From: Gammaproteobacteria bacterium
GTDB taxonomy: Bacteria > Pseudomonadota > Gammaproteobacteria > Ga0077536
DNA: 64,000 nucleotides
Reading direction: 5' to 3'
Assembly (NCBI GenBank): GCA_021773835.1
Contig: JAJFJQ010000051.1
Location: 310,001-374,000, forward strand
Positions 1 to 64,000 of the stretch are shown one piece after another. The notes beneath the pieces are model-generated. The model was not told the DNA's origin. It saw only the letters and a list, made by a program, of their open reading frames with translations, and did not search any database. Both the position numbers and the translations under genes were made by a program. Position 1 is the stretch's first letter. Each line of letters starts with the position of its first letter.

Positions 1-861
1 GGCTAGCTCGCAACGCGACAAGGTTGCCTCAGCCGGAAATTGTCGACCGGACTGACATTTAACGGTGAGCTTGCCCGGTACCCATAAATAAGGAGCGGGT
101 TGCGCATCAACACTGAGATCGCCGATTAACCCGCGTAAGCGTGTTGGATCTTCATCGGCAAGAAATGTCCCCAATTCATGGTTTAGTAAATCGCTCTCCT
201 GGCAGTCAAATAATCGTTCTGCCGCTACGTTAATGAGTACGATCTCGAGATTGCTATTTACCGTGACTATCGCGTCCAAGGCGCAGTTAAAGACAGAGGT
301 GAGTTGTTGTTCGATCTCACGGTGCGCTGCTTCCGCCCGCATTCGTTTGAGCTCAGCGGCGGCCCGGGCAGCAAATATATTAAATAACGCGACGCCTCGT
401 GGTTCTTTCGGGGCTGGCGCGTTATTAATCATCGCGAGATGGCCGATCACTTGGCCATTGTCGTCGCTCAGTGGTATCCCCAGATAACTTCTAGCGTGAA
501 ATACTTCGAGCCCAACATCCGCCGGAAACAATGTCTGGACGTTGTCCGAGAAGTGGACGAGGGTATGGTCTCGGATCGAGATCTCACACGGCGTACCAGC
601 AAGCGGATACTCGATGTTAGGGTGTATTTTGTCGTCGCTCCAAAACGCTAGCGTGCGCAATGAGGCCCGCTCGGGTAGGTATTCGGACACCCAAGAATCC
701 CGCCACATCGTTGCGAGTGAAAGGTTTTTTACGAGCGCATCGAAGAACGGTGCGCCAGTTTCGACCGCCGTGCCTTCGAGTATCGCGCGTAAGGCGCGAT
801 CCTCGTTCCAGTCCGGTAAAGGCGATTGAGTTGTCGTGGCGGTAGCCTCAAGTTCCTTCAT
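1..861 (-). CDS. GAF-PAS sensor protein, 3' end beyond window
   Basis: The complement strand is open from an ATG at 861 to the window edge (287 codons, no stop). Residues about 30-160 form a GAF domain of the kind found in bacterial signalling proteins, with the segments YPLAGTPCE and ARSYLGIPL and a GHLAM segment near its end. A helical linker rich in Arg, Glu and Ala (about 175-200) leads into a PAS domain with TSVFNCALDAIVTVN and NVAAERLF. It reads as the sensory half of a cytoplasmic signalling protein; the output domain (kinase, cyclase, diguanylate cyclase or sigma-54 activator) lies outside the window, so the class is unknown. It is divergent from the cytochrome operon starting at 1248 and could regulate it, which is inference from position only. 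Confidence 0.85.
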   Translation of the reverse strand, partial: MKELEATATTTQSPLPDWNEDRALRAILEGTAVETGAPFFDALVKNLSLATMWRDSWVSEYLPERASLRTLAFWSDDKIHPNIEYPLAGTPCEISIRDHTLVHFSDNVQTLFPADVGLEVFHARSYLGIPLSDDNGQVIGHLAMINNAPAPKEPRGVALFNIFAARAAAELKRMRAEAAHREIEQQLTSVFNCALDAIVTVNSNLEIVLINVAAERLFDCQESDLLNHELGTFLADEDPTRLRGLIGDLSVDAQPAPYLWVPGKLTVKCQSGRQFPAEATLSRCELA

Positions 862-864
862 GTT

Positions 865-1119
865 CTACTTTGTACGCCGATTTTCGCGTAGCGGCCAGTC
901 AATACTGATGGTGATCTTCCCAGTGCGGGGATAGCAAATGGAATCGGTAGGCGCCATGAGGCGGATCGATTTCAATTCGGAAGTCAAAAGACCTCGATCC
1001 GATGGAGTCCAAATTTTGACCCAATTCAGGGCAAATCGATATCGTTTATCGTCAGCACAGTGAACAGACCGCGATCGCGCGGCCGACTTGTCCGGCGCGT
1101 TTCGCTGTAATAGTGCCAT
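865..1119 (-). CDS. possible small hypothetical protein
   Basis: An 84-codon frame ends 3 nt before the GAF-PAS start, as a leading operon partner would. Its second half (for example NWVKIWTPSDRGLL and GKITISIDWPLRE) is protein-like, but I recognise no family and the first 25 residues look like random coding. No convincing ribosome binding site was seen. The 862-1247 gap between the sensor and the rightward cytochrome operon otherwise holds only presumed divergent promoters. Treat as a candidate only. Confidence 0.25.
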   Translation of the reverse strand: MALLQRNAPDKSAARSRSVHCADDKRYRFALNWVKIWTPSDRGLLTSELKSIRLMAPTDSICYPRTGKITISIDWPLRENRRTK

Positions 1120-1247
1120 TTTCCCGATCTTGCCACTTGCGCAATATCGACGCCCGGGGCGATACTTCCGATCGTGCTAGGGACAGCCAGGGTAGTAGTA
1201 GAAAAACAAAATAGCCTAGCGCGCTGGTAACTACTTGGATGTAATTC

Positions 1248-2591
1248 GTGCTTTTTTACCGCCCGGGAGTCCAGCCGTTCCGTGTTTCATGGTACGGCGC
1301 GCAGTTTCTCCGCCTATGCCGTTTCCTAGCGGTAACGCCGCTATGCGTCGCCAATGCATTGGCGGTCGAACCCTTGTCTATCCACCTTGGGGTCGCAACC
1401 TGCGCGGGAAGTAACTGCCACGGCGCAAGTAGTCCGCAGGACGGCAGCATCGTGCTGCAGAACGAGTTTCTCACTTGGCATAGAAGAGATAAGCATGCCA
1501 AAGCCTACCAAGTCTTGCACGACGAAGCGGCACAAAGAATCGCTCGCAATCTTGGTATTAGCAACGCTCACGAAGCAGCAACATGCCTGAGCTGCCATAC
1601 GGATTTCGTTGCACCGTCCGCTCGCGGGAGACGTTTCCAAATTAGTGACGGCGTTGGCTGTGAAGCTTGCCATGGCGGGGCGGAAAAATGGCTCGGCACG
1701 CATGTATCGGGCAAGGCTTCGCATGCCGATAACCTTGCCCTCGGAATGTACCCGACGAGCAGCCCCAGGCACCGGGCGAAACTGTGTCTTGGGTGCCATC
1801 TGGGCGACGCGGACCATGAAATGACCCATCGCATCATGGGTGCGGGGCACCCAAGATTGGGTTTCGAGTTAGACACGTTTACTGAAATTCAGCCGGCCCA
1901 TTTTATTCGCGATGAGGACTATCAAAAGCGTAAACCCACACCTAGACATGCCTTAATTTGGGCAACCGGACAAACGACGGTGGCGCGAAATTTACTTGAG
2001 GCAGTGCGTCGAGGCGCACACCGTACCGACGGGTTGTTTCCCGAGTTTATCTATTTCAACTGCCATAGTTGCCATCGCGCGATCTCGGGTCCGAAATCCG
2101 CTAATGCCGAGGTTTACGGGTCTGCGATAGGGGAGGTTCGGTTGGCTGATGCAAGTCTGGTAATGGTCGGCGCGCTGGTCGACGTTCTCGTTCCAGATGC
2201 GGCGCGACGCTATCACGAGAACGTCACACGACTGCATGCCAATGTTCAAAGCCGAGGCGGCGATGTAAACGCTGTCGCTAAAGAGATGCTTGATCAAATT
2301 GCGCTGGTTGATGGAAAACTTGACAGTGGGATTGACGATCACGCTGCAACGCAACTCATCGAACGGATTCTAGCCGCTGGTGCAGACGGTGCTTTTTTCG
2401 ATTACGGGCGCGCCGAACAGGCGGTTATGGCGTTGGATGCGTTACGCAACGATGGCATACAAAGTTCCATTGCAGAACAACTCGCACCAACGATCGAAGC
2501 GCTGTTTCAATTGCTGCAAGACGAAGCAAGTTTTACCGCTAGTGCAGTTGTCGACATCTTGCAGGCCGAAACGCCTGATCAAGAACATTGA
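1248..2591 (+). CDS. multiheme cytochrome c554-type protein (pentaheme)
   Basis: This 447-residue exported cytochrome begins with GTG and a hydrophobic signal segment at about 20-40 ending ANALAVEP. Heme sites visible are a CX4CH site at C52-H58 (CAGSNCH) and four CXXCH sites at C113 (CLSCH), C138 (CEACH), C180 (CLGCH) and C272 (CHSCH). The pattern, including the long first motif and the HRRDKHAKAY segment, resembles the cytochrome c554 / multiheme c family found in periplasmic electron transfer. The last 170 residues have no heme motif and are predicted helical. It opens the electron-transfer operon, with a 41-nt gap to the next gene, and probably acts as a periplasmic electron carrier or terminal oxidoreductase. 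The actual substrate cannot be told from sequence. The start is uncertain because no strong ribosome binding site is present. Confidence 0.88.
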   Translation: MLFYRPGVQPFRVSWYGAQFLRLCRFLAVTPLCVANALAVEPLSIHLGVATCAGSNCHGASSPQDGSIVLQNEFLTWHRRDKHAKAYQVLHDEAAQRIARNLGISNAHEAATCLSCHTDFVAPSARGRRFQISDGVGCEACHGGAEKWLGTHVSGKASHADNLALGMYPTSSPRHRAKLCLGCHLGDADHEMTHRIMGAGHPRLGFELDTFTEIQPAHFIRDEDYQKRKPTPRHALIWATGQTTVARNLLEAVRRGAHRTDGLFPEFIYFNCHSCHRAISGPKSANAEVYGSAIGEVRLADASLVMVGALVDVLVPDAARRYHENVTRLHANVQSRGGDVNAVAKEMLDQIALVDGKLDSGIDDHAATQLIERILAAGADGAFFDYGRAEQAVMALDALRNDGIQSSIAEQLAPTIEALFQLLQDEASFTASAVVDILQAETPDQEH

Positions 2592-2632
2592 GATCAAATT
2601 TTAAACGTTAAATGACGAGTTATGGAAAACTC

Positions 2633-5029
2633 ATGAGCGAACATTACAAAATCGCGATCATTGGGGCGGGACCAGGCGGACTAAGCGCCGGCGCTCGCGC
2701 CGCAGCGCTCGGTGTCTCCCATATCGTACTAGAAGCGTCGCCAACGATTGCAAAAACAATATCACAATACCAAAAAGGTAAGCATGTTATGTGCGAGCCT
2801 GGAATTATCCCCTTACGCAGTGAGTTAGATTTTTCAGCCGGAACCCGTGAGTCGATTTTAGATGTTTGGGCGTCCGGCGCCGATGCCTTGAGTGTCAACC
2901 TCCGCTACAACGCCGAGGTCCAAAAGATCTCAGGATGTCGTAAAGATTTTAAAATCGAGCTGCGCGACGGCGTAAACGTAAATACCGAATATATCGTCCT
3001 GGCGATAGGAGTTCAGGGCAATTTACGTCGTTTAGGGATATCCGGGGAAGACTATCCGGTCGTTCAATATCAGCTCGACGACCCTGACGAATACTTCGAT
3101 GAGAACATTGTCGTCATCGGGGCGGGCGATGCGGCGATCGAGAACGCGATCGCGCTGGCGACTCACAACGACGTCGTTATCGTCAACCGGCGCGATGAAT
3201 TCGCTCGGGCAAAACAAGGCAACTTGACCGATATCACGAAGGCGATTGAGACCAAGTTGCTTGATTGTGCATTCGGTGCGGTGCCAAAGAGCATCACGGA
3301 AATCCCCGCATCAGATAACGATAAAATATCGTATCGAATCTCGCTTGAAACGAGCAGCGGCGCTGCGGAGTTCGACTGTGATCGTGTAATCGCGCGGTTG
3401 GGCGCGACCCCGCCGCGGGCGTTTTTAACTGACGCCGGCGTTGAACTTCCAAGCGACGACCCGGCCGCAGTTCCGGCGCTATCTATTGAATATGAATCGA
3501 ATGTCCCGGGCCTTTATATCATTGGAGCGTTGGCCGGATATCCGCTGATTAAGCAATGCATGAATCAAGGTTATGAGGTTGTCGAATATATCGAGGGTCG
3601 TCATATCGATCCCGTCGATCAAGAAATTCTTTGGGAAAAGTTACGGCATATTCCCGGGGTCGCGAACGTCGATGAAGCAATAACACGAATTCAAGCTAGC
3701 GCGCCAATCGTCGCGGGATTGACTCGCCTCCAGATCCGCGAATTCCTGCTTGACAGCGACATTGTAAAGATTCCCGCTCAAGACATTGTGTTTGAGAAAG
3801 GTGATTACACGAATTCGTTCTACTCAATCCTGGACGGCGAAGTAAAAGTTGAGGTGGGCGAGCCCACGAACGATCAAGGTATTACTTTGAAGGAGGGCGA
3901 TATTTTTGGAGAGATTAGCTTGATATCGGGCCGTCGGCGCAGTGCGAGGGTCACGGCGGCCAGTGATTGTGTTCTCGTAGAAACACCGAAACGGGCAATG
4001 ACGCGGTTGGTAAATTCGGATGCCTCCGCGCGCAAGGCGATCGACGAAATATTCCTGTCACGCGTGATTGCACAGTTCGCACCGCAAGCTGATCCAGCGA
4101 TCATTGATCGGGTTGTGCGCCAGACAACCGTGGAACATTTCGCTGTAAACGAGGTGCTGTTCGCGGAGGGCGATAGCGGTGATTGTTTATTCCTTATTCG
4201 CTCGGGGTCCCTCGTTGTGTCACGCCATGTAAACGGTAAAGACATAACGTTTGCATACGTTCCTGCTGGACACTTCGTGGGAGAAATGGCGTTACTCAGT
4301 GGAGCACCAAGATCGTCAACTGTCCGTGCGGCATCGGTTACTGAAGTCATTAAACTCACAAGAGACGTTTTTAGTTTACTCCTAGAGAGTGATTCGATGT
4401 TACGCGAACGGATCCGGAAGACCTACGAACAGCGCGCCGTCGAACAACTACAAATGGTTGCTGATTCCGGTCTCGGTGACCGCTTTACCTTCTTAGTAAA
4501 TGAAGGAGTTGGTGAAGCTACCGACGTACTGCTTATCGACGAGGCTTTGTGTATCCGTTGCGACCAATGCGAGAAGGCATGTGCAGGTACGCATGAAGGT
4601 CAAACTCGACTCAATCGTACTGCCGGGCCAAGCTTTGACTACCTACATCTCCCGACGTCTTGTCGTCATTGTGAGCACCCTCACTGCATGAAAGATTGTC
4701 CTCCGGATGCGATCAGTAGGGCACCAAATGGCGAAGTATTTATTAGCGATTCGTGTATCGGGTGTGGAAATTGCGAGCAGAACTGCCCCTATGGAGTGAT
4801 CCATTTGACCAAACCTGGTGCCGTTACGCCGAGTCTATGGAAGCAGCTGCTGTTTGACACTAACGACAGCGCCGAGCCTAACAGTCCCTCACCCGATGAC
4901 GCGCCTAAAAAGGCGGTTAAGTGCGACATGTGTGTAAATCTAGCAGGCGGCCCGGCGTGTGTGCGCGCCTGCCCAACCGGTGCCGCGATCCGCATGTCGC
5001 CCGAGGAATTTTTGAAGGTGACGGCGTGA
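2633..5029 (+). CDS. FAD/NAD(P) oxidoreductase fused to two cNMP-binding domains and a 4x[4Fe-4S] module
   Basis: A large cytoplasmic redox protein of 798 residues, or 805 if the in-frame ATG at 2612 is used; 2633 fits better because the dinucleotide fold begins right after it (IAIIGAGPGGLSAG). Domains in order: a thioredoxin-reductase-like FAD/NAD(P) module to about residue 325 with a second Rossmann motif (VVIGAGDAAIENA); two cyclic-nucleotide-binding domains at about 365-460 and 480-590 (GDIFGEISLISG, GHFVGEMALLSG); and a C-terminal ferredoxin region with four cysteine clusters, CIRCDQCEKAC, CRHCEHPHCMKDCP, CIGCGNCEQNCP and CDMC...CVRACP, like the beta subunits of molybdopterin oxidoreductases. 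No CXXC active site of true thioredoxin reductase is seen. It probably passes electrons from NAD(P)H to the adjacent membrane cytochrome, possibly gated by a nucleotide; direction and ligand are inference. Confidence 0.9.
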   Translation: MSEHYKIAIIGAGPGGLSAGARAAALGVSHIVLEASPTIAKTISQYQKGKHVMCEPGIIPLRSELDFSAGTRESILDVWASGADALSVNLRYNAEVQKISGCRKDFKIELRDGVNVNTEYIVLAIGVQGNLRRLGISGEDYPVVQYQLDDPDEYFDENIVVIGAGDAAIENAIALATHNDVVIVNRRDEFARAKQGNLTDITKAIETKLLDCAFGAVPKSITEIPASDNDKISYRISLETSSGAAEFDCDRVIARLGATPPRAFLTDAGVELPSDDPAAVPALSIEYESNVPGLYIIGALAGYPLIKQCMNQGYEVVEYIEGRHIDPVDQEILWEKLRHIPGVANVDEAITRIQASAPIVAGLTRLQIREFLLDSDIVKIPAQDIVFEKGDYTNSFYSILDGEVKVEVGEPTNDQGITLKEGDIFGEISLISGRRRSARVTAASDCVLVETPKRAMTRLVNSDASARKAIDEIFLSRVIAQFAPQADPAIIDRVVRQTTVEHFAVNEVLFAEGDSGDCLFLIRSGSLVVSRHVNGKDITFAYVPAGHFVGEMALLSGAPRSSTVRAASVTEVIKLTRDVFSLLLESDSMLRERIRKTYEQRAVEQLQMVADSGLGDRFTFLVNEGVGEATDVLLIDEALCIRCDQCEKACAGTHEGQTRLNRTAGPSFDYLHLPTSCRHCEHPHCMKDCPPDAISRAPNGEVFISDSCIGCGNCEQNCPYGVIHLTKPGAVTPSLWKQLLFDTNDSAEPNSPSPDDAPKKAVKCDMCVNLAGGPACVRACPTGAAIRMSPEEFLKVTA

Positions 5030-5092
5030 TAGATACGAACGTCTACATTGAATCGATCTCAATTGCGTGTTTTTCGCGCGAAGTTTTCTACG

Positions 5093-5965
5093 ATGTATCA
5101 TTCATTTATCGTTTATAAAAAGTTCTATTACCTAAAGTGGGCCGTACTTCTTACGGCCATTTGCGTCGGACTTTATCTATGGCACGAGCCTCCAAGCGTG
5201 CCGAATGGCGGTTCGGCGCTTGGTTATCTCCTTGGTTCGATTGGGGCGGCCCTTATCGGTTGGCTAAGTTGGTTCGGTGTGCGCAAACGGTCCTATCACT
5301 CAACGACGGGGAACGTGCAAGGATGGCTGTCGGCGCATGTTTATTTCGGTTGTGCGTTATTTGTTATTGCGACATTGCATACGGGATTTCAGTTTGGTTG
5401 GAATATCCACACGCTTGCCTATGTTTTGATGGTAGTCGTCATCGTAAGTGGCTTCGTCGGCGTTGTTCTGTATCGGCTATGTCCCCGGATGATGTCCGAA
5501 GCATTGCAGCAAGCGTCTAGGCGCGAAATTCTAGAAGAACTGAATGAAACGACAGCGAATATCTTGCGACTCGCCGATGAAGTAGAGGGCGACGTACACG
5601 ACCGCGTGCTCCGTGAGAACCAAGACGCAACCGTTGGAATTCTTGCTGCTGCCTCGCGTGAGGATTCCGGTGCGCAGGCATATACCGGTAACAAGCACAG
5701 TCGCAAAACCGGCATTCGAAATAGCGACGATTTAAGCGATCACCTATACCGTGAACTGTCCGGTACGCAGAGCCCAGAGGCGGCGAATACAATTCGGGCG
5801 CTGCTTTCACAGCTCGCACATAAACGAGAATTAACTGGACGTATCGGCCGCGAAGCCGCGCTGAAAAATCTCCTTACGATTTGGCTGTTCATTCACGTCC
5901 CGATGAGCATCGCTTTAATTGCGGCGCTGATTATTCATGTCGTCGCTGTTTTCGCCTATTGGTGA
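5093..5965 (+). CDS. membrane b-type cytochrome-like protein
   Basis: An integral membrane protein of about 290 residues. The frame extends back to a TTG at 5048, but the ATG at 5093 gives the more natural start. It has about five hydrophobic segments, four in the first half and one at the C-terminus, separated by a charged soluble stretch of some 110 residues. Candidate axial heme b histidines lie inside membrane segments: H82 and H96 in the third segment, and H268 and H282 in the last. This resembles four- or five-helix cytochrome b electron-transfer proteins but I cannot name a family. It lies between the cytoplasmic FAD/Fe-S protein and the FHA-decaheme protein (3-nt gap), the right place for a subunit carrying electrons across the inner membrane. 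Confidence 0.75.
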   Translation: MYHSFIVYKKFYYLKWAVLLTAICVGLYLWHEPPSVPNGGSALGYLLGSIGAALIGWLSWFGVRKRSYHSTTGNVQGWLSAHVYFGCALFVIATLHTGFQFGWNIHTLAYVLMVVVIVSGFVGVVLYRLCPRMMSEALQQASRREILEELNETTANILRLADEVEGDVHDRVLRENQDATVGILAAASREDSGAQAYTGNKHSRKTGIRNSDDLSDHLYRELSGTQSPEAANTIRALLSQLAHKRELTGRIGREAALKNLLTIWLFIHVPMSIALIAALIIHVVAVFAYW

Positions 5966-5968
5966 CCA

Positions 5969-7648
5969 ATGCGCTGGCACATTCGACGAATTACGCGGCG
6001 CCACAAGCTTGGAATTTCTCACGAAGACATTGAGCTTGATGTTGACCGTATTCGTTTCGGCCGCGGCACCGACGTTGATGTTCATCTACCGGACTTAACG
6101 GTCGCACTACATCACGCAGAGTTTTCATATCTTAATAGCTCAACGGTGGCATGCATTACGCAGTCACGCGCCGGTATATGGCATCGCGGCGTTAACGTTG
6201 GCTACGCTGAACTCGCGCTCAACGAATACGTGTACATCGGACGTTACAAAGTAACGTTCATTAAGTCCGAATCCTTGGCCGACGTTGCACTCGAGATTGA
6301 GTCGACGCACATTCAGTACGCGAGTATCCAGGACCCACAAGCAAAGCGCTCTGTGCAGTCGAAATTTACCAAAAGGCGACTCGCGTTTTGGGCGAGTGCT
6401 GCAATTATCGTGATGTTTTTAATTCTCCCCGCCACCACCTGGATAGACCCACACTGGCGCAACATTTTGCGCCGCCTAGACTTAGTAAGCGACGCAGCCT
6501 GGAATAGTGGGCCGCTTTCAAGCGCCCATCACATTCTGGCGTCGCGCTGCGAATCTTGCCATACCAAGCTTTTTCGCCGCACGCAGAATAGTTCGTGTAC
6601 CCATTGCCATGACGATACGTTTAGCCATGCTTCCGGTAGGGACACTGAGGAACGCTGCGGCAGTTGCCACCGAGAGCACAATGGAGCGATCAGCTTGGTC
6701 GAAACCGATGCGTCAGATTGCACGCGATGCCATTTGCAAATTCAACAAAGCAAACCAAAATCGTCCCTCGCCGTCGTCGGCGATTTCGATATCAACCATC
6801 CACAATTCAGTGTTGCTCTGCCTGGAGCCGATGGGCGGATCATCCGAACCCGGCTTGCGAGTGACGCGGTGTTATCCGAGCACTCCGGTCTTATTTTCAA
6901 TCATCAAGCCCATTTAGACCCGAATGGCTTAAAGGTCGGCGCAGGAATCGAACAGCTTGAATGTAGTGACTGTCACCGGCCCGTCGTGAACGGCACAAGC
7001 ATGCAGGCAGTCCGTATGGAAGAAGCGTGCCAAAGGTGCCATCGGCTCGATTTTGATGCGGCGACGACCCAAGAGTTGCCGCATGCCGATGGTGAGGTGG
7101 TATTGCGAAGTTTGCGCGAATTTTATGCAATTCAGGCGCTCTCTGGCGGCTACACATCTTATGTGCGAAGTCCTTCGTTATCAACGGACGAGGTGAGTAC
7201 GATTTCGTCCCCAGCACCGATGGTTCCGGATTTTATTAAGCGGCGCCGGCCGGGCGTGTCCCTCAGTGAGCCCGATCGAATAGCAGCGCATCGCTGGGCG
7301 AATGACATGACGAAATATGTGGCCGAAGAAATCATCCGCTACCGCGCCTGCGGCAAGTGTCATGAACTGACGCTTGGGAATAATCACGAATTGCCGCAGG
7401 TCAAGGCGGTTCGCATTCCCGCCGACTGGATGCCGGCCGCGGAGTTCAATCACGCGAAACACGAAACGATGGCTTGCGGCGACTGCCATATGGCGCAATC
7501 TTCAAATGATAGTCGTGATGTTTTGTTGCCGCGTATAGAGATGTGCCGCGAATGCCATGGTGGGAATGTCGCCACTACTCGAATTCAATCGGTGTGTAGT
7601 GACTGTCATCGATACCATAGCGTCGATCAGATCGCCGTGCAGAAATGA
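5969..7648 (+). CDS. FHA domain-TM-decaheme cytochrome c3-type fusion
   Basis: A 559-residue protein joining a signalling domain to a cytochrome. Residues about 10-98 form an FHA domain (FGRGTDVDVHLPD followed by LHHAEF), which in known proteins binds phosphothreonine and is cytoplasmic. A single transmembrane helix spans about 138-157. The rest should be periplasmic and contains ten CXXCH motifs: CESCH (C194), CTHCH, CGSCH, CTRCH, CSDCH, CQRCH, CGKCH, CGDCH, CRECH and CSDCH, in a cytochrome c3-like arrangement. It has no cleavable signal peptide, so it should stay anchored in the inner membrane. Tight packing with both neighbours (3 nt each side) says it is co-translated with the cytochrome b and the beta-barrel. 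It may bridge electrons from the inner membrane to the outer-membrane barrel, with the FHA domain docking a phosphorylated partner. Confidence 0.9.
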   Translation: MRWHIRRITRRHKLGISHEDIELDVDRIRFGRGTDVDVHLPDLTVALHHAEFSYLNSSTVACITQSRAGIWHRGVNVGYAELALNEYVYIGRYKVTFIKSESLADVALEIESTHIQYASIQDPQAKRSVQSKFTKRRLAFWASAAIIVMFLILPATTWIDPHWRNILRRLDLVSDAAWNSGPLSSAHHILASRCESCHTKLFRRTQNSSCTHCHDDTFSHASGRDTEERCGSCHREHNGAISLVETDASDCTRCHLQIQQSKPKSSLAVVGDFDINHPQFSVALPGADGRIIRTRLASDAVLSEHSGLIFNHQAHLDPNGLKVGAGIEQLECSDCHRPVVNGTSMQAVRMEEACQRCHRLDFDAATTQELPHADGEVVLRSLREFYAIQALSGGYTSYVRSPSLSTDEVSTISSPAPMVPDFIKRRRPGVSLSEPDRIAAHRWANDMTKYVAEEIIRYRACGKCHELTLGNNHELPQVKAVRIPADWMPAAEFNHAKHETMACGDCHMAQSSNDSRDVLLPRIEMCRECHGGNVATTRIQSVCSDCHRYHSVDQIAVQK

Positions 7649-7651
7649 CCA

Positions 7652-9391
7652 ATGGCACAACGGCATAGATCGGTATCGCAAAAAATAGCGTTAACGTTAT
7701 TGTTGACGCTATCGGTCGGTATATCGGCGCAAGACCGCCGTCGCCCTGGCATTAGCGCACCCCGCACCGACGCCGCACAATTATCCGATCCGAACGCGTC
7801 GTCGGGCCTGGGTTACTTGGCGGCCGACACGCGTGCAACACGAAGCGATTTCGTGGCCTTACCGGATCGATGGCGGTTGACCAAGGACCTCGGCCTGGTC
7901 ACGGAAAGATGGTGGGATCCATACAATCGCAACATTCTAAAAGCCGATAGGCCGTTTTACTCCGACTGGTTTTTGGACATAAGCGTGCTTGCAGACTCAA
8001 AACTCAAAGCCCAGCGGAGCCCGACGCGAACGGACGCGGTGGGTCTGTCACGACCTGGAATTCGGCGCGCTGATCTAGGGCGACAGCAATGGTCCTTTGC
8101 GCAAACCTTGTTTGCGAGCGCCACGATCTTCAAAGGCGAAACCCTTTTTCGACCGCCGCAATGGCAGCTGCACGCAGGCGCGGCGATCAACTACTCGACG
8201 CTAGACGTAGGAGCCCGTGGGGTAACGCACGTGCGGCCACGCTCGAGTAGCACCCGTAGCGATGTTTCGATCGGTCTACAATCACTGTCGCTGCGCCGTC
8301 ATTTGCGAACGGTCTCCGCCAACTATGATTTCGATGCAATAGAGATTGGCGTGCAAGCGCTAAATCTTGATCCCCGCGGCTTCGTATTCTTTGATAATGC
8401 GCTAGCCGTGAGACTGTTTGGCACGCGTGATTCGAACGTTTGGCGATACGGGATCTCGTGGGCGCGCCGCTTCGAAAAGATCACCGACAGCGGTCTGAAC
8501 GATACGGCATTACGTGACGAAGATATCATCGCCGCAAATGTTTACCGGCAAGATTGGCCACGCAATGGATTGCGAACGTCAATCTCCTATTTGCACCATC
8601 GTGACCGGGAGTCCGGCGTTTATGTGGACGACAACGGATTTCGTGTACGCCCATCCCCTGCGATGACCGGGGGGGGAGAAAAGATTGTCGTGAGCTATTT
8701 GGGCTTGGGTACAGAGGGTCCCATCAATCGGCTTAACGTATCGGCGTCTCTTTACAAGGCTATCGGGTGGGTCTCAGGAAGCCAACTCGCGGAGGAGGAT
8801 ATCGACGCCTGGTTCGCCGCGGTCGAGCTGTCAACCGATATCGATTGGACTCGCATCCGCGCTTCTCTGCTGTTCTCCAGTGGCGATACCTCGGCGTCGG
8901 ATCGTGATCGCAATGGATTCGATGGGGTATTCGACAACCCGTTATTCGCGGGTGCAAATACGAGCTATTGGATCGGCGAATCGATCCCGCTTTTGGCTGG
9001 TCCGAGGTTATCGCTCAGTCGACAGAACAGCTTAATACCGTCGTTGCGCGCGCCCGGTCCGCACGGCCAATCGAATTTCGCTAATCCTGGCTTGATACTC
9101 GCCGGCGTTGGTGCGGACCTTGATGTATTACCGACCTTACGGATGGTACTGAATGCTAATCGGCTCGATTTTCATAATACCTCCTCGCTGGAGCTTGTCA
9201 GTGGACTCTCGGATATCGACCGTGGACTTGGTTGGGACCTGTCGGGCGCATTGATCTTCAGACCCTTGCTGTCACAAAACGCCGTCGTGCGACTCTCAGG
9301 TTCGATACTCATCCCTTCTTCTGGTCTTCGTGCGTTGGCCGGGGACAATATGTACTACGCGGTACAGGCAAATGTGCTGCTGCGTTATTAG
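7652..9391 (+). CDS. outer-membrane beta-barrel (porin-like) protein
   Basis: A 579-residue exported protein with a signal peptide (ALTLLLTLSVGISAQ). Beyond about residue 110 the sequence alternates polar and hydrophobic residues in many strand-like segments rich in aromatic and Arg residues, and it ends NVLLRY, with the C-terminal aromatic typical of proteins inserted by BAM. No heme motif is present. It sits between two decaheme cytochrome genes and overlaps the next gene, which is the arrangement of porin-cytochrome conduits where the barrel sheathes an electron-transfer protein across the outer membrane. There is no close resemblance by eye to MtrB, so family membership is inferred from context and topology rather than motif. 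Confidence 0.8.
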   Translation: MAQRHRSVSQKIALTLLLTLSVGISAQDRRRPGISAPRTDAAQLSDPNASSGLGYLAADTRATRSDFVALPDRWRLTKDLGLVTERWWDPYNRNILKADRPFYSDWFLDISVLADSKLKAQRSPTRTDAVGLSRPGIRRADLGRQQWSFAQTLFASATIFKGETLFRPPQWQLHAGAAINYSTLDVGARGVTHVRPRSSSTRSDVSIGLQSLSLRRHLRTVSANYDFDAIEIGVQALNLDPRGFVFFDNALAVRLFGTRDSNVWRYGISWARRFEKITDSGLNDTALRDEDIIAANVYRQDWPRNGLRTSISYLHHRDRESGVYVDDNGFRVRPSPAMTGGGEKIVVSYLGLGTEGPINRLNVSASLYKAIGWVSGSQLAEEDIDAWFAAVELSTDIDWTRIRASLLFSSGDTSASDRDRNGFDGVFDNPLFAGANTSYWIGESIPLLAGPRLSLSRQNSLIPSLRAPGPHGQSNFANPGLILAGVGADLDVLPTLRMVLNANRLDFHNTSSLELVSGLSDIDRGLGWDLSGALIFRPLLSQNAVVRLSGSILIPSSGLRALAGDNMYYAVQANVLLRY

Positions 9392-12300
9392 ATTGCTGCT
9401 CCTCGGTCTCGCGATGGCCATGCCGTCAACCGGTATCGCCACGTCTACGGTCGGTGGTGGCGCGCCGGCGCAACAAACCGCGAGTGAGGTGCAAGCAAAG
9501 AGTGTCGGATGTATGAGTTGCCACCACACCACCGACCAGCCGAGTATGCACGCGAACCCTGCGGTATTGCTGGGTTGCAGTGATTGCCATGGCGGCGATC
9601 CAAGTGTTGTTGTTGCAAATGGCGTCGAGGGTGCAAAATACGACACTGCGAAACGGCACGCACATGTGGAACCGCGGCTGAAATCACTCTGGGGTTATCC
9701 GTCGAATAGCGCAAATCCACAGCGGACCTACGCTGCTCTCAATCGAGAAAGTCCGGCGTTTATTCGCTTTATCAACCCCAGTGATTATCGGGTCGCGCGA
9801 GAATCTTGCGGCGCCTGTCACGAGCAGCAGATTGAGGCCGCAACACGGAGCTTGATGGCAACAACCGCGATGCTCTGGGGCGGCGGTGCCTACAACAACG
9901 GATTATTGCCATTTAAGCGGTATGTCTTAGGCGAGGCGTACACCCGCGATGGCTTACCTGCGGCAATTCTTGCAGCGGATCCGGTAACCGATGCGATGCG
10001 TGCCAAAGGCATTCTCGAGCAGCTGTATCCACTGCCCACCTGGGAGAGTTCGCGACCGGTCGATATTTTCCGCGCTTTCGAGCCAGGCGGGATCAATGCG
10101 GGGCATCTATTTCCGCCAACGGCCCTACCAAATATAAGCGGAACGCTACAATCGCTCGACGAACCCGGAAGACCCGACATACGTCAATCGAACCGGGGGC
10201 CGGGGACAGGATTGCGGATCGCGACGCCGGTGTTGAATATCCACAAGACCCGGCTGAACGATCCGACTACTTGGTTTCTAGGGACGAATGACAACCCAGG
10301 CGATTTTCGACACTCTGGTTGCGCCGCTTGCCATGTCGTTTACGCGAACGATCGCGATCCGCGACATGCCGGCCCGTACGCTAAATTTGGTCATCGTGGG
10401 GAGACAGATACGGCCGATCCGACGATTCCGTTAGACGAACCGGGACATCCACTCAAGCACACGTTTACGAACGCAATTCCCACGAGCCAGTGCATCGTTT
10501 GCCACATGCACCAGCCAAACGTCTTCGTGAATAGCTATCTGGGCTACACGATGTGGGATTATGAATCCGACGCGCCGAGCATGTGGCCGAAAGAACAGCG
10601 TTACGAGACAAAACACGATTTGAAGCCAGGACAAAAGGTCGACGAGAAGAATATTCTTGGAGCCGAGCGTGTCCGTGAGATCCACGACAGAAATCCTGAG
10701 GGCGCCGTCGCGCGAGGATTATGGTCAGACCTAGAGTTTCTGTCATCTGTGAGCGAGAAAAACGAGGATCGTACAGCGACCCAATTCGCGGATTATCACG
10801 GCCACGGCTGGAACTTTCGTGCGATCTACAAGCGCGATCGGGATGGGAGCTTACTAGACGCGACCGGCGCCGAGGTTGCGCACGACGATCCGAAAAAATT
10901 CGATAAAGCAGTGCATTTATCCTCGCTGCACCTGGACGTCGGCATGCATTGCGTTGACTGCCATTTTGCACAGGATGCGCATGGAGCTGGCCATTTGGTG
11001 GGGGAGGTGGCGCAGGCAGTGGAGATCGAATGTCAAGATTGCCACGGAACAACCGGCGCCTATCCGACATTGAGGACCAGCGGGCCGAGTGCACCGGCGG
11101 GTGGATCTGACTTGAGTGCTTTACGCACGCCAGACGGCCGCGCGCGATTCGAGTGGCGCGGTGATGCGCTGTATCAACGCTCGGCGCTGTGGCCAAAACG
11201 CGAATGGCGACTGTCACTGGTGAAAGACAGCATCGATCCATCTCACGCCGAATACAATCCTTTGGCGACCCGCGCCAAGACCATTACAAACGATCTCAGT
11301 ATGCGCTGGGGGCCTGGAGTCGATCCAAAGTCATACGCACATGGCGACACGGAGATGACATGTTTCTCTTGCCATAGCGCATGGATGACCAGCTGTGGCG
11401 GTTGCCACCTGCCAAGCGAAGCGAATTGGAGAACCCCGTCGCACCATTACAACGATGAGCAGACACGCGGATATGCGACCTACAATCCGCAGGTCGTGCG
11501 TGATCAAATGTTCCAATTAGGGCGGCACGGGCCCGCGAAAGGCGGCCGCATCGCACCGGTTCGTTCGTCTTCCGCGTTGATACTATCTTCGACTAACGCC
11601 AACCGCGATAAGGTGTATATCCAACAACCACCCATTTCGGCGAGTGGCTATAGCGCGCAGGCGTTTGCACCACACTTCCCTCATACCGTACGTAAAACCG
11701 AGACGAAAACCTGCAGCGACTGTCACATATCAGATCAAAATGATAATAATGCGATCATGTCCCAGCTGCTATTGCTAGGGACGCAATTTGTAAATTTTAT
11801 TGGCTACAACGCGTGGGTCGGAACGGAATCGGCGCTCAATGCCGTGCAAGTTACCGAGTGGCAGGAGCCGCAGGCGGTGATCGGTAGCTATTTGCATCGC
11901 TATGCCTATCCGGATTGGTGGAAGCGCCACCGTGATCGCGATCTTGTACTCGAGACGGTACATCGTCGTCGAACACGAGGGTCGGTTGGATGCCTGCAGT
12001 TGCGTGGTGAGTACCTGTACGTCGCCCAAGGAACGCGCGGCATGCAGGTCTATGACGTCCATGCAATCGCCAACAAATCGTACTCTCAACGTATAAATGG
12101 TGCACCTTATTCCGCACTTGGCTACGACACTCGGATCGAATCGAAAGATGCGGCCTGCGTTATTTTGCCAACGACACAGCCGATTCACCCGAATCGCCGT
12201 AACGAAGCAGCGTTCGGTCTTAGCGGCGAGGACATGGCCACCCTCATGAGTGTTACTAATCAGGAGCAGGCCTTTCATCCGATTTACAACTACGCGTTGA

Positions 12301-13238
12301 TCGTCGATCGCATCGAAGGATTGATACTGGTTGATATCAATACGCTGGCCGATGGTGATCCGCAAAATAATAAAATGACCAGAGCATTAACTTGGAACGT
12401 GGATAATGCGTTGCACGGTGCTCAGCACATAAGCCTCGGCGGCCACTACGCCTATATCACGACGGCGAGTGAGTTGATCGTGCTTGACCTGGATCAGCCA
12501 CTGCAACCGAGACTTGCAAGCCGGATCAAGTTCGATGATCCGATCGCAAGCGCGGTGCAGTTTCGATACCTCTTCGTCTCGGACCGCCAAGGGCTGCATG
12601 TCGTTGACATTACCGTACCTGACGAAGCACACCTGGTGAACGATGCGAGGGTTGAACTGAACGAGGCGGGGCGGATACACATCGCACGGACCTATGCGTA
12701 CGTCGCCAACGGTGCCGAGGGGCTCGCGATCATTGATGTAACCCGCCCAGAAAAACCCCTGCTGGTACAGAATTTTGATGCGGACGGCGAACTCAACGAT
12801 GTGCGAGACGTTGTCGTCGCGTCAACCAACGCAAGTTTGTTCGCTTACGTGGCAAACGGGGTTAATGGCCTGGCGGTACTCCAGCTTACGTCACCGACAT
12901 CGCAACCGAAGTTCTACGGATTCTCACCGGAACCGCGCCCACAGCTAATTGCAAGACGTGAGACGAAAAGCCCGGCCGTGTCACTCTCAAGAGGATTGGA
13001 ACGTGATCGGGCGGTAGATGAATCAGGCCATCAGATTGCGGTATTCGGTCGCATTGGCTCCCGTCCGTTCAATCTAGAGGAAATGCATTCTCTGTATCTG
13101 AATAAGCGAACAAACAAGGTATGGACGGTTACCGACGCGATGGAACAAGATCACTTCGTGCTAAAAGAAACAATGCCGCCGTCAGGCACGGGCGCGAACG
13201 TCGCACCAGCGCGAGAGCGTCGACGCCCAGGTGATTAG
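9372..13238 (+). CDS. exported decaheme cytochrome with C-terminal LVIVD-type beta-propeller
   Basis: A 1288-residue protein. The ATG at 9372 is preferred over 9330 because a signal peptide follows at once (RLLLLGLAMAMPSTGIA); it overlaps the barrel gene by 20 nt. Ten CXXCH motifs occur across the first 800 residues: CMSCH, CSDCH, CGACH, CAACH, CIVCH, CVDCH, CQDCH, CFSCH, CGGCH and CSDCH. From about residue 870 to 1180 there are at least five repeats of the LVIVD kind (GMQVYDV, GLILVDI, ELIVLDL, GLHVVDI, GLAIIDV, GLAVLQL), which build a beta-propeller in other proteins. Being exported and coupled to an outer-membrane barrel, it is the best candidate for the surface or outer-membrane terminal cytochrome. 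The propeller could bind a substrate, a partner or the cell surface. It is the last gene of the operon. Confidence 0.9.
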   Translation: MCCCVIRLLLLGLAMAMPSTGIATSTVGGGAPAQQTASEVQAKSVGCMSCHHTTDQPSMHANPAVLLGCSDCHGGDPSVVVANGVEGAKYDTAKRHAHVEPRLKSLWGYPSNSANPQRTYAALNRESPAFIRFINPSDYRVARESCGACHEQQIEAATRSLMATTAMLWGGGAYNNGLLPFKRYVLGEAYTRDGLPAAILAADPVTDAMRAKGILEQLYPLPTWESSRPVDIFRAFEPGGINAGHLFPPTALPNISGTLQSLDEPGRPDIRQSNRGPGTGLRIATPVLNIHKTRLNDPTTWFLGTNDNPGDFRHSGCAACHVVYANDRDPRHAGPYAKFGHRGETDTADPTIPLDEPGHPLKHTFTNAIPTSQCIVCHMHQPNVFVNSYLGYTMWDYESDAPSMWPKEQRYETKHDLKPGQKVDEKNILGAERVREIHDRNPEGAVARGLWSDLEFLSSVSEKNEDRTATQFADYHGHGWNFRAIYKRDRDGSLLDATGAEVAHDDPKKFDKAVHLSSLHLDVGMHCVDCHFAQDAHGAGHLVGEVAQAVEIECQDCHGTTGAYPTLRTSGPSAPAGGSDLSALRTPDGRARFEWRGDALYQRSALWPKREWRLSLVKDSIDPSHAEYNPLATRAKTITNDLSMRWGPGVDPKSYAHGDTEMTCFSCHSAWMTSCGGCHLPSEANWRTPSHHYNDEQTRGYATYNPQVVRDQMFQLGRHGPAKGGRIAPVRSSSALILSSTNANRDKVYIQQPPISASGYSAQAFAPHFPHTVRKTETKTCSDCHISDQNDNNAIMSQLLLLGTQFVNFIGYNAWVGTESALNAVQVTEWQEPQAVIGSYLHRYAYPDWWKRHRDRDLVLETVHRRRTRGSVGCLQLRGEYLYVAQGTRGMQVYDVHAIANKSYSQRINGAPYSALGYDTRIESKDAACVILPTTQPIHPNRRNEAAFGLSGEDMATLMSVTNQEQAFHPIYNYALIVDRIEGLILVDINTLADGDPQNNKMTRALTWNVDNALHGAQHISLGGHYAYITTASELIVLDLDQPLQPRLASRIKFDDPIASAVQFRYLFVSDRQGLHVVDITVPDEAHLVNDARVELNEAGRIHIARTYAYVANGAEGLAIIDVTRPEKPLLVQNFDADGELNDVRDVVVASTNASLFAYVANGVNGLAVLQLTSPTSQPKFYGFSPEPRPQLIARRETKSPAVSLSRGLERDRAVDESGHQIAVFGRIGSRPFNLEEMHSLYLNKRTNKVWTVTDAMEQDHFVLKETMPPSGTGANVAPARERRRPGD

Positions 13239-13263
13239 GTCGTAGCGTCGGCGTGTGTCCCTG

Positions 13264-13902
13264 TTACCGCCCTAGCTCATCGACGAGTTGTTCGGTCGTG
13301 ACCTGTCTGCAATAACCCCGAATCGCGCGTAGCGACGCTTCGTGACGCTCGGCGGTGTAGGTCGCGCACGCGTCCGTTACCTGTGTCACGAGGTAACCCA
13401 GATCACAGGCATCGCGTATCGCCGACTCAACGCATTGATCCGTCACGACACCGCTAATGACCAACTGCCGGATGTTTAGGTTGCGCAAAACGTAATCGAT
13501 GTGTGTGGAGACAAAAACAGACGACGAGCTCTTGGGTAAATGTATCTCGTCCCCTTCGGGTGCGATGGCGTCGATGACGCGCGCATCCCAAGACCCCTTC
13601 GGCACATTGAAGCCTGTGATTTTGTAATCGAGGCTACGATCGCGTCCGTCCAAGGTCAAACTTTCGATAGTCGTATACATGACCTCGATGCCGGTATCGC
13701 GGCAGGCTCGTTGCAAGCTTTGCATATTTGGTACGACCACCGTGTCGAGCAAGGTGAAATATTCTCCATAAGTCCGATTACGCTCGGCAGCATTCAAATC
13801 TTTGAATTCTCCGCCGTCCGGCCGCACACAAAAATTCTGTACATCGATAAACAATAGTGCTGACTCGCTCGGAACCAAAGGCAAGTCTCGGGTCAGTGTC
13901 AT
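13264..13902 (-). CDS. isochorismatase-family cysteine hydrolase
   Basis: A 212-residue enzyme of the isochorismatase-like fold, which hydrolyses amides, isochorismate or related bonds through an Asp-Lys-Cys triad. Visible residues are D20 in LLFIDVQN, a Lys in LPKSSSS, and the nucleophile Cys in VVTDQCVESA, followed by the usual DACDLGY segment. The start at 13902 is chosen because a longer frame (to 13956) would run into the divergent gene and has low-quality sequence. It is head-to-head with the glutamine synthetase-like gene, only 66 nt apart, suggesting shared control and a joint role in nitrogen compound breakdown. The substrate is unknown. Confidence 0.85.
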   Translation of the reverse strand: MTLTRDLPLVPSESALLFIDVQNFCVRPDGGEFKDLNAAERNRTYGEYFTLLDTVVVPNMQSLQRACRDTGIEVMYTTIESLTLDGRDRSLDYKITGFNVPKGSWDARVIDAIAPEGDEIHLPKSSSSVFVSTHIDYVLRNLNIRQLVISGVVTDQCVESAIRDACDLGYLVTQVTDACATYTAERHEASLRAIRGYCRQVTTEQLVDELGR

Positions 13903-13968
13903 TTGAATTACTCGCACTCGTACAAAGACACATTGATAATAACTCTTTTGAACCAAGGATTACCTGGA
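13903..13968. promoter_or_regulatory. divergent promoter region
   Basis: Only 66 nt separate the divergent isochorismatase-like and glutamine synthetase-like start codons, so promoters for both must lie here or overlap coding sequence. A purine-rich AAGGAT element about 8 nt before the ATG at 13969 fits a ribosome binding site. No clear operator was recognised. Confidence 0.45.
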
Positions 13969-15282
13969 ATGATTCATGAACCGCTTGTGTTTGCAGCCAT
14001 CTCCGATGTCGCGGGAAAAGTGCGCGGCAAGGCGTTTCCACTGATTGATCTTGAGCAACGGCTTCGAAGCGGCATCGGCTGGACACCAACCAATGTGCAG
14101 ATCACCTGTTTTGATGTGATCACACAATCGCCGTATGGGTCGTTCGGAGATCTCATTATGATGCCCGATCCGGATACCGAGGTTCGAGTCGATTACGATG
14201 ATGGTCGACCGGCCGAGCATTTCATACTGAGCGGCCTCCAAAACCTCGATGGTTCTCCGTGGGAGTGTTGTACGCGCCATATCCTTAAAGCCGCGCTAGT
14301 CGAGCTGGAGCGCGTTGCGGGAATCACGGTAATCGCCGCGTTCGAGCACGAGTTCCAATTGACCACGGCGATGCGCCCGGCCGGTGACGCCTATTCGTAT
14401 ATTGGGTTTAGCGATCAATCGATTTTCTTATCGACCTTAACGGCAGCCTTGCGCGAAGCGGGACTCGATCCCGAATGCGTGATGAGGGAGTACGGCGCCG
14501 ATCAATATGAAGTTACTGTACGCCCTGAGCCAGCGCTAGCCGCGGCGGATACCGCGGTGGTGTTGCGCGAGCTAACCCGAACGACCGCAACGCGATGCGC
14601 ACAAGCGGCCACATTCACGCCCATCCGAGAACCGTCCGGCGTCGGCAATGGGGTGCATATTCACTTGAGCTTTCGCGACGCAGACGGTCGCCCAGTGACG
14701 TACGACGCTGATGGAATTGGCGGCATGTCGGCGATCACTGCGTCGTTTGTCGCCGGTGTGTTACGCGATCTCGACGCACTCGTCGCGCTAACGGCGCCGA
14801 GTGTTATCTCGTATACGCGCCTTACGCCGCACCGTTGGTCCGCCGCATTCAATAACGTCGGCGTTCAGGACCGCGAAGCGGCGATTCGGATCTGTCCGGT
14901 CAATGAAGCGAGTGAGCATTCGATTGCCGATCAATTTAACATCGAGTTTCGTGCTGCGGACGCGGCTGCCAGCCCACATCTTGCATTAGCGGCAATTGTT
15001 CATGCCGGCTTGGAGGGCATTAAAGACCGCCTGCCCACGCCTCCACTGGTCGACGAAGACCTATCACTGCTCGGTACACAAGCCTTGGCTTCACGCGGCT
15101 TGCAACGGTTGCCTACGTCGCTCGCCGATGCAATCGAGTGCTTTCGCCGAAACGAGCGATTCGCCAATGCCCTACCGGGCGATTTCGCGGAGATCTATCG
15201 CCTGCATAAAACCGGCGAAATCGATTACGTCAAAGATATGAATAGCGAGCGACTTTATGCGGCTTACGGGTCCGCATATTGA
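13969..15282 (+). CDS. glutamine synthetase family protein
   Basis: A 437-residue member of the glutamine synthetase superfamily, which ligates an amine or ammonia to a carboxylate (usually gamma of glutamate) using ATP. Diagnostic segments include AAFEHEFQ (metal and ATP site), GNGVHIHLSF, HRWSAAFNN, and FRAADAAASPHLALAAIVHAGLEGI split over the usual C-terminal region. The length is near that of gamma-glutamylpolyamide and GlnA-like ligases rather than dodecameric assimilation enzymes with the adenylylation Tyr, which I do not see. The frame opens at a TTG at 13903, but the ATG at 13969 has a ribosome binding site. It is probably a catabolic amine or amide ligase working with the divergent hydrolase. 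Confidence 0.88.
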   Translation: MIHEPLVFAAISDVAGKVRGKAFPLIDLEQRLRSGIGWTPTNVQITCFDVITQSPYGSFGDLIMMPDPDTEVRVDYDDGRPAEHFILSGLQNLDGSPWECCTRHILKAALVELERVAGITVIAAFEHEFQLTTAMRPAGDAYSYIGFSDQSIFLSTLTAALREAGLDPECVMREYGADQYEVTVRPEPALAAADTAVVLRELTRTTATRCAQAATFTPIREPSGVGNGVHIHLSFRDADGRPVTYDADGIGGMSAITASFVAGVLRDLDALVALTAPSVISYTRLTPHRWSAAFNNVGVQDREAAIRICPVNEASEHSIADQFNIEFRAADAAASPHLALAAIVHAGLEGIKDRLPTPPLVDEDLSLLGTQALASRGLQRLPTSLADAIECFRRNERFANALPGDFAEIYRLHKTGEIDYVKDMNSERLYAAYGSAY

Positions 15283-15290
15283 AAGAAGGA

Positions 15291-15325
15291 GAAAAGGGGA
15301 TCCCTCAGACTGCGTCCCCTTTTTC
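15291..15325 (+). terminator. rho-independent terminator
   Basis: Just after the glutamine synthetase-like stop, AAAAGGGGA at 15292-15300 pairs with TCCCCTTTT at 15315-15323, loop of 14 nt, and the 3' arm ends in a T run. It lies between convergent genes and could serve both strands. Confidence 0.7.
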
Positions 15326-15339
15326 TATAGGTTCGTCCC

Positions 15340-16218
15340 CTATTCTCGATCCAACCATGCGCCTTCGAGGCCACCTAGACTTTGCATGGCATTGAGCGTT
15401 GCCATCGCGTCTTCTCGACTGGCGAATTGCGCTTGGCTGACATGGAACCAGCTCCGGCCACCGACTTGCAGTTCAGTGATCGTGGCACTGTAGCCGGCCT
15501 CACCAAGCCGGTCGACGAGCGCAATTGCGCTCGCTTCGTTGGTGTGGGTTGGGAGATGCAGCACGACCGTGCCACCGGCTTTTTGTATCCCAGCTCCCGC
15601 TTGGGGTTCCGTCTCTTGCGCCCATATTGCGAGTTCGTCCGGATTGACTGGTCCAATCGGATCGGGCGCTTCGCCGCGTGGTGCCATGAACAAGCTCATG
15701 GGCTCGTCGAGTTGAAAGGTCTCGCCTTCGCGATCGAGTTCCACTGCACCTTCCAATAAGACTACGAAATCTCGGGAGTCCTCCGCTTTACCCCATACAT
15801 CGGTTCCGCGGATGCCCACGGTGACGGTGCGCAATTGCACCGCGATGTCGCGTTGGCGGAGCTTGCCGATTGCAGTCGTGGTGAAGCGAAACGCGCCTTT
15901 GAGTACATCGAAGAATGCGACAAAGACGCCATCTGCGGTCTTGCCGTCATCGATCAGCGACACTTCAAAATCGGCCTCGGCGCCGAGTTTTATCCGGCTA
16001 TCCTCTCCGAGGCGGAGGATCACCCGACTATTGGCGGCTGTTTCTATGCGATCGCCTTCCATCAGTTCGGCGCCCAGTGCCAACGGCATTCGCGCCTCGT
16101 CGCGGATAAGCCAGGCCGGGGCTTGCAATAGCTCGACCCCTGCAAGTGGTGCAGCATGTAGCGCAGATGCCGACATGAAGACAACAATCGAACAAGCAAA
16201 AAGTTGAACGCAACGCAT
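15340..16218 (-). CDS. exported FecR-domain protein with C-terminal SPOR-like domain
   Basis: A 292-residue secreted protein. The ATG at 16218 is chosen because AGGAG lies 8 nt upstream; an upstream GTG overlaps that site. The signal peptide ends near SASALHAAP. The FecR-type domain occupies about 40-160 (ALGAELMEGDRIETAANSRV and the VTVGIRGTDVWG segment). The C-terminal 75 residues carry a SPOR-like repeat (GTVVLHLPTHTNEASA and the ATLNAMQSLGG region), a fold that binds denuded peptidoglycan at division sites. It is therefore a probable periplasmic peptidoglycan-associated protein, not a sigma-factor regulator, since no membrane anchor or cytoplasmic domain is present. Confidence 0.8.
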   Translation of the reverse strand: MRCVQLFACSIVVFMSASALHAAPLAGVELLQAPAWLIRDEARMPLALGAELMEGDRIETAANSRVILRLGEDSRIKLGAEADFEVSLIDDGKTADGVFVAFFDVLKGAFRFTTTAIGKLRQRDIAVQLRTVTVGIRGTDVWGKAEDSRDFVVLLEGAVELDREGETFQLDEPMSLFMAPRGEAPDPIGPVNPDELAIWAQETEPQAGAGIQKAGGTVVLHLPTHTNEASAIALVDRLGEAGYSATITELQVGGRSWFHVSQAQFASREDAMATLNAMQSLGGLEGAWLDRE

Positions 16219-16285
16219 AATGCCCACTCCTAGATCAATTATTATTCGTCTTGATTCTAACCGGGAATTGATCGTCTAAGTACCG

Positions 16286-16741
16286 CTAGGTGCGGCTATG
16301 CTCGATTCCTTCGCGGATCGCGGCGACGAATCTCTCGCCCATCGAATCTGCCATCTTGCGCATAACACCGGCGGCGAATTTCCCAAGGCGCCCAGAGATG
16401 GTAATGTCGGAGGTGTATTGAACGGATGATCGATCCGGCGTCAATGTGCTTACTTCGAGCGTACTTTTGGCGCTGACCCGACTGGCCTTTCCACCCTCGT
16501 CTCCTTGCGTCTTATAACTCGCGAACTGTGGCGGGCGCTCTTCGGTGGCGGTTACCGTGACGTGGAAGGTGGTCTTGATCGGGCCTGCCTCGACCTTGAT
16601 CGCCGCGCGGTATTTCCCCGGTCCAACGACCTCGACGTCGTCGCAACCGGGTATACAGGGCCCAACCTTGTCGGGATTGGTGATGAAGTCCCACACGGTG
16701 GCTTGTGCGGCATCGATTGTAAATTGTTTTTCAATCTTCAT
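16286..16741 (-). CDS. CoxG-like SRPBCC family protein
   Basis: A 151-residue protein of the CoxG/SRPBCC fold: it starts MKIEKQFTIDAAQATVWDF, followed by a CIPGCDDVE segment, a GRYRAAI-like strand, and ends with a long helix (MRKMADSMGERFVAAIREG). CoxG proteins accompany molybdenum hydroxylase operons and help membrane recruitment or maturation. The start at 16741 overlaps the end of the large subunit gene by 11 nt, so it is translationally coupled as the last gene of this operon. Some homologues have a C-terminal membrane tail, which is absent here. Confidence 0.85.
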   Translation of the reverse strand: MKIEKQFTIDAAQATVWDFITNPDKVGPCIPGCDDVEVVGPGKYRAAIKVEAGPIKTTFHVTVTATEERPPQFASYKTQGDEGGKASRVSAKSTLEVSTLTPDRSSVQYTSDITISGRLGKFAAGVMRKMADSMGERFVAAIREGIEHSRT

Positions 16742-19040
16742 GTGCGATAAGCCCCATGAGTACTCGTTCCGGCGTGAGTGGCAGTGTTCGGATGCGAACC
16801 CCAGTTGCGTCGGCAAGTGCGTTCGCGATTGCCGGCGCGGCACCGATGATGCACGGTTCAGCCATGCCGCGTGCCCCCCATGGCGAATCCGGATCTGGGT
16901 TTTCTAACAGGATTCCGTGAATTTCCGGTGGCGCGTCTAGCGAATTGGCGATCTTATAGTCCATCAATGTCGGATTAACGAGTTGACCAGAATCCCATAC
17001 AAGCTCTTCCATGAGTGCGCCGCTGATCCCCTGTACGACGCCGCCGTAGAGTTGCCCGAGCGCTCCATTCGGGTTAAGCACACGGCCAAGATCTGCCGCA
17101 TGCCATGCCTCTAAAACAGTGATCTGACCGGTGGTCTCATCAACTTCGATGTGTACTGCGGTGGCGGCGAAACCATAGAATACCCCGCCGCCCATGCGAA
17201 ATCCGAGCGCGCGAGTGTGCTTGGGATCGATCGTTTGCTCCTGCATATACCACGCGTGTTGGCCGATGATCGGACCGCCGCCAACATACAGGCCGCGCTG
17301 GGCGACATCGGCGAAGCTGAGTTCTATATCCGGAACGCCGGACAATCCGAGTTTTCCACCTGGTCTAAGTTCGACGTCAGCCGTGGCGCACTCCAAAATC
17401 TCCGCGGTCAGCTCGATCAGGCGCTCTTTAACTTCCAGGGCGGCGCGATGGACCGATTCGGACACCCCATGGGCGCCGCGATCGGCGGCGGTGCCGTAAT
17501 CGTAGACTGCACCATCGGTATCCGGCGCCACGATATTCACCGCCTCGATGTCGACACCCAGGGTCGCCGCCGCGACTTGCGCAAGCGAGGTGTCACTACC
17601 GGTGCCGATATCGATATACCCGGTGCTGACGATCAAGGTGCCGTCTTCGGCGAGTCTGATGTTGGCGCTGGATGAGAACAAGCCGCTTTGTTGCACGACG
17701 GACGAGATCCCGATGCCGCGTCGCTTCCCGAGCACTCCCTTATCCGCGGCAGCAAGGATAAAGGCAGGGTGCGCCCGGATGCTCGCCAGACAGTCGCCTA
17801 CGCGACAGACCGGTAGGTAGTGGCTGCCCATGTTTTTATCGCCGGATTGTTTTGCATTTTTGATCCGCAGATCAAGGCGATCGATACCGAGCGTATCGGC
17901 GAGTTCATCGAGCTGACTCTCACCGGCGAACATCGGCTGCATCACCCCGAAACCACGCATCGCGCCGGCGCGAAGACGATTCGTGTAGACCGCACGGCCA
18001 ACGTTGCGTGCGTTAGGAATACGGTAGGGGCCGGCGGCGAGCAACATGCCGGCTTCGAGTACCACCGGGCTGAAGTCTGCATAGGCGCCGCCGTTGTAGA
18101 CAATTTCCGTATCGCGTGCGAGCAGTGTGCCGTCTTTGCGGGCGCCAGTCTTCATGCGTATCTTTGCTGCGTGTCGCGAGCGCATCGAGATCATGTCTTC
18201 GTCGCGGGATAGCACGAGTTTCACTGGCCTGCGGGTTTTTAGCGCCAGTGCTGCGGTGATCGGTTCGATGGTTATAAACTTCGCGCCAAAACCGCCACCA
18301 ACAGACGGCGCGATACACCTCACTTTAGACATTGGTAAGCCGAGCGCTTGGGCGACCGCCATCTGGGTGCCAAACAACTGCTGCGTTGACGACCACACGG
18401 TGATCTTGCCGGTGCCGTCGACCTCGGCGAGCGCGCTACAAGTTTCCATATAAAGGTGTTGCGCGGCGGGAATGCTGTACTCGTTCTCGACAACAACGTC
18501 GCATTCCTCCCACACGCTGTCGACATTGCCGGTCTCGAGTTCAATATGCGCCACGACGTTACCGTCGAAGGGCGATTCCACCACTCGCGCGTAGTTTCCG
18601 AGATCCTCGTGCAAGATAGGGGCGCCCTCGGCCATGGCGTCTTCGGCCTCGAACACCGCCGGTAATTCCTCAAATTCGACCTCAATAAGGCGTAGCGCGG
18701 CGCGCGCGATATCGAGCGACTCAGCCGCGACCGCGGCCACGGGCTCACCCATGTAGCGCACTTTACTCCGCGCTAGGATCGGTTCGTCACGAAACGTATG
18801 TCCGATCAGGTTTGGCGGAAGGTCTTCGGCCGTGAGGACCGTCTTCACGCCGGGCAATGCAAGCGCAGCAGCGGTGTCGTATGACAAAATTCGAGCATGC
18901 GGATACGGACTACCGAGCAGTGCGGCGGTCAACATACGGGGGCGAAACATGTCATCAGTGTAGACCGCTGTGCCGGTGACCTTCGCCCGCGCTTCGAGCT
19001 TTGGTACAGATTGGCCGATGATGCCGTCAAGCGCTTTCAT
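16731..19040 (-). CDS. molybdenum hydroxylase large (Moco-binding) subunit
   Basis: A 769-residue molybdopterin-cytosine-dinucleotide-binding subunit of the xanthine dehydrogenase / aldehyde oxidase family. Visible family features include the N-terminal KVTGTAVYTDD, GGGFGAKF, the RAGAMRGFGVMQ loop, and GARGMAEP near the C-terminus carrying the conserved catalytic Glu. The active-site loop is not AYRCSFR, so this is not a form I carbon monoxide dehydrogenase. Such enzymes hydroxylate an aromatic or N-heteroaromatic ring, or an aldehyde, using water. Its start overlaps the Fe-S subunit stop by 4 nt; the three subunits follow in the order FAD, Fe-S, Moco. The substrate is not readable from sequence. 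Confidence 0.92.
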   Translation of the reverse strand: MKALDGIIGQSVPKLEARAKVTGTAVYTDDMFRPRMLTAALLGSPYPHARILSYDTAAALALPGVKTVLTAEDLPPNLIGHTFRDEPILARSKVRYMGEPVAAVAAESLDIARAALRLIEVEFEELPAVFEAEDAMAEGAPILHEDLGNYARVVESPFDGNVVAHIELETGNVDSVWEECDVVVENEYSIPAAQHLYMETCSALAEVDGTGKITVWSSTQQLFGTQMAVAQALGLPMSKVRCIAPSVGGGFGAKFITIEPITAALALKTRRPVKLVLSRDEDMISMRSRHAAKIRMKTGARKDGTLLARDTEIVYNGGAYADFSPVVLEAGMLLAAGPYRIPNARNVGRAVYTNRLRAGAMRGFGVMQPMFAGESQLDELADTLGIDRLDLRIKNAKQSGDKNMGSHYLPVCRVGDCLASIRAHPAFILAAADKGVLGKRRGIGISSVVQQSGLFSSSANIRLAEDGTLIVSTGYIDIGTGSDTSLAQVAAATLGVDIEAVNIVAPDTDGAVYDYGTAADRGAHGVSESVHRAALEVKERLIELTAEILECATADVELRPGGKLGLSGVPDIELSFADVAQRGLYVGGGPIIGQHAWYMQEQTIDPKHTRALGFRMGGGVFYGFAATAVHIEVDETTGQITVLEAWHAADLGRVLNPNGALGQLYGGVVQGISGALMEELVWDSGQLVNPTLMDYKIANSLDAPPEIHGILLENPDPDSPWGARGMAEPCIIGAAPAIANALADATGVRIRTLPLTPERVLMGLIAHED

Positions 19041-19510
19041 GCGCTACGAGTACTCATCAATTCGATCGCTTCAATGATCTTTGTATAACCCGTACAGCGG
19101 CACAGGTTTCCGCTCAAGGCTTCGCGGATCTCCTCGCGCGTTGGATGCGGGTTCGACTCAAGTAAGGACTTCGCGACAAGCACCATACCGGACATGCAAA
19201 AACCACATTGCGGAGCCGCCGCATCGATGAACGCCTGCTGGATTGGTAGTAGGTCGTCCGCTGGGACAATTCCTTCGATCGTCGTGATCGCAAATGTCGT
19301 ACTGTCGACGGCAAGGGTAAGGCAGGCACGTGTCGGCACGCCATCGCGTAGCACCGTACAAGCACCGCAAACTCCTTGGTTACAACCGAGCTTTGTGCCG
19401 GTTAGATACAGTTGATCACGCAATACCGACAGGAGGGTTTGCTGAGTTTGAACCCGAACGTCGTGGTCCTCGTCATTAATATGGAGTGTGATCGATTGCG
19501 GTTTTGACAT
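19037..19510 (-). CDS. molybdenum hydroxylase small [2Fe-2S] subunit
   Basis: A 157-residue two-cluster ferredoxin subunit. The plant-type N-terminal cluster motif is GCNQGVCGACTV with a further Cys in RACLT; the C-terminal cluster carries CGFCMSGM and CRCTGY. Electrons from the Mo site pass through these clusters to FAD on the next subunit. It overlaps the large subunit by 4 nt and follows the FAD subunit after 8 nt, so all three should be made together. Confidence 0.94.
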   Translation of the reverse strand: MSKPQSITLHINDEDHDVRVQTQQTLLSVLRDQLYLTGTKLGCNQGVCGACTVLRDGVPTRACLTLAVDSTTFAITTIEGIVPADDLLPIQQAFIDAAAPQCGFCMSGMVLVAKSLLESNPHPTREEIREALSGNLCRCTGYTKIIEAIELMSTRSA

Positions 19511-19518
19511 GTCGGCCC

Positions 19519-20367
19519 CTAGTTCGATCCTTGATCTATCGCCCGTTGTAGCACTCTCGGCAGTAGGCGCTTTACCAATAGCCGCCGATAGTCGGCAGAG
19601 CCGCGGACATCATCGATCGGATCGCAAGCGTCGGCGAGTGCTTGTGCCGCCATCGTTACTTGATCGCTACCAAGCTCGGCGCCGATCAGCATCTTGTCTA
19701 CCGCGGTAACGTTTAGTGGGGTCGATGCGCAACCGCCAACGGCGACGCGAGCAGCGGTACAGGTCGAACCGTCGAAGTTGCCACAAAAGGCCATCGAAGT
19801 GATCGCGAAGTCACCGTCGCTGCGGGCGACTTTGAAATAACTCGACACGGTTCCGGGGTCAGCATTGGCGAGATGGATCGATGTGATCATTTCCCCGTGC
19901 GCGAGCGCCGTGGTGAAATAATCTTGGAAAAAGTCGCCGGCCGGTACGGTCCGGGCGCCGCTACTCCCAATGACTTCCACCTCGGCGTTTGCCGCGAGCA
20001 GCGCGGTAGGGTAATCAGCCGATGGATCTGCGTGCGCGATTGCGCCACCGATCGTACCGACGGCGCGGATCGCCGGATGCCCAATCTCTTGCGCAGCGAG
20101 GCGAACCACCGTTAGTCCGTTGTTGAGCCGCTGGTCATTGGCCACGACAGCATGGCGGGTCATTGCGCCGATGGTGATACCTGAGTCGGTGTGCCGGATC
20201 CCATCAAGGTCGGCGATCGCGCGAAGACTGACCAGCGTTGATGGACTTAGCAGCTCGGCGTTTAACATCGCCACTAGGGTGGCGCCGCCAGCAAGACAAC
20301 GCGCATCCTCATCGGTGTTGAGTATCGCGACGGCCTCTTCAATTGACGTAGGGCAACAGTAACGCAT
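19519..20367 (-). CDS. molybdenum hydroxylase medium FAD-binding subunit
   Basis: A 282-residue FAD subunit of the same enzyme. The flavin-binding segments are CLAGGATLVAML and the AVGTIGGAIAHADPSADYP loop, and the C-terminal CO-dehydrogenase flavoprotein domain follows (AARVAVGGC). The start at 20367 (MRYCCPTS) replaces a longer frame because it sits 2 nt after the upstream alpha/beta hydrolase stop. It accepts electrons from the Fe-S subunit and passes them to NAD, quinone or another acceptor. Confidence 0.92.
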   Translation of the reverse strand: MRYCCPTSIEEAVAILNTDEDARCLAGGATLVAMLNAELLSPSTLVSLRAIADLDGIRHTDSGITIGAMTRHAVVANDQRLNNGLTVVRLAAQEIGHPAIRAVGTIGGAIAHADPSADYPTALLAANAEVEVIGSSGARTVPAGDFFQDYFTTALAHGEMITSIHLANADPGTVSSYFKVARSDGDFAITSMAFCGNFDGSTCTAARVAVGGCASTPLNVTAVDKMLIGAELGSDQVTMAAQALADACDPIDDVRGSADYRRLLVKRLLPRVLQRAIDQGSN

Positions 20368-20369
20368 GA

Positions 20370-21227
20370 TCACGCACTTACCATCGATACGATCCGTTCG
20401 CACAAAGCACTGTCTGGATCGAGGAACCCATCAACTACATTAAAGTGGTGCTTCCTGGCCTGCTCAATATACGTTCCTTGCAAGCCCGCGGCTTGCCACG
20501 CGTCGATATAGTCGGCTGATTGCCGCCGAAACTCGCTAGACTCGTCTGCGCCGACATCGGCAATTAACGGTGCGGCCGCGGCGGGAATGTTGAACAATGG
20601 ACTTTCACGTTGGATGAGCTCATCGTTTAGCTGCAGGGCTTGTTGCACAAACGCGTAACGTATCGGTGACAGATCATAGAGGCCGCTAATGGCGTAACAA
20701 GCTTTGACGGTATCCGCAGGTAATCCATAGTCTTCTACCCAATTCGTGCATAGCACCCGCGCCGCCTGATGTGCTCCGGCGGAATGACCCGCGACATAGA
20801 TGCGTTCACGGTCACCATTGTATTTCCGCTTTGTGGTTTTCGCCCATGCCAGCGCGGCACGAGACTGTCGTGTGATCTCCGCCAAGCTGACTTTTGGGCA
20901 CAAGGCGTAATCTGTAACCAAAACCGTAATCCCGTGAGGAACTAAGCCGCGTGCGACGAAGCTAAAATCTTTTGCGCTCAATCGTCGCCAATATCCGCCG
21001 TGGATGAAAACCACAATCGGTGCATTCGGATCCGCGGCCGGGAAGATGTCGAGGGTCTCCTCGACAGTGGGACCATAGCGCACGTCGAGCGAGCAGCTGA
21101 AATCGCTGCGCGCGGTCGCGCTGCTTGAGCTATAGAAGTCAAAAAACGGCGCGAGGTCGCCCACAATCTGACCAAGGTTATATTCAGCGTCGATCTCTTC
21201 GGTCGTCGCGAAGTTTTTATACAGCAC
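20370..21227 (-). CDS. alpha/beta hydrolase, arylformamidase-like
   Basis: A 285-residue serine hydrolase. The oxyanion-hole motif HGGYW and the nucleophile elbow GHSAGAH are clear, with a likely acid Asp in the ADVGADESSE stretch and a His in ARKHHFNVV. The HGGYW type is common in kynurenine formamidase and esterase-lipase families. It is the first gene of the leftward molybdenum hydroxylase operon, 2 nt before the FAD subunit, and probably hydrolyses an ester or formamide made in the same pathway. It is divergent from the dioxygenase gene, with about 100 nt between them. Confidence 0.85.
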   Translation of the reverse strand: MLYKNFATTEEIDAEYNLGQIVGDLAPFFDFYSSSSATARSDFSCSLDVRYGPTVEETLDIFPAADPNAPIVVFIHGGYWRRLSAKDFSFVARGLVPHGITVLVTDYALCPKVSLAEITRQSRAALAWAKTTKRKYNGDRERIYVAGHSAGAHQAARVLCTNWVEDYGLPADTVKACYAISGLYDLSPIRYAFVQQALQLNDELIQRESPLFNIPAAAAPLIADVGADESSEFRRQSADYIDAWQAAGLQGTYIEQARKHHFNVVDGFLDPDSALCERIVSMVSA

Positions 21228-21334
21228 GTCGTTTCCCCGTTGCTCGAATCGCCGAGCTACTATAGGGCAAGATACGGATGGTGGGATTTCTTGTAAACTC
21301 TCGCACTGCTATTGCAGAAGTTCGGAGTGATTCA

Positions 21335-22315
21335 ATGGCCTCAAGCCGACCATCACAGTATTTTCACCCACGGCGCCTTGGTCATGTCAATTTATGGGTT
21401 GAGGATCTGGCTCGATCCGAGCGATTTTATAATCAGAGCTGCGGATTGACCGTCGAGTTTTCTGAGCCGGATCTGATAGCGACCTTCCTTGGCACCGGAC
21501 AAACGCCGCATGATCTTGGGATGATCCAAAAAACCAACGGTATCGACCGTTATGGGCGCGATGGCATTCTGCAATTACCGGGCACGATTGGACGCGATGT
21601 TGGGCTTAACCATCTCGCGTGGGAGCTCGAAAACGAGGCCGACTTAGTCGACGCCTACAAGCAACTTAAAGCCGCTGATATCGATACGGATATCACTGTC
21701 GATCATCAAGTGGCGCACAGCGTTTATATGTTCGACCCGGACGGCAATTACAACGAGTTCTATTGCGACACGGTGCAAAATTGGCGCGAAGTTCTGCATG
21801 GTGAGATGGATTTAATCACCAGTATGTGGGATCCGCTTACTGCCGAGCCATTCACCGAGGGACGCTATGAGCGAAATCCAGAACTTAGAATCGTCGAGGC
21901 GGCAGCATTGCATCCGCAGCGGGTCACCCACGCCGTGATCCGGTCTTCGAATGTTTCCCGCTTGGTCGATTTTTATACGAGAGTCGCCGGGCTAAGGCTT
22001 GTTGCTGAAGATTGTGATGTCATTTATCTAGCCGGCTCGCACGACGGCTACGCTTACAATTTGGTCATCGTTCCAGCCGCGCAGGCGGGGTACGGGCACG
22101 CTGCCTTTGAGGTCGCGAACGAGGAGGCGCTCGACGCCGCCGTCCAGATCCTTAGCGGATCCAGTGCGGCGGTCGTGGAGACCGTAGACTTACCGTGGAA
22201 GCGTTCCCTATTTCTCCGCGATCCCGACGGGTTGATCAGTGAGTGGTATGTGCGGCGCAATGGCGGACGTGACCTTCGTGCACGCGGTGAGGTTTCATTA
22301 CTCCGCGCCGCCTGA
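21335..22315 (+). CDS. two-domain VOC (extradiol-type) dioxygenase
   Basis: A 326-residue protein with two vicinal-oxygen-chelate modules. The ATG at 21335 has GGAG about 7 nt upstream, so the longer frame to 21278 is rejected. Each half keeps His-His-Glu candidates: GHVNLW, NHLAWEL and NEFYCD in the N-terminal module; THAVIRS, GHAAFEV and SEWYVRR in the C-terminal module. In type I extradiol ring-cleaving dioxygenases only the C-terminal module binds iron. It likely opens a catechol-like or hydroxylated heteroaromatic ring produced by neighbouring enzymes. It starts the rightward operon with the flavin monooxygenase and thioesterase. Confidence 0.85.
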   Translation: MASSRPSQYFHPRRLGHVNLWVEDLARSERFYNQSCGLTVEFSEPDLIATFLGTGQTPHDLGMIQKTNGIDRYGRDGILQLPGTIGRDVGLNHLAWELENEADLVDAYKQLKAADIDTDITVDHQVAHSVYMFDPDGNYNEFYCDTVQNWREVLHGEMDLITSMWDPLTAEPFTEGRYERNPELRIVEAAALHPQRVTHAVIRSSNVSRLVDFYTRVAGLRLVAEDCDVIYLAGSHDGYAYNLVIVPAAQAGYGHAAFEVANEEALDAAVQILSGSSAAVVETVDLPWKRSLFLRDPDGLISEWYVRRNGGRDLRARGEVSLLRAA

Positions 22316-22342
22316 ATTAGACTTCTTAAAGAGAGAATACCA

Positions 22343-23491
22343 ATGTCGAAACTCACGGCGATAGTCGCCGGTGGTGGAATTGGCGGTCTCGCAACGGCTG
22401 CGGCATTAGCCCAACGCGGTTGGGCGGTGACCGTCTACGAGCGTCAAGACGAACTGCGTGCGGTTGGTGCCGGTATCTACATTTGGGAAAACGGATTGCG
22501 CGTGCTAGAGGCGCTCGGCGCCTTCGACGAAGCGACTGCCGACGCGTTTCACGGGACCCATTTCGAACAACGCGACAATAGCGGTGACATTATTGAATCC
22601 GCGCCGATCGGCGGCGGGAATCGATTATTGACCGTACCCCGTAGTCAGTTGCTTGCGGCTTTGGCGAATGTCTGCCGACGCGCAGACGTAAAAGTCGTCA
22701 CCAGCACGGAAGTCACCGGCGCCAATGCCCGTGGAGAGTTATTTTTCGCTGGCGGCGGTTCCGCTGTCGCAGACCTGGCAGTAGGGGTCGATGGTGTGTG
22801 GTCGAAGGTGCGAGAAACCCTTGGCCTTGAACGCTCGCATGAGCAGACCGTTGAGGGGGCGTTACGTACAATGGTGGCAGCGGCACCTGGGGATTTTGGT
22901 CCAAATGACCTCGGTAAATATATTGAATGTTGGAACGGCGCCCGCCGGTTTCTGGTCACACCGGTTAACGAGCAACAGACCTATCTCGCATTAACCTGCC
23001 CCGATACCGATTTACGCGCGAGTGCTATCCCGGTAGACAAAGCAGTATGGCGAGATTCGTTTCCACAATGGATCCACCTTATCGATCGTATCGGCGAATT
23101 CCCGATAAATTGGGGCGTCTATAGTGTGACCCGATGCAGCGCTTGGTCTGCCGGACGCACGGCGATCGTCGGCGACGCAGCGCATGCGCAAACCCCAAAC
23201 CTGGGGCAGGGTGGCGGCATGGCGATGCAGAACGGGCTCGCCATGGCGGTGCGTTTGGAGTCGGCGAAAGATCGGCGCGATATCCCTGATGCACTGGAGG
23301 CGTGGGAGGCCGGTGAGCGCGAAATTGTAGAGCACTGCCAACGGTGGGCCACATTGTATGGCGAGGTGACACACCTACCGGATGATGTACGAACGCGTGT
23401 GATCCGTGGTGCGATGTCGGACCCGTGGGTTGCAGGGCAGATATTCCGGGCGGCGAATCACGCGCCGCTGGGGACTTCTCCGCCAAACTAG
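22343..23491 (+). CDS. FAD-dependent aromatic-ring monooxygenase
   Basis: A 382-residue single-component flavin monooxygenase of the salicylate/3-hydroxybenzoate/6-hydroxynicotinate hydroxylase type. The three family fingerprints are visible: GxGxxG in AGGGIGGLATAAALAQRG, the DG motif in VGVDGVWSKVR, and the GD motif in IVGDAAHAQTPNLGQG. A ribosome binding site AGAGAG precedes the ATG, 27 nt after the dioxygenase stop. It would add a hydroxyl group to prepare a ring for cleavage by the VOC enzyme; NADH or NADPH is the donor. The exact substrate is unknown. Confidence 0.9.
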   Translation: MSKLTAIVAGGGIGGLATAAALAQRGWAVTVYERQDELRAVGAGIYIWENGLRVLEALGAFDEATADAFHGTHFEQRDNSGDIIESAPIGGGNRLLTVPRSQLLAALANVCRRADVKVVTSTEVTGANARGELFFAGGGSAVADLAVGVDGVWSKVRETLGLERSHEQTVEGALRTMVAAAPGDFGPNDLGKYIECWNGARRFLVTPVNEQQTYLALTCPDTDLRASAIPVDKAVWRDSFPQWIHLIDRIGEFPINWGVYSVTRCSAWSAGRTAIVGDAAHAQTPNLGQGGGMAMQNGLAMAVRLESAKDRRDIPDALEAWEAGEREIVEHCQRWATLYGEVTHLPDDVRTRVIRGAMSDPWVAGQIFRAANHAPLGTSPPN

Positions 23492-23501
23492 AATTCCGCG
23501 A

Positions 23502-23576
23502 TGGGATCCCGGCTTGCGTCGGGGTGACGGCCGTAAGATTTCTGTTTTCGTCGTCCCGGTGAAAGCTGGGATCCAC
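23502..23576. repeat. REP-like inverted pair of palindromes
   Basis: Two related palindromic units in opposite orientation: 23503-23530 (GATCCCGGCTTGCGTCGGGG core) and 23549-23576, whose reverse complement reads GATCCCAGCTTTCACCGGGA. Each folds into a GC-rich hairpin and ends TGACG or GACG. The same family recurs at 29797, 43628 and 43731. Typical of REP-type intergenic repeats. Confidence 0.7.
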
Positions 23577-23603
23577 AAAATCTTTCAGAACAAATACAAG
23601 CGC

Positions 23604-24521
23604 ATGACACAATCTCTCCCCTACACCATCCACCGTTCCAGCGTAAACGCCTGGGAATGTGACGACAACGGGCATCTGAACGTCCGTCACTTTATCGGCA
23701 AGAACTATCAAGGGCTGATCCACCTATTGGCCGAGATCGGACTAACGCAGCAGACGCTCCGCGCGCACGGATGGCGTATGCAAATTGCCAGCCAACATAT
23801 TCGCTTCCATCGCGAAGCACGGATGGCCATGCCGATCGCAATCTATGGGCAACTTGTAGCACAACGTCATTCAAGGCTTGTCCTGTACACCGAGCTGCGC
23901 CACAGCCAAATGGACACGTTGTTTACCAGCTTCAATAGTGAAATCGACATCGTCGATGTTGACAATGAACAAGCGGGTAGCTTCGATTTCCCGCTCGACG
24001 ATTCGGGCTTTCAAGTGCCTGAGCACGGTGCAGTCAGGAGCCTACATGCTGAAGAAATCCCAGCGATGTCGGTTAGCGAGGCGCTAGCGATGGGTTATGA
24101 AGAATCCGGACGCGGCACTGTTATGGCGGAGGAGTGTGATCCCGATGGGGCGATGGAGTTTTACCAATACGGCGCCCGGGTCGCCGATGCGATTCCCAAT
24201 TTCATGTCGACCATACAAAGCGAAGCCGAGTTCGCGCTGCGAGGTGCCGGCGAGTTAGGCGGTGCGGTGATTGAAAGCCGCGCGGACTACTATTCAACGC
24301 TATCTCGCAATAGTCGGTTTGTTATTTTGTCAGGGGTGCGCTCGTTTGCAGCAAAGACCAAGCGCTTGAGTCATTTGATCTTCGATCTTGACACTGGGCT
24401 ACCGGTTACGCACAGCCAAGGGATCGCTGTAGCGCTAGATCTGCGGACGCGCCGCGCAGTGCCGTTCAGCGAGGATCGCATTGAGCGGATGCAGGCGCGA
24501 CTGCTCAAAGCCGCCGATTGA
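23604..24521 (+). CDS. double hot-dog acyl-CoA thioesterase-like protein
   Basis: A 305-residue protein with two hot-dog modules. The first carries the 4HBT-type signature DDNGHLNVRHF, where the Asp and the GHxN residues match the active site of 4-hydroxybenzoyl-CoA and related thioesterases. The second half (about 160-300) repeats the fold without the motif. The start is set at 23604, because the longer frame to 23406 runs through the repeat pair. It is the third gene of the rightward operon and may release a ring-cleavage or side-chain acid from CoA. Confidence 0.82.
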   Translation: MTQSLPYTIHRSSVNAWECDDNGHLNVRHFIGKNYQGLIHLLAEIGLTQQTLRAHGWRMQIASQHIRFHREARMAMPIAIYGQLVAQRHSRLVLYTELRHSQMDTLFTSFNSEIDIVDVDNEQAGSFDFPLDDSGFQVPEHGAVRSLHAEEIPAMSVSEALAMGYEESGRGTVMAEECDPDGAMEFYQYGARVADAIPNFMSTIQSEAEFALRGAGELGGAVIESRADYYSTLSRNSRFVILSGVRSFAAKTKRLSHLIFDLDTGLPVTHSQGIAVALDLRTRRAVPFSEDRIERMQARLLKAAD

Positions 24522-24876
24522 TTGCGCCATCTCGAGGCGAGAATCGCTGTCAATCATTTCGACGCACAGCGTGAAATTATTGCGTAACTTAAGTCGGAAG
24601 ACTTGTGGTTTAGCTGTAGCTAAATTAGCGACTCCTACCTGGTAGATCTGCGCGACTGACCATGGCGCCTAGAAGGTCCTGTCGAAGTAAGAACAATCTA
24701 ATTTAAAACAAACAGTTAAATTATTTATCTCGATCGCATCAACAATTTGCAAACCTTGTGGGGACGTTGAAATCAAATTTGGATCGGTAGCATCTGCAGG
24801 CGGAACTACGCTATAGATTGTCTGCGATAAATAATATATGGTCCCGCGAACTAGTAATACACGGAGCGTAGTTATC
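24522..24876. other. intergenic region, likely promoter and leader of the CTERM gene
   Basis: A 355-nt gap more AT-rich than its flanks. It holds a small hairpin AAGTCGGAAGACTT at 24591-24604 and a GGAG ribosome binding site near 24863. No gene, riboswitch or known operator was recognised. Confidence 0.4.
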
Positions 24877-25491
24877 ATGAAATTTGGCAAACTAGTCACC
24901 ACCTTCGGCTGTCTCGCGCTCTTCGCGCTAACTGGAGCCAGCCCCCTCGCAGCGACAATCTACGACGAAGGCGTTAGCGGCGATCTGTCCGGCGCATTTG
25001 GTGCTCCAGATAGTATTGGTCCCCTTGCTGTTGGCGGGAATGAAGTTATTGGTCAAATCGGAGCAAACGGTAACACTGGTGCGACGAATGGCTCTGATGC
25101 CGACTACTTTACGTTCACCGTGGGTGTTGGCCAATCTGTCGATGCGATAAATGTACTAAGTTTTCTATTCGCGCCTACTGACCCCGGAGGGAGTTTCTTC
25201 GGGTATATAGCCGATACTAGCTTCGCCGGGCAGGCCGGCGGCGACATTGCCGGATTTGCGCTGTTCAACGCAGCCTCCGGAGATATTCTTGGCGCTCTTG
25301 CCGGTGGACCGCTGGGCCCAGGTGATTACGCGTTTTGGCTGCAGGAGACCGCGGCGACGTCGGTAGATTACACGGTTAGCTTCGTCGTTAGCGCGGTACC
25401 GCTGCCGGCGCCATTGATACTAATGTTGTCGGCACTTACTGGGTTGTTTGGCTGGACGCGGCGCCAACAAAGCGCGTTGCCGAGGGCTTAG
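24877..25491 (+). CDS. VPLPA-type CTERM sorting-signal protein
   Basis: A 204-residue exported protein: the signal peptide ends ASPLAA, and a Gly/Ala/Asp-rich body lacks any named fold beyond a beta-rich stretch (DYFTFTVGVGQSVDAI). The tail has the tripartite sorting signal: VPLPAP, a hydrophobic helix (LILMLSALTGLFGW) and a basic end (TRRQQ). Proteins of this type are recognised by exosortase systems and delivered to the surface or exopolysaccharide matrix in Gram-negative bacteria. The start at 24877 is chosen for its GGAG site. It is followed by a strong hairpin at 25503. Confidence 0.85.
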   Translation: MKFGKLVTTFGCLALFALTGASPLAATIYDEGVSGDLSGAFGAPDSIGPLAVGGNEVIGQIGANGNTGATNGSDADYFTFTVGVGQSVDAINVLSFLFAPTDPGGSFFGYIADTSFAGQAGGDIAGFALFNAASGDILGALAGGPLGPGDYAFWLQETAATSVDYTVSFVVSAVPLPAPLILMLSALTGLFGWTRRQQSALPRA

Positions 25492-25502
25492 CCGAATTAC
25501 AT

Positions 25503-25527
25503 CCCGCTGCGAACACATCGCAGCGGG
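25503..25527 (+). terminator. terminator-like hairpin
   Basis: CCCGCTGCGA (25503-25512) pairs perfectly with TCGCAGCGGG (25518-25527) around an ACACA loop, 11 nt after the CTERM gene. There is no T run, so it may stabilise the mRNA end rather than act as a classic terminator. Confidence 0.55.
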
Positions 25528-25846
25528 TGCCTAGAAGCCAATGCGTGCGGGCCACGCGTTGGCCGTTGCCCACCGGCGCGTTCGCAAGTCGACATAGCGA
25601 TCGCCTCTGGCACGTTGTCAGTATCTAGTGACAGCAAGCTACCCCCGCTGTTCAATCCATCGTTCGCCGATCCTTATCGCAAAACCCGCTAGCTTGTGCC
25701 GCAACATTTTTCTTCCGCATGAAATTGCCACCTAAGCGTAGCTCCCGATCGGGTGACTTTGGCGCTGCCCGGAGATATTGTTAGCCCTGGGTAACGGGCG
25801 TTAGAAGTGGAAAGCCTTCGTTTTGTATTTCGACTATTGCAGGAGA
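25528..25846. other. intergenic region without recognised feature
   Basis: About 320 nt between the CTERM hairpin and the ribosome binding site of the HIT gene (AGGAGAG near 25841). I see no coding frame, RNA gene or repeat in it. Confidence 0.4.
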
Positions 25847-25853
25847 GTGTGTT

Positions 25854-26270
25854 GTGGCATACGCGGACGATAATATTTTCGCCAAGATCCTACGTGATGA
25901 GATCCCGTCGTTTAAGGTCTACGACGATGAGCATACACTCGCCTTCATGGACGTAATGCCCCAGGCTCCAGGTCACACCTTGGTGATTCCAAAGTATTCG
26001 GCGGAAAATTTGCTTGATGTCGACCCTGACTTTTTGGCCGCAACAATTCAAGTTACGCAAAAAGTGGCGGGGGCGGTTAAGAGGGCGTTCGATGCCCCTG
26101 GCATCATGATTGCGCAGCTTAACGGTAGTGCGGCCGGGCAAACGGTCTTTCACCTGCACTTTCACATCATTCCGCGCCACGACGGCGTCGACTTCAAGCT
26201 ACACGCGCGGGAGATGGAAGACGCGGGCGTGCTTGAAGACCATGCGCAGCGGATCCGTACCGCGCTCTAG
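25854..26270 (+). CDS. HIT family protein
   Basis: A 138-residue HIT-domain protein (nucleotide hydrolase or transferase of the Hint type). The catalytic histidine triad is HLHFHIIP near residue 100, and the N-terminal segment FAKILRDEIPSFKVYDDE is characteristic. It starts with GTG at 25854, supported by AGGAGAG 7 nt upstream. Such proteins cleave phosphoramidates such as adenosine 5'-monophosphoramidate. It is single, with a convergent LLM gene 19 nt downstream. Confidence 0.94.
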   Translation: MAYADDNIFAKILRDEIPSFKVYDDEHTLAFMDVMPQAPGHTLVIPKYSAENLLDVDPDFLAATIQVTQKVAGAVKRAFDAPGIMIAQLNGSAAGQTVFHLHFHIIPRHDGVDFKLHAREMEDAGVLEDHAQRIRTAL

Positions 26271-26289
26271 GGGAAAGGGTAGCCTCGAC

Positions 26290-27399
26290 TCAGGACGCAA
26301 TCTGAAGATTGAGATCGACTGGGTTCGTAAGCGGTGTCGTATCCCATTTTTTCAGCTCCGGCAATACGTACTCAGCGAAGCAACGCATATTTCTCTCTGC
26401 TTCGTCGTAGGGCATGCCAGCGTAACTGAGATTGCAGGTAAGTAGATTCATGTCGATGATTTCGCGGATGTAGGCGATTTTCTCGATTACCTGCTTCGGT
26501 GTTCCCCACGGCATCAGTTCGGTGAAGTCTTTTGCCGCGCCATCGAGACCATGTTTTTCGATATATTTTCCTACGTTCTTGTAGAACTCGTAGCCTTTTT
26601 GCGTCCCAAATTTCTCGCCGGCCATTTCGTAGTGCTTCATCGCTGTGTGGTAGTAGGCGCCGATCCATTTGTAGGCCATCTCTTCTGCCCGGCCGGCATC
26701 CTTATCAACGAAGAAAAAGCCGCCACACACTGGTTGTGGTGCGGCACATCCATTTTCTTTTTCGTAAACGCCGCGATAGATCGCGAAGTCTTGTTCTACA
26801 ACTTCCCAAGGTTTCTGAGGAATAACCAATAGTCCGACCCCAAGGCGTGCCATGATCGGCATTGATTCCGGTGAGACTGCGGCGGCATAGCTGCGACCTT
26901 TAAATGACTTTAGCGGTTGCGGTCGAATATCGCGCCGTGGTTGTTGGATCGTTGCCCCACCTTCGAGATAACCCTGCTCTAAACCTTCAAGTAGGAGTTC
27001 CGCGTATTCGACGAAACGCTCACGGCCTTCACCTTGATCAATGCGAAAACCTTCGTATTCTATGTTACCAAGGCCACGGCCAAGCCCGAGTATCATGCGG
27101 CCACCGGAGAGATGATCAAGCATCGACACTTGTTCGGCTACGCGCATTGGGTCATGCCATGGCAATACAATGACGCTGGTACCGAGCTTTGCGTGTTTCG
27201 TTTTCGCTGCCATATAGGTCAGAAATTGAACCGGATCGGGACACATCGTGTAGTCCGTAAAGTGATGCTCAATAGACCACACGGACTCGAAGCCTAGGGG
27301 TTCGGCCAGCTCCGCCAGCCTCAATTCTTCGCGGTAGACTTCTGCGTCCGGCAAGCGATTACCGGGGTTTTGAAAGATAGGTGAGTAGCCGACGTGCAT
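26290..27399 (-). CDS. LLM class flavin-dependent oxidoreductase
   Basis: A 369-residue luciferase-like TIM-barrel enzyme. Family segments include the N-terminal SVWSIEHHFTDY, LGTSVIVLPWHDPMRVAEQ, and LSGGRMILGLGRG, which forms the flavin pocket. Members use FMNH2 or coenzyme F420 to oxygenate or dehydrogenate small molecules. AAAGGA lies just upstream of the ATG. It stands apart from other genes and its substrate is unknown. It is one of five such enzymes in the window. Confidence 0.9.
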   Translation of the reverse strand: MHVGYSPIFQNPGNRLPDAEVYREELRLAELAEPLGFESVWSIEHHFTDYTMCPDPVQFLTYMAAKTKHAKLGTSVIVLPWHDPMRVAEQVSMLDHLSGGRMILGLGRGLGNIEYEGFRIDQGEGRERFVEYAELLLEGLEQGYLEGGATIQQPRRDIRPQPLKSFKGRSYAAAVSPESMPIMARLGVGLLVIPQKPWEVVEQDFAIYRGVYEKENGCAAPQPVCGGFFFVDKDAGRAEEMAYKWIGAYYHTAMKHYEMAGEKFGTQKGYEFYKNVGKYIEKHGLDGAAKDFTELMPWGTPKQVIEKIAYIREIIDMNLLTCNLSYAGMPYDEAERNMRCFAEYVLPELKKWDTTPLTNPVDLNLQIAS

Positions 27400-27489
27400 G
27401 ATGATCCTTTAAACGATTATGCGACGGCGAAATGTACCACGATTGGGATCAGAAGCTGAATTAGAACTCGGAGATTCCAGTTCACTCAG

Positions 27490-28341
27490 CTATTTTTTGC
27501 CCATCATGCCTTGAATTGCGCCGGGAATATCCGCCGGAAATACGACGGACTTGGCATTCTCGGATTGCGACAAGGCTTGGAGAGAGCCGATGTATTTCTC
27601 ACCTAAGAGGTAGACAACTGGCATCTCTTTTTCGCCGATCGCTTCAGTCACAAGTTGAATAGCGCGTTGACTAGCTTTGGCCAAAATGACCTGCGCCTCG
27701 GCTTCGCGTTTCGATGCTTCGAGTTCTCCTTCCGCTTTCAGAATGGCCGCCTGTTTATCACCATCTGCCCGCGTTACTGTAGCGCGCCGGGCGCGTTCAG
27801 CTGCGGCTTGTTCTTCCATTGCTTGCTGCATCGTTGATGATGGGTTGACGTCCTGGATCTCGACCGTCTTCAAGGTGATACCCCAGTCTGCAATATCATC
27901 GGAGATGGCTGTTTTCAATTTAGCCTTGATATGCTCGCGCGACGATAGCGCATCATCCAAGGTCATTTCACCGACAATCGAACGTAGCGATGTTTGCACC
28001 AGCGTCTGGATCGCAATGACGTAATCTTCGACGCCGTAAACGGCCTTTTCGGGCGCTATTATGTTGATGTAGGCGACCGCGTTTGTGATAAGAACGGCGT
28101 TGTCTTTGGTGATGACCTCTTGTGATGGAATATCGAGCACGATGTCTTTCGTTGTGATCTTATAGGCGACGACATCGATGTATGGAATGATGAAATTGAG
28201 CCCCGGATTTAGAGAAGAACTAAATTTTCCGAGGCGTTGGACAACCCACTTATAACCTTGGGGTACCTGACGCACGCCCTTCAGTGCGGTGACGATTACG
28301 AAGGCGGCAATTGCAAATGTAATTAAGAGACCTGGTTCCAT
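27490..28341 (-). CDS. qmcA: SPFH/stomatin-like membrane protein (QmcA type)
   Basis: A 283-residue prohibitin-homology protein: an N-terminal membrane anchor (LLITFAIAAFVIVTAL), then an SPFH domain (VPQGYKWVVQRLGKF, PGLNFIIPYID) and a coiled-coil region rich in Ala, Glu and Arg (EEQAAAERARRATVTRADGD). These form membrane microdomain oligomers and often interact with FtsH-type proteases. It follows the NfeD-like gene by 26 nt, a conserved pair (YbbK-YbbJ of E. coli). Confidence 0.9.
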   Translation of the reverse strand: MEPGLLITFAIAAFVIVTALKGVRQVPQGYKWVVQRLGKFSSSLNPGLNFIIPYIDVVAYKITTKDIVLDIPSQEVITKDNAVLITNAVAYINIIAPEKAVYGVEDYVIAIQTLVQTSLRSIVGEMTLDDALSSREHIKAKLKTAISDDIADWGITLKTVEIQDVNPSSTMQQAMEEQAAAERARRATVTRADGDKQAAILKAEGELEASKREAEAQVILAKASQRAIQLVTEAIGEKEMPVVYLLGEKYIGSLQALSQSENAKSVVFPADIPGAIQGMMGKK

Positions 28342-28367
28342 CTTTTTACTCCGTTGTTATCTGTGCT

Positions 28368-28838
28368 CTATTCTGAGTTCGTCGTCACATACTTATTGAC
28401 GATCAAGGCGTTGCCCGACACATCCGTCACGGTGACTTTGTCGCCAACGGCCAATGCGTCCTGCGAAATAATTATCCACTCATCGTTGCCTAAAATCGGT
28501 GCGGGGAAACGTAGCTTTCCCCGCTTGTCTGCACTTGGGGCGACTAATACGACGCCAACCTCACCGGTAATAGCTTCCTTCGACAACCCTGCTTTTGTTT
28601 TATCGATCGATAAGGGTTTTAAATACTTAAACCATCCAAAGGCAAGGACTGAAGACAAAACTGTCCAGATCAGTATTTGCCAAGTCGTCGTGAGGTCGGG
28701 CATGACATAGAGCAAAACACCTACTACAACGGCGGCAGCACCGAACCATAGGACGAAAAACGTGGCCAGAAATATCTCGCCAATCACCAGCGCGATCCCA
28801 AACACAATCCAATGCCATGGGAGAATTTCAAATGTCAT
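28368..28838 (-). CDS. NfeD-like membrane protein
   Basis: A 156-residue protein with about three hydrophobic helices in the first 75 residues and a C-terminal OB-fold NfeD domain (GEVGVVLVAPSADKRGKLRF...DKVTVTDVSGNALIV). NfeD proteins pair with stomatin-like proteins, here the downstream QmcA-type gene, and tune their assembly. Equivalent to YbbJ in enterobacteria. Confidence 0.88.
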   Translation of the reverse strand: MTFEILPWHWIVFGIALVIGEIFLATFFVLWFGAAAVVVGVLLYVMPDLTTTWQILIWTVLSSVLAFGWFKYLKPLSIDKTKAGLSKEAITGEVGVVLVAPSADKRGKLRFPAPILGNDEWIIISQDALAVGDKVTVTDVSGNALIVNKYVTTNSE

Positions 28839-28882
28839 TTATAGGCTCCTTCGGTTTAGTCGTGCCAAGATCGTGGATCAGT

Positions 28883-29770
28883 TTATGGGTTGATGGCGTT
28901 GGCGCCTGTTAGATCCGGATTCGCGCTCTCCCACGCCGCGCGTGGATTCGCCGCCTTCCAGCGGCTGGCATAGCCGTGCATCGTATCGAACGTTATGTCC
29001 TGCGCGCTGAAATGCGCCAATAGCCGCTCTAACATCAACATGCGATTACCGCGCCCGATCGTTTGCGGATGCAGGGTTAAGATAAAAACACCGCCTTCGC
29101 TGTTAGCTAAGGCGTAGTCAAAGTCGCCGCGCCAGATCTCTTCGACAGCGCTCGGCGCGTTCAGCCCCTGATTAAATCCTGGTACATGGTCCGACACCGG
29201 AAAATCGTCGAGGCCCCAGCTTACGGGCAACTCGACAAGGTCAGTCACGCGACCGAATTCATACGCCGTATCGAGAGACCAGCGGTCACCGGTGCGTAAA
29301 TAATAGGGGTAGCAATCGTGGCCCATACAACTTGAGTCATATTCGAAGCCGTATTCGTTCAGCAAATCAACCGTCCGTTTACTGAAACCCCAAGATGGGG
29401 AGCGATATCCACTCGGGTGTACCTGTGCGACCCGTTCGAGTGCGCGAAGCCCTTCATCAAGGTTTCGTCGTTCTCCGTCATCGTCGAAATGTGCCGGATT
29501 CTCATGCACCCAACCATGATGCACGATTTCGTGTCCGCGTTCGCAGATGCTGGCGACGATTTTGGGGTAAGCGTAGGCGGTGTGACCCGGTACAGCGAAA
29601 CTCGAATGCATCTCAAAGTTATCGAGTAGGTCGAGGATGCGCGGTACTGCAACCGCGCCGAATTGTCCACGTGAGATCGTGCTTGGGTTTTGCGACTTGG
29701 CGGAACCGACCCATGACGACATGCCATCAAAATCAAATGTTATGCAGCACGTGAGCTTCGATGATGTCAC
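28883..29770 (-). CDS. polysaccharide deacetylase family protein (PgdA/PuuE type)
   Basis: A 295-residue NodB-homology hydrolase without signal peptide. It has CITFDFDGMSSW at the start (catalytic Asp and metal-binding Asp), HEIVHHGWVHENP carrying the metal-binding His pair, GYRSPSWGFS, and a late HP motif (LTLHPQTIGR). The combination matches the cytoplasmic-type group that includes H. pylori HP0310 and allantoinase-like PuuE proteins, which act on peptidoglycan or cyclic amides. Which of these applies is open. Confidence 0.85.
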   Translation of the reverse strand: MTSSKLTCCITFDFDGMSSWVGSAKSQNPSTISRGQFGAVAVPRILDLLDNFEMHSSFAVPGHTAYAYPKIVASICERGHEIVHHGWVHENPAHFDDDGERRNLDEGLRALERVAQVHPSGYRSPSWGFSKRTVDLLNEYGFEYDSSCMGHDCYPYYLRTGDRWSLDTAYEFGRVTDLVELPVSWGLDDFPVSDHVPGFNQGLNAPSAVEEIWRGDFDYALANSEGGVFILTLHPQTIGRGNRMLMLERLLAHFSAQDITFDTMHGYASRWKAANPRAAWESANPDLTGANAINP

Positions 29771-29796
29771 TAGAGTGGCCTGCAGTGTTTCTAGAC

Positions 29797-29823
29797 GTCA
29801 TACCGGGCTTGACCCGGTATCCA
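29797..29823. repeat. REP-like palindrome
   Basis: ATACCGGG (29801-29808) and CCCGGTAT (29814-29821) form a perfect 8-bp stem with loop CTTGA, preceded by CGTC. The reverse complement matches the consensus of the repeats at 23502 and 43731 (ends TGACG). It lies in the 182-nt gap between the deacetylase and the carboxylase gene, which holds nothing else recognised. Confidence 0.65.
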
Positions 29824-29952
29824 ATCGATCACGCCACCATAGACAGACATTTTTGTAGTGGATCTGATGGGCGCTAGTTGTTCCAACAACCCATTCACAT
29901 CTTCTGCGTCCCCGAAGGTCGAAAATCTAAATTGACCGTTCATAACTCAACG

Positions 29953-31782
29953 CTACCATACATCGACGAATCGGCGTGCTTCGCGCGTTCTCGGCCCGGC
30001 GGAACGTTTACCGCGAACTAACCATTTGCGTGTTTCGGCGGGATCGATAACGGCATCGATCTCGAATGCGGTTGCGACGGACACGGCCTTACCTTTTTCA
30101 TACATACGCGCGAGTAACTGTTCATATAACGTATTACGTTCATCTTCGTTTGCTGCTGCTGCCAATTCCTTGCTAAACCCGAGTTCGACCGCACCTTCAA
30201 GCCCCATCGGTCCCATCTCAGCCGTCGGCCACGCGATAGTAAAGAAGGGTTGATGAAAACTACCACCGGCCATTGCTTGCGCACCGAGCCCATAACCTTT
30301 GCGCACGATAATGGTGAACAAAGGCACAGATAGATTCGCGGTGGCGACAATCAGCCGTGACCCGCGGCGTACCGCCGCGGTTTTTTCGCTTTCCGGTCCG
30401 ACCATAAAACCCGGGCAATCGCATAAAGAGATCACGGGCAAGCCGTACGCCTCACAAAGTTGCAAGAAGCGACCGCCTTTTTCGCCGCCGTCACCATCGA
30501 TGGCGCCACCCAATCGACTCGGGTCATTGGCAATTAAACCGAAAGGATGACCTTCAACGCGTACCAGCGCGGTGACGAGGCCGCTACCGTAGTCGGGTCG
30601 TAGTTCAATGACCGAGTCGACATCAGCGAGCGCGGTAATCACGGCGCGGATATCGTATATGCGCATGCGGTTTTCCGGCACCAGATGACGCAACAAGCGT
30701 TGGTCCCCCGCCGACCAATTTTGTGTCGTACCTTGGAAAAAGCCCAAGATTTGGCGGGTCACTGCGGTTGCATCCAGTTCATCCTCGCACGCAACGTCGA
30801 CCACACCGTTGGTGGTCTGTACATCGATCGGGCCGATGTCTTCTGGCGTGTATTTTCCAAGCCCGCCACCCTCGATCATGGCAGGGCCGGCGAGGCCAAT
30901 GTTTGAATTCTTCGTTGCGATAGTGATGTCGGCGCAACCAAAGATCACTGCGTTGCCTGCAAAGCAGCGTCCTGAGTTGACCGCAATGCGGGGCGCCACG
31001 CCATTCAGCTGGGGCCAGGTCGCAAAGGTCTTGAGGTCGAGCCAGCTCATAATGAGATCATCGGTGTCGACATCTCCGGGGCGACCACCGCCGCCTTCGG
31101 TGAAAAACACCACCGGCGACTGCCATTCTTGCGCGAGCTCAAATAATCGGTCTTTCTTTTTATGGTTGTTGTGCCCTTGGGTTCCGGCCAAAACCGTATA
31201 GTCATACGCAAGTACTGCGCAGCGCGCGGCATGCTCGCCAAATTCCGCGGCATTGACCGTGCCGAACCCGGCAATCATGCCGTCGGCCGGGGTCCGGGCC
31301 ATCAAATCATCCAGCGAGCGCCGGCGGCGTTGCGCGGCAATGGCGAGTGCGCCGTATTCGATAAAGCTATCCGGGTCGCACAGGTCATCGATGTTTTCTC
31401 GCGCGGTGCGACTACCGATTTTACGTCTCCGCGCGGTTGCGTCGGGCCGTGCCGTATCTAGGGTGACGTTATGACGCGCGATAACCTCGTCGAGATCCGC
31501 GCGGCCGGCCGCGATATCGATTGCTGCTGCACTACGTTGGATCGCGTCGCCCTTATCGGCATTGTCAATCACCAAAAGTATGTCGTTTTCATTAACTACG
31601 TCGTCAACCTTAACCGCTATGCTGGCGACGGTCCCACCGACGTCGGCTTCGATCACATGATGCATTTTCATCGCTTCAAGCACGGCGACTTGCTGACCTG
31701 GTTTGATTACAGCGCCAGCTTCAACGTCAATACTGATGACACTAGCAGCCATCGGGGCGGTAATTGCAGTAGGAGTAGTCAT
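29953..31782 (-). CDS. biotinyl domain-carboxyltransferase fusion (acyl-CoA carboxylase type)
   Basis: A 609-residue protein joining a biotin carrier to a carboxyltransferase. Residues 1-72 form a biotinyl domain with the biotinylation motif EAMKMHH (K39). From about 110 a crotonase-fold carboxyltransferase pair follows (FIEYGALAIAAQRRRR, FTEGGGGRPGD, GGGLGKYTPEDIGP, CDCPGFMVGPESEKTAAVRRGSR split). Known acyl-CoA carboxylases usually carry the biotinyl domain at the C-terminus of the biotin carboxylase subunit, so an N-terminal biotinyl domain on the carboxyltransferase is unusual. A biotin carboxylase partner is not in the window. It follows the RutB-like gene by 13 nt. Confidence 0.88.
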   Translation of the reverse strand: MTTPTAITAPMAASVISIDVEAGAVIKPGQQVAVLEAMKMHHVIEADVGGTVASIAVKVDDVVNENDILLVIDNADKGDAIQRSAAAIDIAAGRADLDEVIARHNVTLDTARPDATARRRKIGSRTARENIDDLCDPDSFIEYGALAIAAQRRRRSLDDLMARTPADGMIAGFGTVNAAEFGEHAARCAVLAYDYTVLAGTQGHNNHKKKDRLFELAQEWQSPVVFFTEGGGGRPGDVDTDDLIMSWLDLKTFATWPQLNGVAPRIAVNSGRCFAGNAVIFGCADITIATKNSNIGLAGPAMIEGGGLGKYTPEDIGPIDVQTTNGVVDVACEDELDATAVTRQILGFFQGTTQNWSAGDQRLLRHLVPENRMRIYDIRAVITALADVDSVIELRPDYGSGLVTALVRVEGHPFGLIANDPSRLGGAIDGDGGEKGGRFLQLCEAYGLPVISLCDCPGFMVGPESEKTAAVRRGSRLIVATANLSVPLFTIIVRKGYGLGAQAMAGGSFHQPFFTIAWPTAEMGPMGLEGAVELGFSKELAAAANEDERNTLYEQLLARMYEKGKAVSVATAFEIDAVIDPAETRKWLVRGKRSAGPRTREARRFVDVW

Positions 31783-31795
31783 AGTAAAGTGGTCA

Positions 31796-32473
31796 CTAGC
31801 GTTGTGCGTTGAATGCGGTCGTTACGCTTGCCGTGTCGCTCACCCAGCCGAAGATATTCTCGCAATTCCACAAGGTCGCATCGCGACAAAAATCTGGCCC
31901 CGTGTGATTGATAGCGTCTTCGATCAGTATGGGCCAATACTCGCCGAAGAAGGCGTCGCGCGCGGTGCTTTCTACACAGATATTGGTAGCAATCCCAGAA
32001 AAGAACAAAAAGCGAATGTCTTCATTGCGCAATATATTGTCGAGGCCCGTACCGACGAAGCCGCTGTAGCGCGGTTTTCGGATCAGCAAGTCGCCGGGCT
32101 GCGGCTTGAGCTCATCGACGATCTGCCAATCCCAAGTACCGTCGATCAACAATTTGCCGGACAGCTCTGGGCGCTCCCGCATCAGCTTCAATCCAAGTTC
32201 CTTGTGGTAGTTAGGAGATGCGGGGCCGCCGGCATCACTGAGATCGGGTTGATAGGTCATCGCGAGATAAATCACCTTCACCTGAGCCTCGCGCGCGGTG
32301 TCCAATAATTTCGCGTTGACATCGATCACCGCGGCAGCCTGGCTCACATCCGCACCGTGTAGATCAAGCATGCCGCCGGGTTTGGCGAATGCGTTTTGCA
32401 TGTCGACGACAATCATCGCCGAGCGGCTAAGTTCAATAGGTATGCTGTCTGGGCGCGCCGATAGCTTTATCAC
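31796..32473 (-). CDS. RutB-like isochorismatase-family amidohydrolase
   Basis: A 225-residue cysteine hydrolase. The start is set at the GTG at 32473, which has GGAG about 7 nt upstream; the longer frame to 32659 is low-quality. It resembles ureidoacrylate amidohydrolase RutB: VVDMQNAFAKPGGMLDLHG at the Asp end, RKPRYSGF with the Lys, and GIATNICVESTARDAFF with the nucleophile Cys. It would hydrolyse a urea-type or carbamoyl amide, releasing ammonia and CO2. It is the first gene of a two-gene operon with the biotinyl-carboxyltransferase, an odd pairing that hints at carboxylation of a urea- or amide-derived intermediate. Confidence 0.85.
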   Translation of the reverse strand: MIKLSARPDSIPIELSRSAMIVVDMQNAFAKPGGMLDLHGADVSQAAAVIDVNAKLLDTAREAQVKVIYLAMTYQPDLSDAGGPASPNYHKELGLKLMRERPELSGKLLIDGTWDWQIVDELKPQPGDLLIRKPRYSGFVGTGLDNILRNEDIRFLFFSGIATNICVESTARDAFFGEYWPILIEDAINHTGPDFCRDATLWNCENIFGWVSDTASVTTAFNAQR

Positions 32474-32748
32474 CGGTGGTCTCCGTCTGGTCAATTTATT
32501 GTCTTTCGGACGATCGTTGCGCGCGGTTTCGCGTGGCAATCTCAGCGTACACATCATATCCGAGTCGCAGGATTGCCGTAATCCCGCGTCAGATGTGCGA
32601 TATGGTGCGCTGCGATGTGTTAGCCGAAATCGTCGCCCTTGTTGGGCACACTCGTCCAAAACTTGCCCAGCCGGGGACAGTCAACTATCGTCGCCCTGGC
32701 GTGTAACGCCGATTGCCCAATAGCACTAGTAAGGGGAGGGTCAAAACG

Positions 32749-34176
32749 ATGAAAAAAGCCGATCTCGATCTCTGTTACCTGACAGCAACCGAGGCGATAA
32801 AGAAGTTTAAATCGCGTGAGCTTTCTCCGGTCGAGTTATGCAAGGCCCTGATGCAACGCAACGAGGAGATTGGGCCTAAGCTGAATGCGACGACGTATAC
32901 TTTTTTCGAGCGGGCCTTAAAGGAGGCGCGCCAGGCCGAGGCGAAGTATAAAAACGCAAAAGCTCGTCGCCTGCGTCCGCTCGAAGGCGTTTGCATCGGG
33001 ATCAAGGATTTTCACTCTGTCAAAGGCGAAATCACGACGTATGGCTCTAAGGCCTTTGCAGATTTCAAACCAGATCAAACTGCGCCAACAGTTGAACGCT
33101 TACTTAAGGCCGGTGCGATCCTTGCTTCGCGCACCACAACCCCGGAGTTTGCGCATTCTGGCGTTACCAAGAGTCCGCTGTGGGGGATCACGCGCAATCC
33201 CTGGAATACCAAATTTACGCCGGGCGGATCGTCCGGCGGAGCTGGGGCCAGTATCGCGGCTGGATTGATGACGATTGCTGACGGAACGGACGGCGGAGGG
33301 TCATGCCGCATACCGGCCAGTCTTAGCGGCTGTGTTGGATACAAGCCGCCGTTTGGCCGAAACCCGATGGATCGTGAACATCCGTTGGAAAACTTACTGC
33401 ACTACGGACCAATGGTGCGCAGTGTCGGCGACGCCGCACTGATGCAGAACGTAATGTCGGGCCAACATGTTGTGGACATTTGTTCATTGCGCGAAAAACA
33501 GGTTTTACCGGAATCTTTCGACTCAATCCGAGGGATGAAGATCGCATTTTCGATGGATCTTGGTTTTTTAGAGATTGCGGAAGACGTTCAGAAGAACACA
33601 AGAGACGCCGTCACAGCCCTACGGCGACTTGGGGCGAAGGTTGAAGAAGTTGATGTCGGTTGGAATTGGGGTGCACTCGATACGTGGATGACACGTTGGG
33701 AAGGTGCGTTCGGTGGCCTCATCGGTGATTTGCTGCCGCGCTGGCGCTACGAGATGACGCCATTTTGTCTAAAAATTGCAGAAAACGGGCTGCAACACAG
33801 CGCTGCGCGATTTTATAACACCAACGCTGGACGTTTTGCGCAATGGCAAACCTTGGGCCCGATATTAGAGAAGTACGATGCCTTGGTGTGCCCTACCTTG
33901 GCGGTTTCGAGTCTTCCAGTTGAGCATGACGATGGCGGAACAGATCTCAGGATCAACGGAAAACCGGTTAGCAACTACGTTGGTTGGAGTTCGACGTGGG
34001 CATTCAACAATATGGCGTGGTGCCCAGTGATGAGCATCCCGAGCGGTTTCGGTAGCGGCGGCATGCCGACCGGATTGCAGATCGTCGGTCGTACCTTCGA
34101 CGACCCGACCGTATTTCGTATCGCGGCGGCGTTTGAAAAATCGCGGCCATGGCTTATCCACCGTCCTAAGATCTGA
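32749..34176 (+). CDS. amidase signature family enzyme
   Basis: A 475-residue amidase. The Ser-cisSer-Lys triad is represented by IGIKDFH (Lys), GGSSGG (cis-Ser) and DGGGSCRIPAS (nucleophile Ser). GGGAGGG lies before the ATG at 32749, so the longer frame from 32713 is rejected. Family members hydrolyse amides or aryl-acyl bonds. It is divergent from the RutB-like gene with a 275-nt gap, and is followed after 39 nt by a GYD protein, a pairing that recurs in uncultured proteobacteria in my recollection but is not verifiable here. Confidence 0.9.
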   Translation: MKKADLDLCYLTATEAIKKFKSRELSPVELCKALMQRNEEIGPKLNATTYTFFERALKEARQAEAKYKNAKARRLRPLEGVCIGIKDFHSVKGEITTYGSKAFADFKPDQTAPTVERLLKAGAILASRTTTPEFAHSGVTKSPLWGITRNPWNTKFTPGGSSGGAGASIAAGLMTIADGTDGGGSCRIPASLSGCVGYKPPFGRNPMDREHPLENLLHYGPMVRSVGDAALMQNVMSGQHVVDICSLREKQVLPESFDSIRGMKIAFSMDLGFLEIAEDVQKNTRDAVTALRRLGAKVEEVDVGWNWGALDTWMTRWEGAFGGLIGDLLPRWRYEMTPFCLKIAENGLQHSAARFYNTNAGRFAQWQTLGPILEKYDALVCPTLAVSSLPVEHDDGGTDLRINGKPVSNYVGWSSTWAFNNMAWCPVMSIPSGFGSGGMPTGLQIVGRTFDDPTVFRIAAAFEKSRPWLIHRPKI

Positions 34177-34215
34177 TTACCCTCGCTACCGCCCACGAAT
34201 TTTCGGAGAAAGTAT

Positions 34216-34536
34216 ATGCGCCGCTACATGATTCAAATCAAATACAATATGAACAGCACCCAAGGTCTCGTAGCCTCGCCGCAAAATCGCGCGCCGCAGG
34301 CGAGCGTGATTATGGAAAAGTTAGGCGGTCGCTTGGTCGACTTTTATTTCACCTTGGGCGATTGGGATGCGGTGATCATCGTCGAACTCGAAAGCGATAT
34401 GCACGCGATGGCCGTGGCGATGGCGGATGTCGCCGGTGGTGTTGGTAATACCAAAGTAACCGCGCTCTACAGCATGACTGAGGCAGAAAGCGCAATGCAA
34501 ATCGCCCAAACAATCGACTACAAGGCTCCGACCTAA
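34216..34536 (+). CDS. GYD domain protein
   Basis: A 106-residue protein of the GYD family, named for a conserved Gly-Tyr/Trp-Asp; here the segment is TLGDWDAVIIVELESD. These small ferredoxin-like-fold proteins have no firm function. GGAG sits 8 nt before the ATG. It is close behind the amidase and probably co-transcribed. Confidence 0.8.
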   Translation: MRRYMIQIKYNMNSTQGLVASPQNRAPQASVIMEKLGGRLVDFYFTLGDWDAVIIVELESDMHAMAVAMADVAGGVGNTKVTALYSMTEAESAMQIAQTIDYKAPT

Positions 34537-34884
34537 CAACTGGTTGGCGGATAATGCGGTCCGAAGGAGCGTGCCACGATGAAGGCCATCGGGCAGGCCC
34601 GAGAAAGTATTTAATGCCTTAGATGTCTCGTATGCGCGGCGGAGGAGGGGCTCAAACTGGAGACCATCTTCGAATCTGGAACTAGCGCTGAAGAACGGGA
34701 GTGTAGGGGTGAGTGTCTCACATTCTCCCATGCTTGGCGTTACCCCTGCCGACCCAAAGGCCGAAGCCCATCACAATCCGGCGCGAACACGTCGAACGCT
34801 GCGATATCAACCGTGTGCGGCGTTCTCATTTGAGAGCGGTGTGCGTGGCATACGAATGCGAATGTTGCCGTTTAAAGTAAAATT
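34537..34884. other. intergenic region without recognised gene
   Basis: A 348-nt gap. Only a 12-codon frame at 34579 and antisense frames of no recognisable character were seen; it could be a decayed gene, but I could not identify one. Confidence 0.4.
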
Positions 34885-36060
34885 ATGAAACTCGCGGTCG
34901 CGACAGTTGCAATCGCAAGTATCGCCGGTCTGCTGTTGGTAGAGTTGATCGTTCGTCTTACCTTTCCGTACTACTCGCCGGAAACCGTTCGCACGCATGC
35001 TATTCCGTATGAAAAGCGCGTGTACGCGGGGTATTTGATGTCGGGTGTAAACAGGCTCATCGATCTCGACAAAGATAAGGCTTGGGGGGACAAGCCTGCA
35101 GATGAGCCTTCCGAACTGTCTATTTTCATCAGTGGCAACGGCTACCGTGGGCCGGGTTTCCGGGTAAGGAAACCGCCGGATACCTATCGCATCATCGTAG
35201 TTGGTGGATCTGCAGTTTTTGATCAGAACATCGGAGACTCGCCGACGGATAATCGGAATAGCTGGCCGCATCGCGTCGAAACGTTGATCAATTCTCAAGG
35301 CTTCGAGCATGTTGAAGTGATAAATGCCGGAGTGCCGGGTCAAACCAGTGCAGATTCGCTTGCTCGCATTTATACGCAGTTATGGCTCTACGATCCCGAT
35401 ATGATCATTGTGTATCAGGGCTGGAACGACTTTAAGTTCTGGCATCGGATAGCAGTTAGTCCTGAGACACCACTGATCGAGCGTGTTCGGCCGTTCGAAC
35501 CGCAAGACAATCCTTTCACGCATTATCGCGGCGAAATCGATCGGTTGCTATGTTACTCACAACTATACGTACGTCTGCGTACCCGTTACTTCCGATGGCG
35601 ATGGCAGCCGGATTATGAGGGTGCGGTATCGAAAGATATCCAAATTTCAGGTGAATACGGTGTCTACGGCCCGCAGCAACATCGTCTCAACCTGACACTA
35701 ATTGTCGAGGCTGCGTACGCGATTGGAGCCGAACCCGTACTGGTGAAGCAGGCGACGCTTGTCACACCCGACAATACATCCGAAGACCGAAATCGGATCG
35801 GATACCGACACCAGAGCCTTGAACATTCGGCAATTGTAAAAGCGTTTCAAGAGAGTTATCGCATTATCGATGAGATTGGTACCGACACCCGTGCACTCGT
35901 CGTCGATCCGACGAAAGTCATGAATGGCAAAAGTAAATTATTTGTCGACCACGTCCACACGACGCCGAGTGGAAGTGACGAACTGGCGTCGATTGTTGCG
36001 ATGGCCTTAACGAAATCTGTGGCGCCTTTCGAAGTAGAAAATCTGCCGCCACTCCGTTAG
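34885..36060 (+). CDS. membrane-anchored SGNH/GDSL-like hydrolase
   Basis: A 391-residue protein with one N-terminal membrane helix (VATVAIASIAGLLLVELIV) and a periplasmic SGNH-type domain. The block I motif is VVGGSAVFD (the Ser of GDS), block III is YQGWND, and block V is VDHVHTTPSG with the Asp-His pair. Such proteins are acyl esterases, often O-acetyl modifying enzymes for exopolysaccharide or peptidoglycan. It is solitary, and the substrate is unknown. Confidence 0.82.
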   Translation: MKLAVATVAIASIAGLLLVELIVRLTFPYYSPETVRTHAIPYEKRVYAGYLMSGVNRLIDLDKDKAWGDKPADEPSELSIFISGNGYRGPGFRVRKPPDTYRIIVVGGSAVFDQNIGDSPTDNRNSWPHRVETLINSQGFEHVEVINAGVPGQTSADSLARIYTQLWLYDPDMIIVYQGWNDFKFWHRIAVSPETPLIERVRPFEPQDNPFTHYRGEIDRLLCYSQLYVRLRTRYFRWRWQPDYEGAVSKDIQISGEYGVYGPQQHRLNLTLIVEAAYAIGAEPVLVKQATLVTPDNTSEDRNRIGYRHQSLEHSAIVKAFQESYRIIDEIGTDTRALVVDPTKVMNGKSKLFVDHVHTTPSGSDELASIVAMALTKSVAPFEVENLPPLR

Positions 36061-36180
36061 ATACGCCACCGTGCAACATCATGGTCGCGTGTTTGGAGAT
36101 TGGGGCAAATTGCGATGTGGCCTTAAGGTGGACTGGGTGAGCGCAGCGTATCGTATCGCGATTTAATAAAAGTACGTCGC

Positions 36181-36618
36181 TTAACTCGTATGCGCTGCTC
36201 GGAGATCGTGAAGACGGGATTCTAAACTGTCCGCTTTGTCCTCATCGCCACCGAGGAATCCTGGGGCATGACGGTAGAATTTGATCAAATCTTCGAGGGC
36301 CTGGGCATTATCCGGATCGAGTGCCACTGCGTTTTCGAACGCGATGCGGGACTTCTTCGCTAAACCCATCGCAGCGATCCAGTTGGCGTTCTCCGCAAGA
36401 CGCCCATACGCTCGACCCAACTGATGCGCGCATTCGGCGCAGTCTGGTGCGGCCTGTACGGCATTTTCGAGCAACGCAATCGCACGCTCATATTCTTCGG
36501 CCGCATATAGCTCGGCCGCCTGCTCGATAACTGATTTGGAGGAGTCATCGTCCGTGGTAGCGTGTGCCGCAGGCAAAAGCAGCAGTATAAGTAATATAAG
36601 TCGCATGCCAGGGTGCAT
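36181..36618 (-). CDS. exported TPR protein
   Basis: About 145 residues: a signal peptide (LILLILLLLPAAHA) and two tetratricopeptide-like repeats (AAELYAAEEYERAIALLENAV and AFENAVALDPDNAQALEDLI, split here), ending in a charged helix. The start is unsure; ATG at 36618 or 36606, both without a strong ribosome binding site, and a longer frame to 36672 is less likely. The likely role is protein scaffolding in the periplasm. Confidence 0.7.
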   Translation of the reverse strand: MHPGMRLILLILLLLPAAHATTDDDSSKSVIEQAAELYAAEEYERAIALLENAVQAAPDCAECAHQLGRAYGRLAENANWIAAMGLAKKSRIAFENAVALDPDNAQALEDLIKFYRHAPGFLGGDEDKADSLESRLHDLRAAHTS

Positions 36619-36735
36619 TTGTACTGTGGGGCGTCGAGGATAATGGAGTCTGCGAGATAATTCTAGTTCCATAAATGTTTAAATTCTTGGGCTTACAATG
36701 GTGATCTCGATCACATTTCATCTAAGGAGATAGTA

Positions 36736-37470
36736 TTGACCGACCTGCTAAAGAAGCCTGTAGCGTTGATTGTCGGCGCTGGAGATGCGCTCGGTTCTGC
36801 GATCGCGCGTCGATTTGCCCGAGAGGGGTTTCATATCGTTGCAACCCGCCGGCGCGGCGATTTAAGCACCTTAGTGACGTCGATTAAATCCGCCGGCGGC
36901 ACAGCAACCGGTCTGCATTCTGACGCTCGCGATGAGGATCAGGTGAAACAGCTGATCGAACAAATCGAAAGTGAGATCGGCACGTTAGCGGTGACGGTTT
37001 TCAATGTCGGCGGTAACGTCCGCTTTCCGATTTTAGAGACCACTAGCCGGGTCTATCGCAAGGTATGGGAGATGTGCGCCTTCGCTGGTTTTTTGGTGGG
37101 ACGTGAGGTGGTGGGCCGGATGGTAGCGCGGGGTGCCGGGACCTTGCTGTTTACGGGTGCGACGGCCAGTGTGCGGGGCCGCGATGGTTTTGCCGCATTT
37201 GCCGGCGGCAAGCATGCGCTGCGCGCACTCGCCGAGAGTATGGCGCGGGAGCTCGGCCCTCAGGGGATCCATGTCGCCCACGTTGTGATCGATGGGCCGA
37301 TTGATAACCAGAATACGCGCGAGTTGTTTCCAGATTTTTTTGCTAGCCGCCCCGATGATGGCGTCATGCAAACGGACGACCTAGCCGAGATTTATTGGAA
37401 CTTACACCGCCAACCGCGGTCCGCTTGGTCGTTCGAGGTCGACGTGCGAACGTATGTTGAACCGTGGTAG
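36736..37470 (+). CDS. short-chain dehydrogenase-like protein lacking the catalytic Tyr
   Basis: A 244-residue SDR fold. The start is TTG at 36736, decided by AAGGAGAT 5 nt upstream. The cofactor motif is VGAGDALGSAIARRF. In the active site, TGATASVRG supplies the usual Ser-like position, but YxxxK is replaced by FAGGK, so the catalytic Tyr is Phe. Other SDR proteins of this subgroup also carry Phe here, so it may not be a typical dehydrogenase. Substrate and cofactor are unknown. Confidence 0.85.
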   Translation: MTDLLKKPVALIVGAGDALGSAIARRFAREGFHIVATRRRGDLSTLVTSIKSAGGTATGLHSDARDEDQVKQLIEQIESEIGTLAVTVFNVGGNVRFPILETTSRVYRKVWEMCAFAGFLVGREVVGRMVARGAGTLLFTGATASVRGRDGFAAFAGGKHALRALAESMARELGPQGIHVAHVVIDGPIDNQNTRELFPDFFASRPDDGVMQTDDLAEIYWNLHRQPRSAWSFEVDVRTYVEPW

Positions 37471-37547
37471 CGCTCGGTCGCTGTCGAAGCCGATATAATT
37501 AGGGGCGAACCATTTCGCCGATCGAAAAAGTTACAGAGGGAGCCGAT

Positions 37548-38174
37548 ATGAAATTGTACGATGCGCAAGCGCCAAACCCACGACGTGCGAGGATTTTTAT
37601 TGCCGAGAAGGGCCTCGAAATTCCGGCGCAAGAACTGAGCATTATGGACGGCGAGAACTTGACCCCGGAATACAAAGCGAAAAGCCGATTCGGATTGATT
37701 CCGGCGTTGGAATTAGACGACGGCACGGTGCTGACAGAGGTACCCGCCATTTGCCGCTATCTTGAAAGCCAGCATCCAGAGCCAAATTTGATGGGTCGAG
37801 ATCCGATCGAGATCGCGCAAATTGAAATGTGGGAACGCTACTGTGAAATGTCCGGCTCGCAGGCGGTTGGCGAGTATTTTCGCAACGGCTTTGCGAAACT
37901 GGACGACCGAGGCCTGCCGGGCATCACCGGTATCCCGCGGATCGAGGCGTTGATTGACCGCGGTAAACGGCGCGTTGCATCGTTTTATGACGTTATCGAA
38001 GAGCGCCTGGGGGAATCAGAATTTTTGGGATCGGATCGATTTACATTGGCCGACATTACCTGTCTGTGTGCGGTCGATTTTGCTCAGATGGTGAAGCTCG
38101 GGATCCCAGACGCAAATGACAATACGAAACGTTGGCACGCGGCATGCTCATCCCGCCCGAGCGCCAAGGCCTAA
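37548..38174 (+). CDS. glutathione S-transferase family protein
   Basis: A 208-residue GST: an N-terminal thioredoxin fold (FGLIPALELDDGTVLTEVPAI split, with a Ser-free active region) and an all-helical C-terminal domain. GGGAG is 8 nt before the ATG. It would conjugate glutathione to electrophiles or act as a binding protein. It may form an operon with the SDR and LLM genes around it. Confidence 0.9.
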   Translation: MKLYDAQAPNPRRARIFIAEKGLEIPAQELSIMDGENLTPEYKAKSRFGLIPALELDDGTVLTEVPAICRYLESQHPEPNLMGRDPIEIAQIEMWERYCEMSGSQAVGEYFRNGFAKLDDRGLPGITGIPRIEALIDRGKRRVASFYDVIEERLGESEFLGSDRFTLADITCLCAVDFAQMVKLGIPDANDNTKRWHAACSSRPSAKA

Positions 38175-38222
38175 GCGCCGCATAATTCCGACTACTCTAA
38201 TTAGCACGCAAGAGAATCAGCA

Positions 38223-39065
38223 ATGAAAATTGGCGTATCGCTACCCGTACGTGAAATGGACAATGACCTTGGTGCAATCAGGGCGTTCGCGCAGCTTGCA
38301 GAAGAACTTGGGTTTACGCATTTAAGAGTACCGGACCAAGTCTTGCGACCGGGTAGCGGTGCGTTGCATGAACCGCTGACCCTAATGTCTTATATCGCTG
38401 CGATAACGCAGTCTATCGAGTTGGTACCGTCGGTGATCGTGTTGCCGCTGCGACAAACGGCGTTGGTCGCTAAACAAGCCGCCGAACTCGATATATTGAG
38501 TTCAGGGCGGCTCCGTCTTGGGATAGGTGTCGGTGGGAGCGAACAAGAATATCAATTTATGAACCAGTCCTTCAGTACTCGAGGCGCACGTTGCAACGAG
38601 CAGATTGCGCTGCTGAGATTGTTGTGGACCGAAACGTCGGTGACGTTTAGCGGTCGCTGGGATCAAATAGACGGTGCGGGTTTGAACCCGATGCCGGTCC
38701 AGCGCCCGATCCCGATCTGGATCGGTGCGAAATCAGACCCTAGTGACTCCGTAATCAAGCGGATTGGTGTCCTCGCAGACGGCTGGTTCGTGTTGTGTTC
38801 ACCGGAGGATTTCCCGCAGTTGAACGGCAAAATACAGGCAGCCGCCGAGGGGGCGGGGAGGGATCCTGCTGCTATCGGTACAGAAGCCGGCGTTGCCGTT
38901 GTCGGTCCAAGAGAAGGGGAGTGGCGCGAACGCGTGGCCGGTTGGCACAAAATTGGTTTGAGCCATCTTTGTCTGCGCACACTCGGTGGTGATCTAAGAC
39001 CGTATCAGCATCTAGATAAATTAAAGGAGATCTGCGACCAGATTCCGCAAACTGTTGGAGAATGA
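38223..39065 (+). CDS. LLM class flavin-dependent oxidoreductase
   Basis: A 280-residue luciferase-like oxidoreductase, close in type to the F420-dependent TIGR03619 group by length and N-terminus (MKIGVSLPVREMDND). The flavin or F420 pocket motif SSGRLRLGIGVGGSE is present. The ATG follows GAGAATCAGC. It abuts the downstream lipoprotein gene by 1 nt, so the two are coupled. The substrate is unknown. Confidence 0.88.
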   Translation: MKIGVSLPVREMDNDLGAIRAFAQLAEELGFTHLRVPDQVLRPGSGALHEPLTLMSYIAAITQSIELVPSVIVLPLRQTALVAKQAAELDILSSGRLRLGIGVGGSEQEYQFMNQSFSTRGARCNEQIALLRLLWTETSVTFSGRWDQIDGAGLNPMPVQRPIPIWIGAKSDPSDSVIKRIGVLADGWFVLCSPEDFPQLNGKIQAAAEGAGRDPAAIGTEAGVAVVGPREGEWRERVAGWHKIGLSHLCLRTLGGDLRPYQHLDKLKEICDQIPQTVGE

Positions 39066-39066
39066 A

Positions 39067-39618
39067 ATGAAATGGTCCCGCCCATTTGTACTGTTCAATA
39101 TGTTACTTGTCGTCTTGTTGGCCTGTGCGGAGGAAGAACAATCCGCTCCGGTTGTTCCCCACGATGGCATGAGTACTGCCCGGATTGGCGAACTACTCGA
39201 AAAACTTGAATTACAAATGGAAGGTGGTGATGGGAAATGGCGTGTGGTCATTAATAATCGAGAGGTCGTCATTATTGCCAACGAGGCGGCGGACCGGATG
39301 CGGATCTTCACGCCAGTTGTCTCGGCCAGTGAATTGACCGAGTCAATTTTACTTCGGGTTATGCAGGCGAATTTCGATTCGGCGCTAGACGCGCGTTACG
39401 CGATTGCGAAGGGCGCCCTGTGGAGCGCATTCATTCATCCTCTTCGCGCCTTAGACGATGAAACGTTTCTGCAAGCGCTTGGGCAAGTGGTCAATCTTGC
39501 CGATACTTACGGCACGACCTATTCGTCTGGAATGTTGATCTATAAGGGTGGTGACAGCAGTGAGATCCAGGAGAAGGAGTTGATCGACGATCTCGTCGAA
39601 AAGGGTCTCGCTATATGA
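39067..39618 (+). CDS. lipoprotein with type III secretion chaperone-like (YbjN-like) domain
   Basis: A 183-residue lipoprotein: the signal peptide ends with a lipobox LLAC (Cys about residue 20), then a Glu-rich linker and an alpha/beta domain (KWRVVINNREVVIIANEAAD, ALWSAFIHPLRALDDETF, LGQVVNLADTYGTTYSSGML) of the TY3-chaperone/YbjN-like fold. That fold usually sits in the cytoplasm; a lipoprotein form is less common. It follows the LLM stop by 1 nt. The function is unknown. Confidence 0.7.
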   Translation: MKWSRPFVLFNMLLVVLLACAEEEQSAPVVPHDGMSTARIGELLEKLELQMEGGDGKWRVVINNREVVIIANEAADRMRIFTPVVSASELTESILLRVMQANFDSALDARYAIAKGALWSAFIHPLRALDDETFLQALGQVVNLADTYGTTYSSGMLIYKGGDSSEIQEKELIDDLVEKGLAI

Positions 39619-39671
39619 TGCTGTGGATTGAGTCGGCCATCACGCGTGTGTCGATCCACTGCGCCTGCCAA

Positions 39672-40448
39672 TCAATCCCGGAAACCCGGATACTTCCTGT
39701 CAACTAATCGCAGCAATGCGGGCCAAGCAAGCTGGTCGAGCGCGCCGGGGGCCATTAAGGATTCACCCTGTTGCCGCGTGGTCTCGACCGATTGCGCAGA
39801 CGGTTGGTGTAGCTTTGCGCCGCCGGCCAACGCCCGGACCTGCATTGTGCAAGCACGTTCCAAGGTATAAAGCATGAGAAAGCAATCCGAGACGGCTGCG
39901 CCGACTGCCAGGGTGCCGTGGTTGCGCAATATCAGCAGACGTTTGTCGGCAATATCGGCGACTAAGCGCTCGCGTTCACTGAGATCTAAGGCGACCCCTT
40001 CGAATTCGTGATAGGCGATTTCATCGGCAATGATCATCGCCGTTTGGGTGATCGGCATGAGACCATCGGCCATAGACGACACGGCGACGCCGTCGTCGGT
40101 ATGCAAATGCATGACGGCCTTTGCGTCGTCACGCGCCATGTGAATAGCACTATGGATACAAAATCCGGCAGGGTTCACGTCATACCCATTCGACAGCACG
40201 ATATTCCCATCGAGGTCGATCTTGACGAGGTCTGATGCCGTAACCTCGTCGAACATCATGCCGTACGGGTTGATCAGAAAGTGATGATCGGGTCCCGGCA
40301 CTCGCGCCGACAGATGGGTAAAGATCATGTCCGTCCAGCCATAGTGAGCTACCAGGCGGTAGGCCGCGGCCAGATCAACTCGGATCTGCCACTCCTCGTC
40401 GCTTACTTGACTACGGATGTCGGGTGCGCGGTGAAGTGCTTGTACCAT
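39672..40448 (-). CDS. class II aldolase/adducin family protein
   Basis: A 258-residue aldolase-adducin fold protein. Zn ligands are visible as HLHTDD and RNHGTLAVG, with the acidic FTHLSARVPG segment earlier. AAGGA lies 9 nt before the ATG at 40448, so the longer frame to 40514 is rejected. Enzymes of this fold cleave sugar phosphates or decarboxylate hydroxy acids; this group also includes enzymes of unknown substrate linked to aromatic metabolism. Confidence 0.85.
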   Translation of the reverse strand: MVQALHRAPDIRSQVSDEEWQIRVDLAAAYRLVAHYGWTDMIFTHLSARVPGPDHHFLINPYGMMFDEVTASDLVKIDLDGNIVLSNGYDVNPAGFCIHSAIHMARDDAKAVMHLHTDDGVAVSSMADGLMPITQTAMIIADEIAYHEFEGVALDLSERERLVADIADKRLLILRNHGTLAVGAAVSDCFLMLYTLERACTMQVRALAGGAKLHQPSAQSVETTRQQGESLMAPGALDQLAWPALLRLVDRKYPGFRD

Positions 40449-40619
40449 GATGTCGGTTCCTTGAAATTCGCCAGCCGGACCGCCTGCTACCTGAGCGGCG
40501 TTGGGACAGCCCATATCCTACCTGATTTAGTGCCCATACGGCAGAGCCTAGAAGTGCAATTGACATGAATTATCGTCACCCGCATTCCTGTGGCGGGCTA
40601 GTATACGTATTGGCGTAGG

Positions 40620-40865
40620 GTGAACGGTTCGCGCGAAGCGATGGCGAGCGCGGCGGTGTATTTCGTTGACGATCGCCGCCTTGTGGTCGGTCCCTATGGG
40701 GTTGCCAGTCAACCAGTCGTCGCGCAGTTACTCATGCCGCCCTTGAACTCTGAGCAAGTCTACATGCTTGGACCCGGTAGGCTAAGTCATGACCCCAGAC
40801 GAGTGGATCGCATGCGCGAATTTTTGACCACATTCATCACGAACAAAAACGAATATCCACACTAG
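40620..40865 (+). pseudogene. possible LysR-type regulator C-terminal remnant
   Basis: An 81-codon frame whose last half (VVGPYGVASQPVVAQLLMPP and GRLSHDPRRVDRMREFLTTF) looks like the end of a LysR-type substrate-binding domain. No helix-turn-helix region precedes it; only about 170 nt lie between it and the divergent aldolase gene. The best reading is a truncated remnant, but a genuine short gene cannot be excluded. The region 40866-41070 has nothing recognised. Confidence 0.35.
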
Positions 40866-41070
40866 TATGTGGTGCCCGCTTGGATTGAAGCGCGACGACA
40901 ATTTTGGAGTCTTCGCCCTGGGGTCGCGCGCCCGGAAAAGCCAATAAACGAACTAATCGTCACCGAGAACAACTCGCTTTATAACGACGTTTCCGTCGAG
41001 ACCATGAGACCGACCGAATTGCTGAGGATCTCAATCCCGCGGGCGAACGCGTCGGTTGAATCATCGGATC

Positions 41071-42270
41071 CTAGCGGTTGATGAGCGATTCGTAGCGGGC
41101 GTCGGTTAGCGTATAGAGGAAGGCGATTAATGCCCGAGCTCGGCCATCATCGATCGGTTGGCCTTGATTAAGCAATTCGATATCGATTGTTTCCTTGATC
41201 TCGGGTTCGCCCCAAGCCAAGTTGGTTTCCGGATTGATCCGGCTTTGTGCACTACTGACGGTGTACTTGTTGTAAAAAAGAATCGCGGTCCGCAGATCGC
41301 TAAAGATACCGTTGTGCATATAGGGGCCTGTTACTGCGACATTGCGCAAAGTCGGCACTCTAAACTTACCCGCTAGTGACGGATCATCTATCGCCGGGTG
41401 TTCAGATAGACCCTTGTCCTTGTGTTCTGGTGAGCGGCCATTCTTTCCTCGCAAGACCATATTCGGAGGTAAGCCAATGTTGTGGTATCGATAGTTGGTA
41501 AAGGTTTCACCTTGCTTTAGGGTCGATGTGTTCAGTAGGTGACAACTCGAGCAGTTGGTTAAATCTGAGAAGAAGAGACTGCGGCCCAATTCTTCAAGCG
41601 CAGTTAATTTGTACTCGCCACGCAAGTAGCGATCGTATTTAGAATCGAATGGTGCAAACGTTGCCGTTTGTTCGAACGCGCTGATGCATTCCCCAATAGC
41701 CGCGAGCGCGCGTTCAGCGTCCGTGAACAGATTGGCACCAAATTGTGCAACCAACATACCTTTTAAAATGGAGTTTTCTTGAACGCGTTCGATCACCGCC
41801 GCGGTATCAGGCAGTGCCATTTCGAGTGGGTTCGTCAATGGCTCGATCGCTTGGATCGCGAGCGTTGTCGCACGGCCATCTACAAATTGCCCACCGATAT
41901 AATGGCCTTCGTCGTTCTTTTGAAACGGCGGCGTGAGCGCCGCGTAAGCCGCACTCGGGGCGTTGCGGTCGCCGATTGAATGACCGTCGTCTCCAAGTGA
42001 TGCAGCGCCACCGACTCCGTTGTCGCGGCCGTCGATAAATGCACGCTCGGGGTCGTGACAAGTGGCGCAGGATTGTGTTCGATTTTTCGAGAGATTGGCG
42101 TCGAAGAACAATATGCGGCCAATATCGGCCAGTGCATCCGTCGCCGGGGCTGCGTCGGCATCGGTCGCGATCAACACCGAACCAAGAACCTGGAACAATG
42201 CTAGTGCAACGATTAGCACGTTCGAGCGTTCGGTGTTGCGATGTAGTAAAGCGTGACGGTCAGGATCCAT
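41071..42270 (-). CDS. diheme cytochrome c peroxidase (MauG/CcpA family)
   Basis: A 399-residue exported diheme peroxidase. The signal segment is about residues 19-40. Two heme-binding sites are CATCH (C68-H72) and CSSCH (C240-H244), in two cytochrome domains joined by a linker as in bacterial cytochrome c peroxidases; GPYMHNGIF carries a conserved Met near the second heme. It reduces hydrogen peroxide in the periplasm using electrons from a c-type cytochrome, or oxidises a protein partner in the MauG manner. It is solitary. Confidence 0.9.
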   Translation of the reverse strand: MDPDRHALLHRNTERSNVLIVALALFQVLGSVLIATDADAAPATDALADIGRILFFDANLSKNRTQSCATCHDPERAFIDGRDNGVGGAASLGDDGHSIGDRNAPSAAYAALTPPFQKNDEGHYIGGQFVDGRATTLAIQAIEPLTNPLEMALPDTAAVIERVQENSILKGMLVAQFGANLFTDAERALAAIGECISAFEQTATFAPFDSKYDRYLRGEYKLTALEELGRSLFFSDLTNCSSCHLLNTSTLKQGETFTNYRYHNIGLPPNMVLRGKNGRSPEHKDKGLSEHPAIDDPSLAGKFRVPTLRNVAVTGPYMHNGIFSDLRTAILFYNKYTVSSAQSRINPETNLAWGEPEIKETIDIELLNQGQPIDDGRARALIAFLYTLTDARYESLINR

Positions 42271-42459
42271 TATTCGGCAACGTGCGGGTGCTAACCCCTT
42301 GCGGCTTACGCTAGTTTAGCGCGATTCCCACACCGCGATCATGGCCACGAGGTCACCGTCCTGTTCGTGGTGCCTAGGTACGCTGATAGCGCGCTGCGTC
42401 ATAATGAAACCTACGTTACAATCGCGCCTCCTATCAAACCACCGAATGGAGAGTATTGC

Positions 42460-43587
42460 GTGAAATGTCGAGCCGCTGTGCTGCACGAAATGGGCAGTTC
42501 CTTACCTTATGCAGATTCGAAACCGATCCGTATCGAAGAAATCGAGCTAGATCCCCCTGGTCCGGGCGAGGTACTCGTAAAAATCGCCGCGGCTGGTTTA
42601 TGTCATTCCGACCTATCGGTTGTTAACGGCTCGCGACCACGGCCCCTACCGATGGTGATTGGTCACGAAGCCGCGGGGGTGGTTGCGGAAATCGGTTCTG
42701 GCGTGACGAATCTTGAAGTGGGTGATCATGTCGTGTTTGTGTTCGTACCGAGTTGCGGTAATTGCGTGCCCTGTGGCGAAGGCCGCCCGGCCTTATGCGA
42801 ACCGGGCGCTGCGGCGAACGTTGGTGGCACGCTCCTCGGCGGCACGCGTCGGATCCGTTTGAACGATGAATATGTGACCCACCACGTTGGCGTTTCGTGT
42901 TTCGCAGAATATGCGGTGGTTTCGCAGTGTTCACTAGTGAAAGTGCATAAGGGCTTACCGCTTGATCAGGCTGCGCTATTTGGCTGCGCGGTAATCACCG
43001 GAGTCGGCGCCGTGGCGAATACGGCCGAAATGAAATTGGGCTCTACAGCGGTTATTGTCGGTCTTGGTGGCACCGGACTCGCGGCTTTGCTTGGTGCGAT
43101 TGCAGGCGGCGCGCGTAAGACGATCGGCGTCGACCTATTGCAAAGTAAGCTCGACATGGCCATGGAACTCGGTGCCGATGCTGTCGTGCGCGCTGACGAT
43201 CCAGACATCGTAAGCAAGGTGAGGGAACTGACTAATGGCGGTGGCGACTATGCCTTCGAGTGTGTCGGTTCCGAGAAGGCGATGGAACTTGCCTACGTCC
43301 TGACTCGGCGCGGTGGTACCACGGTGTCGAGCGGTCTGTCGGATCCGAAGAGTAACTTTTCCATCCAACATGTGAATCTGGTCGCCGAGGAGCGGACGAT
43401 CAAAGGTAGCTACCTCGGCAGTTGCGTACCAAAACGCGATATTCCTGACTACATTCAAATGTTCGAAGCAGGAACCTTACCGGTAGATAAACTCATGAGC
43501 GAAAAGATCACGCTCGACCAAGTCAACGAGGGTTTCGACAAATTAACCGTTGGTGAAACTGTGCGGCAGCTAATTATATTCGATTGA
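42460..43587 (+). CDS. zinc-dependent alcohol dehydrogenase
   Basis: A 375-residue medium-chain dehydrogenase. The start is GTG at 42460, with ATGGAGAG 7 nt upstream; the longer frame to 42367 lacks this. Catalytic Zn ligands are Cys in GLCHSD and His in GHEAAG; the structural Zn motif is CGNCVPCGEGRPALC; the NAD motif is GLGGTGLAALLG. The length and motifs fit class III-like or S-(hydroxymethyl)-type dehydrogenases acting on primary alcohols. It stands alone between repeats and a convergent amidase. Confidence 0.92.
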   Translation: MKCRAAVLHEMGSSLPYADSKPIRIEEIELDPPGPGEVLVKIAAAGLCHSDLSVVNGSRPRPLPMVIGHEAAGVVAEIGSGVTNLEVGDHVVFVFVPSCGNCVPCGEGRPALCEPGAAANVGGTLLGGTRRIRLNDEYVTHHVGVSCFAEYAVVSQCSLVKVHKGLPLDQAALFGCAVITGVGAVANTAEMKLGSTAVIVGLGGTGLAALLGAIAGGARKTIGVDLLQSKLDMAMELGADAVVRADDPDIVSKVRELTNGGGDYAFECVGSEKAMELAYVLTRRGGTTVSSGLSDPKSNFSIQHVNLVAEERTIKGSYLGSCVPKRDIPDYIQMFEAGTLPVDKLMSEKITLDQVNEGFDKLTVGETVRQLIIFD

Positions 43588-43627
43588 TCAACGATGCGCC
43601 TTAGCGCGGCGTAAATCACACGTTTGC

Positions 43628-43657
43628 ACGTCATTCCGGCGGAAGCCGAATTCCACG
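43628..43657. repeat. imperfect REP-like palindrome
   Basis: CGTCATTCCGGCGGAAGCCG followed by AATTCC: the first arm ATTCCGGC pairs with GCCGAAT, with one missing base in the second arm. Same family as 43731-43760. Confidence 0.6.
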
Positions 43658-43730
43658 GGCATCAGAGCAACTGCATACGCGTGCTGTTCACGAATTGTTT
43701 TATGTAGCGCGGAACAATACTCGTCCCTGA

Positions 43731-43760
43731 ACGTGATTCCGGCTTTCGCCGGAATCACGG
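43731..43760. repeat. REP-like perfect palindrome
   Basis: GTGATTCCGGC (43733-43743) and GCCGGAATCAC (43748-43758) form a perfect 11-bp stem with loop TTTC between converging genes. It has no T run; a REP-type element possibly doubling as a terminator or mRNA-end stabiliser. Confidence 0.7.
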
Positions 43761-43788
43761 ATATCTTCGCGCATCGTGCCGGCGGTGC

Positions 43789-45186
43789 TTATTTAGCCAA
43801 TGGCGGGCGCAGGTCACGCCAATCATCGGCGCTTTGCCACACTCGCCCGGCACGGAACAACAAGGCCTCTTCGAAATGCCGACCAACAAGTTGAAATGAT
43901 AGCGGCGAGCCGTTTTTATCGAGTCCGGCTGGCAAGGTGATGGTCGGCGCGCCCGTCATATCGTCTGGCGCGGTGAAGGCGATAAGTTCATCGAGTCCAG
44001 CTTCACACATTTTGGCAAATGCCTTTACCGTTGGATTGATCCGCTGGTAGACCGGCTTGATCATCAAATCGATCGAGGTAAAGACTTGTTCCATGTCGCC
44101 CCGGAATTCGCGACGAGTGATTTCCGCATTTGCATAATCAAGACCTGTAACCGCGTGACCCATGTCGAGGAAGCCGCTGAACGTTGCGCTATAGCCGCGT
44201 TTCTTCGATGGGTAGCTCGCGGCATGCGCGATCGCGGCATCCGAGGTGCAGATCGGTCCCCACGCCGTCAGTGCGGCTTCGAGTGGCGGCATTTTGAACG
44301 GCACGATAATCGCACCCGCCGCCTTTAAGGCGCGTAGTGCGCGCTCGATCGCTTTCTTGATCTCTGCATCCACTCCACCAAACGCGTATTTTCGGTCGAT
44401 TCCGATCCGCACACCTTTGACGCCGCGCCCAATCGTCGAGAGGTAGTCCGGTACCGCGAGCGAGGAGCTGGTGGGGTCCTTAATGTCACGACCAGCGATG
44501 GCTGCGAGCATCGCGGCCGCGTCTTCGACCGATCTCGTCAGTGGCCCGACGTGATCTAAGGTTTGCGATAATGGAAATACGCCATAGCGACTAACTCGAG
44601 ACCAAGTCGGCTTAAGCCCTACGATCCCATTGCAAGACGCAGGGAAGCGGATCGAACCGCCGGTATCGCTACCGAGCGCGCCGAAGGCGAGTCCTGCCGC
44701 GACCGATACTCCGGTGCCGCTCGATGATGCACCACTCCAACGGTTCGCCGACCATGGGTTTATTGGCGGTGGTATATCCGGATGGTGTTCCGCAAGTGCA
44801 CCCTCAGTGAGATGAACTTTGCCTAGGATCACAGCACCGGCATCGCGGAGTTTACGCACGACCGTCGCGTCGTGATCCGCAATAGATTTTCGAAACATCG
44901 GGATCCCGGCGGTCGTTGGAAACCCCGTCATGTTGCATAGGTCCTTAACGGCAACGGGGACACCGTGGAGCGGACCGCGACGTTTGCGATTCTTGGCCTC
45001 TCGGTCTGCACGTCGTGCGTCTTTGAGCGCGGGGCCTTCGAGCACCGTGACATAACTTTTGAGCTTGGGATCGAGTCGCTCGATGCGTTCGAGCATGGCT
45101 TGAGTAGCTTCAACGGATGACAAATTGCGCTTGGCGATCAATTTACCGAGATCGACTGCGCCCATAAAGGCGATATCTGAGTTCAT
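43789..45186 (-). CDS. amidase signature family enzyme
   Basis: A 465-residue amidase of the GatA-like type. Triad elements are AVKDLCN (Lys), GASSSGTGVSV (cis-Ser) and DTGGSIRFPAS (nucleophile Ser). Start at 45186 or the in-frame ATG at 45198; neither has a strong ribosome binding site. It hydrolyses an unknown amide. It is the second amidase in the window and converges on the alcohol dehydrogenase. Confidence 0.9.
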   Translation of the reverse strand: MNSDIAFMGAVDLGKLIAKRNLSSVEATQAMLERIERLDPKLKSYVTVLEGPALKDARRADREAKNRKRRGPLHGVPVAVKDLCNMTGFPTTAGIPMFRKSIADHDATVVRKLRDAGAVILGKVHLTEGALAEHHPDIPPPINPWSANRWSGASSSGTGVSVAAGLAFGALGSDTGGSIRFPASCNGIVGLKPTWSRVSRYGVFPLSQTLDHVGPLTRSVEDAAAMLAAIAGRDIKDPTSSSLAVPDYLSTIGRGVKGVRIGIDRKYAFGGVDAEIKKAIERALRALKAAGAIIVPFKMPPLEAALTAWGPICTSDAAIAHAASYPSKKRGYSATFSGFLDMGHAVTGLDYANAEITRREFRGDMEQVFTSIDLMIKPVYQRINPTVKAFAKMCEAGLDELIAFTAPDDMTGAPTITLPAGLDKNGSPLSFQLVGRHFEEALLFRAGRVWQSADDWRDLRPPLAK

Positions 45187-45396
45187 CGTGGGCCCCATCT
45201 ATTATTCAATTGTGGCAACAGATTAACATCTCGAAGGCTTCGAGTATCGCCCCTCGTTTCGGTGCGCAAATTCGGAGGCGGAAGTGGGTTTAATTCTACG
45301 CCCGGACGGACGCATCCGCCGATAGTTGTTAATCAACGGCCGAAGTCTATTATCATGTGCGTTGGAACCTCGGCCGCCGAGCGTTGATCCCTTTTA

Positions 45397-45855
45397 ATGA
45401 CACGTCACCGTAAAGATGCCTATCGCCGAATCGCGACGGTCGCGCTAGTCGGCCTCGTTTTGCGTTCACTCGTTGCGCCGGGCTTGATGGTGGTTGACGG
45501 CGCGGATGGGTTCGGCGGCCTCTCATTGGTGTTGTGCCCGGGACAAAATCCAGGCCTTAATTTTGACCTCCTCGCTAGTAGCGATGACCACCACAAGCAC
45601 CACCATGGTGGTGGTCGGTTTGATTCGGACCAGCTCCAATCAGATCCCGAACGATATATTGGAGTTCACGCAGAATCGCTTGATGCTGGTTGTGCCCTAT
45701 GGGTTGCCAGCGCAAGCGGTACGGCATTAGCGGTATACAAACTGCCGATTAATGGAACGCTGCAAAGCGAGCAGCCGATCACACATTCCGTTGTTTGTGT
45801 CCGCTCCACGCTACACAGTAATCGCCAACCGCGCGCGCCACCCATCGTTACTTAA
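45397..45855 (+). CDS. DUF2946-like His-rich exported protein
   Basis: A 152-residue protein with a hydrophobic N-terminus (RIATVALVGLVLRSLVAPGL), a SLVLCPG segment, a His cluster (DDHHKHHHGGG) and a late ACALW-like motif (DAGCALW). This set resembles DUF2946, a small family often found near metal-transport genes and thought to handle copper. The His cluster would suit metal binding. It is 74 nt before the outer-membrane channel gene. Confidence 0.6.
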   Translation: MTRHRKDAYRRIATVALVGLVLRSLVAPGLMVVDGADGFGGLSLVLCPGQNPGLNFDLLASSDDHHKHHHGGGRFDSDQLQSDPERYIGVHAESLDAGCALWVASASGTALAVYKLPINGTLQSEQPITHSVVCVRSTLHSNRQPRAPPIVT

Positions 45856-45929
45856 ATCGATCCTTTTTTATTTACTGACATCACGTGATGCCACTCGGCA
45901 TCACGCGTTCAAAATCGATTTGGAGTGTA

Positions 45930-46934
45930 ATGATGGAATTCTCGTCACGCGTTTTGTGCGCCGTAGTCGGCGCGATTGGTCTTATATCAACCGCGAGTGC
46001 GGACCACCCCACGGCCGTTTTTGGTTCAGAGCACGGCGGGCCTTTAAACACCATTTCCGCCACGAGTCTCCCACGCGGCAGCTGGGCGATGGGAATGCGC
46101 ACAGAAGTGATAAATTCGAACGCCTTCTCTGATGCAGAGCTCGCCGGGCTTGCATCGGTCGGTGTGGAAGATGTCCACGCCATTGATCACATTATTAGTG
46201 CCTCCGCCTCGTTCGCCTATGGGGTGAGCGATAAGCTTGACCTTGGGATCAGGATCCCCTGGGTGCTACGCGAGAACATACGCGAGGGCGAACTCGAAGA
46301 CGGTGAAGCGGAAGCCCATTCGCATGGTGATGCCCAAGGGATAGGTGATCTTGTCGTGTTGGCGAATTATCAAGTGTATTCACGCAACGGCTACGACTGG
46401 GCCATTCAGGGCGGGGTGAAAGCGCCGACCGGAGAGACCAATGAGTCCGACCGCGGTAGCCGTCTCGAAACCGAGTTCCAGCCTGGGTCAGGTTCGTGGG
46501 ATGTCCTCGTCGGCGGCGCTGCTAGCACCACGCTTGGCGCGTTTGGTCTGCACGCTAGCATTTTATACAGCGCAACAAGCGAAGGGTCACAAGGCACCGA
46601 GATAGGAGACGCGCTGCACTATAATTTTGCACTGGTATTTAATCCCGGCAGGGATCACGACCATCGCGCACACGAGCATGCATCATTAATTGATGATTTG
46701 CGCTGGGAGCTGATGCTTGAGATTAACGGAGAGCAGCGCTGGGAAGATCGCGTGCGAAACACTACAGAGGCAAATTCTGGTGGCAATGTAGTCTACTTAT
46801 CGCCCGGGGCGCGGATCTCGTATCAGAATATCAGCGCCTTTCTCTCCTACGGCTACCCGGTGGTGGACGATTCCATCGGTTGGCAGTCCGATTTTGATTT
46901 TCGTCTAAGCGGGGGCATTGCGGTCGCGTTCTAA
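45930..46934 (+). CDS. outer-membrane beta-barrel protein (phenol MetA-type transporter family)
   Basis: A 334-residue exported barrel. The ATG at 45930 follows GGAG; the signal peptide ends STASA. The body has amphipathic strands and a His-rich stretch (EAEAHSHGDAQG and GRDHDHRAHEHAS), and ends GIAVAF with the C-terminal aromatic. It matches the MetA-pathway transporter family by its SLPRGSWAMGM and KAPTGETNESD segments. With the His-rich partner upstream it may pass metal ions or small hydrophobic compounds. Confidence 0.75.
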   Translation: MMEFSSRVLCAVVGAIGLISTASADHPTAVFGSEHGGPLNTISATSLPRGSWAMGMRTEVINSNAFSDAELAGLASVGVEDVHAIDHIISASASFAYGVSDKLDLGIRIPWVLRENIREGELEDGEAEAHSHGDAQGIGDLVVLANYQVYSRNGYDWAIQGGVKAPTGETNESDRGSRLETEFQPGSGSWDVLVGGAASTTLGAFGLHASILYSATSEGSQGTEIGDALHYNFALVFNPGRDHDHRAHEHASLIDDLRWELMLEINGEQRWEDRVRNTTEANSGGNVVYLSPGARISYQNISAFLSYGYPVVDDSIGWQSDFDFRLSGGIAVAF

Positions 46935-47003
46935 CGTGTAGGTACTGGAGACGGACCTTGAGCGCCAGTGCACCGGCCGCAGTGCGTCGTCAGGCGTAGT
47001 TGC

Positions 47004-47528
47004 CTAAGTCTGGAAAATCGCGTGTTCCGGAACGTAATCCCTTGCGACCTGCAATAGTCGAGTCATGTCGTCGCTCGTATCGTCGATGTCAACGTACAGC
47101 TTTTCGAATAGCGTTGTAAAGTTATCGCGATCGTCGGTCTTTGCGTAAAGCTCTGCCAGGGTTACTTTAAAATCCGTGCGGTCAGGCAGGGCATCGCTGG
47201 CGTGCAACAGCCATTTTATTGCTTCGTCCCATTTTTCGGCGTCGATACATCGCTTGACCTCCGCACCGATGGTGAGCGCGCCGGATTGCGATAGGCCTTC
47301 ATTGAGATCATGAGCCGGCTCGTCTGCATAAATATCGGTAACTGCGGGTTTAGTCTCCTTGGATTGGGTATAAGACGACTCTTGAGGTGACTTGCCTACC
47401 GGTTCACTGTCGCGAGCTTCGGGGAGATCTTCGGACCCATTGACGCTGTGGGCTCCTTGGGATCGAACAACGACGACCGCGGCCACGGCAACGATGACAA
47501 GCCCTAGTATGATGGCTATTCCACTCAT
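47004..47528 (-). CDS. membrane protein with FimV C-terminal-like domain
   Basis: A 174-residue protein: an N-terminal hydrophobic helix (IAIILGLVIVAVAAVVVVRS), an acidic low-complexity linker, and a C-terminal helical domain (RTDFKVTLAELYAKTDDRDN) like the end of FimV, a polar organiser of type IV pili and twitching. It lacks the large FimV N-terminal and peptidoglycan-binding parts, so it is a short relative. Confidence 0.65.
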   Translation of the reverse strand: MSGIAIILGLVIVAVAAVVVVRSQGAHSVNGSEDLPEARDSEPVGKSPQESSYTQSKETKPAVTDIYADEPAHDLNEGLSQSGALTIGAEVKRCIDAEKWDEAIKWLLHASDALPDRTDFKVTLAELYAKTDDRDNFTTLFEKLYVDIDDTSDDMTRLLQVARDYVPEHAIFQT

Positions 47529-47749
47529 ATGGGAATTTTACACTCGTTTTGCATTAGCCGGGAACCACTGCAACTGCTTACCAGTTCGATATGTCTGGCG
47601 AACGTTGTCTAACGTGCATAAAGTGCATCCAACGTTATATTTCGAGTTCCCCTACCAGCGTTTGCTACTTGTTCGGGACTCGTTGACATGCACGATTGAT
47701 CAGCAGGGCTCTCCCAATGGTAGGCAAAGGTGGATTAACATAGCCGGTA

Positions 47750-48295
47750 ATGGCAATACATGATCCACAAAAAATATCTTCGTCGCGGATTGTCCCGCTT
47801 TCGATCCGAATAGCCTGGCTAGTGTGCTGCATAATCGCAGTCGTTGGTTGCGGTAACCGCGAGGATCCGGTCGAATTGTTCAGCAACGGCGAGTACGCAG
47901 AGTCCTTTCGGATCTTCAATCAGCAAGCGGCGGCGGGCAACAATAAGCAAGCCAATAATTACCTTGGTATCCATTATTATCTTGGCGCTGGGGTAGCTCG
48001 CGATTTCGTCCGTGCTGCGAAGCTATTCGAACTAGCCGCATTGGCTGAAGTGCCCGATGCCCAACGTAATCTTGGGGTAATGTATTTGCGCGGGCTTGGG
48101 GTTAATCAGGATTATAATCAAGCCTACGGCTGGTTCTTTGCCGCGCACAAGGGGGGCAATGCTAGTTCGAAGAAATACCTCGATTTGATGGGCGATAATG
48201 TCACGCCGAATGCGAGTGGGCTTGCGCGCGAGCACGTGCGGCAGCAAATCGCCGCACACGCTGCGGCGGATGCGGCATCGCCAAGCGAAGACTGA
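47750..48295 (+). CDS. Sel1-repeat lipoprotein
   Basis: A 181-residue lipoprotein with lipobox VVGC and two to three Sel1/TPR repeats (ANNYLGIHYYLGAGVARDF, AQRNLGVMYLRGLGVNQDY). Such repeats make protein-protein contacts. It converges on the selenoprotein gene at 48383. Confidence 0.8.
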   Translation: MAIHDPQKISSSRIVPLSIRIAWLVCCIIAVVGCGNREDPVELFSNGEYAESFRIFNQQAAAGNNKQANNYLGIHYYLGAGVARDFVRAAKLFELAALAEVPDAQRNLGVMYLRGLGVNQDYNQAYGWFFAAHKGGNASSKKYLDLMGDNVTPNASGLAREHVRQQIAAHAAADAASPSED

Positions 48296-48382
48296 GCCGG
48301 CGGCCGATAAGGCTAACCGACACGTCCTAGATTAGGCAATCTAGCGAGCGCCGAAGCGCCGCATGCGGCACTTTCAACTGCG

Positions 48383-49033
48383 TTATTGGGTTAGTGCCCG
48401 CAAATCCGCTAGGGTTTTCGCTGCCTCCGGACGTACGGTGTAGTCGGCATCGATGTCGGTGGCGCGAACGATGCCGGTTTTATCCACCACGATCCGAGCT
48501 GGCATTGGTAACACCCATTCATCTCGGCCACTACAAGCGGGCAAATCGATACCAAAGCTGAGATAGATCTCGCGCAAATCATCGGGTATATCGAAGGTTA
48601 ACCCCAGGCTCCGAGTAAACGCGCTGTCGGTATCACTCAAGATATCAAAGCCCAAGTCATGGGACTCGACCATCGGTAGGCTGAGTTCAGGTAACTGTGG
48701 CGTGATAGCGACTAGACTGGCTCCGAGTTGTTGGATCTCTTCGAGGGCTTCTTGTAGAGCGTACAGCTCCACATTGCAGTAGGGTCACCAATGCCCGCGG
48801 AATACGGTCAGCACAACGGCGCCGCTCGAGAGTAAGTCGGCGGAGTTTACGATTTCTGAATTTTGATTGGGAAGCGCAAATGGTGGTAGTTGGTCACCCG
48901 GTTTGATTACGTGGTCCATGATGCCGGAATTGCGCAGTTCGTCAGTTCTGCGGTGCATGACCGTTAATTTTTCCTCCGGGATACGTTTGCTCGACGCATC
49001 TCGAATATCGTCGAGTTTCTTTGCCAGATTCAT
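48383..49033 (-). CDS. peroxiredoxin-like selenoprotein (W-U-P-Y-C)
   Basis: A 216-residue AhpC/TSA-type protein if the TGA at 48785-48787 is read as selenocysteine (U83). The two halves are in one frame and make a continuous family fold: VVLTVFRGHW, then U, then PYCNVELYALQEALEEI. Homologues have WCPYC at this point, so U83 takes the place of the first redox Cys and C86 remains as partner. The upstream part has the usual PPFALPN segment; downstream VDKTGIVRATDID completes the fold. An ordinary pseudogene is less likely because only this one codon is changed, the frame is intact on both sides, and a SECIS-like hairpin follows. Its ATG overlaps the stop of the upstream LLM gene (ATGA), so both are translated together. 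Confidence 0.9.
48753..48773 (-). promoter_or_regulatory. bacterial SECIS-like hairpin downstream of UGA
   Basis: On the minus strand, TGTGGAGC (48773-48766) pairs with GCTCTACA (48760-48753), eight pairs with one G-U, around a 5-nt loop TGTAC. It starts 11 nt after the UGA, and the loop G lies 21 nt after it. A short stem with a G in the first two loop bases at this distance is the known bacterial SECIS layout. Confidence 0.8.
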
Positions 49034-50199
49034 TTTAATTGCTCCCGTAATCCCGCCTGTTCCATTAGCGGCAGTACTTTTTCGCCGAAGTATTTCAGCT
49101 CTTCATGATAATCTAACCAGGTCAGAATTAAACCTTCAACGCCGCGATCATTGAGCTCTGTCATTTTCTCGACGACCTGCTCGGGTGTGCCGACCAGCGG
49201 GTAGCCGCCCCATCCTGCGATGAATCGTTCACCGAAACTCTTTATTTGTTCGTCAAACGAGCCACTCTCAATGCCAAGCAGTCTCATTATGTTATGCGTG
49301 GCCTCCCAGTCGCCAGCATCTACCACACGTTGGTATGCCGCCTGCGCTTCTTCTTCTGTATCCCGGCAGCACACGAATCCGTAGCTCATCACTCCACATT
49401 CACGCTTATGTAACGCGGCTCGTTTGTGTATATCGGCGACCAGTTCGCCACCACTTTCCAGTGTCGCAATCGTTATAAAATTGAAATCTACTTCGCGAGC
49501 TGAAAACTCCCGACCGTCTTCAGAGTTGCCGGCGTTGAGCAAAACTGGATAGGGCTGTTGCACCGGCTTTGGAGAGAGAAACCCATCGTTGATGGTGAAG
49601 TACTGGCCCGCATGGTCAAAATTTTGTTCGGTCCATGCGCGTTTAACGCAGGTGACCCAGTCGCTCGCCATCGCGTAACGCTCACTGTGCGGTAGCTGCT
49701 CTTTGCCAAACATCTCGATCTCTGGCCGGAACCAGCCACAAACTATATTTAAACCGAAACGGCCGTTCGAAATATTATCGATACTAGCACCCTGTTTGGC
49801 AGCGAATAGGGGGTGCGCGGTTGGGGTATGCGAGGTAGCGCACACCATAATACGATCGGTGTTGCAGGCCATGGCGGTTGCCCAAGTATAGACTTCGAGA
49901 TTATCGCCGTTGAACATCGTTGTCCCGCCGAAGTGTTTCCAGCGCCCCACTGGGACGAGCATCTCAAAGCCAAGCTGGTCGGCAAGTTTTGCGATCTTGA
50001 CGTTGTGCTCGTAGGTCGGCTCGAAAGTTGTTTCGGCGTGGGTGATGGTGCAGCCATTGCTACAATTGGTACCGAAAATACCGAGTTTTAATCGATTGGT
50101 GTTGTACACCGGGACGTGGTCGCGTCGCCACTGCGACAGATCGTCCGGATGATCGACAGGGTTTGAGCTCACTGCGATGTTCCTCACTGTTGGCTGCAA
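49030..50199 (-). CDS. LLM class flavin-dependent monooxygenase (RutA/SfnG-like)
   Basis: A 389-residue luciferase-like monooxygenase. Its N-terminal half has YEHNVKIAKLADQLGFE, GGTTMFNGDNLEVYTWA, ISNGRFGLNIVCGW and LNAGNSEDGREFSA, resembling pyrimidine monooxygenase RutA and dimethyl sulfone monooxygenase SfnG. It uses FMNH2 and O2. The substrate is not identifiable; no reductase is adjacent. The stop overlaps the next ATG by 4 nt (ATGA), coupling it to the selenoprotein, which may remove peroxide or reduce oxidised products. Confidence 0.9.
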   Translation of the reverse strand: MQPTVRNIAVSSNPVDHPDDLSQWRRDHVPVYNTNRLKLGIFGTNCSNGCTITHAETTFEPTYEHNVKIAKLADQLGFEMLVPVGRWKHFGGTTMFNGDNLEVYTWATAMACNTDRIMVCATSHTPTAHPLFAAKQGASIDNISNGRFGLNIVCGWFRPEIEMFGKEQLPHSERYAMASDWVTCVKRAWTEQNFDHAGQYFTINDGFLSPKPVQQPYPVLLNAGNSEDGREFSAREVDFNFITIATLESGGELVADIHKRAALHKRECGVMSYGFVCCRDTEEEAQAAYQRVVDAGDWEATHNIMRLLGIESGSFDEQIKSFGERFIAGWGGYPLVGTPEQVVEKMTELNDRGVEGLILTWLDYHEELKYFGEKVLPLMEQAGLREQLK

Positions 50200-50277
50200 A
50201 TTATAATCGATAACCGATAATGGGGTTATGCTCGCAGATGAACAAAATCCGTCAATTCACGGTTACACTGTGCCTCA

Positions 50278-50745
50278 ATGCTCGTGAAGTATTTCTATCA
50301 TCAATACAGAGAACCTAAGTTGAAGAAAAAATTAGTTATCGCGTCGCTACTATTCATGAGCCTAGTCGGATGCTCGCTGTGGCCTGGCGGTGATGGCGAC
50401 GAATCAGAACCCAAACAAAAGGTCGTTGAAGAAAAAATAGACGAAGAAGATGTTGACGTAGAAGAAGTCTATATTTCAAAAGGTCGCCTACAATGCGAAG
50501 ACGAGACTGGCAACGCGCTTTCCGTCACGAAAAACGAATTGCAGCAGGCCGGGATCAAAGTATTTTCATCCGAGTGCGGGGTAATAACCGGCATTATGCC
50601 GCCGGCGCTATGCGGATCGACGACGTTGCACATCAACGTCCACGGCATTGACGAACGGAAGTTCCCCGAAGCCGAAATCCTCGGCTTTAAGTCGATCAAA
50701 AGTCTTGAGAAGAAGCAGGACTACGAAATTATTCCCTGCAATTAG
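50278..50745 (+). CDS. lipoprotein of unknown function
   Basis: About 141-155 residues with a lipobox LVGC and an acidic low-complexity stretch (KVVEEKIDEEDVDVEE). A cysteine-containing domain follows (several Cys in GRLQCEDE, SSECGVIT, PALCGST, IIPCN). The start could be ATG 50278 or TTG 50320. No family recognised. It converges on the Hcp-like gene. Confidence 0.6.
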   Translation: MLVKYFYHQYREPKLKKKLVIASLLFMSLVGCSLWPGGDGDESEPKQKVVEEKIDEEDVDVEEVYISKGRLQCEDETGNALSVTKNELQQAGIKVFSSECGVITGIMPPALCGSTTLHINVHGIDERKFPEAEILGFKSIKSLEKKQDYEIIPCN

Positions 50746-50764
50746 CGCGCTTCGATCGCTAGTT

Positions 50765-51511
50765 TCAGAGCAGCGCTTCAGGGCGCTTTCGGCGCCCGCG
50801 CCAAAAGCACGCACCGACGGCCGAGCTAAATAACCAAAATGCTGCTGGTAGCGGAATGGCAGCGGGTAATTCGCTGCCGGGACCGGAGAGCCCTAGTACG
50901 AACAATTCTGCTAACGCTGCTGCAGATCCAGTACCCTTTAGGAGGTCAAATGAAGCCTCCGCCTTTGGACCAGCCTTACCCGACTTTGGATCGATCGTCG
51001 TGTAAGTCATCTCGATCCTCGAATAGGAGAATGAGCCAGAGACTGTCGGTGGCACCCCAGGGGTATCGGTTGCGGACAAAAACAGGCTGGTTAACAAGAC
51101 GTCATCGAATGTCATTGAGAAAAAGACAATGGGTGGGCTCTCCGTTGAGGGCGTCGTGAAGTGCACGTCGACCGTTGCCAATGCTTTGCCTCTGGTGAGT
51201 GAATCGAACAGCGGCGGGAAACTTTTATCCATCGCTTGGACCCAACTTAGGTCCGCAAACGTAGGTGTCCCAATCCCTCCACCCTTTGAGCCGGAATCTG
51301 TACCAGTCGGTATTGAGACGCCCCAGTTAATGGATTGTACGTCGTTCCAATTTTCGTGCATTTCATCGACGGACTCACCTTCGATGTCGCCGAATCTTAT
51401 AAATAAGTCTGCATGACTTGCGGTGGAAATAAACACCGCACCGATGCATGCAAGGGATAAAAGACGTTTGAGCAATTTGCGGGGGGGCGTTGAGGATACA
51501 TTAAGCATCAT
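50765..51511 (-). CDS. Hcp-fold exported protein with CTERM sorting signal
   Basis: A 248-residue protein. AAGGAG is 5 nt before the ATG at 51511. After a signal peptide ending STASHA, the body follows the Hcp (type VI tube) pattern: LFIRFGDIEGESVDE, SINWGVS, DLSWVQAMDKSFPPLF, LATVDVHF, and RIEMTYTTIDPK. The tail is a VPLPA-like sorting signal: IPLPAA, a hydrophobic helix and a basic end (WRGRRKR). No other type VI secretion gene is near, so it is a surface-directed Hcp-like protein rather than part of a T6SS. It is divergent from the next CTERM gene. Confidence 0.75.
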   Translation of the reverse strand: MMLNVSSTPPRKLLKRLLSLACIGAVFISTASHADLFIRFGDIEGESVDEMHENWNDVQSINWGVSIPTGTDSGSKGGGIGTPTFADLSWVQAMDKSFPPLFDSLTRGKALATVDVHFTTPSTESPPIVFFSMTFDDVLLTSLFLSATDTPGVPPTVSGSFSYSRIEMTYTTIDPKSGKAGPKAEASFDLLKGTGSAAALAELFVLGLSGPGSELPAAIPLPAAFWLFSSAVGACFWRGRRKRPEALL

Positions 51512-51837
51512 GCTGTCTCCTTGTGTTCCTATGGGTCTCGGATAAAACCCTAGCACGTTGGCTTATCTTATCAAGAAAGTGCGCCAAGAATCGAAGCCAA
51601 TTGTCAGGCTCGGAGATCGTTTGTTGATATGGTGCTCGACTGATCCGGCAGTATGTCCGTGGAATCCTTTTTCGAATCTATAAAAATGGGATGCTAGATT
51701 TCAAGCTACTAGACAAGATCGGTAATTTTACAAGGTTAGTAAGGTTTTCAGCTGTTAGCATGTCCATTCGACGATTGTCGAAAAACGGGTTGCAACTAAA
51801 GATTTGTACCAGACGAGCTAAAGGAACAGGTCTCAAT
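51512..51837. other. divergent promoter region between two CTERM genes
   Basis: A 326-nt AT-rich region between divergently transcribed CTERM protein genes. AAAGGA at about 51820 precedes the rightward ATG. No clear operator or repeat recognised; a shared activator is possible. Confidence 0.4.
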
Positions 51838-52398
51838 ATGAAATCGAGCTTAGGTCTAACGATATGCGGGATAGCATTCGCGGTGTTCACTCAATATGCC
51901 CTTGCGGCCACCGTTGCGGTCGAGTTTTCTGCTACGTCGATCGAATCTATTTTCCCAGATTCGACGTACTTTGATCCGCTTGGACCAACCGATCCAACTG
52001 GGTTTTTTGCGTTCGACGATTCCGGGCTCACCGGCGTTGGAACCGAAGTCATCGATCTCGCTGATTTCACCGACGGGGCATATACGTTCGGCACCAACAT
52101 TTTTACATTGGCGGACCTACAAGGCTTCGCCGATTCAGGCTCGATTACGCTGGTCGATGGCCTATTCACGGAGCTTGAATTCAGTAACAGCACCGTGCTC
52201 GGTGGCCTCTCGGTCTCGCTGGCATTTAATTCCACTTCTAATGGGTGGTCGTTCGGCGAGAATTTTGGCCCCGGTTTCGCTGAAGGAGGGTTGACCGCTG
52301 CTGTTAACACCGTGCCTTTGCCAGCCGCGGCATGGCTGTTCGTGTCGGGCCTAGTAGGGCTGTTTGGCGTCCGGCGGACAAGCAAAGGCCCCACCTAA
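51838..52398 (+). CDS. VPLPA-type CTERM sorting-signal protein
   Basis: A 186-residue exported protein: the signal peptide ends YALAA, and a beta-rich body low in charge lacks a named domain. The tail is the sorting signal VPLPAA, a hydrophobic helix (AWLFVSGLVGLFG) and VRRTSK. The start is at 51838, since the longer frame from 51691 is not protein-like. It is probably surface or matrix targeted by an exosortase encoded elsewhere. Confidence 0.82.
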   Translation: MKSSLGLTICGIAFAVFTQYALAATVAVEFSATSIESIFPDSTYFDPLGPTDPTGFFAFDDSGLTGVGTEVIDLADFTDGAYTFGTNIFTLADLQGFADSGSITLVDGLFTELEFSNSTVLGGLSVSLAFNSTSNGWSFGENFGPGFAEGGLTAAVNTVPLPAAAWLFVSGLVGLFGVRRTSKGPT

Positions 52399-52516
52399 GC
52401 AACTGCGCAAACCCCGCGGGAATCTTGCTCGCGGTAGCTACTTAGTATTGCTCTGGTTGCTTGTAGAACCGCGAACGGCGTATTTCCTGAATTTGGATCT
52501 TGTAGGTGTACCAGTC

Positions 52517-53395
52517 CTATGTGGCGGTCGCATTAAACGCAGTTCGTTGCACGACTATCCCGGAAATAATGACTAAGGCAATGCCGAGCACCGTTATCGC
52601 GCTCGGCATATTGCCAAACAGCCAATAACCCACACCCGCGCCGCCTAATATTTCGAGATAGACCAACGGCGACAGCGTGCTGGCGGCCGTATGCCTAAAC
52701 GCGTGGATTATTGCGAGATGCCCAATGGCCCACACGCCGCCGGCAAGCGCAATCATAAGCACATCTTGCAGTTGCACCGGCGTCCAAAAATAGAGCGCGA
52801 CTGGGAACAACAACAAGGTGCCAAGGGCACATTGAAACCCTAATGTCACGAGGGCTGGTACGCTTTGGGAGGCTCTGCGGGTCGACACTAGAAACATGCC
52901 AAAAACGATGCCGGAACCGACGGCATATAACATGCCAACATCCGTGGACCCGCCAGGGCGAACGACAATCATGGCACCGCCGAAGCCAATTAATAATGCA
53001 ACGGTCTGGGTGCGTGTTAGCTGTTCCTTGAGCAACACTACCGCGAGGGTGCTGGCGACTAGTGGCGCAACGAAATATGCGCCTAAGGCGTCAGCTATTG
53101 GTACTCTGGCTATAGCCAAAAAATACAGGCTCACCGCGCACACGTGGAGAACTGTGCGACCTGAAAGGGCGGAGATTTGGGAATTTGGCAATCGATATTT
53201 GCGTAGCGCGTTCAGCGCCAGCGGCAAGAAAATCACTGCGCCCACGATATACCTTGCCCAGTTGAGGAACAGTATTGGGTATTCATCGCTGAGCAGTTTC
53301 ACGACTCCGTCGGACACTGGGAGTATCAACATGGCAAATGTCATTAGGCCGACACCCGTCATCGGTGATGCCTTGGCGGTGGGCGCCTCAACCAC
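52517..53395 (-). CDS. EamA/DMT-family transporter
   Basis: A 292-residue protein with about ten hydrophobic helices in two EamA halves (for example DALGAYFVAPLVASTLAVVLL and STLSPLVYLEILGGAGVGYW, shortened here). Members export amino acids or metabolites. The start overlaps the DUF454 gene by 8 nt. The substrate is unknown. Confidence 0.85.
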   Translation of the reverse strand: MVEAPTAKASPMTGVGLMTFAMLILPVSDGVVKLLSDEYPILFLNWARYIVGAVIFLPLALNALRKYRLPNSQISALSGRTVLHVCAVSLYFLAIARVPIADALGAYFVAPLVASTLAVVLLKEQLTRTQTVALLIGFGGAMIVVRPGGSTDVGMLYAVGSGIVFGMFLVSTRRASQSVPALVTLGFQCALGTLLLFPVALYFWTPVQLQDVLMIALAGGVWAIGHLAIIHAFRHTAASTLSPLVYLEILGGAGVGYWLFGNMPSAITVLGIALVIISGIVVQRTAFNATAT

Positions 53396-53807
53396 TGTCG
53401 TTCGGCGACGTTGGCTGATTAATGCCAGTGTTGAGCCTACAGGTCTTGATACGCGTTATGGTGAACAAGCCGACCGCCATCAATGCGGCACCAGCGATTT
53501 TGAGGCGCGGATTGTCAATTGCAAAATAGATAGAGCAACCTCCCACGAGGAGCATCGAGAGGATTGCAACCACCTTTACCCGGAAAGTGATGCATCGGTT
53601 GGTTTCCCAATCACGGATCATCGGGCCGAATATTGAGTTGGCGAGTAACCAGGCATGCCATTTTGACGACGAGCGAGCGAAAAATGCGGCCGCAAGCAGG
53701 ACAAAGGGTGTCGTCGGCAACAACGGCAAAAAGACCCCAAGGGCGGCAACAGCCACGAAGAAGAAGCCTAGCGCCAGGTACATTCGTCGTGCCAGCATCT
53801 GGGCCAA
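53388..53807 (-). CDS. YbaN-like DUF454 membrane protein
   Basis: A 139-residue small membrane protein of the DUF454 family: LGVFLPLLPTTPFVLLAAA with the conserved PLLPTTPF, then FGPMIRDWETNRCI. Two to three membrane helices. The function is unknown. It is upstream of the EamA transporter gene and overlaps it by 8 nt. Confidence 0.8.
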   Translation of the reverse strand: MAQMLARRMYLALGFFFVAVAALGVFLPLLPTTPFVLLAAAFFARSSSKWHAWLLANSIFGPMIRDWETNRCITFRVKVVAILSMLLVGGCSIYFAIDNPRLKIAGAALMAVGLFTITRIKTCRLNTGINQPTSPNDSG

Positions 53808-54080
53808 TCACAATTCGCTTAATTGTTGTAATGCGTGAAGTAGAAATTCGGATGAGCTTGAGCCGTGGCAATCGACTCCGGTTACGTTTTGCACCGTACT
53901 TAGTCGTGAGATGTTTTCCTCAGGTAATGTGGATGCTGGGATCATTTCAGTCGTGTTATGGTCGATAATGAGTCGGATGCACTGGGTTAAAATAGTCGAT
54001 TGATATGATGAGAACAAACTAATGCAGATCGCTCACCGCAACAATACTGCGAAACGAAACAATGGCGATCGTTTGAAGTA

Positions 54081-56396
54081 ATGATATTACCAATCGAAAA
54101 CTACGGGGCCGGTAAGTCTCAGAAGCGAATCGAAGACGTCGATCTAGTGCGCGGCGTAGGTGTCTATACGGACGACGTTGCGATACCGGGTGAGGTCTTC
54201 GGCGTCGTTGTGCGCTCACCGTATCCGGCTGCATCCATTCGTGGCATCGACCTCGACAATACCACGGGGCTTGATGGCCTCGTCGGGATCATAACTGGCG
54301 CAGATTTGGCGGCCGATGGGGTCGGCCCGATCCCTTTTATGTCGACCGTCGAGGCGCCCGATGGCGGGCCGCCACGCTGTCAGCCATTACCGGTGCTGGC
54401 CGTCGACGAAGTCCGGTTTGTTGGACAACCCGTCGCCTTTGTCGTAGCACGAACTCGAAATCACGCGCGCGACATTGCCGAGATGGTTGAGGTCGATTAT
54501 ACGGATCGTGAGCACATCGTTGATCTGAAGGAGGCCGCTGCCATCGACGCGTTACGCGTCGATGGCTCGGTCGGTAACGTTGTCGCCGAGTACCGTCTCG
54601 GTGACCCGGCTGAGTGCGATGCCGCATTTGGCCAGGCGGCTCATCGCGTAAGTTTGAACGTTATCAATAATCGCGTGATCCCGAATCCGATCGAGCCTCG
54701 AGCGGCGATTGGCCTCTACGACGAGGCTGCGGCGCAGTGGACCTTGTATTGCGGCAATCAAGGGCCACACCTGACCCGAGATATCCTTGCCCGGGATGTA
54801 TTCGGAGTTGCCTCGGATCAAATTCGGATCCGTGTGCAGCGGATCGGTGGTGGTTTCGGATCAAAGATAACACCGAGCATAGAGGACGTCTTAGTGATGT
54901 ACGCTGCACGTCGATTCGAGGTGCCGGTCCGCTGGCGCGCCGACCGTAGCGAGTCGTTTCTATCGGACTACCATGCGCGCGACCATCGGGCGCAAGTCTC
55001 AATTGCTTTTGATCCGGATTTTCGGATCACGGCCATGCGCATTGCGGATCTGGGCAACCTTGGCGCCTATCCGAGCCCATTTGGAATCCCAATTGCGACT
55101 TCTACCGGTAATCGCATCGTCAACGGTGTGTACAACATACCGGTCGTCGACTTGACCGTGAAGATGGTCTTAACCAATACCGTTCCAACTGGCCCCTACC
55201 GGGGCGCCGGACGGCCCGAGGTCGTGCATCGTCTCGAATGCGCGCTCGAATTCGCCGCCGCGGAATTTGGCATCGACGCTGCCGAACTGCGTCGACGGAA
55301 TTTCATTCGACCAGACTCGATACCCTACGAGATCCCATCGGGTCTAAGCTACGATAGCGGCGATTTCCCCGGCATGTTGGAGCAAGCCTTGGTGGTAGCC
55401 GATTGGCGGGGGTTTGAAGCACGTAAAGCCGCGTCGCGCGCGCGCGGAAATTTACGCGGACGAGGGCTTGCATGCCACATCGATTCAACGAGTGGGATCG
55501 CGCCGACGGAAACGGTAGAAGTGATCGTCGACGCCAAAGGCCAGTGTGAATTTCGTTCCGGTACGCAAGAAATGGGCCAAGGACTACACCACACCTACGT
55601 GACGATCGCCGCCGGTGCACTCGGCCTACCGATGGAATCTATTGACGTCATCCAGGGAGACACCGCACGGGTAAAATCCGGCGTTGGCAGCTACGGCTCT
55701 CGTTCGTTGTATGTTGGTGGGGCAGCAATTGCGATGGCAGCAGAGGCATTGATCGACGAAGCACGCCGGCTCGGCGCACAGCTACTGGAGGTCACGGAGG
55801 AAGAGGGCGAGGTCACCTATACGAGTGGTATCGTCGAGACTGCCGATCGCAGCAGGCAAGTCAGTCTAGCGGAAATTGCGGCTGCCCAGGATGCGGCGTC
55901 ATTTGTCGTTGAGGCCGAAGCCGAAGCGCCGTTTTGTTTTCCGAATGGCTGCTACGTGTGTGAGGCCGAAATCGATGGCGAGACTGGGCAAGTTAAGATC
56001 GATCGTTTTACCGCGGTTGACGATGTTGGGCGGGTTTTTAATCCAATGATTGTGCACGGCCAAGTACATGGTGGGCTTGCTCAAGGGATCGGACAAGCAT
56101 TATTCGAACACGTGCAGTATGACGCGGAATCTGGTCAGCTCGTTACCGGATCACTTCTCGATTATGCGCTACCGCGCGCTGGCGATGTGCCCGCGTTTGA
56201 CGCCCGAGTCGACGAATCGCAACCGGCCGTAACCAATCCGCTCGGGGTGAAAGGCGCCGGTGAAAGCGGTGCGGTCGGCGGGCCACCGGCGGTGATCGCT
56301 GCGATCGCGAACGCCCTACCACAGCGTTCAGTTGAGGATTTAGAAATGCCGGTGACCGCAGAGAAAATATGGCGCTTGCTAGGATCCCGCCGCTAG
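54081..56396 (+). CDS. molybdenum hydroxylase large subunit, solitary
   Basis: A 771-residue xanthine dehydrogenase-type Moco subunit. Motifs include VDLVRGVGVYTDD, FVGQPVAFVVA, GGGFGSKI, PYRGAGRPE, and GVKGAGESG with the catalytic Glu near the C-terminus. It resembles CoxL-like form II proteins by the PYRGAGRPE loop. Its small and medium subunits are not beside it, unlike the operon at 16731. It may share subunits with another operon or have partners elsewhere. It converges on the LLM gene with a 4-nt overlap. Confidence 0.9.
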   Translation: MILPIENYGAGKSQKRIEDVDLVRGVGVYTDDVAIPGEVFGVVVRSPYPAASIRGIDLDNTTGLDGLVGIITGADLAADGVGPIPFMSTVEAPDGGPPRCQPLPVLAVDEVRFVGQPVAFVVARTRNHARDIAEMVEVDYTDREHIVDLKEAAAIDALRVDGSVGNVVAEYRLGDPAECDAAFGQAAHRVSLNVINNRVIPNPIEPRAAIGLYDEAAAQWTLYCGNQGPHLTRDILARDVFGVASDQIRIRVQRIGGGFGSKITPSIEDVLVMYAARRFEVPVRWRADRSESFLSDYHARDHRAQVSIAFDPDFRITAMRIADLGNLGAYPSPFGIPIATSTGNRIVNGVYNIPVVDLTVKMVLTNTVPTGPYRGAGRPEVVHRLECALEFAAAEFGIDAAELRRRNFIRPDSIPYEIPSGLSYDSGDFPGMLEQALVVADWRGFEARKAASRARGNLRGRGLACHIDSTSGIAPTETVEVIVDAKGQCEFRSGTQEMGQGLHHTYVTIAAGALGLPMESIDVIQGDTARVKSGVGSYGSRSLYVGGAAIAMAAEALIDEARRLGAQLLEVTEEEGEVTYTSGIVETADRSRQVSLAEIAAAQDAASFVVEAEAEAPFCFPNGCYVCEAEIDGETGQVKIDRFTAVDDVGRVFNPMIVHGQVHGGLAQGIGQALFEHVQYDAESGQLVTGSLLDYALPRAGDVPAFDARVDESQPAVTNPLGVKGAGESGAVGGPPAVIAAIANALPQRSVEDLEMPVTAEKIWRLLGSRR

Positions 56397-57373
56397 TTTT
56401 TGAATGCAGGCATAACCTCGCTAGCGAATAGTTCACGCGTCTCGAGCGAGGTCCCCGCGAGAATATAATAAGTGACGCCGGTTTCGTCGATGCGTCGCCT
56501 AAGTTCCGCTTTAACCTCATCCGGCGTACCGAGTAGTGCCACCGGCGCGCGTTGGGCGCTGGCGTAGTCGGGAAAGCCGAGCCGTGTCGCCGCCTTGCGC
56601 AGATTTGGATCGTCCGCATCATGTGACAGCGCCAAGAACGTCAGACCGCCAAGTTCGATCTCAGCAGGATCTCGGCCGATGTCACGGCAGTTTTGATGGA
56701 GCTTGGCAATGCGACTTTTCAAAGTTGCCATGTCAAATTTTACAGTCGCGGCTGGGTCGTTGATGAAGTCCTTGTTCTGGCCTGTTGGTGGAATGATGTT
56801 AAGGATATCCGCCTCGCGCGCTGCGATCTTCAGTAAGCCGGTACCCGAGCCACCAAGCATGATCGGCGGGTGTGGTTTCTGAATTGAGCGAGGATTGTTG
56901 TAGGCGTGGTGGACTTTGTAATGTTTGCCGGTAAAAGCCGGTTCATCTTGGGTCCACATTGCCTTGAGGATCTGGATGGTTTCGTCTAATTCTTCCAGGC
57001 GTTGCTTTATAGGCGGAAATGGATAGTCGTGTGCCTCGTACTCCGGGCCCTGCCATCCGGCACCGAGTCCGCAGATAAGTCGGCCCTGGGTTACGATGTC
57101 CACGGATGTCGCAATCTTCGCGAGTAGAGCCGGGTTACGAAACGAATGAGCAATAACGGCGGGCACGAGTTTGATCGTTTGCGTGACAGCGCCCATGGCG
57201 GTGAGGATCGTAAAGCACTCTAGTTGTGGGTGCTCCGGTGAACCTAAGGGCGAATAGAAGTGATCGTTATGGGAAACAGAATAATAGCCCTGGGCTTCCG
57301 CAAGTTGCGCTTCTTCTAGGCCTTCGGCGGCGTCTGCGGGCAGTATGAAGAGCCCAAATTTCACCTCATGCAT
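56393..57373 (-). CDS. LLM class flavin-dependent oxidoreductase
   Basis: A 326-residue luciferase-like oxidoreductase. The start at 57373 has AAGGA 7 nt upstream; the longer frame to 57442 is rejected. It begins MHEVKFGLFILPADAAEGL, with the VTQGRLICGLGAGWQGPEY flavin/F420 pocket and a long loop KPHPPIMLGGSGTGLLKIA. It lies 142 nt downstream of the thioredoxin-like selenoprotein on the same strand. Confidence 0.88.
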   Translation of the reverse strand: MHEVKFGLFILPADAAEGLEEAQLAEAQGYYSVSHNDHFYSPLGSPEHPQLECFTILTAMGAVTQTIKLVPAVIAHSFRNPALLAKIATSVDIVTQGRLICGLGAGWQGPEYEAHDYPFPPIKQRLEELDETIQILKAMWTQDEPAFTGKHYKVHHAYNNPRSIQKPHPPIMLGGSGTGLLKIAAREADILNIIPPTGQNKDFINDPAATVKFDMATLKSRIAKLHQNCRDIGRDPAEIELGGLTFLALSHDADDPNLRKAATRLGFPDYASAQRAPVALLGTPDEVKAELRRRIDETGVTYYILAGTSLETRELFASEVMPAFKN

Positions 57374-57515
57374 TGATTTATCCTTCGGTATGATGGCTCG
57401 TCCAATCATACGCGAAGGGTGTCCGCTAAAGACACTTACCAATAATTCACCCTAGGACAAGGCAAACGCCAGGGTGTTAGCCGCCACTCATCAGCAGCTG
57501 CTCGTTCACTGTTGA

Positions 57516-58655
57516 TCAATCCTGCGGTTGAAAACCGAGTTCGTGGGGGAAATTTTCCAGGTCCGGCGGTTCGTAATAGCGTTTTGAACCAAGTGCATCG
57601 ACGCGCTTGAAGTACTCCTCATCCGCAGCCAAGCCCATCGGACCAAGCGCTTTCAAGTTCATTGTCTGGCGATAAATATTCCACGACTCCGGTCGAAGAT
57701 CCGACGCCGTGTTTAGAAATCCTTCGGCTTCTTCAATCTTGCCGATGGAATGCAAGTAACGGCCGAGCCGAAAATTGGCATTGGCGAGCGCGGTATTTTC
57801 ATTTGGTAATTTTAAATGTGCGCGTGCCGCTGCCGCATCGAATACGTGTTTGCTGTCGGACCCGTTCACCGCCCAATCGCGAACCGCGTTAACATAAGTC
57901 TCTTTCGCCTTGGCGGCGATCGCGGCTGAGTCGTCCGGCATCGACATGTCCTCGCGATTCATCGAGCGCCAGGCGTCATGAGATCCGGCGGTTTCCGCGG
58001 GCCGTACAATGGTACCGTCTTCATCGATCCAGACCGACTGCGGCACGTTCACCATATTGTACAAATCGGCGATATGATGCTCCGTGTCTATCAGCGTTAC
58101 ATACTGTGGAGCTGCAGCTTCAATAAACTCTGTGGCGGTTTCCGCACCGCGACTTTCCTCGGCGACCGCAATGATGACAAAATCGTGTTCTTTAACTTCG
58201 TTGTACATTGCCTGCCACACGGACAGGTCATAACGGCAGCCTCACCAAGAGGACCATGTGGTCAAAAATACGCGCTTACCCCGGTAGTCGGACAATGAGT
58301 GAAGTGTGCCGTCCAAGTCCGGCAGGGTGAAGTCCGGCGCCGCAAGCGACTGCAAGGCATTGGCCCGTTCATAGGCGCTGGCGCCGAGCATCCAGGTGTC
58401 GCCCGACGCATCGTGCAAAACAGGGCGATCCATGAGCCGCCACCACGCGGCAATGTTCACTGCTTTATCGTTGACAAAGTGATCCGTATTCACATCCGGT
58501 AGTGGCACGCACAGATCGCCCTGGCAAAGACCTTCAGGTTTTAGCGCCCAGCCGATCGTTGATTCAACAGCGGCGCGTGCGACCCACAGATTTTCTCCAT
58601 CGCTGGTGGCGCTCGCGACATCGCATGCACCAGCCTCCGTGACTACTGTTACCAT
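57516..58655 (-). CDS. thioredoxin-like selenoprotein (W-U-G-C)
   Basis: A 379-residue protein if the TGA at 58242-58244 is read as selenocysteine (U138). The start at 58655 is fixed by AGGAG 8 nt upstream. An N-terminal region (WALKPEGLCQGDLCVPLPD) with several Cys precedes a TlpA-like thioredoxin fold (APDFTLPDLDGTLHSLSDYR, VFLTTWSSW, U, GCRYDLSVWQAMY). Homologues have WCGC or WUGC at this site, and C140 is the paired thiol. The C-terminal third has a TPR-like helix (FRLGRYLHSIGKIEEAEGFL). The reading frame is intact around the TGA and a SECIS-like hairpin follows it. Cytoplasmic location is likely, since no signal peptide is seen. It would reduce disulfides or peroxides. Confidence 0.9.
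58211..58227 (-). promoter_or_regulatory. bacterial SECIS-like hairpin downstream of UGA
   Basis: CCTGTC (58227-58222) pairs with GGCAGG (58216-58211), six pairs with one G-U, around loop CGTGT. It starts 14 nt after the UGA, and the loop G is 22 nt after it. Both loops of the two SECIS candidates have GU at positions 2-3, which supports a shared SelB recognition element. Confidence 0.75.
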
Positions 58656-58854
58656 CTTTAATGCTCCTGAATGTTCTTTCGTACCGTGGCCGAAAACACA
58701 GTGTCCAAGGCTACTGGCGTCAGAATAACGCGATCGGATCCCACTGACTACTGAGCCTGGGACCACGGGCGCGGCGTAATGATCAGCGGCGCTTGGTCTT
58801 ACGGATGGAGCGGGACGGCGTTCTACCGTATCCTCGCTTAACCGCCGGGAACCC

Positions 58855-60399
58855 ATGTCTTGGCGTCAAATGGTGAGAGGTGCGGTGATCGAAAAATCGA
58901 CGACAGCATCGAAATCGATCGCAACAGGTGCGGTCTCGTTGACGGCAATCTGTGCGGTATTCGGTTTCGGAATTGTGTGGATCACGACAGGAACCCAAGG
59001 CCAAGGTGCTTCGGGGATGTGGGTAATTTTTCCGATGATCGCGGTGGCCGGCGCGCATGTTCTGATGGGGCCTGCCGCGCTCCTACTGGCACTGTTGAGT
59101 CGACGACTGTGGGTGAACTTCGTCGTATTCAGCTATTTCACCGTCGGCATTTGGTGTATCTGGACGATGATGAGCGGTCGCTCACCGGTGGAGCTAGTTG
59201 CGACGAATGTCACCGAATCGTGGTCCGCATTTGTCGAGGCGCGTGAATTTCCGCTTGAGACGCAATTGTGTCAATCGCTTGCAACCCGATTGCGCGAAGG
59301 CGGGCGCACAAAGCTGGATCTGCAGCCGGTGACATTGGCGGAAGCAACTTCTCTTGACGTCAATTTTCTCTGTCGTCACAGAGAAATGCGTCTACCTAAG
59401 CACCTTCATTCATTTTACCGGTCCACTCCGATCCAGCTTGCGGCGGTCAGCCTCGACGTCGATCTATTAAAATTACTCATCGCACACGGTGCATTGATTG
59501 ACGAGCCCGTCACCGAAGGGTTTACACCGTTGATGTTAGCCATGTCGAATGCGACCGGATTCTCGGTGCATGGTTCGATGAACCAGCGTCCGTATTCGCC
59601 TCGGATAAAGGCTGCGGCAAAGGCGTTAATCGACGCTGGTGCCGACATCAATATCCGCGATACCTACGGGGCAGGCCCGTTACATTGGGCAGCGGGCACC
59701 GGTGATCCCAATTTGGTGCAACTCCTACTCGGCGCCGGGGCGTCGGTAAACTCGAGCAAAAACACGGATCAAAAATCACCCGCCTATATCAGCATAGAGG
59801 CGGTAAGAGATCTAAATCTACGGTTATTGACCTACAAGAATATCAGTCGTGATGACTATGCCCTATGGTTCACAGGGCAGAAAACCATACTCAAAATTTT
59901 TATCGACGCGGGCACCGATATAGAGGACGTTTTATGGGCCGCGATCCATCTCGACGGACGTTGGGCGCTTGAATTGCTGTTGGCCACTGGAGTCGATATT
60001 CAAGAACTATTAACGCTACATGGCGCACGTTATTTGCAACATGCAATGCGCAATCATTACCGTGATCTCGTCGATTTTTTGATAGCGCTAGGGATCGACG
60101 TCAATCAACCGACCTGGCATGGCGGGCGCCTAATCACAGAATTCCTGATGCCTCGGCACGACTGGCATTTGAGCGTGCTGCTCGATGCCGGGGCCGACGT
60201 CAATATGACCAACAAGCAGGGAGACACGGCGCTTGAAATAGCCGTCAAGAACAGAAATGACGCGGCCGTGCAGCTGTTGCTGAATGCCGGCGCGATTGTG
60301 ACGCAAAAGGCGATAAACAATGCGACGGTCGAGATGGGAACGCTGCTAGAATTACATCGTCGAGAAGCTCAGTCTAACAAACCAATACCGGATGAATAA
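58855..60399 (+). CDS. membrane protein with ankyrin repeats
   Basis: A 514-residue protein with about three N-terminal membrane helices (residues 20-105) and, from about 185 on, ankyrin-type repeats in two blocks (TPIQLAAVSLDVDLLKLLI, GPLHWAAGTGDPNLVQLLL, TALEIAVKNRNDAAVQLLL, each about 30 residues apart). Ankyrin repeats bind other proteins. The start could be ATG 58855 or 58870. It is divergent from the selenoprotein gene. The function is unknown. Confidence 0.7.
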   Translation: MSWRQMVRGAVIEKSTTASKSIATGAVSLTAICAVFGFGIVWITTGTQGQGASGMWVIFPMIAVAGAHVLMGPAALLLALLSRRLWVNFVVFSYFTVGIWCIWTMMSGRSPVELVATNVTESWSAFVEAREFPLETQLCQSLATRLREGGRTKLDLQPVTLAEATSLDVNFLCRHREMRLPKHLHSFYRSTPIQLAAVSLDVDLLKLLIAHGALIDEPVTEGFTPLMLAMSNATGFSVHGSMNQRPYSPRIKAAAKALIDAGADINIRDTYGAGPLHWAAGTGDPNLVQLLLGAGASVNSSKNTDQKSPAYISIEAVRDLNLRLLTYKNISRDDYALWFTGQKTILKIFIDAGTDIEDVLWAAIHLDGRWALELLLATGVDIQELLTLHGARYLQHAMRNHYRDLVDFLIALGIDVNQPTWHGGRLITEFLMPRHDWHLSVLLDAGADVNMTNKQGDTALEIAVKNRNDAAVQLLLNAGAIVTQKAINNATVEMGTLLELHRREAQSNKPIPDE

Positions 60400-60414
60400 G
60401 ATCACTGTGGGAAA

Positions 60415-61188
60415 ATGCGAATGAAAAAATTAACGTCGTACATGTTGTTGCTGATTTGTGGGATCCCCGGAATCGTCTTAGCCGAAAGCGCTGTTAGCCC
60501 GGATGTGGGTAGCGCGGTAGTCCTTGATCTAAATCATTCGTCGCGAAGCGAAGCCGACAGAGCGCGCGATCGCAATCGTTTGCCGCAAGAGACGTTGGCG
60601 TTTTTCGGATTGAAAGACGATATGCGTGTGATCGAATTATTTCCAGGAGCGGGTTGGTATACAAAGTTGCTAGGGCCATACCTTGAGAAAAAAGGGAAGC
60701 TATATGTTGCAATCGGGACGGATCGTGTTGAGAAAAAATTTGATGAATTCGGTTTATCGAAAGTACAGCCTACCGGAATCGTGGAGAATTTCTCGAAGAC
60801 CGAGGCGCCTGGCTACATTTTCACAATCGATCGGCTCGATCTGCAACAAACCGATATCGATTTGATCGTTACATTTCGCAATGCTCATAACCTGACAAAC
60901 GAAACGCGGGCCCTACTGAACAACGCCGTATTCGCTGCGTTAAAGCCCGGTGGCGTCTACGGCATTATCGATCACACGAAGCGCCACATGGAGGCCTTTA
61001 GCGAAGCAACGTGGCGACGCACGGATCCGGTTCAAATTATCAAAGAAGCGGTCTCCGCGGGGTTCGAATTCGTCGATTACTTGGATATTCACTCACGACC
61101 AGAAGACGAGCTGAAATTTGACACAAAGCATGAGTCCCTCGTGAATGAAACGGATCGTTATACCTTGAAGTTTAGAAAACCGTTGTAG
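60415..61188 (+). CDS. exported SAM-dependent methyltransferase-like protein
   Basis: A 257-residue protein with a signal peptide (MLLLICGIPGIVLA) followed by a class I methyltransferase-like fold: VIELFPGAGWYTKLLGPYL (SAM motif I region), DLIVTFRNAHNL and ALKPGGVYGIID. It belongs by eye to the COG4798-type predicted methyltransferases, many of which have signal peptides. Whether it methylates anything outside the cytoplasm, where SAM is scarce, is unclear. It follows the ankyrin gene by 15 nt. Confidence 0.8.
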   Translation: MRMKKLTSYMLLLICGIPGIVLAESAVSPDVGSAVVLDLNHSSRSEADRARDRNRLPQETLAFFGLKDDMRVIELFPGAGWYTKLLGPYLEKKGKLYVAIGTDRVEKKFDEFGLSKVQPTGIVENFSKTEAPGYIFTIDRLDLQQTDIDLIVTFRNAHNLTNETRALLNNAVFAALKPGGVYGIIDHTKRHMEAFSEATWRRTDPVQIIKEAVSAGFEFVDYLDIHSRPEDELKFDTKHESLVNETDRYTLKFRKPL

Positions 61189-61293
61189 GTGTGACATATG
61201 CGGGCACGGCGCTATCGAATTTAGCGGGCCACAATTCTAGTGTTGGCTTTGTCCGTCCCGAATTGGCGCAACCCTAGGTAGCGGGTCGGCCAT

Positions 61294-62034
61294 ATGACGA
61301 CGGACTACGATGGCATCGCCGACCAATACAAGGAATCGAAGCTCGAAGAATGGCGCACGCACATTGAGCAATTCACGTTGCTGCAGATGCTGGGTGATAT
61401 CGCCGGCAAGTCCGTGCTCGATTTCGCCTGCGGCGAGGGGTACTACACCCGGGTTTTGCGTCGCCTTGGTGCTGAACCTGTCGCCGGCGTCGACTTATCG
61501 GGGGGTATGATTGACCTGGCCAAGGCCGAGGAGGTCCGCAATACGCTTGGGATCAGCTATCAACAAGGCGATGCGCGCGCTGTAACGCTAACCGAGCCGT
61601 GCGATATTGTCTTCGCCGCTTATTTGTTGAACTACGCTAAAAACTATCAAGAACTATTGGAGATGGGGCACGCCATTGCCCGCAACCTCAAAACAGGTGG
61701 TCGGTTTATCACGGTTAATAACAACCCCGACGATCCACCAGGTAATTTTTCAATTGGCCGCGCTTACGGTTTCACGAAACATCTGGAAGGAGAGCTGGTC
61801 GAAGGCGCACCGGTTATCTTTAGATTCCACTTGGCCGACGGTCCGTTTGACGTTACGAATTACCATTTAAGTAGAGTGACCATCGAGAGCGCACTCGGGG
61901 AGGCAGGACTCGGTGACATCCGCTGGCATGCCCCGTCCGTCTCGCCGGAGGGATCGCGCCTGCACGACCAGAGACATTGGGCTCCGTTTTTAGCCGGGCC
62001 ACCAGTCGCATTTTTCGACTGTACTAAACGGTAA
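61294..62034 (+). CDS. class I SAM-dependent methyltransferase
   Basis: A 246-residue methyltransferase with motif I VLDFACGEGYYTRVLRRLG, motif II GVDLSGGMIDLAK, and CDIVFAAYLLNY. Small-molecule type, substrate unknown. The ribosome binding site is weak. It stands between the exported methyltransferase and the GT-D gene. Confidence 0.88.
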   Translation: MTTDYDGIADQYKESKLEEWRTHIEQFTLLQMLGDIAGKSVLDFACGEGYYTRVLRRLGAEPVAGVDLSGGMIDLAKAEEVRNTLGISYQQGDARAVTLTEPCDIVFAAYLLNYAKNYQELLEMGHAIARNLKTGGRFITVNNNPDDPPGNFSIGRAYGFTKHLEGELVEGAPVIFRFHLADGPFDVTNYHLSRVTIESALGEAGLGDIRWHAPSVSPEGSRLHDQRHWAPFLAGPPVAFFDCTKR

Positions 62035-62081
62035 TTGGGATCCTGGTCATTGGCGAGGTGGGTGCCCGCTAGCACCCGCAT

Positions 62082-62933
62082 TTAAGACCGATTGCGTTTT
62101 TTCTTTTTGCGTTCGCGTTCCGGTGATTCACGCTCACCCAAAAATTCATGGAAGCAATTTGGCACGTGTCCGATATCGAGCGCTTGGTAACCGCGTTGAC
62201 TTAAATCATAGGCCAGCACCGTTGCCGTCGGCCCGAGGGAAATTAGGAATAGGTGATGGTCGCTAAAATGGAGACACTCGGTGAGCAGCCGATCGTATTG
62301 TGAAAACGCATGTGCTGATAATCCATATATACGTGCTGCAAACCGTGCATTTCCGAATAGGCGTTCATCCATATCGAATGCGCTCCCTTGACCCGTCACC
62401 ACCACCACGTCGCGGCCATGCCAAAGCCGTTTGATCTCGTCTACACCCAATGCCTGAAAGGCCTCAGTGCGGGATATCATCGCATTGGCATAAGTTCGAT
62501 CCGAAGACGTCTGTTCGATTAGCGTGCGACCGATTTGGGCGAAACAACTATCGGCGTAGGTGAATTCTTCAAAGCGGGTAACCAGGTCCAGGTTCGACGC
62601 TGTGTAGGGTTGAAACCCGATCAAACAGTTGTGTGGATTTGCACCAAGTATTTCGAGCAATCGGCGTTGAAGGCCGGGCGAGCGCTTTTGAAACGGAATA
62701 CTACCGCCTGCAATGCACTCGAATTCGCCGTCTCCGATACGTGAGATCGACGCTCGGTGATCGCAAATATAATTTAATGTCTCCGCTATCGACATGACGC
62801 CGGATAGATTCGCTGCAACCTGCCGGAGTGTCGCTTTGCACATCTCGAGGTCGTCGAAACCACCGCGCAGCATTCGCCGTACTTGTTTTTTCGGGTGAAA
62901 TTTTGTGATCAGGCTTTGCTTGATGCTGTGCAC
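62082..62933 (-). CDS. GT-D fold glycosyltransferase-like protein
   Basis: About 283 residues from a GTG (or 263 from ATG 62873). It matches the GT-D (DUF1792-type) glycosyltransferase fold: SISRIGDGEFECI carries the DGE motif that binds sugar nucleotide and metal, and DVVVVTGQGSAF and LFLISLGPTATVLAYDL follow. Such enzymes often act on adhesins or lipopolysaccharide. The C-terminus is very basic (RERKKKKRN). Confidence 0.75.
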   Translation of the reverse strand: MHSIKQSLITKFHPKKQVRRMLRGGFDDLEMCKATLRQVAANLSGVMSIAETLNYICDHRASISRIGDGEFECIAGGSIPFQKRSPGLQRRLLEILGANPHNCLIGFQPYTASNLDLVTRFEEFTYADSCFAQIGRTLIEQTSSDRTYANAMISRTEAFQALGVDEIKRLWHGRDVVVVTGQGSAFDMDERLFGNARFAARIYGLSAHAFSQYDRLLTECLHFSDHHLFLISLGPTATVLAYDLSQRGYQALDIGHVPNCFHEFLGERESPERERKKKKRNRS

Positions 62934-63058
62934 GGTACTGGGACGTTACGAAGATTAGTCACTCGTGGTTCCTCTGCGCATTCTATTCGCAATAGTGCAG
63001 CGGAAGTATAGGTAGGCGGTTCGGATCGCAGAGTCCCGCATCGCCGCGGGGATTTCGA

Positions 63059-63712
63059 TCACAGATCGAGCTTTAATTTGAGTTCGGCGAGTTCCGCTTC
63101 GAGCTTGCTTACGCGGTCCTCGATTCCAGGCACGTCGCTTACCTTTGCCGTTTCTACCGCGGTGACATTCTCGGTGTGTGCGCTCGACGCGACCACATCA
63201 ACTGGACCGTAGAACAGGTGCATATATTCGGCGTCCCGGCGACCTGGGGTCCGTGCAAGCTTCGCGACGAGCGGTCCGCCGTCGCGCTCAAGTAGGCTGA
63301 CCAAGGCGTCCACAACCGCCGCATTATCGGAGAAATTGTGCAGGCGTCCACTACGAGAGCGCAGCTCGCCAGGCGTTTGGGACCCGCGCAGTAACAGTAA
63401 ACAAATGATTGCGAACTGCGCTGGATCGAATTGATAATCGCTAAACGTCGTGTTGCAAAATCGCTGCTGATATTTCTCTACACCACGGCGGAAATTTTCC
63501 TCGGTACGTACAAGATGCTTGGCTGCGAGGGCGCGCACGGTGTGTTCAATAGTTCCGGGGTCGAGTGACAGTACAGGGTGCCGTGCGGATTTTTGATTAC
63601 ACGCATTCGTCAGTGCGTTTAACGTCAGCGGATATTGATCCGGTGTGACGACGGACTTTTCCATCAGACAACCGATGACGCGGGCTTCATTGGCGGTAAA
63701 TATTGACGGCAT
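63059..63712 (-). CDS. yceH: YceH family protein (DUF480)
   Basis: A 217-residue protein of the YceH family: ANEARVIGCLMEKSVVTPDQ, ALTNACNQKSARHPV and GSQTPGELRSRSGRLH with two winged-helix-like modules, then a C-terminal coiled coil (EDRVSKLEAELAELKLKL). The start is at 63712, with GAGG upstream; the longer frame to 63961 is rejected. The function is unclear in all organisms. Confidence 0.92.
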   Translation of the reverse strand: MPSIFTANEARVIGCLMEKSVVTPDQYPLTLNALTNACNQKSARHPVLSLDPGTIEHTVRALAAKHLVRTEENFRRGVEKYQQRFCNTTFSDYQFDPAQFAIICLLLLRGSQTPGELRSRSGRLHNFSDNAAVVDALVSLLERDGGPLVAKLARTPGRRDAEYMHLFYGPVDVVASSAHTENVTAVETAKVSDVPGIEDRVSKLEAELAELKLKLDL

Positions 63713-63886
63713 CGTAAATCCTCGTTTGCAGCTGTCGCATGGCGGCCGACGATTATCGCACGGACTCATCGTGGCGATGGCGGCATTAACTGTACACGGC
63801 CACGCGCCTCGACACTGCGCCAAATTCGCGCCGGCAATGTGATAGCCTAGGCCCCCAACTGGCCTCGAATAAAGTGGTATGGGTAA

Positions 63887-64000
63887 ATGAAGTTCGGTTT
63901 GTTCTATCTTCCAAGTTTTGATGCTGCGACCCACAAAGACGCGCGCACGCTCTACGATCAAATCTTCGAGCAGGCTGAGCTCGCCGACGCACTCGGTTAC
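63887..64000 (+). CDS. LLM class flavin-dependent oxidoreductase, N-terminal part
   Basis: A rightward frame begins at an ATG at 63887 and runs open to the window edge (38 codons). MKFGLFYLPSF and QAELADALGY match the N-terminal strand and helix of luciferase-like oxidoreductases. It is the fifth such gene in the window. Everything beyond residue 38 lies outside. Confidence 0.75.
   Translation, partial: MKFGLFYLPSFDAATHKDARTLYDQIFEQAELADALGY

Follow-up and report, generated by a model that had tools for sequence, protein, structure and literature searches.

A conserved cluster of multiheme cytochromes and an AlgE-like barrel in Proteobacteria: a possible NAD(P)H-fed electron chain to an ExtM-related cytochrome

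Where would 25 hemes encoded in one run of genes deliver their electrons, and in which direction? The question is raised by six genes, here named A to F, in a window of 64,000 nucleotides from a gammaproteobacterium (contig JAJFJQ010000051.1, positions 310,001 to 374,000). Multiheme electron transfer has been studied mostly in metal reducers and oxidisers. The original prediction took the cluster for an extracellular electron transfer conduit with a composition unlike that of described systems. No paper describing or naming this gene set was found in the open-access literature, subscription papers and preprints being outside the scope. The computations establish which genes are present, their domains and heme motifs, their homologies and co-occurrence, and the fold class of the barrel.

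The ORF listing of the window contains all six ORFs intact and on the + strand, as originally predicted. The expected number of 25 c-type hemes is likewise borne out by the motif count, which yields 24 CXXCH motifs and one CX4CH motif (A 4+1, D 10, F 10). A search of the window's own genome with PF14537 gave no match. Judging from alignments, translation of B and C probably starts at ATG 2633 and ATG 5093, respectively, rather than with the longest frames, which leaves a gap of 63 nt between the two genes. F could start at ATG 9372; its overlap with E would then be 20 nt, not 62. With all six frames considered, loci titled as Alpha-, Beta- and Gammaproteobacteria carry these genes again, hence the cluster is not a chance arrangement. 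The named hosts Steroidobacter, Duganella, Limnobacter, Parahaliea and Sphingobium are organotrophs, and Steroidobacter, Parahaliea, Limnobacter and Sphingobium are aerobes. An intact set of 25 predicted c-hemes, with its gene content kept across three proteobacterial groups and in presumed aerobes, is what makes the locus worth explaining.

Genes A to D probably form an electron chain across the inner membrane with an NAD(P)H-type module of its own, in agreement with the original prediction. A (1248..2591, + strand) encodes an exported c554-like pentaheme cytochrome (Cytochrome_C554 PF13435, E 1.2e-9). Its CX4CH motif is CAGSNCH at residue 52, and C52, C57 and H58 are invariant in all 13 aligned A proteins. 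B (2612..5029, +) is predicted to be a cytoplasmic NAD(P)H-type flavoprotein (Pyr_redox_3, E 4.6e-29) with two cyclic-nucleotide-binding (CNB) domains (cNMP_binding, E 6.7e-38) and a four-cluster [4Fe-4S] ferredoxin part (Fer4_11, E 1.3e-10). Sixteen cysteines in four groups, as well as E434 and R443 of the first cNMP pocket, are invariant in 16/16 aligned sequences. C (5048..5965, +) is a putative inner-membrane cytochrome b with two WX3HX13H motifs and SGXXG. Pfam offers nothing for it beyond a weak cytochrome b561 match below that family's cut-off, yet W93, H97, H111, W279, H283, H297, G135 and G138 are invariant in 16/16 sequences and S134 is nearly so. D (5969..7648, +) combines an N-terminal FHA domain (PF00498, E 3.2e-5) with a periplasmic decaheme cytochrome part (cytochrome c7/c3 PF14522, E 6.3e-15; 10 CXXCH), and a hydrophobic helix at residues 138–156, its one transmembrane helix, separates the two. 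Among 17 D proteins the FHA domain is absent in two and its usual Arg is lost in four. Consequently, phosphothreonine control via D would not be general.

By sequence comparison this inner module is homologous to PCC4-like loci in A, C and D and, for B, in the CNB/Fe-S half. The comparison locus, L137, is a candidate PCC4-like locus assigned by composition (a 4-, 5- and 10-heme set), not by accession. A is related to its 4-heme protein (hhalign probability 98.5), C to its inner-membrane protein (97.8) and D to its 10-heme protein (98.9, 164 columns). PCC4 clusters were described by He et al. 2017; they have in common with the window a 4-heme c554-like protein (A), a 10-heme protein (D), a CNB and [4Fe-4S] PF13247 protein encoded upstream of the cytochrome b, and a protein of the inner membrane that bears SGXXG and two WX3HX13H motifs, here C (PMC5566968). 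The Fe-S gene (pfam13247) that is a trait of PCC4 subgroup II corresponds to B, which carries Fer4_11 and lies directly upstream of C.

L137 differs in encoding a separate FAD_binding_6/NAD_binding_1/Fer2 flavoprotein, whereas in the window Pyr_redox is fused to the CNB part. A 5-heme protein is also encoded in L137, as is a candidate porin; the latter, a single sequence whose porin role was assigned in this analysis, gave no match to E. A third small cytochrome corresponding to the separate 5-heme protein is missing from the window cluster, and F has no detectable kinship to that of L137 (probability 25, 36 columns). Since the separate 5-heme protein is absent and F is present, membership in PCC4 was rejected. 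Loci with weaker C matches were examined, again in six frames, in nine of 11 genomes (G078 and G082 left out). None of the nine had a match to E, F or gene X (see below), although the contigs of two (L130 and L133) end soon after D; E and F were also absent elsewhere in these nine genomes at the limits used. He et al. also name a cluster of Leptothrix cholodnii in which a similar inner-membrane protein adjoins a porin of 24 strands (PMC5566968).

He et al. draw the PCC4 chain inward, to the quinone pool, which counts against an export direction in our cluster, and iron oxidisers are among the PCC4 hosts (PMC5566968). An outside donor might be oxidised and its electrons led inward, D and then C passing them on towards quinone or NAD(P)+. 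That A, C and D have homologues in PCC4-like loci is in line with such uptake, as is the record title of a Haliea locus (L047), which names a biocathode MAG. Electron uptake nevertheless appears improbable, because outward is the downhill direction given a fused NAD(P)H-type flavoprotein, and because several named hosts are organotrophs.

E (7652..9391, +) is the predicted outer-membrane barrel. It belongs to no Pfam family, and searching the PDB by sequence returned chance-like matches alone. An AlphaFold2 model of one E sequence has 18 strands and a mean pLDDT of 78.6, with loops around 410–470 of middling confidence. Its best match among solved structures is the alginate exporter AlgE (Foldseek E 3.8e-16; by VIA, Z 27.8, rmsd 3.1, 362 aligned, 14–15% identity). 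MtrB was not among the structure matches listed, an absence that carries no weight. The modelled strand count suggests that E has no room for a cytochrome, and the model, AlgE-like and not an Mtr-type sheath, gives no sign of a chain of hemes spanning the barrel in the manner of MtrCAB. AlgE and the Occ/OprD channels have the barrel fold in common with E; the cytochrome neighbours set E apart from them.

Export of a polymer or small molecule with redox modification would be a different use of such a barrel: like AlgE, E would release an anionic product, which F would modify together with a lipoprotein, X. Gene X is present in most relatives examined and absent from the window; it encodes three HbpS-like domains and is often lipoprotein-like. 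Besides these domains, AlgE as the best fold match and a weak Alginate_exp match in Pfam for 3/36 E members speak for export. However, fold similarity says nothing on the substrate, although among the neighbours scanned, with a minority of the recurrent ones identified, no polymer-synthesis gene came up. We consider this reading quite improbable.

Like the Mtr, Mto and Pio systems, the window has decaheme proteins adjoining a barrel. The DmsE/MtrA-family model, however, gave 18.4 bits for A and 20.2 for D against a cut-off of 192.2, F not being among the matches listed, and the model of MtrC-type surface decahemes (PF22113) gave 15.7–18.7 bits against a cut-off of 30. When 36 barrels were compared with Pfam at E up to 0.01, the MtrB/PioB family, which Pfam presumably contains, did not turn up as a match. 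With scores so far below the cut-offs and no MtrB-type match, membership in Mtr/Mto was rejected.

F (9330..13238, +) is an exported decaheme cytochrome with a C-terminal LVIVD propeller (LVIVD repeats, E 1.2e-17; cytochrome c7 just below the Pfam cut-off). The PDB sequence search with F gave chance-like matches alone. All 31 F members tested matched the ExtM model, and hhalign aligned F with an ExtM-like 12-heme protein at a probability of 99.9 over 482 columns, the whole cytochrome part. At the sequence level, this part is clearly homologous to ExtM, a cytochrome of the selenite/tellurite cluster in Geobacter. F was rejected as an ExtM equivalog, since the window protein reached 63 bits against the cut-off of 800 of the equivalog model. 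In the ext cluster of Geobacter (extHIJKLMNOPQS), as in the window, an ExtM-type cytochrome is accompanied by a porin and by a cytochrome b, but ExtM has 12 hemes and 68 kDa, which would leave no room for a propeller, while F has ten hemes plus the propeller (PMC5877670). Loss of the porin gene in that cluster impaired selenite and tellurite reduction and left Fe(III) citrate reduction unaffected (PMC5877670). Among the profile families, those for B being the best 25 of 128, no Ext-named match was found for A, C, D or E, and E lacks homology to two porin-like neighbours of ExtM-like genes, compared as single sequences. The claim of an unfamiliar composition thus needs qualification: A, C and D resemble PCC4-like loci and F resembles ExtM, but the cluster was assigned to neither system. 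From sequence comparison, the combination of genes appears new, the PCC4-like inner part and the ExtM-type cytochrome being known already.

Is F a wire or an enzyme? Thirteen invariant histidines outside CXXCH motifs would supply a second ligand for all ten hemes, so that a plain wire would fit, and this counts against an enzyme. In contrast, F is the most conserved part of the cluster, which suits a catalytic protein: in eight loci chosen by the barrel, and not by F, the part of F covered is 55–61% identical to the window and E 35–44%. The structure model of F is poor outside the propeller (mean pLDDT 57 for the cytochrome part), so no active-site heme can be named, and a fold search with it retrieved propellers of many kinds and was uninformative on function.

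A true porin-cytochrome conduit, with D or A docked on or in E and F outside passing electrons to minerals, humics or other solids, draws on the pairing of E and F in sampled genomes, the 25 predicted hemes, an exported F with invariant His enough for ten six-coordinate hemes, and an inner module homologous to that of PCC4-like loci. Yet E, modelled with 18 strands and AlgE-like, is narrower than the 26-strand MtrB barrel. F also seems to lack a lipid anchor: by a simple pattern, not a signal-peptide predictor, 3/79 F proteins have a lipobox-like N-terminus, unlike the lipoprotein-like MtrC and OmcA, and F is conserved more than is usual for surface cytochromes. Such a conduit seems rather unlikely. 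Of the originally predicted conduit, a probable inner electron chain and the E–F pairing are supported; a heme wire through the barrel and a place of F outside the cell are not.

We propose, with a confidence slightly short of even, an NAD(P)H-fed and probably cyclic-nucleotide-gated chain that exports electrons to F, an oxidoreductase working with the channel E. In B, electrons from NAD(P)H would pass via FAD and four [4Fe-4S] clusters to the cytochrome b C. Having been moved by C through the inner membrane, they would reach D, a membrane-anchored decaheme that would hand them, with the pentaheme A as carrier, to F, the ExtM-type decaheme-propeller protein, as terminal oxidoreductase at the outer membrane. 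E, as an AlgE/Occ-like channel, would let substrate in or product out instead of sheathing a heme wire. Flow may be switched by a cyclic nucleotide bound to B and, in many lineages, by phosphothreonine, sensed either by the FHA domain in D or by an FHA protein encoded nearby. We infer this path and direction, the gating, and the role and place of F from the chain of domains, the co-occurrence of E, F and C, the conservation of F, its homology to ExtM, the AlgE-like E and the signalling neighbours. If the flow is outward, aerobes would have a so far overlooked outlet for reducing power, or a means of using it. CNB domains inside a dehydrogenase would, if the proposal is true, link a second messenger directly to electron flow. 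More tentatively, the cluster might represent a widespread proteobacterial trans-envelope oxidoreductase, many of its hosts aerobes, in which NAD(P)H electrons reach a new kind of terminal enzyme, the ExtM-type decaheme-propeller working with an AlgE-like channel, and in which a cyclic nucleotide, joined in some lineages by phosphothreonine, directly controls the flow.

The distribution of the genes bears on the proposed partnership of F and E. E occurs in 12/398 sampled genomes, 11 of which contain F; in the twelfth the contig stops about 330 bases after E, so this barrel was found without its cytochrome just where a contig ends. Strong C matches (E below 1e-98) occur in the same 12 genomes. 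In three of them (G450, G403 and G268) the C gene is on a different contig from F or over 600 kb away; thus, the two modules co-occur without linkage. These counts and the identities in the barrel-chosen loci come from samples not selected by F. The 80 named loci, by contrast, were picked via F as the 80 best among 586 stretches, which biases F identities and the presence of complete clusters upward there. Of 41 loci flanked on each side by at least 8.5 kb, 27 contain A, which hence is not always nearby. A PCC4-like inner part, an ExtM-like cytochrome and an unrelated barrel suggest that the inner and outer modules of envelope electron systems can be exchanged; to predict function just by counting cytochromes is therefore unsafe.

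Signalling genes recur beside these loci, although the cluster in the window is not known to have any such neighbour. Neighbours were called as greedy longest frames, which can hide true genes, so the following counts among the 80 loci (the best of 586) are lower bounds. The E gene of locus L129, for instance, was masked by an antisense frame under this calling. A PP2C-like cluster lies beside at least 12 loci (four Pfam-checked) and two-FHA proteins lie beside at least seven (7/7 Pfam-checked). Two adenylate/guanylate cyclases, both checked, are neighbours in L031 and L073. A near-full F is present in 13 plasmid records; in both Sphingobium plasmids viewed among these, a phosphoesterase adjoins D, and in one of the two it is named CpdA.

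The original prediction had described a six-gene cluster on the forward strand, and all six genes were found as listed, with every frame intact. The exported c554-like protein A (1248–2591) carries four CXXCH motifs and one CX4CH motif. It is followed by B (2612–5029, 805 residues), in which a Pyr_redox flavin part is joined to two cNMP-binding domains and to a ferredoxin part whose cysteines fall into four groups, and by C (5048–5965), assigned as a cytochrome b on the basis of its histidine motifs. In D (5969–7648), an FHA domain and a single membrane helix accompany ten CXXCH motifs. The barrel protein E (7652–9391) has no Pfam family, and F (9330–13238) contains ten CXXCH motifs and LVIVD repeats. 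Judging from the alignments, C and B probably start at 5093 and 2633, respectively, later than their longest frames, and F may start at 9372.

The model of E (mean pLDDT 78.6) contains 18 strands of at least 10 residues, residues 1–68 being mostly poor. Its top Foldseek match was AlgE (E-value 3.8e-16), and comparison of E with AlgE (VIA) gave a Z-score of 27.8 and an rmsd of 3.1 over 362 aligned positions, with Occ/OprD channels close behind. The AlgE barrel has 18 strands and that of MtrB 26. We consider an Mtr-like reading of the cluster unlikely. In composition the cluster resembles a porin-cytochrome system, but it falls outside Mtr, PCC4 and ext as these are defined. We tentatively favor an outward flow, in which electrons would pass from NAD(P)H to B and on to C, D and A and finally to F, with E as channel. 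The best-supported stretch of this proposed path runs from B to D. F would then act as the terminal oxidoreductase and E as its channel, and the electron flow would presumably be gated.

The NCBIfam model for ExtM matches the cytochrome part of F in 31 of 31 members (best E-value 2.6e-23), with the F of the window far under the equivalog cut-off. F aligned with an ExtM-like 12-heme protein over 482 columns (probability 99.9), and visual inspection of this alignment places each of the ten heme motifs of F opposite a heme motif of that protein.

Among 58 genomes of relatives, own genome included, a search with E found it in nine, and F adjoins E in all eight other positive genomes. The two long-enough loci from the organism's own family (L014 and L018) show the order C-D-X-E-F-A-B, not A-B-C-D-E-F, where X is a seventh gene. 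In an evenly drawn phylum sample of 398 genomes, the own genome counted in each tally, F was present in 11 and E in 12, and strong matches to C (E-value below 1e-98) occurred in the same 12 genomes as E. The genome with E but without F (G208) has a contig that stops about 330 bases past E. Since C lies on another contig or more than 600 kb from F in three of the 12 genomes (G450, G403 and G268), the inner module (A to D) and the outer module (E and F) are kept together even where unlinked.

Scanning genome_contigs with the F alignment yielded at least 586 confirmed stretches, the best 80 of which were taken as loci; their titles include Steroidobacter, Parahaliea, Haliea, Limnobacter, Duganella, Nevskia, Nitrosomonas, Oceanibacterium and Desertibaculum. 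Within these best 80, E and F share a strand in 79, the exception lying at a contig end. Genes B to F are all present in 39 of the 41 loci flanked by 8.5 kb on each side, and A is present as well in 27. L075 and L095 lack A to D within the stretch covered. Five MAG contigs (L088, L063, L046, L058 and L062) are titled Klebsiella pneumoniae, Marinimicrobia, Vicinamibacteria or Bordetella parapertussis, and their F proteins group with those of other environmental Proteobacteria; either wrong titles or misbinning may explain this. F was covered to at least 80% at one place in 13 plasmid records (12 Sphingobium, one Sphingopyxis). Both plasmids viewed carry A-X-E-F on one strand and D-C-B on the opposite strand, with a phosphoesterase gene, annotated CpdA in one, adjoining D. 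In one of the two, a Sphingobium plasmid, an annotated two-partner secretion pair lies upstream of the cluster, made up of the transporter gene and a gene of 6.3 kb (L099, 464–8617).

Among the best 80 of at least 586 loci, 62 have both D and E upstream on the strand of F, and 58 of these carry gene X, which is typical of the relatives' clusters, between D and F. All three X proteins scanned contain three HbpS-like stretches (PF03928), and 41 of 61 complete ones have a lipobox-like N-terminus. X was not found in the window's genome, which encodes three small single-domain HbpS-like proteins, and the gap between D and E in the window is only 3 bases. X is absent too from L028, L059, L068 and L082.

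Weaker matches to C occurred in 11 further genomes of the 398. Nine of nine such loci examined in six frames contained no match to E, F or X; thus the inner module is more widespread than the outer one. Three of the loci reached in this way (L133, L134 and L137) encode an A-like protein with four or three hemes, a protein with CNB and Fe-S parts that matches only the second half of B, a C protein and a 10-heme D-like protein. L137 additionally encodes a 5-heme protein and a candidate porin of 459 residues, its NAD(P)H flavoprotein (FAD_binding_6 type) is a protein of its own, and its 10-heme protein has no FHA domain; this make-up fits the description of PCC4 (PMC5566968). Profile comparison with the L137 proteins gave probabilities of 98.5 for A, 97.8 for C and 98.9 for D. 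He et al. (PMC5566968) describe two WX3HX13H motifs and SGXXG in the inner-membrane proteins of PCC3 and PCC4, and C shares all of these in its motif columns. L131 (7350–13156) and L132 (3052–8146) encode a fused B-C protein and a 9-heme cytochrome, with an FHA domain in that of L131; E, F and X are all absent from the stretch covered, and this is perhaps a stand-alone inner-membrane module. In a Gallionellaceae study (PMC10734462), 27 of 87 genomes are listed as having a 10-heme 'Forkhead-associated protein', the main text giving no further detail; we infer that it is D-like. In L136 (9694–12391), a C-like cytochrome b precedes a 24-heme protein in a PCC3-like arrangement.

The Glu and Arg residues that typically bind the cyclic phosphate are invariant in the first cNMP pocket of 16 of 16 B proteins, as is Arg in the second pocket. 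Of 17 D proteins read from the alignment, 11 have the usual GR in the FHA domain, four have lost it (L011, L057, L060 and L068) and two lack the domain. A PP2C gene lies near the cluster in all four losers and an FHA gene too in L011, L060 and L068, that of L057 being recognised by a match to the D model and by sight, as if the FHA switch had moved from D to a neighbor. Across the best 80 of at least 586 loci, 12 have PP2C-like genes and seven have a member of this sequence cluster of FHA proteins; neither PP2C nor a separate FHA gene was found on the window's flank. Directly upstream of the cluster, a divergent partial gene (1–861, reverse strand) shows a GAF domain and PAS-like matches and is a possible sensor.

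In loci mostly picked by F, F is 60–65% identical to that of the window in 30 relatives, and identities are 37–42% for E, 44–54% for B, 34–45% for C, 32–39% for A and 26–36% for D; eight loci picked by E agree (F 55–61% over the part covered, E 35–44%). A lipobox-like N-terminus is present in only 3 of 79 F proteins. A quick tree built from 89 F proteins joins the window's F to its counterpart in a Methylococcus MAG (L019) with support 100, and four F proteins from the organism's own family make up a single clade (support 99) amid mostly betaproteobacterial ones. The position of the window's F beside L019 and apart from this clade suggests horizontal transfer, an old duplication with loss being the alternative.

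Directly after the cluster, the frame of an isochorismatase-family gene (reverse strand) extends into the beginning of a frame of the glutamine synthetase family (forward strand; 13264–15282). A protein with FecR and SPOR domains (15340–16227) and a di-heme cytochrome c peroxidase/MauG-family protein (41071–42270) are encoded on the reverse strand. Two large subunits of molybdenum hydroxylases (xanthine/CO dehydrogenase family) lie at 16286–20403 and 54081–56396, the former next to apparent 2Fe-2S and FAD subunit genes and a CoxG-like gene, all named by sight.
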